A DNA stretch of 40,180 nucleotides from Roseivirga echinicomitans (lineage in GTDB: Bacteria; Bacteroidota; Bacteroidia; Cytophagales; Cyclobacteriaceae), in assembly GCF_001592935.1 (NCBI RefSeq), contig NZ_LRDB01000009.1, forward strand, positions 1 to 40,180, written 5' to 3'. Positions within the stretch are counted from its first letter, which is position 1, and every line of letters begins with the position of its first letter. The notes beneath the pieces are model-generated. The model did not search any database, was not told where the DNA came from, and was given only the letters and a program-made list of their open reading frames with translations. Below, piece by piece: positions 1-40,180 of the stretch. The translations under genes were made by a program, and so were the position numbers.

Positions 1-52
1 TAGTCAATTAGGGAAACTTTTGATTGAGGAAAGGGTTTCACAAATGAGCCTA

Positions 53-595
53 TTATTTAACAATCTCGGTTAAAATGAATTTTAACCTTCTTGCTTTAAA
101 CTCATCTCTGATTTCGATAATGGGGATAGATTCACTCGCTGTTCGAAAGTACACTCTCACATAACGTTTGGCAAACCAGCGTGCGTATGTCACATAACTA
201 AACTCGACCGAGTCTAAATTTTCAAAACTTATGGTTTTTATTTTTCCGCCAAATTTCTCAACCACTCTATTATTGCAAGTCAACACTCGTTCTTTAAGTT
301 TGAAAACGACACTTACTTCATACTTCAAGATATTGAAATAGCTGTAACTAAGTGCAGAAAAATATAACGCAGAAACAGCAATACTATAGAATGATCTATC
401 ATACCATAAAATGGCTAAGACTGGAACAATAATGAAGGCAATAAACATTATATGATGAATAATGCTCTGCTTATCAGACTCTATGCTTAAAGCATTATTA
501 TCAAATTGGACAGTAAACTTATCAGAATCTGAAAGACTTCTATCGATAATTTCTCTGATTTTCTTCTCTTGTTTTGAATTTATCCTTCCAATCAA
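53..595 (-). CDS. Membrane protein with two N-terminal helices, PH-like C-terminal half (uncertain)
   Basis: I do not recognise a named family. The 180-residue product has a charged N-terminus, two adjacent hydrophobic segments around residues 45-65 and 68-88, and a soluble C-terminal half of alternating beta-strand character. That layout (two helices, then a domain rich in K/R and aromatic residues) resembles small bacterial PH-like membrane proteins, but this is inference. The start is a TTG codon at 593-595; no ATG fits near the N-terminus and no Shine-Dalgarno sequence is seen. It stands alone on the minus strand, about 80 bases from the epimerase gene start-to-stop, with a short heptad repeat in the gap. 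Confidence 0.6.
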   Translation of the reverse strand: MIGRINSKQEKKIREIIDRSLSDSDKFTVQFDNNALSIESDKQSIIHHIMFIAFIIVPVLAILWYDRSFYSIAVSALYFSALSYSYFNILKYEVSVVFKLKERVLTCNNRVVEKFGGKIKTISFENLDSVEFSYVTYARWFAKRYVRVYFRTASESIPIIEIRDEFKARRLKFILTEIVK

Positions 596-640
596 AATAA
601 TGGGTAGCAGAAATTTATAATATGAATCAATGGTCTGTCG

Positions 641-664
641 CCCTTAACCCTTAACCCTTAACTC
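641..664. repeat. Short heptad tandem repeat (CCCTTAA)n
   Basis: Three tandem CCCTTAA units followed by a degenerate CTCATAA unit lie between two minus-strand genes. A related heptad, GAGTTAA/TTAAGAG, is found at 5054-5078. The repeats are too short for CRISPR and have no spacers; they look like slippage-prone intergenic sequence. Confidence 0.6.
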
Positions 665-675
665 ATAACCAATAA

Positions 676-1077
676 CTACCTCAGCTCCTGACAAAGCTCT
701 ACCAATACTCCGTTGGTGGATTTGGGATGAAGGAAACAAACGATTTTATTGTCGGCTCCTTTTTTGGGTGTTTCGTTGAGTACGGTGAAACCTTCCGCTT
801 TTAAGCGCGCAATTTCGGCCGCAATGTCTTCCACATCAAAAGCAATATGGTGAATGCCTTCACCTTTCTTTTCGATAAACTTGGCGATTGGGCTGTCGGG
901 GTTAGTGGCTTCCAGTAATTCGATTTTATTGGGCCCTACTTGGAAAAATGAGGTTTTCACTCCTTCTGTCAGCACGTCTTCTATCTTATAATGAGGCTCC
1001 CCAAACAACTTGGCAAATAGGGCATTGGAATTATCTAGGTTCTTTACGGCAATGCCGATGTGTTCTATCTTTCGCAT
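676..1077 (-). CDS. mce: Methylmalonyl-CoA epimerase
   Basis: The product interconverts the R and S forms of methylmalonyl-CoA in the propionate/succinate pathway, in the cytoplasm. The 133-residue protein is the usual length of this glyoxalase/VOC-fold enzyme. It shows the N-terminal HIGIAV motif (metal-binding His6), the KIELLE strand at 51-56, the GIHHIAFDV motif at 74-82 (His76/His77) and the C-terminal VLVEL strand with Glu127 as the probable last metal ligand. The start is the ATG at 1075-1077. No mutase gene is nearby, so pathway membership rests on the family motifs alone. A lactoylglutathione lyase-like VOC protein is the only real alternative, and the HHIAF/ELLE pair favours the epimerase. 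Confidence 0.92.
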   Translation of the reverse strand: MRKIEHIGIAVKNLDNSNALFAKLFGEPHYKIEDVLTEGVKTSFFQVGPNKIELLEATNPDSPIAKFIEKKGEGIHHIAFDVEDIAAEIARLKAEGFTVLNETPKKGADNKIVCFLHPKSTNGVLVELCQELR

Positions 1078-1194
1078 AGACTTATTGAATCATTAACTAT
1101 CTTTGTAAATTAAAGGAAACTTTCGAGGCCTTGTGCCTGTTTCTAATCGAAGTCCAAATTATCGCATTTGGGCAGCATAAAAAAATCAACGCAT

Positions 1195-1605
1195 ATGACG
1201 GGTGCCGGAACAGATATCCATGTAGAGAGTATTAAGCTTCAACGCGAGATTGAAAGCCATTTGAGTATCAAAGGAAGTGAATTGAGCTTTGAGTTTCAGC
1301 AGAGCGAGGGCAAAACCAAACTCGACCTGATTACGATTAGCCCAAGGCACAATCAATCTTTTCTTTTCCAGTCTGTGTTGGGCATTGATAAGCTCGATGC
1401 GTTGAGAAAAATGTTGGACTACGTAAAGTCTTACAAAGACAAATACCAGTCTTATACCGTTCAGTGGATTGCGAAGGGTGAAAAAGAATTGCACACCTCG
1501 TATTTCAGGGCGGGCAATATGTACGATGCGCTAGATAAATTATATTATGGACGCGACATCAACACAATAACCGTTTTTAGTATAGTACTTAATCCTGTGG
1601 CCTAA
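1195..1605 (+). CDS. Conserved hypothetical protein, coupled to iscA-like gene
   Basis: I do not recognise this 136-residue protein. It is soluble, with no signal peptide or membrane segment, and is rich in charged and aromatic residues, particularly a K/Y-rich stretch near the middle. The open frame extends up to a TTG at 1168, but the ATG at 1195 gives a cleaner N-terminus (MTGAGTDIHVESIK), so I prefer it. Its TAA stop at 1603-1605 overlaps the ATG of the following HesB/IscA gene by one base, so the two are almost certainly co-translated. A role around iron-sulfur metabolism is suggested only by this coupling. A TATCTTTG -7-like box lies at 1098-1105, about 90 bases upstream, without a well-spaced -33 element. 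Confidence 0.7.
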   Translation: MTGAGTDIHVESIKLQREIESHLSIKGSELSFEFQQSEGKTKLDLITISPRHNQSFLFQSVLGIDKLDALRKMLDYVKSYKDKYQSYTVQWIAKGEKELHTSYFRAGNMYDALDKLYYGRDINTITVFSIVLNPVA

Positions 1606-1931
1606 TGATAACTGTAACAGATTCAGCAAAAGATAAAATTTTCGAACTTCGTTCTAAGGAAGGAAAAGCGAATGATAATAACATTAGAGTTTCGGTGCAA
1701 GGCGGAGGCTGCTCTGGCCTGATGTATGACCTTGATTTTGATTCTGAAATAAAGGAAAAAGATGAGGTTTTTGAAGACAAAGGCGTGAAAATTCTGGTGG
1801 ACAGAAAAAGCCTTTTGTACCTATTGGGCACTACCCTTGATTTTTCTGACGGACTGAACGGAAAAGGTTTTCAGTTTGTAAACCCGAACGCTTCGCGCAC
1901 TTGTGGTTGCGGAGAGAGTTTTTCGGTATAA
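1605..1931 (+). CDS. HesB/IscA-type iron-sulfur cluster assembly protein
   Basis: A-type carrier protein that should receive and deliver Fe-S clusters to apo-proteins in the cytoplasm. The 108-residue length is typical. The three conserved ligand cysteines are visible: Cys36 in GGGCSGLMY and the CGC pair Cys100/Cys102 near the C-terminus. The internal strand-turn region is intact. It overlaps the preceding hypothetical gene by one base (TAATG), and a strong hairpin terminator follows at 1954-1982, so the two genes form a closed transcription unit. I cannot assign it specifically to IscA, ErpA or SufA, because no isc or suf genes are adjacent. Confidence 0.93.
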   Translation: MITVTDSAKDKIFELRSKEGKANDNNIRVSVQGGGCSGLMYDLDFDSEIKEKDEVFEDKGVKILVDRKSLLYLLGTTLDFSDGLNGKGFQFVNPNASRTCGCGESFSV

Positions 1932-1953
1932 GCATTCCCAAAATATTGAATTG

Positions 1954-1982
1954 AAAAGGTGTCTCATAAGGACACCTTTTTT
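1954..1982 (+). terminator. Rho-independent terminator after iscA-like gene
   Basis: Perfect 10-bp stem, AAAAGGTGTC paired with GACACCTTTT around a 7-base loop (TCATAAG), ending in a T-run. It lies 23 bases after the iscA-like stop codon. Confidence 0.9.
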
Positions 1983-2049
1983 GGTTTATTATCTATAGTT
2001 CAAAAAAGATTATATAGCTTAGAATTATAAGTCACAAAAAACATTAGAG

Positions 2050-2391
2050 ATGGAAAGACTGAACAAATCGCACCGAATGAGTCAGATTGTAATGCATGGC
2101 GACACCATTTATTTGGCTGGTCAAGTATGCAAAGACGACACGCAAGATATGAAAGGCCAAACCCAAAGTGTATTGGATAAAATAGACGCACATTTGGAAA
2201 GCGTGGGTTCTAATAAATCCAAACTGCTGATGGTACAGATTTTTGTTTCCGACATGAGCCTTGTGGGCCAAATGAACGAAGTTTGGGATGCTTGGGTAGA
2301 CCAAAATGACCCTCCCGCTCGCGCCTGTGTTCAAGCCCCTTTTGCTCGTCCAGAATTATTGGTAGAAATGGTGGCTACAGCTGCGATATAA
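2050..2391 (+). CDS. RidA/YjgF/UK114 family protein
   Basis: Probable reactive imine/enamine deaminase or a relative in the cytoplasmic RidA family. The 113-residue length fits. Typical features are the GDTIYLAGQV strand at about 17-26, a central helix with Q/L-rich TQSVLDKIDAHLESVGS, the KLLMVQIFVSDMS strand, and the C-terminal PARACVQAPFARPELLVEMVATA segment. That last segment holds the Arg (PAR) that in family members binds the substrate carboxylate, and the conserved Glu near the end (LVEM). The N-terminus is shorter than RidA proper, and canonical deaminase residues are only partly recognisable, so substrate use is uncertain. It appears monocistronic, facing the MBL-fold gene, which ends 18 bases away on the opposite strand. 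Confidence 0.88.
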   Translation: MERLNKSHRMSQIVMHGDTIYLAGQVCKDDTQDMKGQTQSVLDKIDAHLESVGSNKSKLLMVQIFVSDMSLVGQMNEVWDAWVDQNDPPARACVQAPFARPELLVEMVATAAI

Positions 2392-2409
2392 GACAGCCAA
2401 AGCCACTAA

Positions 2410-3810
2410 TTAAATTCCTGTAAAAAGCTCAAAGCTTTCCAAGTATCTTGGAATCATTACGTTTGACCAATGGAGCTCTTCTTTGAGCTTTAAAGCCAGG
2501 TGATGGGCGCTTTTCAATTCACCATGCACCACAAAAGTCACTTTTGGCGCTTCTTTAAACTGACCTGCCCAACGCATTAATTCGCTTCTATCGGCATGTG
2601 CAGATAATCCATTGATGTGTTCTACATGACATTTAACAGGCACTTCAATACCATAAATGCGAGAAGTAGGCTCTCCTTCTAGAATCCTGCGGCCTCGTGT
2701 TCCTTCTGCCTGAAAACCAACAAACAAAAGCGTATCATTTTTTCGTGACAAGCGATTGAACAAGTGATGCATAATTCTTCCACCAGTACACATTCCACTG
2801 GCTGAAATAATGATTGCATTCTTTTCTATGCTGTTGATACTCATAGAAGAATCTTGAGTTCTGTAATATTTAAAGCGTGGGTAATCGAAAATGGACTCAT
2901 GTTCGCCCATCCCTATGCTGAGTTTGTGATCGTCACGGTGAATTTTGTGCAAATTAGTCGCACTAATGGCCATAGGGCTGTCAATATAAACATCGCATGC
3001 CGGAATCTGATTGGTGGTTAATAAGCGGTGGAAATAGTAGAGCAGTAATTGGGTTCTGCCTACCGCAAAAGAAGGGATCAGTAAACAGCCTTCATTATCA
3101 AATGCAGTTTTAACAATACTGGCCAGCTGCCCTTCAATGTCTTCGGCTACATTGTCCCTGTCGCCATAAGTGGACTCAATAAAAAGGACATCCGCATCAT
3201 GCATCGCATATGGATCCTTTAACATGGGCTGATTATAACGGCCTAAATCGCCTGAGAATACGATCTTTTTCTGCTGGGTTTCTCCTTGAATGTTAAGCGA
3301 CACGATGGCCGACCCAAGAATATGACCCGCATCGAAAAAAGTAGCCGTTACGGAATCTAAAACGTTCACTGGTTTTTGATAAGGTATGGGCACCACCATT
3401 TCGAGTGCCTTTGTTGCATCTTCTGTATTGAAGAGCGCCAACGGTGGATTGTGTTTAGAATAACCTTTATGTTTGGCAAACTCTGCTTCTTCCTCTTGCA
3501 GTTTAGCGGCATCCAAAAGCAAAATTTCTAAAAGCGAAGCGGTGGCTTCCGTGCAGTAAATCGGCCCATTGAAACCTTCGTTTACTATTCTTGGTAGGTA
3601 ACCCGAATGATCAATATGGGCATGCGTTAGAACAATCGCTTCAATGGTTGTGGCGTCCATCGGGAATTCATCCCAGTTTCTGAGTCTCAACTCTTTTAAA
3701 CCTTGAAACATACCACAATCGACTAGCAGCTTGCGCTTATCAAGCTCTAACAAATACTTTGAACCAGTAACCGACTGTGCTCCACCTAAAAACTTCAACC
3801 TTACGTCCAT
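2410..3810 (-). CDS. MBL-fold / beta-CASP RNA-processing exonuclease-like protein
   Basis: 466-residue metallo-beta-lactamase-fold protein of the CPSF73/YSH1-like beta-CASP type, predicted to cleave RNA with two zinc ions. The HAHIDHSG motif (His63, His65, Asp67, His68) is intact. Further ligands appear in FDAGHILGS, in FSGDLGR and in the C-terminal LSAHADRSEL; the beta-CASP domain follows the SGDLGR motif, around residues 190-380. The C-terminal RNA-specificity block (GMCTGGRIMHHL, VEHINGLSAHAD) is also present. The gene is monocistronic. A CRP/FNR-like palindrome at 3869-3880 lies about 60 bases upstream of its start, matching another site upstream of the NnrS-like gene. This hints at control by oxygen or nitric oxide, but that is inference. 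Confidence 0.92.
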   Translation of the reverse strand: MDVRLKFLGGAQSVTGSKYLLELDKRKLLVDCGMFQGLKELRLRNWDEFPMDATTIEAIVLTHAHIDHSGYLPRIVNEGFNGPIYCTEATASLLEILLLDAAKLQEEEAEFAKHKGYSKHNPPLALFNTEDATKALEMVVPIPYQKPVNVLDSVTATFFDAGHILGSAIVSLNIQGETQQKKIVFSGDLGRYNQPMLKDPYAMHDADVLFIESTYGDRDNVAEDIEGQLASIVKTAFDNEGCLLIPSFAVGRTQLLLYYFHRLLTTNQIPACDVYIDSPMAISATNLHKIHRDDHKLSIGMGEHESIFDYPRFKYYRTQDSSMSINSIEKNAIIISASGMCTGGRIMHHLFNRLSRKNDTLLFVGFQAEGTRGRRILEGEPTSRIYGIEVPVKCHVEHINGLSAHADRSELMRWAGQFKEAPKVTFVVHGELKSAHHLALKLKEELHWSNVMIPRYLESFELFTGI

Positions 3811-3868
3811 AACATCAAATTAACAACTCTCAACATCAAACAGCATTAACATTATTCATAATCTCAGA

Positions 3869-3880
3869 TGACATATATCA
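3869..3880. promoter_or_regulatory. CRP/FNR-like operator candidate upstream of MBL-fold gene
   Basis: TGACATATATCA, in the context ATGACATATATCAT, is a near-palindrome of the CRP/FNR form TGAn-N4-nTCA. It differs by one base in 14 from ATGACCTATATCAT at 17377-17390. It lies 59-70 bases upstream of the minus-strand MBL-fold gene start. Confidence 0.45.
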
Positions 3881-3963
3881 TAAAATACGGCAAAACCCAC
3901 TGCGTTCATCAGGGCATTCGTCCTCCAAATAAACCACACTAGATTACATCAGCATTTTTAGCA

Positions 3964-5007
3964 TCACTTTTCACCATATAAATCTGGCTTCTTAATCACC
4001 ATCCAGAGGCTTAGCCTAACGATTTGTCCCATGTTGGTACACTTTAGAAATGCTTTTTCATTGTAGTATTTAGCGAGGTCTTTCCTGAGTTTTTTCACCT
4101 GCTCTGGAAAAGCCAGCGTATCTTTAATCATGGCATTGATAAGGTCCAACACCCGATAACGCTCCACCCTAAGTCGGTTGGCGATCAATGAGCGTTCTTC
4201 TTTTTGATATTGCTTTACCGTTGCTGGGGTCATGTGCTTAAGTCCCAATTCAATCAGTTCGTTATTCTGTTTGAAATATTGAGGCAGGTAAACGCTTTTT
4301 CTGCCTTCATAAGATTGCTGATCAAAATCTATGGCCTTCAGCCTATACGTAACTTCTTCAAAATCTGGCGTTACACTCACTACGAAGTTGCTAGAGTGCA
4401 TATCGCCCAAAAGCCGAACGAAGCATCTTTCGTTGAACTTTACAAACTCTTTGGCCAGCCTAATCTCGTTAAGCACTTTACTGTGCATGTGGTTTTTGAT
4501 GAACTCATCTCCTGGAATGCCCACAATATGCTCTTCAATTAAGGTATTTTTATGAACGACATAACTCATTCTGTTGGGTGAAAGCAAATGCTCCAACTCC
4601 AGCCCATAAATTCTGGACGCATCCGCATTCTTTACATAGAAATAATCGAAGTTATCGTTGATTTGGTTGACAATGCGCACCCTGAAAGGCTTTGTATTGC
4701 CAAAAGCACAGAGGTCTACTCGGTCTACTTTTAAGTGTTCCATCACCCCAACATCTCCATCGGCCATTAGCACAGAGTAAATCTTTTTCAGGGCCAAGTA
4801 AATGTCCTTCATGTCGTCTTGTGGATAGAAAACCGTTTCCCAAAGGGTGTCATCGCCTTTAGAATTGTAAAGCGGAATGGCATTGTTATACCGCAGCAAA
4901 TCATCGTACTGAATGGGCACTTCGATGAGTCTTTTGTAGCGCAAAAGGTAGGCGCGTAGGTCTTCGCTTATTTTAAAGGGAATCTTCTTTTTACTGATCA
5001 GGGCCAT
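3964..5007 (-). CDS. Protein kinase/APH-fold-like protein of unknown substrate
   Basis: 347-residue soluble protein with no assigned family that I can name. The pattern of a kinase-like phosphotransferase is visible. LLGDMHSSNFVV at 199-210 matches the catalytic loop of aminoglycoside-phosphotransferase-type kinases (GDxHxxN; Asp202, Asn207), and AIDFDQ at 225-230 matches the metal-binding IDFxD motif. A candidate beta-3 lysine is Lys126 (FYVKNADASRIYGLE), and a hinge-like segment LIEEHIVGIPGDE precedes the catalytic loop by the expected distance. The C-terminal third is a basic helical region. The gene stands alone, with a heptad repeat and a REP-like inverted repeat upstream. Whether it is an active kinase, a pseudokinase or a sugar/small-molecule kinase cannot be told from sequence. 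Confidence 0.7.
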   Translation of the reverse strand: MALISKKKIPFKISEDLRAYLLRYKRLIEVPIQYDDLLRYNNAIPLYNSKGDDTLWETVFYPQDDMKDIYLALKKIYSVLMADGDVGVMEHLKVDRVDLCAFGNTKPFRVRIVNQINDNFDYFYVKNADASRIYGLELEHLLSPNRMSYVVHKNTLIEEHIVGIPGDEFIKNHMHSKVLNEIRLAKEFVKFNERCFVRLLGDMHSSNFVVSVTPDFEEVTYRLKAIDFDQQSYEGRKSVYLPQYFKQNNELIELGLKHMTPATVKQYQKEERSLIANRLRVERYRVLDLINAMIKDTLAFPEQVKKLRKDLAKYYNEKAFLKCTNMGQIVRLSLWMVIKKPDLYGEK

Positions 5008-5053
5008 TGTAATATCTCTTTGCTCTAAGATAGTGATTAGGCTTGAGTAGATA

Positions 5054-5079
5054 AGGGTTAAGAGTTAAGAGTTAAGAGC
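5054..5079. repeat. Short heptad tandem repeat (GTTAAGA)n
   Basis: About three and a half TTAAGAG-phase heptads lie between the kinase-like gene and a REP-like hairpin. Read on the other strand they resemble the CCCTTAA heptads at 641-664. Confidence 0.6.
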
Positions 5080-5113
5080 TGGAAGTTTAGAGGAAGTTCA
5101 GCCGTCTCTAAAC

Positions 5114-5189
5114 CGTCATTGCTTCTTCGCTTAGTCCTTTGCCAGAGACTACGACCAGCGGTGAAAGCTTCAGCGAAGGAGCAATAACG
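5114..5189. repeat. REP-like imperfect inverted repeat
   Basis: The left arm CGTCATTGCTTCTTCGCT (5114-5131) pairs with AGCGAAGGAGCAATAACG (5172-5189), with 16 of 18 positions complementary. The inner spacer contains a smaller AGTC/GACT pairing. The CGTCATTGC core is reminiscent of dispersed palindromic repeats in many bacteria. It sits in the gap between convergent or tandem minus-strand genes, with no gene content. Confidence 0.6.
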
Positions 5190-5204
5190 AAAACGTCTTC
5201 AATA

Positions 5205-5657
5205 TCACCTCGAACCAACCAAGCCCAGATTAATCAGCCAGTCCACTGAGAATGTCCAGACGACTGACCAAAAAAGACCGAAAATAAACATATAGAAAAA
5301 GACCTGTTTGCGGGGAGCGCCAACAGTTGATACCAAAAGAGAACCACCGACTGGAGATAGAATTAGAGGGGTGAGAAAGCAGGTTCCAATAATGCCGTAT
5401 TTCGTCCATATGCGTACCATTCTTCGGCTCTGCGGTGAAAAATTACCTTTCTTTTTAATGAAAATGGGTAGAATATTCTTTTTGATCTTCTCTCCTAAAA
5501 AGGAAAACAGCACTACGCTGGTCATCAAGCCAGCCATGGTGATAATGATAATTTCTAATGGACTCATACCAGCGGCTGGCCCCATCAAAGGCGGAAAAAT
5601 GGACTTGAGACAAGCCAATAAATAAATTCCAAAATAGGTAAGGGCCTTTTCTAACAT
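5205..5657 (-). CDS. Small multi-pass membrane protein
   Basis: 150-residue protein with about four hydrophobic segments (roughly 8-27, 34-54, 88-110 and 118-142). A short basic loop lies after the second (EKIKKNILPIFIKKKG), and a PxxxSPVGG-like Gly/Pro-rich turn lies inside the third. It resembles small integral membrane proteins annotated as small multidrug export or DedA-like, but I cannot settle the family. The ATG shares one base with the stop of the upstream antiporter gene (TAATG), so it is translated with it, as the last gene of the upp - antiporter - membrane protein unit. A role linked to ion transport is inferred only from that coupling. Confidence 0.7.
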   Translation of the reverse strand: MLEKALTYFGIYLLACLKSIFPPLMGPAAGMSPLEIIIITMAGLMTSVVLFSFLGEKIKKNILPIFIKKKGNFSPQSRRMVRIWTKYGIIGTCFLTPLILSPVGGSLLVSTVGAPRKQVFFYMFIFGLFWSVVWTFSVDWLINLGLVGSR

Positions 5658-6601
5658 TACTTCAATAAGAAAAACACATATAAAAGATACGATGCGATCA
5701 GGATAATTCCTGAAGGCGTTCCTAGTCTTTTACGGAAGATCATCAAAGGAAGGATGAGTATTGTAATACCAATCATCCATGGAAAATCAGTGTGGAGAAT
5801 ATCCATATTCACCGAAAGCGGCTTAATGATACTTGTAATCCCTACAATGGAAAGTACATTGAAAATATTTGAGCCTAATAAATTCCCTAAAGCAAGGTCG
5901 GTTTCTCCTTTTCGAGCTGCAATTACGGAAGTGAAAAGCTCAGGTAAGCTTGTGCCCAAGGCTAATACCGTAAGCCCAATGACTCGCTGCGATACGCCAA
6001 AGTCAACGGCAATTTCTTCAGCGCCTCCTATAAACCAATCGGCTCCGAAGTATAGACAGACAACACCTAAACTTACCTGAAAAATATCTTTAGCAATCCC
6101 CCATTTTTCTAGCTGGTCTTTAGGTGCTTCAATGTCAAGTTTGATTTGTTCTTTACGGGTGACGTAAAGCAGTGAACCTAAGTAAATCATCAATAGAATT
6201 ACGAGAATGGCCCCTTCTATATTTGAAATTAATCCGTTATAGGCAAAAATATAGAGGAGCAAAGACGAGCCTAATGTTACAGGCCAATCTCTCCTTGCGC
6301 TGTCTTTTTTTATTGGGATAAAGCCAAAAAGTGCTGCTGTTCCTAATACTAAAGCCAAGTTGGAAATGTTGGAGCCAATTACGTTCCCTAAAGCAAAATC
6401 GGGTGCCCCTTTCAGTGCTGAATTCAAGCTGACTAAAAGCTCTGGTGCCGAAGTGCCAAATGCAACTACCGTAAGGCCAACCACCAAGCTACTTACGTTA
6501 AAACGCAGGGCTAATTTGGAAGCTCCTTTTACAAGAATTTCACCGCCTATTATAAGGGTAACTAAACCTAAAACAAGAATTAGAATCGTACTCAGAAGCA
6601 T
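5657..6601 (-). CDS. Calcium/sodium antiporter, CaCA family (YrbG-like)
   Basis: Inner-membrane exchanger of the Ca2+:cation antiporter superfamily, about ten transmembrane helices, 314 residues as usual for bacterial members. Both inverted alpha-repeats are present: [18 protein letters not shown] with Glu54, and [18 protein letters not shown] with Glu221. Each is followed by a GNxxGSNIxN motif (72-81 and 239-248). These acidic residues and the GTSxPE motifs form the ion-binding sites in the family. The start codon lies 3 bases after the upp stop, and the next gene overlaps by one base, so the three genes are one operon. The ion (Ca2+ or another cation) cannot be read from sequence. Confidence 0.93.
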
Positions 6602-6604
6602 GAA

Positions 6605-7246
6605 TTAAAGTTTTGACCCGAATGAAAGATCACCCGCATCGCCCAAACCGGGCACTATGTATGATTTATCGTTTAATTTTTCATCTACCGCCCAAGTCCA
6701 TAACTCGTGCTCGTGCTCGATGTTTCTTTTTAAGTATCCAATTCCCTCTGGTGCGGCAATTACTGAGGCCAAATGAATACTGGAAGGTTTACCGTTTTTC
6801 AGAATCTGATTCAAACTGGCCACCAGCGATTTACCAGTAGCCAACATCGGGTCTATTAAAATCAGTGTTTTTCCGTCCAAATTTGGAGCAGCCAAATACT
6901 CCAACGCCACTTCTATTTGTTCGGTTCCTTCTTTTCGCCAGGCACCAATAAAACCAGCTTCGGCACGATCAAACACATCCAAGAAGCCATTCATAAAGGG
7001 CACCGCAGCCCTTAAGATGGATACTAAAACAATGGAATCGCTTATGGTCTGTTCAGAAGTGATGGCCAGAGGAGTTTGAATTTTTTGCTCTTCAAAATGG
7101 AGCGTTTTTGAGATTTCATAGGCCATCAAAGTACCCAGTCGCTGCAGGTTGGTTCTGAAGCGCAACCGATCGTTTTGCACCTCAACATTCCTGAGTTCGG
7201 CCAAATAAGTATTGGCAATGCTGTTTGATGTATTGAGTACTCTCAT
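6605..7246 (-). CDS. upp: Uracil phosphoribosyltransferase
   Basis: Cytoplasmic pyrimidine-salvage enzyme converting uracil and PRPP to UMP. The 213-residue protein is full length. The PRPP-binding loop LIDPMLATGKS is at 130-140, and the uracil-binding C-terminal segment YIVPGLGDAGDLSFG is intact. The SILRAAVPFMNGFLD segment at 76-90 is typical of the family. The ATG at 7244-7246 follows a TAAATTTG -7 box on the minus strand (7272-7265). It is the first gene of a three-gene operon with a cation antiporter and a small membrane protein; a link between uracil salvage and those is not obvious. Confidence 0.96.
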   Translation of the reverse strand: MRVLNTSNSIANTYLAELRNVEVQNDRLRFRTNLQRLGTLMAYEISKTLHFEEQKIQTPLAITSEQTISDSIVLVSILRAAVPFMNGFLDVFDRAEAGFIGAWRKEGTEQIEVALEYLAAPNLDGKTLILIDPMLATGKSLVASLNQILKNGKPSSIHLASVIAAPEGIGYLKRNIEHEHELWTWAVDEKLNDKSYIVPGLGDAGDLSFGSKL

Positions 7247-7264
7247 TCAATTTTCAAATTCCTG

Positions 7265-7298
7265 CAAATTTAAAGGAAACATTCACTCGTTTAAACAA
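7265..7298 (-). promoter_or_regulatory. Bacteroidota-type promoter of upp
   Basis: On the minus strand TAAATTTG (7272-7265) matches the TAnnTTTG -7 consensus. A TTG on the minus strand (7298-7296) lies 23 bases upstream, at the long end of allowed spacing. The start codon is about 18 bases downstream of the -7 box. Confidence 0.5.
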
Positions 7299-7354
7299 TA
7301 TCGGTTGAAAGGTGAATTTGCATGACAATGCTAGGCTATGACAAAAGACCAACT

Positions 7355-7362
7355 TAATTTTG
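7355..7362 (+). promoter_or_regulatory. -7 box upstream of M42-type peptidase
   Basis: TAATTTTG matches TAnnTTTG exactly and ends 15 bases before the ATG at 7378. It overlaps the alternative TTG start at 7360, which is one reason to reject that start. No good -33 TTG is seen at 17-23 bases. Confidence 0.45.
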
Positions 7363-7377
7363 GCCAAATTCTCACTT

Positions 7378-8292
7378 ATGGATTTCAAACTGCTTAAAAC
7401 CCTTTGCCAAATTCATGCGCCTTCTGGAAACGAAGTTGCCATGAAAGAGTTCATCTTAAATTACGTGGAGGTCAATGCTTCTAAATGGAAGACCAAACCG
7501 GAAGTAATTTTCGGAGATGAATTTCAAGACTGCGTAATGCTCAAATTCGGTACACCACGTACTGCAATTTTCGCTCACATGGACAGCATTGGTTTTACTG
7601 TGCGCTACAACGATCAGTTGGTGGCCATTGGCGGGCCAAAGGCAGAGACTGGATATAAATTGGTAGGAGAAGATTCAATGGGGCCTATTGAGTGCGAATT
7701 ATTTGAAGATGAAGGGCACCTTTATTACAAATTCCCAAGAGGCATTGAGCGCGGAACAGAACTGGTTTTTGAGTGCGATTTCCGTGAGAATGATGAATAT
7801 ATTCAGTCTTGCTATATGGACAACCGTTTGGGGGTGTTCAATGCATTAAAAGTGGCTGAAACCTTAGAGGACGGAGTAATTGCTTTTGGTTGTTGGGAAG
7901 AACATGGAGGAGGAGCAGTGCCCTATTTGGCCAAACACATGTATGAACAATGGGGAGTGAGACAAGCCTTGATTTCAGATATTACTTGGGTAACTGAAGG
8001 CATTCCACATGGAGAAGGCGTAGCCATTTCAATGCGCGACAGAAATATTCCGCGTAGAAGTTATATTCAGAAAATCATCAAAATTGCTGAGGAATCAGGT
8101 ATTGATTTTCAGCTTGAAGTAGAAGGCGCTGGCTCTAGCGATGGCCGCGAACTTCAGCTTTCGCCTTATCCGTTTGATTGGTGTTTTGTTGGCGCACCTG
8201 AAGATCATGTACATAGCCCAGACGAGAAAGTACACAAGCACGACATCGATTGCATGATTGCTTTGTACAAAGTGCTGATGGAACAGCTTTAA
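7378..8292 (+). CDS. M42-type zinc aminopeptidase-like protein
   Basis: 304-residue cytoplasmic protein of the M42 family (glutamyl aminopeptidase/cellulase M-like), predicted to remove N-terminal residues using two metal ions. Visible ligands and motifs are HMDSIGF (His67, Asp69), YMDNRLG (bridging Asp148), the EE pair Glu174-Glu175 before a Gly-rich turn, Asp201 in ISDITW, and the last ligand in DHVHSPDE (His279). The protein is slightly shorter than typical M42 members (about 340-360 residues), with a compact substrate-binding insertion. I chose the ATG at 7378 over the TTG at 7360, because the TTG lies in a promoter-like box and MDFKLLKTLC starts where family members start. It converges on the beta-propeller lipoprotein gene 17 bases away. 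Confidence 0.85.
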   Translation: MDFKLLKTLCQIHAPSGNEVAMKEFILNYVEVNASKWKTKPEVIFGDEFQDCVMLKFGTPRTAIFAHMDSIGFTVRYNDQLVAIGGPKAETGYKLVGEDSMGPIECELFEDEGHLYYKFPRGIERGTELVFECDFRENDEYIQSCYMDNRLGVFNALKVAETLEDGVIAFGCWEEHGGGAVPYLAKHMYEQWGVRQALISDITWVTEGIPHGEGVAISMRDRNIPRRSYIQKIIKIAEESGIDFQLEVEGAGSSDGRELQLSPYPFDWCFVGAPEDHVHSPDEKVHKHDIDCMIALYKVLMEQL

Positions 8293-8309
8293 GTCGGTGA
8301 AATAATTTT

Positions 8310-9503
8310 CTACTTCATTTTAACAAAAAGCAGCATTGAATTTTCATCCCCATTTATGCCTTCCAAAACAGGTTTAAGAATTGGGTGATATTCTATGTCT
8401 CTACCTTTGGATGCGTACATGTCGCGATACATTTTGACATATTGTGGCTCTATCGATAGTATAAATTGAGATTCAGTTGCAGCAATAGGGGATAGAGCTT
8501 CCTTGCCTGAACCCATGAAATAATCATTGGTCACGTTCTTATTTGAAAGGATTAATTTCCCTGATGTTTTATCAAATAGATTTTGGTAGATTCTCCCACC
8601 AAGTGAAAAGCGAAAGAATATATGTTGGTCTGTCTCTATAAAGTTTCTAGGCGGCCCAGCATAACCACTTTCCACTATATATTTTGACCGCCTTTCCACA
8701 TTCGGTAAATTCTCGAAGAAATCGTCTGGCCTCTTTAAGTTGCCTTCATAATTCACAAGATACTTAGCCCTTACCTCATTGGCTAAAACCGAATAAACGG
8801 TGTCGGTGGTAGAATAGGCTAAACGTAGACCTAAACTTGTTTGAGAAAGGGGATGACTGGAACTAGGGACTATTTGCGGTTCATCGGCTAAAAATTTAGT
8901 GCCAATAACCTCTTTTTTTATGTAGTCATAAATTTTAAGCTTGAAGTCTCCATATGGATAAGATGATGATTTTATTTCGGTAAATAGAGCTACTACTCCA
9001 CTGGAAACAATCCCAATGCTGCCTGCAGGAGCTACAAGTTTATGCGTTTCTAGATGATTACCCTCTGAATCAAAAAAGAGAAGGTTATAATGATTATCGA
9101 GAATAATTATTCTTGAGTTTTCTCTATCAATGCAAAAATCCCTAATCTTATCATATTCTCCTGGGCCTCCCCCTTGTCTCCCGATATTTCCAATATAGCT
9201 TCCATCACTGCTAAAAATGACTAATTTATTTACCGCGTCCCTGTCAAATATGAAGAGCTTTCCGTCATAAATTTCAAGTTTATTAATATCACCTATCAGT
9301 GAAGCTTCAATAGTTTCAAGTGCCACAATTGAGTCTATTTCATATAAATCACTAGTGACTAGTTCGGTGTCGGTTAGCGAAATATCAATTCTAATTGGGA
9401 CGGATGAATCACCTAGTTCTGCGTTGGAATTATTGTTTTTTGATTCTTTACTTCCGCAAGAGCAGAGGAGCAAAACTGGGACTAGTAGAAAAAGTTTTTT
9501 CAT
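8310..9503 (-). CDS. Six-bladed beta-propeller lipoprotein (BF3164-like)
   Basis: 397-residue predicted lipoprotein. The N-terminus MKKLFLLVPVLLLCSCGS has a type II signal peptide with a lipobox ending at Cys16, so it is probably anchored in the outer membrane facing the periplasm or outside. The mature part is a beta-propeller of the six-bladed type: the GRQGGGPGEYDKI motif near residue 110 and repeated strands with FDxxGN-like turns (FSSDGSYIGNIG, FFDSEGNHLE) are visible. It is related to the larger propeller at 20450-21721, which has the same GRxGxGPGEY motif. No small peptide gene is visible beside it, unlike the second copy. Substrate and role are unknown. It stands alone between a peptidase and hpt. 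Confidence 0.85.
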   Translation of the reverse strand: MKKLFLLVPVLLLCSCGSKESKNNNSNAELGDSSVPIRIDISLTDTELVTSDLYEIDSIVALETIEASLIGDINKLEIYDGKLFIFDRDAVNKLVIFSSDGSYIGNIGRQGGGPGEYDKIRDFCIDRENSRIIILDNHYNLLFFDSEGNHLETHKLVAPAGSIGIVSSGVVALFTEIKSSSYPYGDFKLKIYDYIKKEVIGTKFLADEPQIVPSSSHPLSQTSLGLRLAYSTTDTVYSVLANEVRAKYLVNYEGNLKRPDDFFENLPNVERRSKYIVESGYAGPPRNFIETDQHIFFRFSLGGRIYQNLFDKTSGKLILSNKNVTNDYFMGSGKEALSPIAATESQFILSIEPQYVKMYRDMYASKGRDIEYHPILKPVLEGINGDENSMLLFVKMK

Positions 9504-9715
9504 GTCAAATACTATTTGTGTCTATGAGTTTTAGCACTCGTTTGCTTTCTGCTTTTAGCAATCATAAATTAAAGAATCCTCATAGTAACCAAGTATTTTG
9601 TCTGGATCAATACACTTTAGATTAGCGGTTTTCTTGTTCTGGAAACTTTAGTCAAGCAGTTGCTTAAAAATGAAAAGTGATTTTGTCGAGCTTACCTGAC
9701 CTATGATTTGTTAAC

Positions 9716-10276
9716 TTGCGCCAAAATTTATTACCTGTGGAAACGATCAAGGTTCGAGACAAGGAGTTTGAGGTTTATTTAGACGAAACCAAAATTCAGC
9801 AGCGCATTGCTGAAATTGCCCAAGACATTAACGAGGAATACGCGAGCAAGAATCCGCTGTTCATTGGTATTTTGAATGGCTCATTTATGTTTGCCAGTGA
9901 CTTGATGAAGGCTGTAAATGTGCCTTCAGAAATAGCTTTCATTCGAATGGCGTCCTACAAAGGAATGGAGAGCACTGGGAATGTAAAACAAGTACTCGGG
10001 CTGCAAGAGAACGTATTCGGAAGGCATCTAATTTTGCTTGAAGACATTGTTGACTCAGGTTTGACAATGGACGAGGTAATTAAATTTTTTCAGGAAAGAG
10101 GACCAAAATCTATTCGGGTAGCAACCTTGTTGTTGAAGCCCGAAAAGCTTGAAAAGGACCTGAAACTGGACTATGTGGGGTTTGAGATCCCTGAAAAATT
10201 TGTAGTAGGTTACGGCCTAGATTACAACGGCCATGGCCGAAATCTCAAAGATATTTATCAATTGAAGGAAGCCTAA
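9716..10276 (+). CDS. hpt: Hypoxanthine phosphoribosyltransferase
   Basis: Purine-salvage enzyme converting hypoxanthine or guanine and PRPP to IMP or GMP. The PRPP loop LLEDIVDSGLTM (107-118) is intact. So are the FIGILNGSFMFASDLM segment (49-64), the SYKGMESTG flexible catalytic loop (80-88), and the C-terminal VGYGLDYNGHGRNL base-binding segment. The open frame begins at TTG 9716. A GTG at 9737 is a possible start giving 179 residues, and a TATGATTTG promoter-like sequence just upstream (9702-9710) makes the GTG credible; I list the longer form because the family normally has a few residues before the first strand. It is followed 45 bases later by adk. Confidence 0.93.
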   Translation: MRQNLLPVETIKVRDKEFEVYLDETKIQQRIAEIAQDINEEYASKNPLFIGILNGSFMFASDLMKAVNVPSEIAFIRMASYKGMESTGNVKQVLGLQENVFGRHLILLEDIVDSGLTMDEVIKFFQERGPKSIRVATLLLKPEKLEKDLKLDYVGFEIPEKFVVGYGLDYNGHGRNLKDIYQLKEA

Positions 10277-10289
10277 AAAATTCCTTCAC

Positions 10290-10297
10290 TATATTTG
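10290..10297 (+). promoter_or_regulatory. -7 box upstream of adk
   Basis: TATATTTG, an exact TAnnTTTG match, lies 24 bases before the adk ATG. A TTG at 10262-10264 is 25 bases upstream, slightly outside usual spacing. adk may therefore have its own promoter besides readthrough from hpt. Confidence 0.45.
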
Positions 10298-10321
10298 AAG
10301 CCTCAAAATCTAATTCTGTAA

Positions 10322-10900
10322 ATGGTTAATATAGTTTTATTCGGCCCTCCAGGAGCGGGGAAAGGTACACAAAGCGAAAACATCATTAAAAAGTACGGGC
10401 TGAAGCATATTTCCACCGGAGATTTATTCAGAAAGCATTTAGGAGAAGGCACCGAGTTGGGCAAAAAAGCACAAGGCTTTATGGACAACGGTAAGCTTGT
10501 TCCGGATGAAGTGGTCATCGGTATGGTGGGAGAAACCGTGAAGGAATTTAAATCTGCTCCAGGTTTTATTTTCGATGGTTTTCCAAGAACAGTGGCGCAA
10601 GCCGAAGCTTTGGATGCGCTTTTAACGAAATATGATACTTCCATTTCTTGCATGGTAATGCTTGAAGTGCCAGTTGAAGAGTTGAAGAAACGCCTGTTGG
10701 AAAGAGGCAAAACCTCAGAACGAGCAGACGATCAAAACGAAGAGAAAATTAATGTAAGAATTCAGGAGTACAACAATAAAACTGTACCTGTTGCCGAGTT
10801 CTACGCAAAACAAAATAAAATCTGTAAGGTTAACGGAGTAGGCTCTATTGATTCAATTTTCGGACAAATCGAAAAGACAATTGATAAGCAATACGCTTAA
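10322..10900 (+). CDS. adk: Adenylate kinase (short form)
   Basis: Essential cytoplasmic enzyme interconverting ATP + AMP and 2 ADP. The P-loop GPPGAGKGT (8-16) opens the protein. The AMP-binding segment STGDLFRKHL and the DGFPRTVAQAEAL motif follow, and the LID lies around LLERGKTSERADDQNEEKINVRIQEY. The LID is short and lacks the zinc cysteines of long-form enzymes, which fits the 192-residue length. The gene follows hpt by 45 bases and precedes obgE; a hairpin terminator lies at 10927-10959, so obgE probably has its own promoter. Confidence 0.96.
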   Translation: MVNIVLFGPPGAGKGTQSENIIKKYGLKHISTGDLFRKHLGEGTELGKKAQGFMDNGKLVPDEVVIGMVGETVKEFKSAPGFIFDGFPRTVAQAEALDALLTKYDTSISCMVMLEVPVEELKKRLLERGKTSERADDQNEEKINVRIQEYNNKTVPVAEFYAKQNKICKVNGVGSIDSIFGQIEKTIDKQYA

Positions 10901-10926
10901 TCTTCACGGTAAAAATTATTAATTTG

Positions 10927-10959
10927 AAGATGGTCACTTTCGAGTTGATCATCTTTTTT
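10927..10959 (+). terminator. Rho-independent terminator after adk
   Basis: AAGATGGTCA (10927-10936) pairs with TGATCATCTT (10946-10955) with one G-U wobble, followed by a T-run. Placed 26 bases after the adk stop. Confidence 0.75.
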
Positions 10960-11026
10960 GTTTTCATAAATACCGTGAGTTGGGTTTAAACTATTCTTTA
11001 AATTGAACACACATTAAATACGTACT

Positions 11027-12028
11027 ATGGCCAGTTCCAATTTTATCGATCACGTCAGACTTTATTGCCGATCGGGCAATGGAGGTGCAGGCGCTGTACA
11101 CATGCGTAGAGAAAAACACGTACCCAAGGGTGGTCCCGATGGTGGTGATGGCGGCCGAGGCGGTCATATCATCTTAAGGGGAAGTACAAACCTTTGGACC
11201 TTGCTTCACCTTAGATATCAGAAACACGTTTTCGCAAGTAATGGCGAAGGTGGTTCAGGGCATGGAAGTACGGGGGCCGATGGAAAAGACATTGTTTTGG
11301 AGGTGCCATTAGGTACGATTGCACGTGATGCAGAAACCAATGAGATTGTTTGTGAAATCACGGAACACAACGAAGAAATTATACTCGCCAAGGGCGGTAG
11401 AGGTGGCTTGGGAAACCAGCACTTCAATACGTCTACCAACCAAACGCCACGCTATGCCCAACCAGGCGAAGCAGGTTTGGACACCATTTTCGTTCTAGAA
11501 CTTAAGCTTTTGGCTGATGTCGGCTTGGTGGGTTTCCCAAATGCGGGTAAATCAACTTTGCTTTCTGTACTTTCGGCTGCTAAACCAGAAATTGCAGACT
11601 ATCCATTTACCACACTCGTACCTAATTTAGGCGTGGTGTCTTACCGTGACCATCGCTCGTTTGTTATGGCGGATATTCCCGGAATTATAGAAGGAGCCGC
11701 AGACGGAAAAGGCTTGGGCTTGAGGTTTTTGCGTCATATTGAGCGCAATTCTCTGCTGCTATTTTTAGTACCTGCCGATGCCGATGATGTGGCCAAGGAA
11801 TACGAAATCCTTTTAGGAGAGTTAACCAAGTATAACCCAGAGCTTTTGGACAAAGAGCGCGTTTTGGCCATTTCTAAAACCGATATGTTGGATGAGCAAA
11901 TGATTGAGGAAATGAAGGCCTTGTTGCCCAAAACCCTGCCTACATTGTTTATTTCATCTGTCGCTCAAATGGGTTTACAAGAGCTGAAAGATCTGCTTTG
12001 GAGCAAACTGAATCCTGCTAAATCTTAA
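11027..12028 (+). CDS. obgE: Obg-family GTPase
   Basis: Essential ribosome-associated GTPase acting in large-subunit assembly and stress control. The Gly-rich Obg domain fills residues 1-155 (repeated GGxGG motifs such as [13 protein letters not shown]). The G domain follows: G1 GFPNAGKST (169-177), the [10 protein letters not shown] switch [10 protein letters not shown] (G3), SKTD (G4) and ISS (G5). At 333 residues it lacks the variable C-terminal OCT domain, as in many Bacteroidota. The ATG is preceded by AT-rich sequence with no Shine-Dalgarno. Upstream are adk and its terminator; downstream is grpE with its own promoter-like region. Confidence 0.96.
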
Positions 12029-12068
12029 TTGGAAAGCTGACATTAAGCTCATTCCCTTTTACATCTTA

Positions 12069-12109
12069 TGTCAGAATGACACAAAAGAACGCTTGGCAAT
12101 ATAATTGTA
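12069..12109 (+). promoter_or_regulatory. Sigma-54-like promoter with palindrome, upstream of grpE
   Basis: TTGGCA (12093-12098), six bases, then TTGTA (12105-12109) matches the spacing of a -24/-12 sigma-54 promoter (TTGGCA-N6-TTGCA), with a C-to-T change at -12. Just upstream is a perfect palindrome, TGTCA-GAA-TGACA (12069-12081). Together they suggest regulated expression of grpE-dnaJ, such as a heat-shock response. Confidence 0.4.
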
Positions 12110-12126
12110 GCCGAGCGTCTGTTTTT

Positions 12127-12134
12127 AAGGAGGT
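12127..12134 (+). promoter_or_regulatory. Unusually strong Shine-Dalgarno before grpE
   Basis: AAGGAGGT, a near-perfect anti-16S complement, ends 3 bases before the ATG at 12138. Other genes in the window lack such sites, so it is worth noting. It supports 12138 rather than a downstream ATG at 12192 as the start. Confidence 0.7.
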
Positions 12135-12137
12135 AAA

Positions 12138-12773
12138 ATGGCGAGAATGAGAAAAATGTTTTCGGCATTTTTAAAAACTGATAAAGAATCGATGAAGAAG
12201 AAAAACGAAGCGCAAGAGAACGAAGAAGTAGTAAAGGACAATATTGCTACTGAAGAGACAGAGGCGAATGAGACTACTGAAGCGCAGAATGAAGAAGAAA
12301 TAGAAGAGCCTATTGAGTTGACTGCCGAGGAAAAGCTAACAATTGAGGTTGCTGAAGCAAAAGACAAATATTTAAGGCTGTATTCTGAATTCGAGAACTT
12401 CAGAAGAAGAAACGCCAAAGAGAAGATTGATTTGATCAAAACAGCATCACAGGACTTGATGGCTGATTTGATTCCTACAATAGATGATTTTGAAAGGGCA
12501 CAACAAGCCAATCAAAAGCAAGAAGATATTGAAGTGATCAAAGAAGGTTTTGAGTTGATTCAAAAGAAATTGCTTAAAACACTTGAAGCCAAGGGGCTTA
12601 AATTGATGAAAACGGAAAAGGGAACTGATTTCGATCCAGAACTTCACGAAGCCGTTACTCAATTCCCTGTGGATGATGATAAGCTAAAAGGAAAGATAAT
12701 AGACACTGTAGAAAAGGGATACTTCTTAGGAGAGAAAGTAGTTCGTTTCGCAAAAGTGGTGATAGGAGCATAA
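12138..12773 (+). CDS. grpE: Nucleotide exchange factor GrpE
   Basis: Co-chaperone that releases ADP from DnaK, acting with the adjacent dnaJ product. The N-terminal 60 residues are very acidic and low complexity (Glu/Asn/Thr-rich); then comes the long coiled-coil dimer helix. It is recognisable by [19 protein letters not shown], followed by the compact beta domain ([26 protein letters not shown]) with the typical C-terminal GY.L....R.A.V.V motif. Length 211 is normal. It starts with a strong Shine-Dalgarno and is followed one base later by dnaJ. No dnaK gene is in the window. Confidence 0.95.
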
Positions 12774-12774
12774 G

Positions 12775-13899
12775 ATGGCAAAAAGAGACTACTACGACAT
12801 ACTAGGGGTAAGTAAAACGGCATCGGACGATGAGCTGAAAAAGGCATATCGTAAAATGGCGATTAAATTTCACCCCGATAAAAACCCAGATAACCCTGAA
12901 GCAGAGGACAAGTTCAAAGAAGCTGCCGAGGCCTATGAAATATTGAGCAACGCAGACAAGCGAGCCCAATACGATCGTTTCGGACATGATGGCATGCGCG
13001 CTGGTGCTGGCGGTCAGGGTGGCGGCATGAACATGGATGACATCTTCTCTCAATTCGGAGATATCTTTGGTGGAGGAGGCGGAGGTAGTCCTTTCGAAAG
13101 CTTTTTTGGAGGAGGCGGAGGCCGAGGAGGTCGTCAACGCAAAGGCTCAAACTTGCGCATAAAGCTTAAGCTTACACTAGTTGAAATTGCCGATGGTGTT
13201 GAGAAGAAAATAAAAGTGAACCGTTTGGTAAGTGCCAGCGGAGTTACGTTTAAAACCTGTACTACCTGTGGTGGCTCTGGCCAACAAAAGAAAGTGGTGA
13301 ATACCATGTTGGGGCAAATGGTTTCGGCCAGTACTTGCTCTACTTGTCACGGTAGCGGTAAAACCATCGATCAACGCCCTCCGGGAGTTGATAGCACTGG
13401 TTTAGAAATGAAGGAAGAAATTATTCCGATCAAAATACCAGCAGGTGTAGCCGAAGGAATGCAACTTTCAATGTCGGGTAAAGGTAATATGGCACCAGGT
13501 GGTGGCATTGCTGGCGACTTGTTAATTGTCATCGAAGAAAAGGAACACGAAGAACTAAAGAGAGACGGCAACAATGTGTTGTTCGATCTCTATATCAGCT
13601 TTACAGATGCGGCTTTGGGTACCAGTATCGAAGTGCCAACCATTGATGGTAAAGTGCGCATCAAGATTGATCCAGGAACTCAAAGTGGAAAAATTCTTCG
13701 CTTAAGAGGAAAAGGAATTAAAGATCTTAATGGTTACGGGAAAGGTGACCAGCTTATTCATTTGAATGTGTGGACGCCTAAAAAACTAACCTCAGAAGAA
13801 CGCGATATGCTTGAGAAATTGAGTAAGTCGGATAACATGATGCCTAAACCAGAAAAAGGTGAAAAAGGCTTTTTTGAAAAGGTAAAAGAGTTTTTCTAG
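12775..13899 (+). CDS. dnaJ: DnaJ chaperone with a reduced zinc-finger domain
   Basis: J-domain co-chaperone that stimulates DnaK. The J domain with HPD (His33-Pro34-Asp35) is intact and a Gly/Phe-rich linker spans about 74-125. The cysteine-rich region holds only two CxxCxGxG repeats (Cys162/Cys165 and Cys188/Cys191) instead of the four usual in DnaJ. These correspond by position to the inner repeats (2 and 3), so one zinc site should remain and the outer one is lost; the outer repeats are replaced by VNRLVSASG-like and [10 protein letters not shown]-like sequence. Two C-terminal substrate-binding domains follow. At 374 residues the protein is otherwise full length. It is co-transcribed with grpE (one base apart) and ends in a strong terminator. 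Confidence 0.95.
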
Positions 13900-13928
13900 A
13901 CAGATTTAAAATACAAGTTTATATTTGA

Positions 13929-13956
13929 GGAGTCGGTGCAAACCGACTCCTTTTTT
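13929..13956 (+). terminator. Rho-independent terminator after dnaJ
   Basis: Perfect 9-bp stem, GGAGTCGGT / ACCGACTCC, around a GCAA tetraloop, followed by six T. Closes the grpE-dnaJ unit. Confidence 0.95.
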
Positions 13957-14022
13957 ATTTGTATTGAAAATCAGTAATTTTATATTTTGCAACCCTATTC
14001 TCCACAACTCGTATTCAAGTCC

Positions 14023-14913
14023 ATGTATAGGGTAATATTGCTGGCAATTGTAAGTATTGGGATTGCAGACGTAGATGTGTGGGGACAAACAAAAACCCAT
14101 TTTGCAGTGCAGGATGATATCTCCTGCGAAAAAATCAATTTCTATCTTAAAGCCAGTTCAGGCACTTGTGAAATCCGTACCAGAAATGGTGACACTCCAA
14201 TTAGTATAATGGGACTGTGTGAGGAAGAGTATGTAACTCCTGAATTTGGTCAGCAAGTGGAAGGGAAAGAACTCAACGCTTGGCTCAACTTAAATGACAG
14301 CGGAAAAGAGGGTTTCACAAGTAAGCTCACGAAGATTTTTGGAAAGAAATCCACCGACACTAAAAATTACTGGAACATTTACTTGTCCCACTTCAAACCC
14401 TATAACCTCGATTTGAATTACGGGGTAGGGAAAGCATACATAGACTTGTCGAACATTGCGGTGGAGAATATGAAAATCACCTCGGGCAATGCGCATGTTA
14501 AAGTAGGTTATCATTCTAAAATGGAAAATCTGATAGAGATGGACACCTTTATGGTGAACGTGGATTTGGGCGATGTTGAAATTGATCGGCTGAATATGGC
14601 AAGGGCCAAAACGGTAATTGCCGAAGTGGGCTTTGGAACATTGACCATGAATTTTGACGAAAGCCCGGAGTTGGCCAGTGAGATCTGGGCACGCGTAGGG
14701 GCTGGCAGCCTTACCATCAACCTTCCAGCTGAGGAAATACCGATGATGATCCGCATTAAAGACACGTCCTTTAGGAAGCTTAAAATACCAAGTAACTTTG
14801 TATCCATTCGTGACAATGTTTATGTGAACCCTTCTTACAAAGAAGATTCTCCAAACCTTTTGACATTCAATATTGACCTCTCTATGGGGAATGTGGTTTT
14901 TGCTAAAAACTAA
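14023..14913 (+). CDS. Secreted beta-repeat protein (toast-rack / DUF4097-like)
   Basis: 296-residue product with an N-terminal signal-type segment (MYRVILLAIVSIGIADVDVWG), so it is probably exported. The C-terminal half (about 135-295) has regularly spaced short strands of the form VxVxLGDVEID, VIAEVGFGTLTMNF, WARVGAGSLTINL. This is the pattern of the stacked-strand toast-rack fold seen in LiaF-like and DUF4097-like proteins. That assignment is inference from repeat character, not from a clear family motif. The open frame reaches back to a TTG at 13987, but the ATG at 14023 puts the signal peptide at the N-terminus. It is monocistronic, between the dnaJ terminator and an ABC exporter operon. 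Confidence 0.65.
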   Translation: MYRVILLAIVSIGIADVDVWGQTKTHFAVQDDISCEKINFYLKASSGTCEIRTRNGDTPISIMGLCEEEYVTPEFGQQVEGKELNAWLNLNDSGKEGFTSKLTKIFGKKSTDTKNYWNIYLSHFKPYNLDLNYGVGKAYIDLSNIAVENMKITSGNAHVKVGYHSKMENLIEMDTFMVNVDLGDVEIDRLNMARAKTVIAEVGFGTLTMNFDESPELASEIWARVGAGSLTINLPAEEIPMMIRIKDTSFRKLKIPSNFVSIRDNVYVNPSYKEDSPNLLTFNIDLSMGNVVFAKN

Positions 14914-15061
14914 CAGGCCGAAGCCTCAAAAATCCACAAATCGACAACATCATCCGCTCAGCAGGTTCTTGACTATATATAGGATTTGAATTTGAATATT
15001 GTGTTACATTTAAAGGTGCGTAGTACCGATTAAATTAAAGTATTCACAAAACCACAAAACC

Positions 15062-15976
15062 TTGAATATACTCGAAGCCAATCACATCTCGAAAAGCTAT
15101 GCCGAGCATAGAGCTTTGAACGATGTGAGCATAAGCATTCCCAAACAGTCTATTTTTGGCCTACTAGGACCAAACGGAGCTGGGAAGACCACACTCATCA
15201 GAATCATCAACCAAATCATCATGGCAGATGAAGGCGAAGTCCTCATTAATGGAGAAAAGCTGAACCCACGTCATGTTGAAATTATTGGTTACTTGCCCGA
15301 AGAGCGTGGCCTGTACAAAAAAATGAAAGTAGGCGAGCAGCTTATGTATTTGGCACAGCTGAAAGGCATGTCGAAATCAGAAGCGAAAACCAAAATCAAA
15401 AAATGGCTCGACAAGCTTAGCCTTACCGAATGGGCGGGTCAAAAAGTAGAAGACCTTTCAAAGGGGATGGCGCAGAAAATTCAATTCATCGCCACCGTAA
15501 TCCACGAACCACAGTTGCTAATTTTGGATGAACCGTTCTCAGGTTTCGATCCAGTAAACGCAAACTTGATTAAAGATGAAATTCTTGAATTGAGAGATAA
15601 AGGGGCAACTATTATTTTCTCTACCCACAGAATGGAATCTGTAGAGCAGCTTTGTGAGCACATTGCGATGATCAATAAGTCGGAAAAGATTTTGGATGGC
15701 ACTAAAAAGGAAATCAAGAATTCTTTCCGATCGGATAAATACAAAGTGGAGTACAAAGGAGACTTCTCTGGTTTAGGTGCCGAATATGAATTACTAGACA
15801 CCAAGCATTTGGAAGACGGTTTTTATGAGGCGATTATTCAATCGAAGAACGGGCATAACCCGAATCATTTGCTCAGTCAGTTAATTGCTAAAACCGAAGT
15901 GCATTCGTTTGTAGAAGTCATTCCTTCAGTGAATGATATATTTATTTCAATTGTGGAAGGAGGGAACAAAAGATGA
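15062..15976 (+). CDS. ABC transporter ATP-binding protein, NatA-like
   Basis: 304-residue ATPase that should power the permease encoded next to it. Walker A is GPNGAGKTT (about 36-44), the Q-loop region lies around the GYLPEERGLYKKM segment, the signature is LSKGMAQKIQ, Walker B is LLILDEPFSGFDP, and the H-loop is STHRMES. The extended C-terminal domain after about residue 220 matches NatA/YhaQ-type ATPases rather than minimal ABC subunits. Translation appears to begin at TTG 15062, since no ATG occurs before Walker A. The stop overlaps the permease ATG by four bases (ATGA), indicating coupling. The cargo is unknown; Na+ or a drug are suggested by relatives. Confidence 0.9.
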   Translation: MNILEANHISKSYAEHRALNDVSISIPKQSIFGLLGPNGAGKTTLIRIINQIIMADEGEVLINGEKLNPRHVEIIGYLPEERGLYKKMKVGEQLMYLAQLKGMSKSEAKTKIKKWLDKLSLTEWAGQKVEDLSKGMAQKIQFIATVIHEPQLLILDEPFSGFDPVNANLIKDEILELRDKGATIIFSTHRMESVEQLCEHIAMINKSEKILDGTKKEIKNSFRSDKYKVEYKGDFSGLGAEYELLDTKHLEDGFYEAIIQSKNGHNPNHLLSQLIAKTEVHSFVEVIPSVNDIFISIVEGGNKR

Positions 15977-17286
15977 AACAGATATTTTTAGTACTCAAAA
16001 GAGAATATACGACAAGGGTAAAGAAGAAGTCATTTTTACTGGCCACCATTCTTATTCCCCTGATTTTCCCAGCCGTTATTTTTGGGATTGTTTATTTAGG
16101 TACAAATGATGGCGATTCGTCAAAGGAGGTCTATGTCCTTGATGAAAGTGGTTATTTCCAAGATTCTTTTAGTAATACTGGTTATGCCTATACCTTTCTG
16201 TCGAGCAGTTTAGATGAGGCAAAAGAGAAGTTTCAAGAAGATGATGTTTATGGGCTGATCCATATCCCAGAAATTGATCTTGACGATGCTTCTAAAACCC
16301 GTTATAGTGATTTCTCTTTTTATTCGAAAACCAACCCTGGCAATCAGGCTATGAAGGATTTTGAGGGAGAAATTAAAAGAAAATTGGAAGCAGTTAAACT
16401 AGACAGATCAGGCTTAGACCCCGCTGTGATTAATTCACTCAAGGTAAGTGTTAGTTTGAGTTCGTTCAATTTATCTGAGTCTGGAGAGGCCAAAGAAAGC
16501 AATACTGACCTCAGTTCCGCGGTAGGTTATGTTTTCGGCTTCTTGATTTACATGTTCATTTTCATCTATGGTAGCCAGATTATGCAGTCTGTACTTGATG
16601 AGAAAACAAGTAGAATTGTAGAGGTAATTGTATCCTCTGTGCGGCCTTTCCAATTGATGATGGGTAAAGTATTGGGCGTTGGTGCTGTTGGTGTTACGCA
16701 ACTTCTCATTTGGATTGTATTGATGGTTACACTGTTCTCTGTGGGGATTACTGCCCTTGGCGGAAGTGGGATGGAAGCAATGTCTGGACAAATGCCAGCC
16801 GGTGTTGATATGACCCAAAACCAAGAAATGGCGGCCAATATTCAGGGAATGTTAGATACCATACCTGTGGCGCAAATTGTTGTTTCTTTCTTGTTTTACT
16901 TCTTGGGAGCTTACTTCCTTTATGGGGCACTTTACGCTGCCATTGGTTCCGCTGTGGATAGTATGCAAGATGCTCAGCAGTTTATGTTGCCTATTATGTT
17001 GCCTATCATTGTGGGGATTATTTCATTAACATTTGTGCTGCAAGACCCGCATAGCACCATGGCCGTAACTCTATCTATGATTCCATTTACATCGCCCATT
17101 GTAATGATGGCCCGATTACCATTTGGAGTACCAACATGGCAACTGCTACTTTCAATGGCCTTCTTAGTGCTAGGTTTTATTGGCACCATCTGGGTGGCAG
17201 GAAGAGTCTACCGCGTAGGGATATTGATGTATGGGGCAAAAGTGAACTGGAAGACCATCGCGAAATGGTTTACCATGAAAGTATAA
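15973..17286 (+). CDS. ABC-2-type permease, NatB-like
   Basis: 437-residue membrane partner of the preceding ATPase. A single N-terminal transmembrane helix (about 24-43) is followed by a large extracytoplasmic domain of about 130 residues. A bundle of five to six C-terminal helices starts near residue 185 (SAVGYVFGFLIYMFIFIYGSQ). The conserved sequence SVLDEKTSRIVEVIVSSVRPFQLMMGKVLGVG is the cytoplasmic coupling motif of the NatB/YhaP/YhaO group. The ATG overlaps the ATPase stop by four bases. A terminator follows at 17311-17342, so the two genes form one operon. The exported substrate cannot be read from sequence. Confidence 0.9.
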   Translation: MKQIFLVLKREYTTRVKKKSFLLATILIPLIFPAVIFGIVYLGTNDGDSSKEVYVLDESGYFQDSFSNTGYAYTFLSSSLDEAKEKFQEDDVYGLIHIPEIDLDDASKTRYSDFSFYSKTNPGNQAMKDFEGEIKRKLEAVKLDRSGLDPAVINSLKVSVSLSSFNLSESGEAKESNTDLSSAVGYVFGFLIYMFIFIYGSQIMQSVLDEKTSRIVEVIVSSVRPFQLMMGKVLGVGAVGVTQLLIWIVLMVTLFSVGITALGGSGMEAMSGQMPAGVDMTQNQEMAANIQGMLDTIPVAQIVVSFLFYFLGAYFLYGALYAAIGSAVDSMQDAQQFMLPIMLPIIVGIISLTFVLQDPHSTMAVTLSMIPFTSPIVMMARLPFGVPTWQLLLSMAFLVLGFIGTIWVAGRVYRVGILMYGAKVNWKTIAKWFTMKV

Positions 17287-17310
17287 CTGAAAAATATAAA
17301 GAATAGTGAA

Positions 17311-17342
17311 AGCCCGATTGCCTTGCAGTCGGGCTTTTTTTA
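17311..17342 (+). terminator. Rho-independent terminator after ABC exporter
   Basis: AGCCCGA (17311-17317) pairs with TCGGGCT; the stem extends with TTG/CAG partly paired around a short loop, followed by a T-run. Closes the two-gene exporter unit. Confidence 0.9.
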
Positions 17343-17371
17343 TGCGCTTTTCTCTTTGCTGAAGAGACTAA

Positions 17372-17392
17372 TAATGATGACCTATATCATTA
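17372..17392. promoter_or_regulatory. CRP/FNR-like operator 1 upstream of NnrS-like gene
   Basis: TAATGAT (17372-17378) and ATCATTA (17386-17392) form a perfect 7-bp inverted repeat with a 7-base spacer. Inside it, TGACCTATATCA (17378-17389) matches the TGAn-N4-nTCA box and, in 13 of 14 bases, the site at 3868-3881. Confidence 0.5.
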
Positions 17393-17399
17393 TTGTCGC

Positions 17400-17411
17400 T
17401 GATGTGTATCA
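17400..17411. promoter_or_regulatory. CRP/FNR-like operator 2 upstream of NnrS-like gene
   Basis: TGAT-GTGT-ATCA is the exact core of the TTGAT-N4-ATCAA family box. It lies 110 bases before the NnrS-like start and 10 bases from operator 1. The rest of the 17343-17520 gap shows no clear -7 box. Confidence 0.55.
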
Positions 17412-17520
17412 ACAACAATCGTGAGCAACTAAATTACATTTATTGTATAAATTGAAACAAAAAACGGCTTTTGAAGAAGTATAAGTTCCTGACATTATTC
17501 GACCTAAACAATGTTTTAAG

Positions 17521-18561
17521 ATGACCAAAAGACTCGCCTTCATACTCTTCCCTGTTGTTGGCCTCGTATTTGGCCTGCTGACAGGTTGGTTACGCATTGG
17601 TTGGAACATCCCAATGTATGGTTTGGCGGGTTTTCATGGCGTTTTGATGCTCGGTGGTTTTTTAGGTTCACTCATTTGTTTTGAAAAGGCAATAATGATC
17701 AAAAAGTCTTGGGCCTATATTGTGCCATTGCTTTCAGGGTTAAGTATTTTTGCCTTTTTGCTAAATCAAGCATCCATTGGGTACTTACTTCAAATTAGCG
17801 CCAGTTTTGGCTTGGTTATGATCTATGTGTTGTTGGTAAACTCAACCAAGGGGTATGACATTTTACTCCCTTTAATTGGCGCCATGTGCTGGATGGCTGG
17901 AAATGTCTTGCTTTATCAAACCCAGTTCTACCCCACCGTATTCCCATGGTGGATTGCTTTTATTCTTTTTACCATTGTGGGTGAAAGACTGGAGCTGCCA
18001 TTTTCTTATAAGCACAAAAGGTTACTGTATGTGCTTTTACTAATCACCTTAGTGGGCTTTATGCTACCCTATCATGGCGTTGGTCGAACAGTGACGGCTG
18101 CTGGTATGATTTCCATTGCGCTTTGGTTACTGAGGTTCGATTTGACAGGTCCGCTGCTTAAAAAGAAAGGTCATTATTTATACACAGGCCTTACGCTAAC
18201 TTTTGGCTATGTCTGGCTTTTGATGGCTGCGGTGTTTATGGTTTTTATTACATCAGGTGCCTTTGCTCTAGATGCACTTTTGCATAGCTTCTTTTTGGGC
18301 TTTGCTATGTCAATAATTTTCGCCCATGGCTCTATCATGTTTCCAGCGCTCCTGCACAAATCTGGGCCGCGCATTCATCGGATAATTTGGATATGGTTTG
18401 GGGTTTTTCAGGCTTCAGTGGCCGCTAGAATTATTGCTGATTTATTAACTATGCCACTCCTTAGAAAGTGGGCAGGAATGGTAAATGGTATAATCATTCT
18501 ATTTTTCTTGATCACAATGTTTGTGCTTGTTCAAAAAGGCAGAACTTTGGGGCGAAAGTAG
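17521..18561 (+). CDS. NnrS-like multi-pass membrane protein
   Basis: 346-residue integral membrane protein with about ten to twelve helices. Histidines lie in conserved-looking places: AGFHGVLMLGGFLGS (His39), ALLHSFFLGFAMSIIFAHGSIMFPALLH (His255, His269) and the VGERLELPF loop (Glu155-Arg156). This arrangement resembles NnrS, a heme/copper membrane protein of nitric-oxide-responsive regulons, although exact family membership is inference. Two CRP/FNR-like palindromes sit upstream, which fits oxygen- or NO-responsive expression. The PLP-dependent decarboxylase starts 11 bases after its stop, so the two are likely one operon. Alternative: an unrelated conserved Bacteroidota membrane family sharing the His pattern. 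Confidence 0.7.
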   Translation: MTKRLAFILFPVVGLVFGLLTGWLRIGWNIPMYGLAGFHGVLMLGGFLGSLICFEKAIMIKKSWAYIVPLLSGLSIFAFLLNQASIGYLLQISASFGLVMIYVLLVNSTKGYDILLPLIGAMCWMAGNVLLYQTQFYPTVFPWWIAFILFTIVGERLELPFSYKHKRLLYVLLLITLVGFMLPYHGVGRTVTAAGMISIALWLLRFDLTGPLLKKKGHYLYTGLTLTFGYVWLLMAAVFMVFITSGAFALDALLHSFFLGFAMSIIFAHGSIMFPALLHKSGPRIHRIIWIWFGVFQASVAARIIADLLTMPLLRKWAGMVNGIIILFFLITMFVLVQKGRTLGRK

Positions 18562-18572
18562 AAATTGAACTT

Positions 18573-19805
18573 ATGTATTGGGAAAGTTACTCACATCAGC
18601 AAATTAAGGAAATCGTTTTTGACGCTTTAGAGCAGAATTTAGACTACAGAGAGAAGCCTGTTTTAGGTTTACCTGCCTCCTATCTGGATACAGAAGTATT
18701 TTATAATGATGCTCCCTTTCTGAAAGATGCCCCTTTCCTTTCTGCCCTGATTGCCAACCCCAACCATATTGGTTGTCACACCTTAAACGAATCAGAAGCT
18801 GCTTTTGAAGGAACGCACAAAATTGAAAAGGAACTGATTGACCTTTGTGCACAGCAAATTTTTGAAGGTGGAAATGAAGAGTTTGATGGTTATGTAGCTT
18901 CTGGCGGAACAGAAGCAAATATTCAAGCCATATGGATTCTGAAACGTTATTTTGAAGTAGAATTCAAAGTGAAGGCGAACGAAATTGGAGTTATTTTTTC
19001 TGAAGACGCCCACTATTCAATGCCGAAAGCTTGTAATCTGCTGAGTTTAAAATCTTACGTTTCGAAAGTAGACGACACTACGCGAAGGGTAACCAAACCG
19101 AGCATTGATGCTTGTGTTGAAAATGCGAAAGATGATGGGGTTAAGCACTTCATTGTAGTGATGAATATGTCTACTACCATGTTTGGTTCAGTGGATGATA
19201 TCAATGAAATCACGGGTTGGCTAGATGATTTAGATACTAATTATATGGTACATATCGATGGTGCTTTTGGTGGTTACATTTATCCCTTCGCTACGGATAA
19301 TCTTGACTATACTTTTCAAAACCAAAAAATCAATTCCTTTACTCTCGATGGTCACAAAATGCTTCAGTCGCCTTATGGTACGGGCATTTATTTGACTCGA
19401 AAGGGCTTTATGGAATATGCGCTTACAGAAGAAGCCAATTACGTAAAGGGGAAAGATTATACTTTGGTGGGTAGCCGTTCTGGTGCCAATGCTATAGCAG
19501 TCTGGATGATCATGCGCACCTATGGTGCAGAAGGGTGGAAGGCTAAAATTAAGCAGCTGCTTTCTAAAACCGATCGACTTTGCGGAAACCTTAATGAACG
19601 TGGAGTGGAATACTTCCGGAACCCTAAAATGAATATCGTCACCATTCGGGGCAAGTATGTATCCCCTGCTTTGGCCAAAAAGTATACGCTTGTACCCGAC
19701 TCACATGGCACCAACGTGAAATGGTGGAAAATAGTAGTGATGGACCACGTACGACAAGGTGTAATCGATAGTTTCCTGAATGATTTGGATACCGAGTTGG
19801 GGTGA
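18573..19805 (+). CDS. PLP-dependent amino-acid decarboxylase (group II, glutamate/tyrosine type)
   Basis: 410-residue PLP enzyme of the glutamate decarboxylase/tyrosine decarboxylase-like group. The PLP-lysine motif FTLDGHKMLQSPYGTG has Lys262. Upstream are the TEANIQA cofactor-phosphate region (ASGGTEANIQA) and the aspartate of VHIDGAFGG, about 30 residues before the lysine. The open frame extends back to 18468 over the preceding gene, but the ATG at 18573 gives a normal start (MYWESYSHQQ). The substrate is not decided by sequence. It is preceded by the NnrS-like gene 11 bases away. The last 28 codons have a diverged relic copy at 22301-22422, on the other side of insert A. Confidence 0.85.
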   Translation: MYWESYSHQQIKEIVFDALEQNLDYREKPVLGLPASYLDTEVFYNDAPFLKDAPFLSALIANPNHIGCHTLNESEAAFEGTHKIEKELIDLCAQQIFEGGNEEFDGYVASGGTEANIQAIWILKRYFEVEFKVKANEIGVIFSEDAHYSMPKACNLLSLKSYVSKVDDTTRRVTKPSIDACVENAKDDGVKHFIVVMNMSTTMFGSVDDINEITGWLDDLDTNYMVHIDGAFGGYIYPFATDNLDYTFQNQKINSFTLDGHKMLQSPYGTGIYLTRKGFMEYALTEEANYVKGKDYTLVGSRSGANAIAVWMIMRTYGAEGWKAKIKQLLSKTDRLCGNLNERGVEYFRNPKMNIVTIRGKYVSPALAKKYTLVPDSHGTNVKWWKIVVMDHVRQGVIDSFLNDLDTELG

Positions 19806-19815
19806 CTAGGGTAAA

Positions 19816-20463
19816 TTATGGGTTTTTAAAATGTTTCACCACAAGTGTTCTGTAATATTCTTTTGTGAAAATATCCCCACTAAGTGGTTTAAAATAATCA
19901 AGCATCATTAGCCCATTATCTACAACAATCACTATAGGGGAGCTCCCAAAGAATGAGTAAGCGTCATCTTTATTTAACAGATTGACAAAGTTGATATTCA
20001 AATCATAGTTTGATGTAAATACGCGAAACTCGCGCTCATTGGAATAATCCGTTACCACTATTATGTCCAATGGATTCATGTTCTCTTTAATTTGAGATAT
20101 GTTAGCCATTTCTTCTTCGATACATGAATTACAAGTGTTTCTAGAAAAAAAGAACAAGAGGCTTTTATTATTTACTAATTTCGAAAGGAAGTTGTTCTTT
20201 AGTTTCTCATTATTAAGATGAATTAACTCAAAATCATTGACCCTATTTCCTCTTGCGTAAAGGCCTTCTTGAATAATTTTTTCTAGACTGGCTAATTTGG
20301 TTTGGAGCTGAGTCTCTTTCATAAAATCAAGCTCAATAATCTCATCTTGAAGGGCAATTAACTTATTTATTCTGCTCATTCTATAGGCATAAAAGATAGT
20401 TAATGCCACTATTAGCAATAAACTAATAGACAATAACTTATTCCTTGAATTAATTAAATTCAT
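19816..20463 (-). CDS. Membrane-anchored thioredoxin-fold protein with CxxC
   Basis: 215-residue protein with a single N-terminal transmembrane helix (about 10-28, LLSISLLLIVALTIFYAYR), then a helical linker, then a thioredoxin-like domain. The CNSC motif (residues ~112-115) sits at the end of a strand (LLFFFSRNTCNSC), as in TlpA/AhpC-type redox proteins, and SSPIVIVVDNG takes the place of the cis-Pro loop (Pro in SSP). It should face the periplasm. Its ATG lies inside the 3' end of the beta-propeller gene, overlapping by 14 bases, so the two are translated together. Disulfide handling of the cysteine-rich peptide encoded upstream is an attractive inference. Confidence 0.8.
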   Translation of the reverse strand: MNLINSRNKLLSISLLLIVALTIFYAYRMSRINKLIALQDEIIELDFMKETQLQTKLASLEKIIQEGLYARGNRVNDFELIHLNNEKLKNNFLSKLVNNKSLLFFFSRNTCNSCIEEEMANISQIKENMNPLDIIVVTDYSNEREFRVFTSNYDLNINFVNLLNKDDAYSFFGSSPIVIVVDNGLMMLDYFKPLSGDIFTKEYYRTLVVKHFKNP

Positions 20464-21721
20464 GTGTTCTAATAATTATGTTGTCTGAGAACTCAAGGGA
20501 TTTAATTTGTGGAATTTTCTTTAACAGCTCAGCATAGTCATGAGGCTTCTCTTGCTTGACCTTCTCTACTATTCTCAATAATTTTGATGGCTCAATAAGA
20601 GATATGATCTTATTCCCTATCAAAAAACTAGGTTCAATTGCGGTTAATTGATCTATGTCATCAATCAACACTGCTCCTCCATTCACCTCTCCTGTCGTTC
20701 TTGAGATGAAAAACTTAAGAAGTCTGTTCTTGTAGAGTATTTTTATCATGAAATATTTATCACCAACTAATAGTTCTTCTATCACCGCCATACCTTTCTC
20801 CATTATTTGGCTTCGAATGTTCACAGGATTTCGTTTAAGCATCTCTATTAAAGCCTCCTTCTCTATCCACTTATCACCGAAATCCAAATGCATTAATTCA
20901 GTAACCTTGGAAGCTTCTAAATCAATTTGATGTATATCAGAAGTAAAGGGCTTAATGAAGAAAAAGTCATCTCCACTCCTTACCAACCTGTTATCATATC
21001 CTGTCCGAAGTTTCATATATAATTCAGGGTCAAAATAGAATCCTGAATTATTGATCTGAAGAGACTCATCGGAAGTCGCCACTATCATGTAGTTGGCAAT
21101 AGTAGGAATATGACCATTTATCCTATTGAATGTGTTGAATAAAAAACCGTCTCGCTGATGGTGGAAATCATCAAATAAAAAAGGGATTCGATAGTCCTTT
21201 TTAAAGGATCCATCTTGAGCATAAACAAAAATTCTTCCTTGAAACTCAGAATGAATATAGATTTCTTCATTGTCAACAGATACATTGGTAGGGCTTAAGT
21301 ATTCTCCCGGCCCTTGACCATAACGTCCAATTTTTGATAAAAAGGTTCCATCGCTTTTAAACTTAAATACTGACTTTGCTATCTTTGAATCAGCAATGAC
21401 TAAATCGTCATTATTGAAAAAAAAATTATCAATTTCTCCAATTAGTGAGTTGTCTGAGGCCTCTAAAATTGTATAGCTTAAGTTTTTAGAGAAAGTTGAA
21501 ATATTGACCCCCTTCCTAAAGTAATCATCCAAATCAATTTGAATAGTCAATGATTTAGAATCATCCGTATCAAATTCCTTGAAGTCAAGAGCTACTTGGT
21601 GTTCGGCATTTTGAAAAATTGGAACTTTTTGATCTTGAACTTTATACTCACTCCCTTTTTTTTCGCAACTGCTAACGAAAACAACAATAGTAGCCAAAAT
21701 GGTTGAAACGAGTTTATTCAT
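20450..21721 (-). CDS. Six-bladed beta-propeller lipoprotein
   Basis: 423-residue predicted lipoprotein. The signal peptide MNKLVSTILATIVVFVSSC has a lipobox ending at Cys19. The propeller region is recognisable from GRYGQGPGEYLSPTNVSVD near residue 138, the same GRxGxGPGEY motif as in the lipoprotein at 8310-9503, and from repeated strands such as VFKFKSDGTFLSKIG and IFVYAQDGSFKKDY. The two are clear paralogs, though well diverged. In Bacteroidota such propellers are often coded beside short secreted NVEALA-type peptides and TlpA-like proteins, exactly the layout here. Its role (binding, signalling or peptide processing) is not known from sequence. Confidence 0.85.
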   Translation of the reverse strand: MNKLVSTILATIVVFVSSCEKKGSEYKVQDQKVPIFQNAEHQVALDFKEFDTDDSKSLTIQIDLDDYFRKGVNISTFSKNLSYTILEASDNSLIGEIDNFFFNNDDLVIADSKIAKSVFKFKSDGTFLSKIGRYGQGPGEYLSPTNVSVDNEEIYIHSEFQGRIFVYAQDGSFKKDYRIPFLFDDFHHQRDGFLFNTFNRINGHIPTIANYMIVATSDESLQINNSGFYFDPELYMKLRTGYDNRLVRSGDDFFFIKPFTSDIHQIDLEASKVTELMHLDFGDKWIEKEALIEMLKRNPVNIRSQIMEKGMAVIEELLVGDKYFMIKILYKNRLLKFFISRTTGEVNGGAVLIDDIDQLTAIEPSFLIGNKIISLIEPSKLLRIVEKVKQEKPHDYAELLKKIPQIKSLEFSDNIIIRTHEFN

Positions 21722-21777
21722 CTCTTTAAGTGGTTAATTGAGTTTTGAGAGCGAGAAAAAACCTCACTCTCATTTTG

Positions 21778-22068
21778 TTAACACTTCGATTCTTCTCTAC
21801 AGACTGTATTGCCAACTACACAATCAATCCTGTTTCCTGACATAACAGAAACTTCTTGGTATCTGATTGAGACATTGCCTGACTGGTCTTGGACTTCCAC
21901 TTCTATAGTGATAGTTCCATAACATGCATAATCTTTAGGAGCTTTGTCCTCACAATTACCCCATAAGTTACTCCACCAACTACATTCTTTGATATTGGCG
22001 TTACTTTGAATTGGGTTTAGAAATAGCATCACCACTGCAAGAGATACTATGTTTTTTAACTTTTTCAT
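21778..22068 (-). CDS. Small secreted cysteine-rich protein
   Basis: 96-residue product with a typical signal peptide (MKKLKNIVSLAVVMLFLNPIQSNA, cleavage after Ala24). The mature part of about 72 residues has six cysteines and a Trp-rich start (ECSWWSNLWGNCED), then a beta-like VEVQDQSGNVSIRYQEVSV core and a Cys-rich tail. No family is recognised. It resembles, by position and size, the small secreted peptides (for example NVEALA-type) that accompany beta-propeller lipoproteins in Bacteroidota, but it lacks a clear NVEALA motif. It is the first gene of the three-gene minus-strand unit, 56 bases before the propeller gene. Confidence 0.75.
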   Translation of the reverse strand: MKKLKNIVSLAVVMLFLNPIQSNANIKECSWWSNLWGNCEDKAPKDYACYGTITIEVEVQDQSGNVSIRYQEVSVMSGNRIDCVVGNTVCREESKC

Positions 22069-22300
22069 GTGATGAAATTTAAATTAATGCTTACTCTTTT
22101 TTGGGTATTCAGCTTCCCCCATAAGTCTTGTGTAGATTTTAATCATAAAAAACATATAGTTACTTATAATCTATTTAAACACTTAATATTAGTTATTTTA
22201 TTTTAATATTTATATTTTTTGTATAAAAATGTTTAATGTTCTTAACTCATATATCGAACATATTGGGTTATGGCCACTGTTACTTGGCCGCCTAAACTAA
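22069..22300. other. AT-rich leader region of insert A, no gene seen
   Basis: Together with the relic copy and the kinase leader, this belongs to a 420-base stretch without an intact gene. The portion 22140-22250 is strongly AT-rich and must hold the minus-strand promoter for the small secreted protein operon. I see no exact CAAAnnTA (minus-strand -7) box. Confidence 0.5.
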
Positions 22301-22422
22301 AAAGACATGTTATTACCTGATTCACCTGGATCAGATGGAAGACTGTAGTGATGGACCACGTACAACAAGGTGTGATGGATAGCTTTCTAAATGATTTGGA
22401 TACTATGTTAAGAACAGCTTAG
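22301..22422 (+). pseudogene. Relic 3' end of a PLP decarboxylase gene
   Basis: Codons 22336-22422 read WKTVVMDHVQQGVMDSFLN..., ending in TAG, and align with the last codons of the decarboxylase gene at 19725-19805. Over 75 bases, 62 match (about 83%), and seven of eleven changed codons are synonymous, so the copy came from a gene under selection. Further upstream, LLPDSPGSD aligns with LVPDSHGTN, but a 10-base deletion shifts the frame. It has no start and no function. It marks the right edge of insert A. Confidence 0.8.
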
Positions 22423-22490
22423 TAACATACTTTGAATAAGAATGGGGTTCTGGGTATACATTGATTCATCTAATTTTCGTTACTTCCCAT

Positions 22491-23711
22491 ATGCAAAATC
22501 CGTTTAAGGGTTCTTTAAATATTGACTTTTACACCAATCAATCCACAATAAAATATATTGTATTGGTGGTAGCGGCCATCATTGGGGTGGGGTCAATAAT
22601 TTACACTACCCAGCTGGTTGATGTCTTAAAGGAAAGGGAAAGAGAAAATATTAAGCTTTGGGCCAAGGCGGTTGAGTTTACTACCACAGCAGATGGTGCT
22701 TCACTCAACTTTATTACTGACAACATTATTCGTCCGGATAACTCACTGCCAGTTATTATACTGGACTCGGCCACTAACGAGATTCTGACCACAAGAAATA
22801 TTGAAATCGACAGCTCCCTAAATACTATCCAAGCGGAAGACTTTTTGAAGAAGGCCTTGGCTCAAATGAAGACAGAAAATGATCCCCAGCCAATTCTATT
22901 CAGAGATCGGCCAGGTAGTAAAATTGTTAGCATTCAATACGTTTATTTCAGAAACTCTCGGCTTTTACGCCAACTCAGCGCCTATCCTTATATTCAACTT
23001 TCGGTGATTGCCATTTTTGCTTTCATTGCCTATTTGGCTTTTAGTTACTCCAGAAAAGCCGAGCAGAACCGTGTTTGGGTAGGCTTGGCAAAAGAAACTG
23101 CACATCAACTAGGGACGCCTCTTTCATCATTAATGGCTTGGGTGGAATACTTAAGAGAACTTCCGCAAATGGAAAACCGGCAAGACATTATTACCGAGCT
23201 GAACAAGGATGTGCAACGTTTAGAAATGATTACTTCCCGCTTTTCTAATATTGGCTCAGATCCAACGCTAAAAAATGAGGAAGTGTTCGAGGTAATTGAG
23301 GGAATCGTTGCATATCTAAAGCCGAGAGTTTCGTCCAAGGTATCATTTGTTATAGATGCCGATGCACCCAATCTCACTGCCAAAATGAACCGTCCACTTT
23401 TTGAATGGGTAATAGAAAACATTGTAAAAAATGGAATAGATGCCATGAGTGGTATTGGTAAAATAACCATTAATGTTGGGCAAGAATCGGAAGGAATGGT
23501 GTTTATAGATATTGCTGATGACGGAAAGGGCATCGCAAAAGGCAAAATCAAAGAAGTGTTTAAACCAGGGTTTACCACCAAAAAGCGTGGATGGGGCTTG
23601 GGTTTAACTTTGGTGAAGCGAATTATTGAGAACTATCATATGGGAAAGATCTTTGTAAAGTCGTCTCAGGCGGATGTAGGTACAGTCTTTAGAATTCTAC
23701 TCAAAAATTGA
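22491..23711 (+). CDS. Orphan membrane sensor histidine kinase
   Basis: 406-residue kinase. Two transmembrane helices (about 21-40 and 170-187) enclose a periplasmic sensor of about 130 residues of no recognised type. The cytoplasmic part has the H-box KETAHQLGTPLSSLMAW with His205, the N-box NIVKNGIDAM, G1 DDGKGI, the F-box KPGFTTKKRGWGLGL, and a typical C-terminus. The HQLGTP form is common in Bacteroidota kinases. The open frame reaches TTG 22461, but the ATG at 22491 (MQNPFKG) is preferred. No response regulator gene is adjacent, so its partner is elsewhere. It lies between the relic decarboxylase fragment and the atpD promoter. Confidence 0.9.
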   Translation: MQNPFKGSLNIDFYTNQSTIKYIVLVVAAIIGVGSIIYTTQLVDVLKERERENIKLWAKAVEFTTTADGASLNFITDNIIRPDNSLPVIILDSATNEILTTRNIEIDSSLNTIQAEDFLKKALAQMKTENDPQPILFRDRPGSKIVSIQYVYFRNSRLLRQLSAYPYIQLSVIAIFAFIAYLAFSYSRKAEQNRVWVGLAKETAHQLGTPLSSLMAWVEYLRELPQMENRQDIITELNKDVQRLEMITSRFSNIGSDPTLKNEEVFEVIEGIVAYLKPRVSSKVSFVIDADAPNLTAKMNRPLFEWVIENIVKNGIDAMSGIGKITINVGQESEGMVFIDIADDGKGIAKGKIKEVFKPGFTTKKRGWGLGLTLVKRIIENYHMGKIFVKSSQADVGTVFRILLKN

Positions 23712-23805
23712 CACGACTATTGGTGTCCTTTATACAGTAATTGCAGCTATCTAGTTTTAAGTAGGGTATGCGCCAACATTTTGACCTCTATTTTCTTTAT
23801 AAGCC

Positions 23806-23836
23806 TTTGGTTTAATCGGGATTAGACATACCTTTG
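23806..23836 (+). promoter_or_regulatory. Promoter of atpD-atpC
   Basis: TTTG (23806-23809), 19 bases, then TACCTTTG (23829-23836) is a textbook Bacteroidota -33/-7 pair. It gives a leader of about 45 bases before the atpD ATG. The best promoter in the window. Confidence 0.8.
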
Positions 23837-23875
23837 CGCCAAGAAAAGTAAACCGCATTTTTCCTATCTAGATAA

Positions 23876-25398
<1,523 letters not shown>

Positions 25399-25399
<1 letters not shown>

Positions 25400-25653
25400 T
25401 GACTATGTTGCTCGAAATCGTAACACCAGATAAAAAAGTATTTGAAGGAGAAGTGAGCTCTGCTACCTTCACAGGTGCAGAGGGTGAGTTTCAAGTATTA
25501 TCGAATCACGCTCCAATGATCAGTGCTTTAGGGAAAGGCCGAGTAAGTATTACTGCCTCTGGAAAAGTTGAGAATTTGATTATTGACGGTGGTGTTGTTG
25601 AGGTTTTGAATAACAACGTAATCGTACTTGCTGAATCAGTAATAGAAGGTTAA
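25399..25653 (+). CDS. atpC: ATP synthase epsilon subunit (short form)
   Basis: Epsilon subunit of F1, here 84 residues and consisting of the N-terminal beta-sandwich only (LEIVTPDKKVFEGEV, GAEGEFQVLSNHAPMISALG). The C-terminal helical hairpin of most bacteria is absent, as is common in Bacteroidota. It is translated with atpD. The last 205 bases and the terminator exist a second time at 39343-39605; this left copy is the one joined to atpD and is intact. ATG 25399 is used; an in-frame ATG at 25405 is possible. Confidence 0.96.
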
Positions 25654-25711
25654 ACAATCTTTAACAATATTTGAAAAGCCTCTTTGAGAAATCAGAGAGG
25701 CTTTTTTGTTT
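25449..25711 (+). repeat. Left direct repeat (atpC 3' end + terminator)
   Basis: 263 bases that recur at 39343-39605 with four substitutions (98.5% identity), at an exact offset of 13,894 bases. The repeat starts inside atpC and ends just past the terminator T-run, where the sequences part completely. It is the left boundary of insert B. Confidence 0.97.
25674..25707 (+). terminator. Rho-independent terminator after atpC
   Basis: AAAAGCCTCT (25674-25683) pairs with AGAGGCTTTT (25696-25705), followed by T. The A/T-flanked stem could also stop the HlyD-gene transcript coming from the other strand. Confidence 0.9.
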
Positions 25712-25823
25712 TTATATTGTCTTTTACTAAAATGGTACTACTTATAAAGGGTAACTGCAAATAGTTGAGTTCCTTTTTTCAAAGAATTCATATACAATAA
25801 TGATGGTCATGAATTTTAGAGAT

Positions 25824-27140
25824 CTAGTTTCTCCCAATCACTTTTCTTAGCTGGTAGAAGATTCTTTGTAAAACGGTTAGCTCTTCCGTTACAATTTCAG
25901 CAGAGCCTTGCATTTCCTGTTTAAATTCCATCGTTTTACCGAATGATGTTGTTAAACTATCAATATTTACTTGAACAGAATACTCGGCTAGACCTTGTTT
26001 AGGAACAGATGAAATATTCACCACAAGCCCGCTCAAGCTTCCCCATTCTGACTGAGGGTAATTATCAATTTTTATAATTACTCTTTGTCCTACTTTTACT
26101 TTTCCCGAATTTTGAACGGGCAAAACGACTTTCCCTATCAGCGACCCAATCTCTTCTGGTACAACAGTAAATAGGACTGTACCAGCATCAACATTTTGGT
26201 ATTTAGTCCAAATATCAAATAGCGTCACTTTTCCAGCTATTGGGCTCTCAATAACATAGCTTTGCTCCCAACTTGCTATGGCATTCTTAAGGTTTTGAAT
26301 TCCTTCCTTCAGTAGTTGAAGATTATTATGCTGTATTTCTTCATCACTAAGAAGTAACCTTGTTTTGTTTCCGTTTAAGGACGAAATACTAATCTGTGTA
26401 TTGGCAATCTGCATCTGTAAACTTTCAAATCGCTGCTTATCTCCCAAATATGCTCTAGAACCTCTCTCAAACTCTACAGTTGAAATTACGCTACTGTCGA
26501 GTAAGCTAACATTACGTTGGTAAGCAACTAGAGATAATTCAAGCTCCTCCTTAAAGAGTTGAAGCTGATTGTTCTGTTTTTTTAGAAGTGTTTGTTGTTC
26601 TATAATTTGGTCAGCAATCAGCTCAGCTTGGACCTGATTTGGCTGGTTTTTTTGATAGAGCAGGTAATTTTGGCATTGGGCAATAAACTGATAATAATCA
26701 CGCTGAACTTCTCCCAGAGACAAAGTTAAAGGAAATTCGTAGTTCAAAGAATCTAGGTCTGTTTCCCCTAATTGAAATTTAGTTATCTTATCCTTAACCC
26801 ATAGAACATCATTTACCTCGGCAGTATTTTCAATAATTGCTAGTATCTCATTTTTTTCAACTTCTTTATCTGGTTTAGCAAATATATGAGAGATTTTACC
26901 TGAACTTCGTGCCCTAATATATACTGGTGGCTCAAGGCTGGTAACTGTAACTCTAGCTGGCACCACATCATCGTAGCTAATCAATGCCGCCCCCACAATT
27001 ATTGAGATCACTATCAATAGAACAACAGTAATGCCCCACCTGATTACCCAATTAGGTGCTTGACCCATTATTTCAGTGACTGCATTTGATCTTACATCCA
27101 AGTCAATATTCTTAACCTTATTACTCGTCTTTCTTATCAT
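25824..27140 (-). CDS. HlyD-family membrane fusion protein for peptide export
   Basis: 438-residue periplasmic adaptor that should link the C39-type ABC exporter to an outer-membrane channel. A single N-terminal transmembrane helix (about 33-54, VIRWGITVVLLIVISIIVGAAL) is followed by a lipoyl/barrel-sandwich start (VTVTSLEPPVYIRARSSGKISHIF), a long Gln/Leu-rich coiled coil (about 150-290) and the returning barrel (SPIAGKVTLFDIWTKY, GKVVLPVQNSGKVKVGQRVIIKIDNYP). Its ATG overlaps the stop of the ABC exporter gene by four bases, so both are one operon, last gene here. It converges on atpC. The outer-membrane channel is not encoded in the island and must come from the host. Confidence 0.9.
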   Translation of the reverse strand: MIRKTSNKVKNIDLDVRSNAVTEIMGQAPNWVIRWGITVVLLIVISIIVGAALISYDDVVPARVTVTSLEPPVYIRARSSGKISHIFAKPDKEVEKNEILAIIENTAEVNDVLWVKDKITKFQLGETDLDSLNYEFPLTLSLGEVQRDYYQFIAQCQNYLLYQKNQPNQVQAELIADQIIEQQTLLKKQNNQLQLFKEELELSLVAYQRNVSLLDSSVISTVEFERGSRAYLGDKQRFESLQMQIANTQISISSLNGNKTRLLLSDEEIQHNNLQLLKEGIQNLKNAIASWEQSYVIESPIAGKVTLFDIWTKYQNVDAGTVLFTVVPEEIGSLIGKVVLPVQNSGKVKVGQRVIIKIDNYPQSEWGSLSGLVVNISSVPKQGLAEYSVQVNIDSLTTSFGKTMEFKQEMQGSAEIVTEELTVLQRIFYQLRKVIGRN

Positions 27141-29344
27141 GATCCAAGCTCTAATTGATTTTTAACCAGTTCGTAGTAAGCTCCTTTTTGACTTACCAAT
27201 GCATCATGGTCGCCTGTTTCAATGATCCTTCCTTTGTCTAAAACTAGAATCTGATCAGCATTTTTTACAGTGCTTAAGCGGTGCGCTACCACTACCACTG
27301 TACGACCCTCATAGAACTCTGCCAAGTTCTCCATGATCATTCTTTCATTATTGGCATCCAATGAACTGGTAGCCTCATCGAAAAACAGGTATTTAGGGTC
27401 TTTATAAACAGCTCGCGCAATAAAAATACGTTGGGCCTGACCTCCACTGATATTCACACCACTACCTCCAATTTTAGTTTCTAATCCAGCAGGCAACTCT
27501 TCAATAAAGGTTTTGATATTAGCGATTCTAATCGCTTCATTTAATCTTTCAGAATCATTATTGCCGTTAGAATCTGATTCTGTGATATTCCGTGCTATGG
27601 TATCTCCAAACAGAAAGCCATCCTGCATAACTGTTCCACAAGACTTTCGCCATGTTTTAATACTTAAATCTGCCAATTTGGAGACTCCAACATGAATAGT
27701 TCCAGCTGTGGGCTCATAAAACCTAAGTAATAACTTTAATAAAGTAGTTTTACCACTGCCACTGGCACCAACGATGGCAGTTACTTTTCCTTCTGGGATG
27801 TTACAATTAACATTATCTAGCGCCAGGGCTGAGCTCTTACTGCCATACCTAAAACTCAAATTATTGAGATGAATATTAGCCACCGATGGAAGCACTTTGA
27901 TGTTTGTTTGAAAAGGATCTTCCTCATCCTCTTTCATGTGAATTTCACCTAGTCGCTCGATACTAATTTTAGCATCTTGCCCTGCCTGAATAAAGGAAAT
28001 AAAGTTTTGAATGGGCATGTTCAATTGCCCTATGATATATTGAACAGATAGCATCATACCAAGCGTGAGTTCTCCTGAAATCACTGCGCTTGCTGCCACG
28101 AATGTGATGAGTATATTTTTCACCTCATTGATAAATCCACCACCATTATTCTGAGTTTGGGATAGCGCAAGACTTTTGATAGAGACCTTAAAGAGTTTTA
28201 CCTGAATGGCTTCCCATTCCCATCTCCTTCTTCGTTCAGAGCCATTAAGTTTGATCTCTTGCATTCCAGAGATAAGCTGATAAATGCTACTTTGATTATC
28301 CGATGCTTGGTCAAAACGTTTGTAGTCCAATTCTTTCCTTCTTTTTAAGAAGAGGACTGTCCAACCCACATAAATGACAGACCCTAGCATGAAAATGAGG
28401 AAGATAGTCAGGTTATAATAGGCTAAGACAACACCAAAAATAACCAAGTTAAAAGCCGAGAAAAGTGTGTTTAGCGTTGTTGATGATAAAAAACTTTGAA
28501 TACGGCTATGATCGTGAATTCTCTGAACAATATCTCCTGTATTCTTTGAATCAAAAAATGAAATGGGTAGGCGCATCAACTTAATCAAAAAGTCAGCAAT
28601 AAGGTTGATGTTAATTCTACTCGTCATATGCAAGAGCAACCAGCCACGAATAATACCTACAGTAGTTTGAGAAATAAATAGGGTAAGCTGAGCGATTAAC
28701 ATTAAGTAGATAAAACCAATATTCTGAAAGTTGATACCGTAGTCAACTACTGATTGCGTGATAAATGGAAAAATCAGTTGAAGCAAACTACCTACCAAGA
28801 GGCCTAAAAAAAGCTGTGCAATGTACTTATGGTAAGGCTTAAAGTACCTGAGCAGAAACTTGAAACCGAATTTTCTTGTGTCTTTACTGTCCTCATTTTC
28901 ATAGAATAGAGGTGTCGGTTCAAGTGCCAACAGAAAGCCTTCAGATTCATTGCTGCTATCTTTCCCTAGCCACCCCTCCATAAATTCTTTAATACTATAA
29001 ATCACCAAGCCATGTGCAGGGTCAGCCACATATACCCTGCGTTTTGTGATTTTATAGACAACTACAAAATGACGTTGTCGCCAGTGTGCAATACACGGTA
29101 AAAAGACTTCTTCTTTTAGAATCTCAAAGTTCACCTTAACCGGCAAAGAATGGAAGCCTAAATCCTCTGCTGCCTCAGCAATCCCACCCAAAGAAACCCC
29201 ATCACGGCCGATGGCCGACCTCTCTCTTAAGTGATCTATTGAGATTTTTTTACCATGAAAATTGGTGATCATTCTGAGGCAAGTAGGGCCGCAGTCCATT
29301 TGGTCTAGCTGTTTAAAAAAAGGGAAAGCTTTGATGTAGCTCAT
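27137..29344 (-). CDS. Peptidase C39-containing ABC exporter (LanT-like)
   Basis: 735-residue bifunctional exporter that should cut the leader of the precursor after Gly-Gly and move the core peptide across the inner membrane. The N-terminal C39 cysteine protease has QMDCGPTCL with Cys18, Gln12 as oxyanion residue, HFVVVY with His92, and ADPAHG with Asp108. Six transmembrane helices follow (about 170-450). The ATPase domain carries Walker A GASGSGKTT, signature SGGQAQR, Walker B YLFFDEATSSLD and the H-loop HRLST. It is transcribed away from lanC; the 167-base divergent gap holds an inverted repeat (29430-29469). The HlyD gene follows with a four-base overlap. Confidence 0.95.
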   Translation of the reverse strand: MSYIKAFPFFKQLDQMDCGPTCLRMITNFHGKKISIDHLRERSAIGRDGVSLGGIAEAAEDLGFHSLPVKVNFEILKEEVFLPCIAHWRQRHFVVVYKITKRRVYVADPAHGLVIYSIKEFMEGWLGKDSSNESEGFLLALEPTPLFYENEDSKDTRKFGFKFLLRYFKPYHKYIAQLFLGLLVGSLLQLIFPFITQSVVDYGINFQNIGFIYLMLIAQLTLFISQTTVGIIRGWLLLHMTSRININLIADFLIKLMRLPISFFDSKNTGDIVQRIHDHSRIQSFLSSTTLNTLFSAFNLVIFGVVLAYYNLTIFLIFMLGSVIYVGWTVLFLKRRKELDYKRFDQASDNQSSIYQLISGMQEIKLNGSERRRRWEWEAIQVKLFKVSIKSLALSQTQNNGGGFINEVKNILITFVAASAVISGELTLGMMLSVQYIIGQLNMPIQNFISFIQAGQDAKISIERLGEIHMKEDEEDPFQTNIKVLPSVANIHLNNLSFRYGSKSSALALDNVNCNIPEGKVTAIVGASGSGKTTLLKLLLRFYEPTAGTIHVGVSKLADLSIKTWRKSCGTVMQDGFLFGDTIARNITESDSNGNNDSERLNEAIRIANIKTFIEELPAGLETKIGGSGVNISGGQAQRIFIARAVYKDPKYLFFDEATSSLDANNERMIMENLAEFYEGRTVVVVAHRLSTVKNADQILVLDKGRIIETGDHDALVSQKGAYYELVKNQLELGS

Positions 29345-29429
29345 ATATCATAACAGACCTTATTTATATGTACACTAATGAAATCTTGAATTGTAAAGGC
29401 CTTATATGACTGTTGCAGAAACACTAAAT

Positions 29430-29469
29430 AGGTAATCAAAAGATAAATATTTTTTAAAAGTGATTACCT
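29430..29469. promoter_or_regulatory. Perfect 9-bp inverted repeat between exporter and lanC-like genes
   Basis: AGGTAATCA (29430-29438) and TGATTACCT (29461-29469), 22-base AT-rich spacer, in the divergent promoter region. It lies 43 bases before the LanC-like ATG. It could be a dimeric operator shared by both directions, perhaps for the LytTR protein encoded in the cluster, or a leader hairpin. Confidence 0.5.
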
Positions 29470-29511
29470 CTAAGCCATTTCTGACAACACCTATTACAAA
29501 CACAAACTCAT

Positions 29512-30726
29512 ATGTTGCAGAAAATTGATTTAGAAAAGAAGCTCGAAGAAATAGAAAAGGTGTTAGAGCAAAAGTATCTAGAGGATAGCCATCTAGGAGT
29601 ATTGGCTGGACTATCGGGTATCTCACTCTTCTTCTTCTATTACGCTAAGTACAAGCAAGACAATAGGCCAGCGGAGATAGGCAGTTCTATACTTGAAGAA
29701 TCTTTAAGCAGAATAAGTGAAGGGTACACTTTCTCTACATATTGCTCAGGGATTGCCGGGCTGGGGTGGGTATTTGAGCACCTATCTGAAAATGATTTAA
29801 TAGATGTAGATAATGATCAGCTCCTACCAGATTTAGAGGATTACCTATATATAAAAATGACGCAGGATATAAATGCTTGTCATTATGATTTTCTACATGG
29901 TGCAATAGGTTACGGTCTTTACTTTTTAAAACGATTTAAAAACACTCAATCACCAGATCTCAAAAAAAAATATCAGTCCTATATACAAGAATTGATTAAT
30001 GGGCTAAAGAAAATATCAGAAGAAGACGAGCATGGTATTAAATGGTCTTCAGAAATAAACAAGACTGAGATTAAACCTAAAACGGTATATAATCTTAGTC
30101 TTTCCCATGGCATTTCAAGTATCACAAACTTTCTTGCTAGGGCTTATGAGTTCCCGGAGTTTAGACAACAGTCTCTACCGCTGCTAAAAGGAAGCGTGAG
30201 TTATATTCTAGCACAAGAAAAAGTCATAGGACAATCACTTTATCCTAGTGTAGTCCCCAAGGATTCTGAGGATGAACAAACTCAAGCGCGCCTCTCTTGG
30301 TGCTACGGAGACTTAGGAGTTGGTATGTCTCTATATAAAGCTTCACAAGTGCTTAAGGATTCAAATTTAAAAGAGCATGCAATTCGAATTTTACTTCATA
30401 CCACAAATAGGAAAGAACTGAAATCATGCGGAATAGTAGATGCCAGCCCGTGCCATGGTGCTTTTGGGCTTGCACAGATTTATGGCACCGTTTTCAATCA
30501 GACCCAAATTAAAGAGTTTAAAAGTGCATGTGATTACTGGATGGCCGCAGGACTAAACCTTGCGATTTATGAGGACGGTTATGCAGGATATAAACAACAC
30601 AAACATAATCAACCTCGCACTAATGAAGTCAGTCTATTGGAGGGAATTGCTGGCATAGGGCTATGTATAATCTCTTACCTCTCTGACTTCGAGCCTAATT
30701 GGGAAGAATCTTTAATGATCAAATAA
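29512..30726 (+). CDS. LanC-like lanthipeptide cyclase
   Basis: 404-residue cyclase that should add cysteine thiols to dehydrated Ser/Thr of the precursor to form (methyl)lanthionine. The three zinc ligands are present: Cys264 in SWCYGDLGVG and Cys314-His315 in SPCHGAFGL. LSLSHGISS (His199) matches the proton-donating histidine region of NisC. The double-barrel repeat motifs (GLSGISLF, GIAGLGWVF, GAIGYGLYF, GIAGIGLC) are regularly spaced. It is the first gene of the plus-strand biosynthetic operon, 9 bases before the LanB N-terminal part. The catalytic residues look intact, so an active cyclase is expected. Confidence 0.95.
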   Translation: MLQKIDLEKKLEEIEKVLEQKYLEDSHLGVLAGLSGISLFFFYYAKYKQDNRPAEIGSSILEESLSRISEGYTFSTYCSGIAGLGWVFEHLSENDLIDVDNDQLLPDLEDYLYIKMTQDINACHYDFLHGAIGYGLYFLKRFKNTQSPDLKKKYQSYIQELINGLKKISEEDEHGIKWSSEINKTEIKPKTVYNLSLSHGISSITNFLARAYEFPEFRQQSLPLLKGSVSYILAQEKVIGQSLYPSVVPKDSEDEQTQARLSWCYGDLGVGMSLYKASQVLKDSNLKEHAIRILLHTTNRKELKSCGIVDASPCHGAFGLAQIYGTVFNQTQIKEFKSACDYWMAAGLNLAIYEDGYAGYKQHKHNQPRTNEVSLLEGIAGIGLCIISYLSDFEPNWEESLMIK

Positions 30727-30735
30727 TCTCCTACC

Positions 30736-32973
30736 ATGAAAAGTAACCCCTACAGAAGTTTTGATAAATATGTATTGAGGACTCCTTTGCTTCCGGTGAC
30801 TTCCTTTGAAGAGTTGACCAAAGAAAACCATGTTGAAACTCAGGTCTTGAGGCAGACTTTTGCTGGAAATACCATTATTCGAGAAGCTATTTTTTTGGCC
30901 TCTCCTATCCTTTATGGACAGTTAGAAAAGTGGTGCGCCAATGAAATAACGGATAAGAAGGAAGTCGAAAAATTGACGTATTCCCTGCTTAAATATTTGA
31001 GTCGAATGTGTTCTCGATGTACACCATTTGGATTGTTTGCAGGTACTGGAGTTGGGTCTTTCGATGAATTTACCAAAATAGAGTTGGATCAGTATGCAAA
31101 ATTTGAGAGACATACTCGTTTCGACATGAACTACCTCATTGCATTGTCTCAAAACTTAACTAAGGATCAGGCCATTAAACAACAGTTGCTTTTTTACCCA
31201 AACAGTAGCTTATACCGTATTGGCAACGAGTGGCGGTATATCGAATACCATTACAATAAGAGCAATAGGCGTGTTCACCAGATGGTATCATTGGAAGATG
31301 CCGATTACTTGCGGGTAATTATTTCGGCTGCCAAAACAGGGGCATACCTCTCCGATTTATCTCAACTCTTAGTTGACGATGATATTTCTAATGAAGAAGC
31401 TTCTTCGTTTATTGACGAGTTGGTCAATAGTCAGCTTCTAATTAGCGAATTAGAGCCTGCTGTTTCTGGACCAGAGTTCTCAGACCAGTTGATGGCTTGT
31501 CTAAAAAAATTAAAAGGTGTCAAGCCTATTATAAAGACCCTTGAAGAGGCTGAACAAAGCATACAACTTCTAGATAGAAGACTGGGTAACCCTACCAAGG
31601 ATTACATCAACATAACAGACGCTATAAAAACTTTAGGAACAAAGTTCGAGCTGAAACATATGTTTCAAACCGACATGGTTCTATCCCTGGAAGAAAATAG
31701 GTTGAATAGTACCGTCAAGGATCAGGCATTAAAAGTTATGACTCTTCTGGCTAAAATCACCCCACCGAGAGAAGAAACTATGCTCAGTCAGTTTGGTAAG
31801 GCATTTTATGAACGTTTTGAAGGTAGAGAAGTGCCATTAGCCAGAGCGCTAGATGTAGAGGTGGGTATTGGTTACAAACAAAACCAAGGAAGTGGAGATG
31901 TTAACTATCTTATTGATGATATTATAACGCTGGACAGCAAGAAAAACTTTACCAGCTCACTGAGTTTGACCGCTGCCCAACAAATTCTGCACAGAAAACT
32001 TATTGATAGTATTAAACTTCAACAGCCTGTAATTTATTTAAGTGATAAGGATTTTGAACAATTCAACGTCAACTGGGAAGACCTACCGGATACACTACCC
32101 ACTATGATTCAAGTAGTCCACGAAGGTGATGAGGAGAAAATACTCATATCTGGTTTTGGTGGATCTTCTGCAGCCAATCTCTTAGCCAGGTTCTGCCACG
32201 GAGATAAAGAAATTGACTCATATATACGCGAAATTACTAGCCAAGAGTTGAAGCTTAACCCAGATAGGATTTTAGCTGAAATTGTTCACCTACCAGAATC
32301 ACGTGTTGGGAACATTCTGATGCGACCAGTGCTCAGGGACTATGAAATACCTTACCTAGCCAAGTCTATTTTACCAATAGAAAATCAACTGAGCATAGAT
32401 GATTTGGTAATTAGCGCAACCCCTAATGGCACAGTTACCCTTAAATCATTATCACAAAACAAAGAAGTGATCCCTAGGCTATCCAATGCTCATAATTTTT
32501 CAAGCCAGTCTCTACCGATCTATCATTTTTTAGCTGATTTACAAACTCAAGGAAAACGCATGCTAGGCTTTGGCTGGGGTAGTATAGCCGAGCTTTACAA
32601 TTATCTACCAAGGGTAGAATATGACGGGATAATATTAAGCAAGACCCAATGGACTATTGCTAAAAAAGACATTGAGCAGATGACCAAGGCTGGTGCCGAT
32701 GATGACAAGCTTGAAGCAGCGCTGAAATTATGGAATGAAACACATCAAATTCCTCATTATGTGTTACTGGTAGAAGGAGATAATGAGCTTCTCATTAACA
32801 CTCATAACCTAACCTCAATACGGATGCTCCTCAATGAAGTAAAAAAGAGAGAGCAGTTTAGACTAAGTGAATTTCTACATGACAATGAAACAGTCGTCAA
32901 GCAAGGCAAAAATCATTATACCAATCAGGTCATCATGTCCTTTGTGAATACTCAAAAAAGCATAAGCAAATGA
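30736..32973 (+). CDS. Lantibiotic dehydratase, N-terminal (glutamylation) part of split LanB
   Basis: 745-residue protein of the Lant_dehydr_N family. It should transfer glutamate from glutamyl-tRNA(Glu) to Ser/Thr of the precursor. The family pattern is visible near the N-terminus (YVLRTPLLPV, then the ILYGQLEKW and LLKYLSRMCSRCTPFGLFAG motifs at about 88-120; RCTPFGLF is the hallmark) and in the ERHTRFDMNYL region. It ends without the elimination domain, which is encoded separately next to it (four-base overlap, ATGA), so this is a split class I dehydratase, as known for the pinensin-type clusters of Bacteroidota. A tRNA-Glu gene lies 1.7 kb downstream in the same island. Confidence 0.93.
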   Translation: MKSNPYRSFDKYVLRTPLLPVTSFEELTKENHVETQVLRQTFAGNTIIREAIFLASPILYGQLEKWCANEITDKKEVEKLTYSLLKYLSRMCSRCTPFGLFAGTGVGSFDEFTKIELDQYAKFERHTRFDMNYLIALSQNLTKDQAIKQQLLFYPNSSLYRIGNEWRYIEYHYNKSNRRVHQMVSLEDADYLRVIISAAKTGAYLSDLSQLLVDDDISNEEASSFIDELVNSQLLISELEPAVSGPEFSDQLMACLKKLKGVKPIIKTLEEAEQSIQLLDRRLGNPTKDYINITDAIKTLGTKFELKHMFQTDMVLSLEENRLNSTVKDQALKVMTLLAKITPPREETMLSQFGKAFYERFEGREVPLARALDVEVGIGYKQNQGSGDVNYLIDDIITLDSKKNFTSSLSLTAAQQILHRKLIDSIKLQQPVIYLSDKDFEQFNVNWEDLPDTLPTMIQVVHEGDEEKILISGFGGSSAANLLARFCHGDKEIDSYIREITSQELKLNPDRILAEIVHLPESRVGNILMRPVLRDYEIPYLAKSILPIENQLSIDDLVISATPNGTVTLKSLSQNKEVIPRLSNAHNFSSQSLPIYHFLADLQTQGKRMLGFGWGSIAELYNYLPRVEYDGIILSKTQWTIAKKDIEQMTKAGADDDKLEAALKLWNETHQIPHYVLLVEGDNELLINTHNLTSIRMLLNEVKKREQFRLSEFLHDNETVVKQGKNHYTNQVIMSFVNTQKSISK

Positions 32974-33878
32974 ACAGCAAGATAGATACAACCCAAAGGT
33001 CATTTATGATTGGCGACTCATGGCTTTATTATAAATTATATACTGGTCATAAGCTGGCAGACCAAGTCTTAGCAGAGGCAATCAGACCATTAACCCAAGA
33101 ACTACTTGATAAAGGGATTATAGAAAAATGGTTCTTTATACGCTATTCAGACCCTAAATTTCATTTGAGAATACGATTTTTCTTTAATAATAAAGAAGCT
33201 GTTTCTACTATCATAGCGGCATTTAACCAAGCGCTACTGCGCTATACCAAGGAAGACTTAATCTGGAAAATCCAAGTAGAGGATTATCATCGCGAATTAG
33301 AACGGTATGGTCAATCCACAATGGAGGAATCAGAGTCTTTATTTCTACATGATAGTCAATTTGTAGTGAGGCTTTTGGACTTAATTGAAGGTCAAGAAGG
33401 AGAAGAGTTAAAGTGGCTATTGGGGCTTAGAGGAATTGATAGTCTCTTAAACGCTTTTGATTACTCTTTAGAAGACAAACTGGCCCTAGCAGATAAATTA
33501 AAGACTGGATTTGCTTATGAATTTGGTATGTCGCGATTCTTAAAAAAGCAGTTAGACGACAAGTATCGGAGCCTAAGAAAGAAAATAGACGATTTCCTAG
33601 GCGAAAAACTAGAACAAGACTTGGAGCTAACGCCATTGCTAAAATTGATAAAGGAGAGAGAGGCTGGGTTTCTGTCCATCGCCAAACAATTACGATTGAG
33701 AGAAAAGAATCAGTCTCTCGAGAAATCACTAGACGACCTGATGGCTAGCTATATCCACATGTTTATGAATAGATTATTTCGATCTCAGAACCGGAAGTAT
33801 GAATTGGTCATTTATGACTTTGTATACCGCACTTACACTTCACAAAATGCGAGACTAAAGTTTCAAAATTTAAAATAG
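32970..33878 (+). CDS. Split LanB C-terminal elimination domain (thiopeptide-type biosynthesis protein)
   Basis: 302-residue protein of the Lant_dehydr_C / SpaB C-terminal type. It should remove glutamate from the glutamylated Ser/Thr and so leave dehydro-residues. The N-terminal motif SWLYYKLYTGHKLADQVL, then the IEKWFFIRYSDPKFHLRIRF signature (about 40-60), and the C-terminal MNRLFRSQNRKYELVIYDFVYRTY segment fit the family. It overlaps the dehydratase N-terminal gene by four bases and the LytTR gene begins two bases after its stop, so all three are co-translated. It functions only together with the N-terminal partner. Confidence 0.92.
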   Translation: MNSKIDTTQRSFMIGDSWLYYKLYTGHKLADQVLAEAIRPLTQELLDKGIIEKWFFIRYSDPKFHLRIRFFFNNKEAVSTIIAAFNQALLRYTKEDLIWKIQVEDYHRELERYGQSTMEESESLFLHDSQFVVRLLDLIEGQEGEELKWLLGLRGIDSLLNAFDYSLEDKLALADKLKTGFAYEFGMSRFLKKQLDDKYRSLRKKIDDFLGEKLEQDLELTPLLKLIKEREAGFLSIAKQLRLREKNQSLEKSLDDLMASYIHMFMNRLFRSQNRKYELVIYDFVYRTYTSQNARLKFQNLK

Positions 33879-33879
33879 A

Positions 33880-34230
33880 ATGGGTATGACCACAGAAAGA
33901 CAAGACAATATTCTCATCCCGACCACAAAGGGCTTGCAGCTAGAAAAGACAAACAATATACAGAATATCTGTGCGGAAGGCAGTTATTGTGAGCTTATGC
34001 TAATCTCTGGTGCTAAGCATATGATCAGTAAGAATTTATCGAGTCTAACTAAGTTATTGCCAAGCCATACCTTTTTTAGAATCCACACCTCTGTAGTAAT
34101 TAACATCGCCCATATTAAAGAAGTGATTGGTACGGAAGTGGTGATGAGCAATGATTGCCGATTCCCGATTGCACAACGTAGGAAAAAGGAATTTGTGGAT
34201 TTTCTTAAGCGCAACTCACTTTCCTTATGA
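33880..34230 (+). CDS. Stand-alone LytTR DNA-binding regulator
   Basis: 116-residue protein containing little more than a LytTR domain. NNIQNICAEGSYCELMLISGAKHMISKNLSSLTKLLPSHTFFRIHTSVVINIAHIKEVIG contains the first strands and the FxRxHxSxxIN motif (FFRIHTSVVIN, about 68-78). The end QRRKKEFVDFL is the usual LytTR tail. There is no receiver domain and no kinase beside it, so it is not a normal two-component regulator; it may sense something directly or work by protein level. It sits two bases behind the LanB C-terminal gene and 137 bases before the precursor, hence probably controls this cluster. The start is the ATG at 33880, though an internal ATG at 33886 is possible. Confidence 0.9.
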   Translation: MGMTTERQDNILIPTTKGLQLEKTNNIQNICAEGSYCELMLISGAKHMISKNLSSLTKLLPSHTFFRIHTSVVINIAHIKEVIGTEVVMSNDCRFPIAQRRKKEFVDFLKRNSLSL

Positions 34231-34278
34231 GATTCATTTATCAAGGCTTTCCCATCGTTTTTGCTTGTAAGTAAAGCG

Positions 34279-34289
34279 TTCTTAAAGAA
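34279..34289. promoter_or_regulatory. Palindrome in precursor leader region
   Basis: TTCTT-A-AAGAA, 11-bp perfect palindrome in the 137-base gap before the precursor gene. The AT-rich gap must hold the precursor promoter; I see no exact TAnnTTTG there, which would fit a promoter dependent on an activator such as the LytTR protein. Confidence 0.3.
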
Positions 34290-34367
34290 TATATTATCAT
34301 TTGAATATCAAGTCTTTATCATATTTACCTTAGTTATGAATTAAATGTTTAATAAAAATTAATAATT

Positions 34368-34643
34368 ATGAAAAAGCAAAAATTTAACGGAAAGCTAAGG
34401 CTTAAGAAAAACGTGATTTCAGGTTTTAATGCTGCGCAAGTGCGTGGGGGAATGACTGCTAATTGCCCATTCACTGCCACTGACGGTTTCCTCACTTGTG
34501 GTGATCTCTCAGAGTGTTGTGATACACTATGGGGTACACCAACTTGCGGTGGTGCCTGTAATCTCACACAAGACCCCGGTTGCGTAAGTGGAACGCCTGA
34601 TTGTCATACAGTACATATTAATACAGACTGCCCTTGTCTATAG
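34368..34643 (+). CDS. Class I lanthipeptide precursor with ten core cysteines
   Basis: 91-residue precursor. The leader (1-28) has the Bacteroidota class I form, FNGKLRLKKNVISGFNAAQVRGG, i.e. KLxLxK, then an I/L-rich helix, then Gly27-Gly28 where the C39 protease should cut. The core (29-91) holds ten cysteines (33, 44, 50, 51, 60, 64, 72, 79, 88, 90) and thirteen Ser/Thr (eleven Thr, two Ser), enough to pair every cysteine, mostly as methyllanthionine. Small loops such as TPTCGGAC and TDCPC suggest compact overlapping rings. It is followed by a strong terminator. Only one precursor gene is seen. Bioactivity is not predictable; pinensins are relatives in gene layout only. Confidence 0.92.
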   Translation: MKKQKFNGKLRLKKNVISGFNAAQVRGGMTANCPFTATDGFLTCGDLSECCDTLWGTPTCGGACNLTQDPGCVSGTPDCHTVHINTDCPCL

Positions 34644-34660
34644 TTTTTAGGTTTTTGAGT

Positions 34661-34694
34661 AAGCCCTTTTGGCATTATAGGGCTTGCTTTTTTA
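34661..34694 (+). terminator. Rho-independent terminator after lanthipeptide precursor
   Basis: AAGCCCT (34661-34667) pairs with AGGGCTT (34679-34685) around an 11-base loop, followed by GCTTTTTT. It separates the cluster from the tRNA gene. Confidence 0.9.
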
Positions 34695-34698
34695 ACAT

Positions 34699-34773
34699 AA
34701 TCCGTTCGTCTAGGGGTTAGGACGTCAGGATTTCATCCTGAAAACAGAGGTTCGATTCCTCTACGGATTACCA
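34699..34773 (+). tRNA. tRNA-Glu (anticodon TTC)
   Basis: Full cloverleaf: acceptor AATCCGT/ACGGATT (7 bp, perfect), D arm GTCTAGGGGTTAGGAC, anticodon stem TCAGG/CCTGA with loop ATTTCAT and anticodon TTC at 34732-34734, T arm GAGGTTCGATTCCTC, discriminator A and encoded CCA. It reads GAA/GAG codons. It lies 56 bases after the lanthipeptide precursor stop, inside insert B. LanB uses glutamyl-tRNA(Glu), so its presence next to a LanB cluster is suggestive, but tRNA genes are also common integration sites. Confidence 0.97.
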
Positions 34774-34865
34774 ATTGCCTTTATGGCTAAATTTTTTCAG
34801 CCTCCATTTCGAACAAGTGTCCAATTCTTCATACTGAAGGATAATAGGATGATCTAAAAATCTAA

Positions 34866-34918
34866 TATATTTGGGTTGTATTGGTTCATAGTCTACTTTC
34901 ACGTATAATCAGACTGAT
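34866..34918 (+). promoter_or_regulatory. Candidate promoter/operator of ECF-TPR-CHAT operon
   Basis: TATATTTG (34866-34873) is an exact -7 box without a good -33. ATCAG-A-CTGAT (34908-34918) is an 11-bp perfect palindrome. Both are within 90 bases of the sigma-factor start. Nothing else is seen in the 34774-34951 gap. Confidence 0.35.
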
Positions 34919-34951
34919 CAATACATACATTTATCATTTTTTTAATCTTAA

Positions 34952-35509
34952 ATGAACCCAGATCTACTTGTAGATAATATTCTCTCTAAAAATTTAAGGT
35001 TACGGGAAAAAGCGTTTCTATTTATTTATCGTAAGTGCTATCCTAAAGTTAAGCAGTATGTACTTAAGAACAGTGGTAATGTGGAGGCAGCCGAAGATGT
35101 ATTTCAGGAAGCCATAAGCATAACCTACTTTAACTTGCTCGAAAATAAATTTCGAGGAGACTCTTCTTTAGTACATTATGTAATTGGAATAGCTCGAAAC
35201 CTTTGGTTACATAAACTCAGAAAGAAAACACTGCCTACCAGCCCAATTGAGGGTAACGAGCTTAGTGAAAATGACGATCCAGGGCAAATTGACATTAGCC
35301 TACTTAATTACATATTGGCAAAGCTTAATCATGGTTGTCGTCAGATCTTAAAAAACTTTTACTTTAATGAAATGAGCATGGAAGAAGTAGCTAAAAATAG
35401 CAACCTTGGTAGTGCTCAAGCAGCGAAAACTAAAAAACTCAGGTGCATGAAAAAGTTAACCACTCTGATTGAAGAGCACGGATTAAAAAACCATGATTTT
35501 AGATTATGA
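34952..35509 (+). CDS. ECF-type RNA polymerase sigma factor
   Basis: 185-residue sigma-70-family protein with regions 2 and 4 only. Region 2 is seen around YRKCYPKVKQYVLKNSGNVEAAEDVFQEAISITYFNLLEN (about 25-65), with the usual DVFQEA, and region 4 as ILAKLNHGCRQILKNFYFNEMSMEEVAKNSNLGSAQAAKTKKLRCMKKL (about 125-175). Its stop overlaps the next ATG (four bases, ATGA). It should direct transcription of its own operon or other targets in answer to the membrane protein coded next to it. Confidence 0.92.
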   Translation: MNPDLLVDNILSKNLRLREKAFLFIYRKCYPKVKQYVLKNSGNVEAAEDVFQEAISITYFNLLENKFRGDSSLVHYVIGIARNLWLHKLRKKTLPTSPIEGNELSENDDPGQIDISLLNYILAKLNHGCRQILKNFYFNEMSMEEVAKNSNLGSAQAAKTKKLRCMKKLTTLIEEHGLKNHDFRL

Positions 35510-36198
35510 GTATAGTTGATAAATATATTGAATTCTTTGATGCGTATGACCGTAATGAGCTTTCTCAGAAAGAGGTACAGGCTTTTAAAGAACGAATAAT
35601 TAATGATGAGAAGTTTAGAGTAGCATATGAGGAGTATAGCAAACAGGTTAATCTATTAAAAGCACTTGGTGCTCGCGATCAAATGAGATCAATCATGGAC
35701 AAGGAAGAAAAAAGAAAAGTATTAAAACTCAAAATTTTCATTCCCTTAGGTATAGCCGCTAGTTTTCTATTATTGATGTTCATTTTTACGGAAAGAAAAA
35801 TAGACAATCAGCAGTTGTTTGAGACTTATTTTGAGCCATTTCCAAATTTGATAAGCTCCAGAGAAAAAGTCAGTCTGCTAGACGGGGGACTTAGGGCTTA
35901 TAGTAATTCGGATTATGAAAATGCATTGAAGATTTTTAGAACCTTATCAAACGCTAGCGACACACTTTATTTTTATCAAGGGATGAGTCATGTGTCACTA
36001 AAAAGAGCAGAGGAGGCCATCGACAGTTTTGATCACATTGGCCCTGAAAGTTATTTTTATCTGCCCTCCGTATGGTATAAGGGACTTTCATATTTGTTAA
36101 TTAATGAGACAGATTCAGCCGCTTTCTATATACAGAAAGCTGATTCTAGCGGTTATGGCGATGAAGAGCTACATGAACTTCTTAATTCTTTAAAATGA
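35506..36198 (+). CDS. Membrane protein with cytoplasmic anti-sigma-like part and TPR-like repeats
   Basis: 230-residue protein with one transmembrane helix (about 74-95, IFIPLGIAASFLLLMFIF). The N-terminal cytoplasmic part of about 70 residues is charged and helical, the position and size of an anti-sigma region; the outer part has TPR-like helices (YENALKIFRTLSNASDTLYFYQGMSHVSLKRAEEAIDSF). No zinc (HxxxCxxC) motif of classical anti-sigma ASD is seen. It overlaps the sigma gene by four bases and the CHAT gene by four bases, so it is coupled to both. Anti-sigma action is inferred from arrangement, not from a recognised domain. Confidence 0.75.
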   Translation: MSIVDKYIEFFDAYDRNELSQKEVQAFKERIINDEKFRVAYEEYSKQVNLLKALGARDQMRSIMDKEEKRKVLKLKIFIPLGIAASFLLLMFIFTERKIDNQQLFETYFEPFPNLISSREKVSLLDGGLRAYSNSDYENALKIFRTLSNASDTLYFYQGMSHVSLKRAEEAIDSFDHIGPESYFYLPSVWYKGLSYLLINETDSAAFYIQKADSSGYGDEELHELLNSLK

Positions 36199-39100
36199 AA
36201 ACTTTATTTATGCCTTATCGAAGATACGCATTAGTACTCCTGTTAATGCTTTATGTATTTGGCTTAATAGGACAAGATAAGTTTGATAAAGAGTCTCTGA
36301 CTGACTCCCTTTTGAGAGAGGCAGGGGCTTATAAGCAAGCTTTCTCACTCGATAGTTCAATTCTTTTCTATGAGCTGGCGTCAAGGGAATTGCTGAAGGA
36401 AGTAGATACAGCTGGCTACATGCTAGCAAAAATAAGCATCGGAGAAATTTATGGAACCAAAGGAGATTTTAGCAAGGCACTACAAATGTTTGATAGTGTT
36501 ATTCAAGTTACGAAAGGGAAGGCTTGGGGTAAGCCTAAATTCGAGGCGCACAATAGGAAAGCCTTTGAATTGATATCACAGCGTAAGTTTAGTGAATCCA
36601 TAGAGGTTCTTGACCAAGCGATACAATTTAACTTTGATAAACAAACTAAGGAAGGTCTGGCTAGGAATGCCCGTATTTCATTATTGAAAGCCTTTGCGTA
36701 TTTACAAATGAATAAACTTAAAGACTCAGAAGAACAGTTTGAGAGAAGCAGACATCTATATGACTCATTGAGCATGAAAAATGAATTAGCTGAGGTGCTC
36801 AATCATTTTGGGGCTTTGAAAAGTGCCCTTTTTAAAGGCGATGAAGCCATTTCATTTTTCAATGAATCAAAAGAAATATATCAAAGTGGACCGAATGAGC
36901 CTAATCCCACAAACATGGCGAGCCTCTATAATAGTATTGGTGAAGCATATAAATTCATGGGAATGATATCTCATGCTATAAACAGTTTTGAAAAGGCGGA
37001 AAAATTGCTCTCATCTATAGACCCGAATTTTCAAAACCTAGCAATAATTTATACGCATTTGGGGGAGGCATACAAAAAGAATGGAGAGCCTGAAAAGGGG
37101 CTTGAGGTTATAAATAAAGCTGTCTCTCTCTCAAAGTATCACTTTGGAAATGATAGTCAATGGACTTTCCGTACCCTATTAATGCGTGGTGAAATTTACA
37201 AAGCACTATCTTTAAATAGGAAGGCGATAGAATCGTTTGATGAGATACTCACAAAGTCACATGGCGATCACCCCAAGGAAATGCTGGATATTTTTGCTTT
37301 AACTACTCATGAAAAGGGAGGGGCTTTGATTGAGATGGGACAAGTGGAAAAGGGGATAGATTATATGAGAAAGGCCATTATGATGTCGATTGGGTCAGGA
37401 GATTATTTCGAGTTTTCAACTCTACAGCTTCAAAAAGGGCTTGGTAATGCATTTTTGAAACTCAGTGAACCCGATTCTGCGGCAAAATATTATCAACAAG
37501 CACTTAACTTTGATGAAAAATTTGTGAATAACGGTGTGGCTAATCCACAAGCAGCACATTATTTTGAACGGTATGAGGTTTTTTTTCTTAGAGCAGAGAG
37601 TTTTGAAATGATGCATAAGAGAGATCAAAATATTGCATGGTTAGACTCAGCTTACCAAATGCTGTCTTTAGCAGAAAAAGAGATCAGCTATTACAGAGAA
37701 TACCCAAGTAGATTGGCAGATAAGCTTCAAACTAGTTCTGTGATCTCTCAATTACATAATACTGGTATAAGAATATGTTATGAACTTTTTAAGTTGACTG
37801 GTATAAGTAAGTACGCTGAATATGCATACCTCTTGGGTGAGCAAAGTAAGTCCAATCAGGCGCTTTTTAATTCTGAGACTGAGATACATTTAAGTATACC
37901 AGACTCTTTACTAATCCGAGAAAAAAATCTCCACGCAACTCTTTCTTCATTGGAGACATTGCTGTATCAGGAGTTAAAGCAGACAACCCCCGATACACTT
38001 GAGGTAGAAACCTTGAGAGAAAGAATTATAAAAGCAACGGATGGGGTAATAAGACTGTCAATAGACATTAAGTCTCATTTCCCTGGGTATTTTGAACTGA
38101 GGTATAATAGAGATTATCTAGACATAAAGCGGTCGCAAGAGCTAATCTTAAAGAATGACGATTTACTTATTAACTATTATTACTCTACTGAGGATAAGGA
38201 GATATATAGGTTTGAGATAAGCAAATCAAATTTCAGTTTCACTAAACAAGAATTGGACGAAAACTTTGAGCTATCCCTTACTCAGTTTTTAGATAACTTG
38301 AGAATACCAAATGTGAGTCTAGAATCACTCAACTCGTATATTCAGCTATCAAAGAAATTAACTAAAGTACTCTTACCTAGCATAAATAGGTTAAAACCTA
38401 ATAGCTCTGTTCTTGTAATCCCTGATGGCCCACTTCATCTTCTACCGTTTGAGGCACTGCTAAAAGATGAAGAAATATTGGCAGAAGGTTTTCGTGATTT
38501 ACCATATCTTATAAATGACTTTAATTTTCATTATGGTACTTCTTCAACGCTGCTTGAAAAGCAAATAGAAAAAAGGAAAGGAACTTCAGATAATACTGTC
38601 GTGTCATTTGCTCCAGTGTTTGGGGATGATGTATTGACTGATGAAGGAGTTGCTGATTCTACGAGAGCTTCGTTGGGACTATTGGCGTATACTGAGAAAG
38701 AAACTCAAAATATAAGTAAACACTTTAAGAATATATCTTTTCTTGGCGCTCAAGCAACAGAACGACAATTTCGTAAATCGGTATCTATATATCCTATAAT
38801 ACATGTAGCGAGCCATGGCTTAGCAGATCCTGCTAACTCCCTCTACTCAAAGCTTTTATTTTCACCATTTGATCTAGATTCCATTAATGACGGGTTTCTT
38901 AGTACCCGTGAGATTTTGGGCATGAGTATTCCAGCCAAGATGGTTGTGCTTAGTGCTTGTAACACAGGTTCAGGGAGTATTTTAGGTGGAGAAGGAGTCA
39001 TGAGTCTTTCATATGGATTCTTTTACGCGGGTGCTCAAAGCCTCATCATGACTTTATGGACTGCGAATGATGAAAGCACAGCAAGTTTGATGGATAGTTT

Positions 39101-39350
39101 CTATGAGAATTTATCTAAAGGGGACGCAAAAAGTCAGGCACTAAGGGCAGCTAAGCTAGACTATCTTGAAAATACAAATTCACTTTCAGCACACCCCTAT
39201 TACTGGTCACATTTTGTAGTACATGGAAGTAATACACCTATAGTGAAAAGCGGGGTTTCCTTTAAATATTTAATTCTAATTTCATTGATTTTTGCATCTG
39301 CAATAATCTTTGTATTTCTGCAATATCGAAGTAGGTTAAGCAAGAAGTGA
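36195..39350 (+). CDS. TPR-CHAT domain protease-like protein, membrane-anchored
   Basis: 1051-residue protein. The N-terminal segment (about 8-26) is hydrophobic and may be a signal or anchor; about ten TPR-like helix pairs follow (about 30-500, motifs such as GEAYKFMGMISHAINSFEKA), then the CHAT caspase-like domain (about 720-1010). The catalytic His874 (VASHGLAD) and Cys922 (VVLSACNTGSG) are present, with the typical LTxWxANDEST and GxxKSQALRxAK tail. A C-terminal transmembrane helix (about 1023-1043) precedes RSRLSKK. The stop TGA at 39348-39350 is part of the right atpC repeat, so the last codon(s) come from repeat sequence. It ends the ECF-TPR-CHAT operon. Confidence 0.9.
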   Translation: MKTLFMPYRRYALVLLLMLYVFGLIGQDKFDKESLTDSLLREAGAYKQAFSLDSSILFYELASRELLKEVDTAGYMLAKISIGEIYGTKGDFSKALQMFDSVIQVTKGKAWGKPKFEAHNRKAFELISQRKFSESIEVLDQAIQFNFDKQTKEGLARNARISLLKAFAYLQMNKLKDSEEQFERSRHLYDSLSMKNELAEVLNHFGALKSALFKGDEAISFFNESKEIYQSGPNEPNPTNMASLYNSIGEAYKFMGMISHAINSFEKAEKLLSSIDPNFQNLAIIYTHLGEAYKKNGEPEKGLEVINKAVSLSKYHFGNDSQWTFRTLLMRGEIYKALSLNRKAIESFDEILTKSHGDHPKEMLDIFALTTHEKGGALIEMGQVEKGIDYMRKAIMMSIGSGDYFEFSTLQLQKGLGNAFLKLSEPDSAAKYYQQALNFDEKFVNNGVANPQAAHYFERYEVFFLRAESFEMMHKRDQNIAWLDSAYQMLSLAEKEISYYREYPSRLADKLQTSSVISQLHNTGIRICYELFKLTGISKYAEYAYLLGEQSKSNQALFNSETEIHLSIPDSLLIREKNLHATLSSLETLLYQELKQTTPDTLEVETLRERIIKATDGVIRLSIDIKSHFPGYFELRYNRDYLDIKRSQELILKNDDLLINYYYSTEDKEIYRFEISKSNFSFTKQELDENFELSLTQFLDNLRIPNVSLESLNSYIQLSKKLTKVLLPSINRLKPNSSVLVIPDGPLHLLPFEALLKDEEILAEGFRDLPYLINDFNFHYGTSSTLLEKQIEKRKGTSDNTVVSFAPVFGDDVLTDEGVADSTRASLGLLAYTEKETQNISKHFKNISFLGAQATERQFRKSVSIYPIIHVASHGLADPANSLYSKLLFSPFDLDSINDGFLSTREILGMSIPAKMVVLSACNTGSGSILGGEGVMSLSYGFFYAGAQSLIMTLWTANDESTASLMDSFYENLSKGDAKSQALRAAKLDYLENTNSLSAHPYYWSHFVVHGSNTPIVKSGVSFKYLILISLIFASAIIFVFLQYRSRLSKK

Positions 39351-39547
39351 GCTCTGCTACTTTCACAGGTGCAGAGGGTGAGCTTCAAGTATTATCAAAT
39401 CACGCTCCAATGATCAGTGCTTTAGGGAAAGGCCGAGTAAGTATTACTGCCTCTGGAAAAGTTGAGAATTTGATTATTGACGGTGGTGGTGTTGAGGTTT
39501 TGAATAACAACGTAATCGTACTTGCTGAATCAGTAATAGAAGGTTAA
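39347..39547 (+). pseudogene. atpC: Truncated atpC copy (N-terminus missing)
   Basis: The last 67 codons of atpC recur in frame to the same stop, with two amino-acid changes (Phe to Leu in the EGEFQ segment, Val to Gly in the DGGVV segment). The first 17 residues and atpD are missing. A GTG at 39347 overlaps the CHAT stop (GTGA), so a 66-residue product could be translated by coupling, but it would lack the first strands and is unlikely to work. It is best seen as a boundary remnant. Confidence 0.9.
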
Positions 39548-39567
39548 ACAATCTTTAACAATATTTG

Positions 39568-39601
39568 AAAAGCCTCTTTGAGAAATCAGAGAGGCTTTTT
39601 T
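39568..39601 (+). terminator. Duplicated atpC terminator, now closing the CHAT operon
   Basis: Same hairpin as at 25674-25707 (AAAAGCCTCT / AGAGGCTTTT with T-run). It gives the CHAT operon a ready-made terminator. Confidence 0.9.
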
Positions 39602-39628
39602 GTTTGTCTTGAATATGGAGAAAACAGT

Positions 39629-40036
39629 TTACTTGGCATTAATAGTTGTGATTTGAACCACACCGTATAATCCTGCGTCACCATATCTTGAGGTGGCCTG
39701 CATACCTCTAACTGTTTTAATACTTTTTACCATAACTGGAGTTAGCATTCCATTAAGGTTCACTAATGAGCTACCGACTGGAATTCCATCTACAACAAAC
39801 AAAGGTTCTCTGTTGGTGGCATTAGTAGTGTTATATCCACTCATAAATACTTTAGCACTGCTACCGTTACCCATAACCCTTAGGCCTTGAACGCTTTGAA
39901 GCACCTCTACCAAGGTATTATACTGTGAATAATCCTTTACTGCCTTTTGTCTATTGGCAGTGCCTGAGGTACTGCTACAGGCAAATAGGAATAGACTGAA
40001 AGCCGCAGTCATAAATAATAGTTGAAATTTTTTCAT
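39629..40036 (-). CDS. TonB-receptor plug-like lipoprotein
   Basis: 135-residue predicted lipoprotein. The signal peptide MKKFQLLFMTAAFSLFLFACSS has a lipobox ending at Cys20. The mature part resembles the plug domain of SusC/RagA-type TonB-dependent receptors: TLVEVLQSVQGLRV, then REPLFVVDGIPVGSSL, MVKSIKTVRGMQATSRYGDAGLYGVVQITT. No barrel follows, so this is a free-standing plug, perhaps a partner or regulator of a larger receptor. Such small plug-only lipoproteins exist in Bacteroidota. It lies just outside the right repeat and probably belongs to the original DNA downstream of atpC. Confidence 0.88.
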   Translation of the reverse strand: MKKFQLLFMTAAFSLFLFACSSTSGTANRQKAVKDYSQYNTLVEVLQSVQGLRVMGNGSSAKVFMSGYNTTNATNREPLFVVDGIPVGSSLVNLNGMLTPVMVKSIKTVRGMQATSRYGDAGLYGVVQITTINAK

Positions 40037-40060
40037 GGACTTAAAGTTAAGAAGAAAAAA

Positions 40061-40094
40061 AAGGGCTCCCTAATAATTAGAGAGCCCTTAAGTT
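40061..40094 (-). terminator. Terminator for the gene running off the right edge
   Basis: AAGGGCTC (40061-40068) and GAGCCCTT (40082-40089) pair perfectly around a 13-base loop; the A-run left of the stem gives the U-run on the minus strand. It follows the minus-strand stop at 40108-40110 by 18 bases. Confidence 0.8.
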
Positions 40095-40107
40095 AATTAA
40101 AATAAGA

Positions 40108-40180
40108 CTATTGTTTAGTTAATCTTATTTCAGATCTAATGCTTGATAAGGCACCTCCCCCAGTATCAGCTCTAGTGTGA
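40108..40180 (-). CDS. 3' end of a minus-strand gene cut by the window
   Basis: The last 23 codons of an open frame ending in TAG read HTRADTGGGALSSIRSEIR and a short tail. The stop is followed by a terminator, which supports this being a real C-terminus. The product cannot be named. Confidence 0.5.
   Translation of the reverse strand, partial: HTRADTGGGALSSIRSEIRLTKQ

Follow-up and report, generated by a model that had tools for sequence, protein, structure and literature searches.

Organization of the locus

The window, i.e. the whole stretch of 40,180 nucleotides that was analysed, comprises the entire contig C9 of the Roseivirga echinicomitans genome (G000), a draft assembly of 52 contigs and 4.18 Mb. 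It contains an atpD-atpC pair, an island bounded by two copies of a 263-bp repeat, and a gene for a plug-domain lipoprotein, 144 bp beyond which the contig ends at position 40180. The features are listed below.

23888..25399, plus strand: atpD, native left flank, syntenic with the relatives G006 (L044) and G004 (L046)
25399..25653, plus strand: atpC (epsilon subunit), intact, 84 aa, PF02823; protein identical in G004 and G006
25449..25711, plus strand: left copy of the 263-bp repeat, running from the third base of atpC codon 17 through the terminator end (base comparison)
25673..25706, plus strand: intrinsic terminator of atpC, left copy; fold of -21.4 kcal/mol, z -5.3
25824..27140, minus strand: HlyD-type adaptor, PF13437; 69% identity to G002
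27137..29344, minus strand: PCAT, C39 peptidase-ABC exporter, PF03412, PF00664 and PF00005; 89% identity to G002
29512..30726, plus strand: LanC cyclase, PF05147 (E 6.5e-48)
30736..32973, plus strand: split LanB, glutamylation part, PF04738 (E 3e-145)
32970..33878, plus strand: split LanB, elimination part, PF14028 (E 4.8e-71)
33880..34230, plus strand: LytTR regulator, PF04397
34368..34643, plus strand: lanthipeptide precursor candidate, 91 aa, found by inspection; no Pfam match
34657..34689, plus strand: hairpin between precursor gene and tRNA, z -3.3 (G002 counterpart z -6.2)
34699..34773, plus strand: embedded tRNA-Glu (UUC) of a divergent lineage, CCA encoded; ARAGORN, Rfam RF00005 with 59.2 bits
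34952..35509, plus strand: ECF-type sigma factor, PF04542
35506..36198, plus strand: 230-aa protein, no Pfam match; G002, G005 and G008 likewise have it between ECF gene and CHAT gene
36195..39350, plus strand: TPR-CHAT protein, 1051 aa, PF12770 and TPR; stop within the right repeat copy
39343..39605, plus strand: right repeat copy, a headless atpC 3' end with terminator at 39567-39600 (base comparison)
39606..39621, no strand: 16-base stretch at the right junction, beyond which the sequence matches the relatives again from about 39622
39629..40036, minus strand: plug-domain lipoprotein, native right flank, PF07715

Both domains of a LanB dehydratase are recognized by Pfam, as two genes, and a LanC cyclase is also present. 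The island is probably a class I lanthipeptide cluster, the product of which is probably an antibiotic. The precursor candidate, judged by inspection only, has the start of the leader and an RGG motif in common with its G002 counterpart, and its core is rich in Cys and Thr. In the proposed pathway, LanB would transfer glutamate from Glu-tRNA-Glu to Ser and Thr residues of the precursor, LanC would form the rings, and PCAT would cleave after RGG and then export the peptide. The cargo named in the original prediction, a lanthipeptide cluster, a tRNA and an ECF-CHAT operon, is borne out by Pfam and ARAGORN. The same holds for the absence of a recombinase, which was not found among the ten island proteins covered by the Pfam scan; seven overlapping opposite-strand ORFs of at least 70 aa and all shorter ORFs lie outside that scan. 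The G+C content per kb of the island (0.35-0.40) is similar to that of the flanks and thus does not point to a foreign origin.

Class I lanthipeptide clusters with a split LanB occur in the Bacteroidota, pinensin being an example. The island is like these clusters in its LanC, split LanB and C39-type exporter, its precursor candidate would add a GG-type leader and a Cys-rich core, and the order LanC-LanBn-LanBc is found in many Flavobacteriaceae LanB loci among the best 80 of at least 551 loci, some of which also have HlyD and PCAT. What sets the island apart from the known clusters is a divergent tRNA-Glu that immediately follows the precursor gene, together with an ECF-CHAT operon further downstream. 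As a type of island it is ordinary; the embedded tRNA-Glu is the unusual element.

The direct repeat

Positions 25449-25711 and 39343-39605 are identical at 259 of 263 bases with an offset of 13,894, as had been claimed earlier and as both direct base comparison and a repeat finder (same family, two copies) confirm. The mismatches are at 25467, 25489, 25503 and 25595 in coordinates of the left copy, and immediately beyond either end of the repeat identity drops to background. A query against the whole genome (52 contigs, 4.18 Mb) gave no third full copy; besides the two copies it matched only a terminator fragment of 37 bases, at C1:730462. The anticipated asymmetry of the copies also stands. 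The left copy is part of a normal atpD-atpC arrangement, with an intact atpC (25399-25653) following atpD. The right copy is headless and has the CHAT gene as its 5' neighbour: its first base is the last one of atpC codon 17, a start codon is lacking, and its frame differs from that of the CHAT gene, the stop codon of which (39348-39350) falls within the repeat. Each copy is closed by the atpC terminator hairpin, at 25673-25706 and 39567-39600, respectively. The terminator of the right copy is strong, lies directly after the CHAT gene and points toward the plug gene, and the CHAT operon may now make use of it.

A separate observation concerns the assembly. Contigs C1 and C17 of G000 each contain a TonB-receptor match at identical coordinates (3525-3743) and on the same strand, perhaps because the contig starts are duplicated or because of a long repeat where C9 terminates as well.

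The empty site and a lost oxygenase gene

In G004 and G006, which among the genus genomes compared are the closest by identity at the atpC locus (about 87%, on the atpC side), the genes for atpD, atpC, a 2OG oxygenase and the plug lipoprotein directly follow one another. The oxygenase gene encodes a 196-aa 2OG-Fe(II) protein (PF13640), and the plug lipoprotein that adjoins it is 91-92% identical to that of the window. Homology of the window DNA to these genomes extends on the left up to 25712 and starts again on the right from 39622-39627, just beyond the end of the relatives' oxygenase gene. By this comparison the island is an insertion at the atpC-plug locus relative to G004 and G006. Removal of the island and one repeat copy does not give the relatives' sequence, however, since a stretch of about 640 bp with the oxygenase gene is missing too, and a genome search gave no match to this gene in G000. 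Because the empty site also holds a gene that is absent from G000, the change was an insertion plus a deletion.

The oxygenase gene adjoins atpC in G013, G014, G016 and G018 as well, and in the other of the 19 genus genomes it is located elsewhere or has no match. Its position next to atpC in several relatives indicates that the ancestral order was most likely atpC-oxygenase-plug; the order in the G000 lineage is atpC, island, atpC 3' end and plug. The original prediction, which named an empty site with atpC directly followed by the plug gene as proof of insertion, was correct on the insertion; it had not anticipated the oxygenase gene that lies between the two. Relatives with the same gene order and a second atpC, which would have spoken against an insertion, were not encountered: a single atpC match was obtained in all of the 18 other genus genomes (18/18), and two in the window genome.

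These comparisons also bear on the possibility that the repeat caused two unrelated places to be fused during assembly. The genome is a draft of 52 contigs, a repeat of 263 bp is longer than common k-mer sizes, and the contig ends shortly after the plug gene. On the other hand, in two relatives both flanks belong to a single locus and keep their order and orientation, and the four differing bases indicate that the copies were assembled as distinct sequences. An artefact is therefore scarcely credible.

Divergence and age of the repeat copies

At the four positions where the copies differ, the base in G004 and G006 is that of the left copy three times and that of the right copy once. The right copy has three new bases, two of which change an amino acid, and the left copy has one, which is silent; that two of the four differences alter the protein had been noted correctly, and both are on the right copy. 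In the compared codons the copies differ by two synonymous and two nonsynonymous substitutions, and over the same codons there are 19 synonymous differences to each of G004 and G006. The right copy has changed faster than the left copy, in keeping with a decaying fragment. A donor from a close relative, which had been suggested to explain the four differences, is not needed since three of them arose in the right copy. If the three changes in the 263 bases of the right copy are set against half the atpD dS to G004 and G006 (dS 0.30-0.34), the duplication would, very roughly, be one fifteenth as old as the split from these relatives.

The cassette at a different site in a congener

LanB is present in two of the 19 genus genomes, G000 and G002. 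The G002 protein is 71% identical to that of the window, and the next matches in a family draw of 390 genomes are at 36-37%. The congener G002 has an eleven-part cassette with identical order from HlyD to CHAT at another site, with a GH65-family gene on one side and a PAP2-family gene on the other, about 406 kb from its own atpC. In G001 the GH65- and PAP2-family genes are side by side with 84 bp between the matched ends, which represents the empty site. Comparison of the two flank regions of the G002 cassette detected no flanking repeat, the longest match being 11 bases, and the G000 and G002 cassettes do not have a common attachment site. Between the two genomes the cassette genes show a synonymous difference pS of 0.75-0.84 per site. 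The idea that G000 and G002 exchanged the cassette recently was rejected, as its synonymous sites are near saturation.

The absence of a common site is relevant for a route in which a tyrosine or serine recombinase used the atpC 3' end as attB and the recombinase gene was lost afterwards. Elements that replace and restore the 3' end of their target gene are known, and in the case of e14 at icd the homology exceeds 100 bp. The island resembles such elements in having an intact host gene on one side, here the left atpC, and a headless 3' copy on the other. It differs from them in that no integrase was found among the ten scanned island proteins, in that the G002 cargo is located elsewhere with flank matches of at most 11 bases in the two regions compared, and in that a neighbour gene was lost at the junction. 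There is also little room for a recombinase remnant, since the HlyD stop lies 112 bp from the left repeat and the CHAT gene runs into the right repeat with no gap. Site-specific integration is accordingly very improbable.

In a FastTree phylogeny of 139 LanB sequences, G000 and G002 group with Aquimarina and Dokdonia in a clade of 22 tips with support 0.82, which is included in one of 23 tips with support 0.96; we consider the support for this placement moderate. They do not group with the 17 LanB sequences from the window genome's own family, of which, with midpoint rooting, one falls within the first 103 tips. The 80 GTDB loci in this tree were picked by similarity, so that the closeness of some is built in, and it is the distance to the own family that is informative. 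A viral or plasmid carrier of the cassette is not indicated: IMG/VR gave one LanB relative among 27 pattern matches, with 34% identity, and the 65 plasmid records that match LanB are all below 60% identity. The IMG/VR relative (L310, IMGVR_UViG_3300042261_001991) is encoded on a contig of 26 kb that is catalogued as viral.

At the same PAP2 gene, G008 (L174, 5566-19312) carries a different exporter cluster, with a C39 exporter, HlyD, a VKOR-family protein, a Cys-rich peptide with a GG leader and two CHAT genes, one of which is accompanied by ECF and 230-aa partner genes, a further case of CHAT genes next to a peptide exporter. This place is thus variable, and the link of the CHAT operon with it may be older than that of the lanthipeptide genes. 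CHAT-type matches were also seen in the flanks of five of the 80 GTDB LanB loci (L185, L192, L198, L199 and L203; four Kordia and one Aquimarina), and ECF matches in the flanks of ten of the 80.

Possible routes of insertion

In view of the above, we infer that the island entered by recombination that did not involve an integrase. Two routes can be considered. In the first, a circle carrying the cassette and a 263-bp atpC 3' end, derived from an atpC locus of the same species, entered by a RecA-type single crossover, and the oxygenase gene was lost separately. Single-crossover entry of a circle, as proposed in the original prediction, fits the topology, as the native left flank is attached to the left copy and the native right flank follows the right copy, and it agrees with copies that are much closer to each other than to the relatives. 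It leaves unexplained, however, how the first circle acquired its atpC fragment, and it requires a second, independent deletion with a breakpoint that coincides just after the terminator. Furthermore, the relatives' leader cannot be recognized after the right terminator: the proposal that the 23 bases following the right repeat are the oxygenase leader was not supported by local alignment, in which 341-410 of 2000 shuffles score equally. Nor was a repeat detected between the two flank regions compared for the G002 cargo. We regard entry of a circle as less likely than not.

The second route starts from the observation that both repeat copies depart from the relatives' sequence within a few bases of one point, just after the terminator hairpin. 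Copying could have stalled at this hairpin, followed by a template switch or illegitimate joining. The path would run from atpC and its terminator into the cassette, back to atpC codon 17, through the terminator again and then to a point past the oxygenase gene. Template switching at the hairpin would cover both the topology and the breakpoint at the oxygenase gene. We favour template switching or illegitimate joining at the hairpin, with the single-crossover circle as a close second; that the shared breakpoint reflects a stall at the hairpin is a guess. Both routes predict that RecA recombination between the 263-bp direct copies would excise the island and leave an intact atpC.

Our best explanation as a whole, including the function proposed below, is that a patchily distributed cassette with a diverged tRNA-Glu and ECF-CHAT genes was inserted without an integrase in the G000 lineage after its split from G004 and G006. 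We consider this explanation, taken in its entirety, to be fairly probable.

Sequence and conservation of the embedded tRNA-Glu

The embedded tRNA has the fold and anticodon of a tRNA-Glu and, with its upstream hairpin, is found at the same place in G000 and G002, after the precursor gene. Both host genomes possess two ordinary tRNA-Glu besides the cassette copy. The two cassette tRNAs are equal at 67 of 72 positions and differ at five (positions are columns of the 72-base sequence, in which column 71 is the conventional 72), and each has nine differences from the common tRNA-Glu of the genus (19 copies in 11 genomes, including the ordinary G002 copy that was read). Both have G1A, C27U with G43A, U44A, and G50A with C62U, and position 32 is changed differently in each; the G000 cassette tRNA has an additional double change at pair 2-70. 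Two of the common changes are not specific to the cassette, as U44A is present in host copies of G018 and U-A at 27-43 in one host sequence (L339). The A-U first acceptor pair and the A-U at 50-62 are absent from all host copies read. At the first acceptor pair, every one of the 29 genus host copies read has G-U (33 places were found; three without a locus and one at a contig edge were left out), as do 64 of 65 copies from loci of 30 other genomes, the remaining copy having G-C; overall, G-U is found in 93 of 94 host copies.

None of the pairs is broken in either cassette tRNA, and among random variants with nine changes 899 of 200,000 keep all 20 pairs. The intact fold, the compensatory changes and the near-saturated synonymous sites of the cassette argue that the tRNA has been maintained by selection. 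The embedded tRNA-Glu is, by its pattern of changes, a separate lineage common to both cassettes. An origin from a Flavobacteriaceae-like LanB source was not supported, since the nearest host sequence is the one common in its own genus; this sequence also occurs in L184 (Leptobacterium), L205 and L196 (Sinomicrobium), G083 and G500. The ordinary tRNA-Glu of G000, G004 and G006 has a changed anticodon stem (28-42, 29-41, 30-40) in comparison with the rest of the genus.

Possible role of the embedded tRNA-Glu

LanB dehydratases are described as drawing glutamate from Glu-tRNA-Glu and as reading its acceptor stem (PMC9993889; PMC10877564). MibB distinguishes tRNA-Glu isoacceptors (PMC9993889; PMC10877564), and with BpcB of Blautia producta both isoacceptors are used (PMC10877564). 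Titles and the starts of abstracts in open-licence PMC articles gave no example of a tRNA gene inside a lanthipeptide cluster.

Linkage of a tRNA-Glu to LanB was seen only in the two clusters of this type, in G000 and G002. It was absent from the 40 strongest LanB loci after the window's own in a 395-genome draw (0/40), a set that left out weaker places of G137, G195, G439, G249 and G328, and from the best 80 of at least 551 GTDB loci (0/80). The locus stretches were at most 22 kb long, some being much shorter, down to 3.3 kb, and the two sets overlap in at least two loci (L144 = L255 and L155 = L249). A phylum-wide linkage of LanB and tRNA-Glu was rejected on these counts, which imply that LanB generally needs no nearby tRNA-Glu.

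The same counts can be cited for the alternative that the embedded tRNA is a passenger unrelated to LanB, for example a remnant of a past integration into a tRNA gene, a frequent target of such events. Yet a passenger would not be expected to occupy the same place in both cassettes, in hosts that already have two ordinary tRNA-Glu, or to preserve its fold by compensatory changes while synonymous sites approach saturation, and a tRNA-Glu is exactly what LanB consumes. We consider a passenger tRNA somewhat less likely than not.

For a tRNA-Glu that lies inside a LanB cluster, has been kept and has diverged in its acceptor stem, the likeliest role is that of a dedicated co-substrate. The embedded tRNA-Glu would donate glutamyl groups specifically to LanB and move together with it. 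This role, and with it the more specific proposal that the island is a portable pathway with a private glutamyl-donor tRNA-Glu specialised for LanB at the acceptor stem by its A-U first pair, is put forward tentatively, as somewhat short of an even chance. The tRNA keeps the UUC anticodon and could serve translation.

Implications

The insertion provides a clear case of a biosynthetic cluster that has reached a new location with no recombinase among its ten scanned proteins, and in which one can see the empty site as well as the gene that was lost and the gene fragment in decay. The embedded tRNA-Glu had been listed earlier without interpretation. Placement of a piece of the translation machinery in a biosynthetic cluster is also found in the sbz cluster, which contains SbzA, an IleRS copy (PMC12945691); the island differs in that it carries the tRNA itself and not a synthetase-like protein. 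If the proposed role is correct, a private donor would let the cassette work in hosts with differing tRNA-Glu and would keep glutamate supply under its own control. The choosiness of LanB for tRNA-Glu limits peptide production in other hosts (PMC9993889; PMC10877564), and a cassette with its own diverged tRNA-Glu would then be a natural solution to this choosiness and would offer a ready cognate pair.
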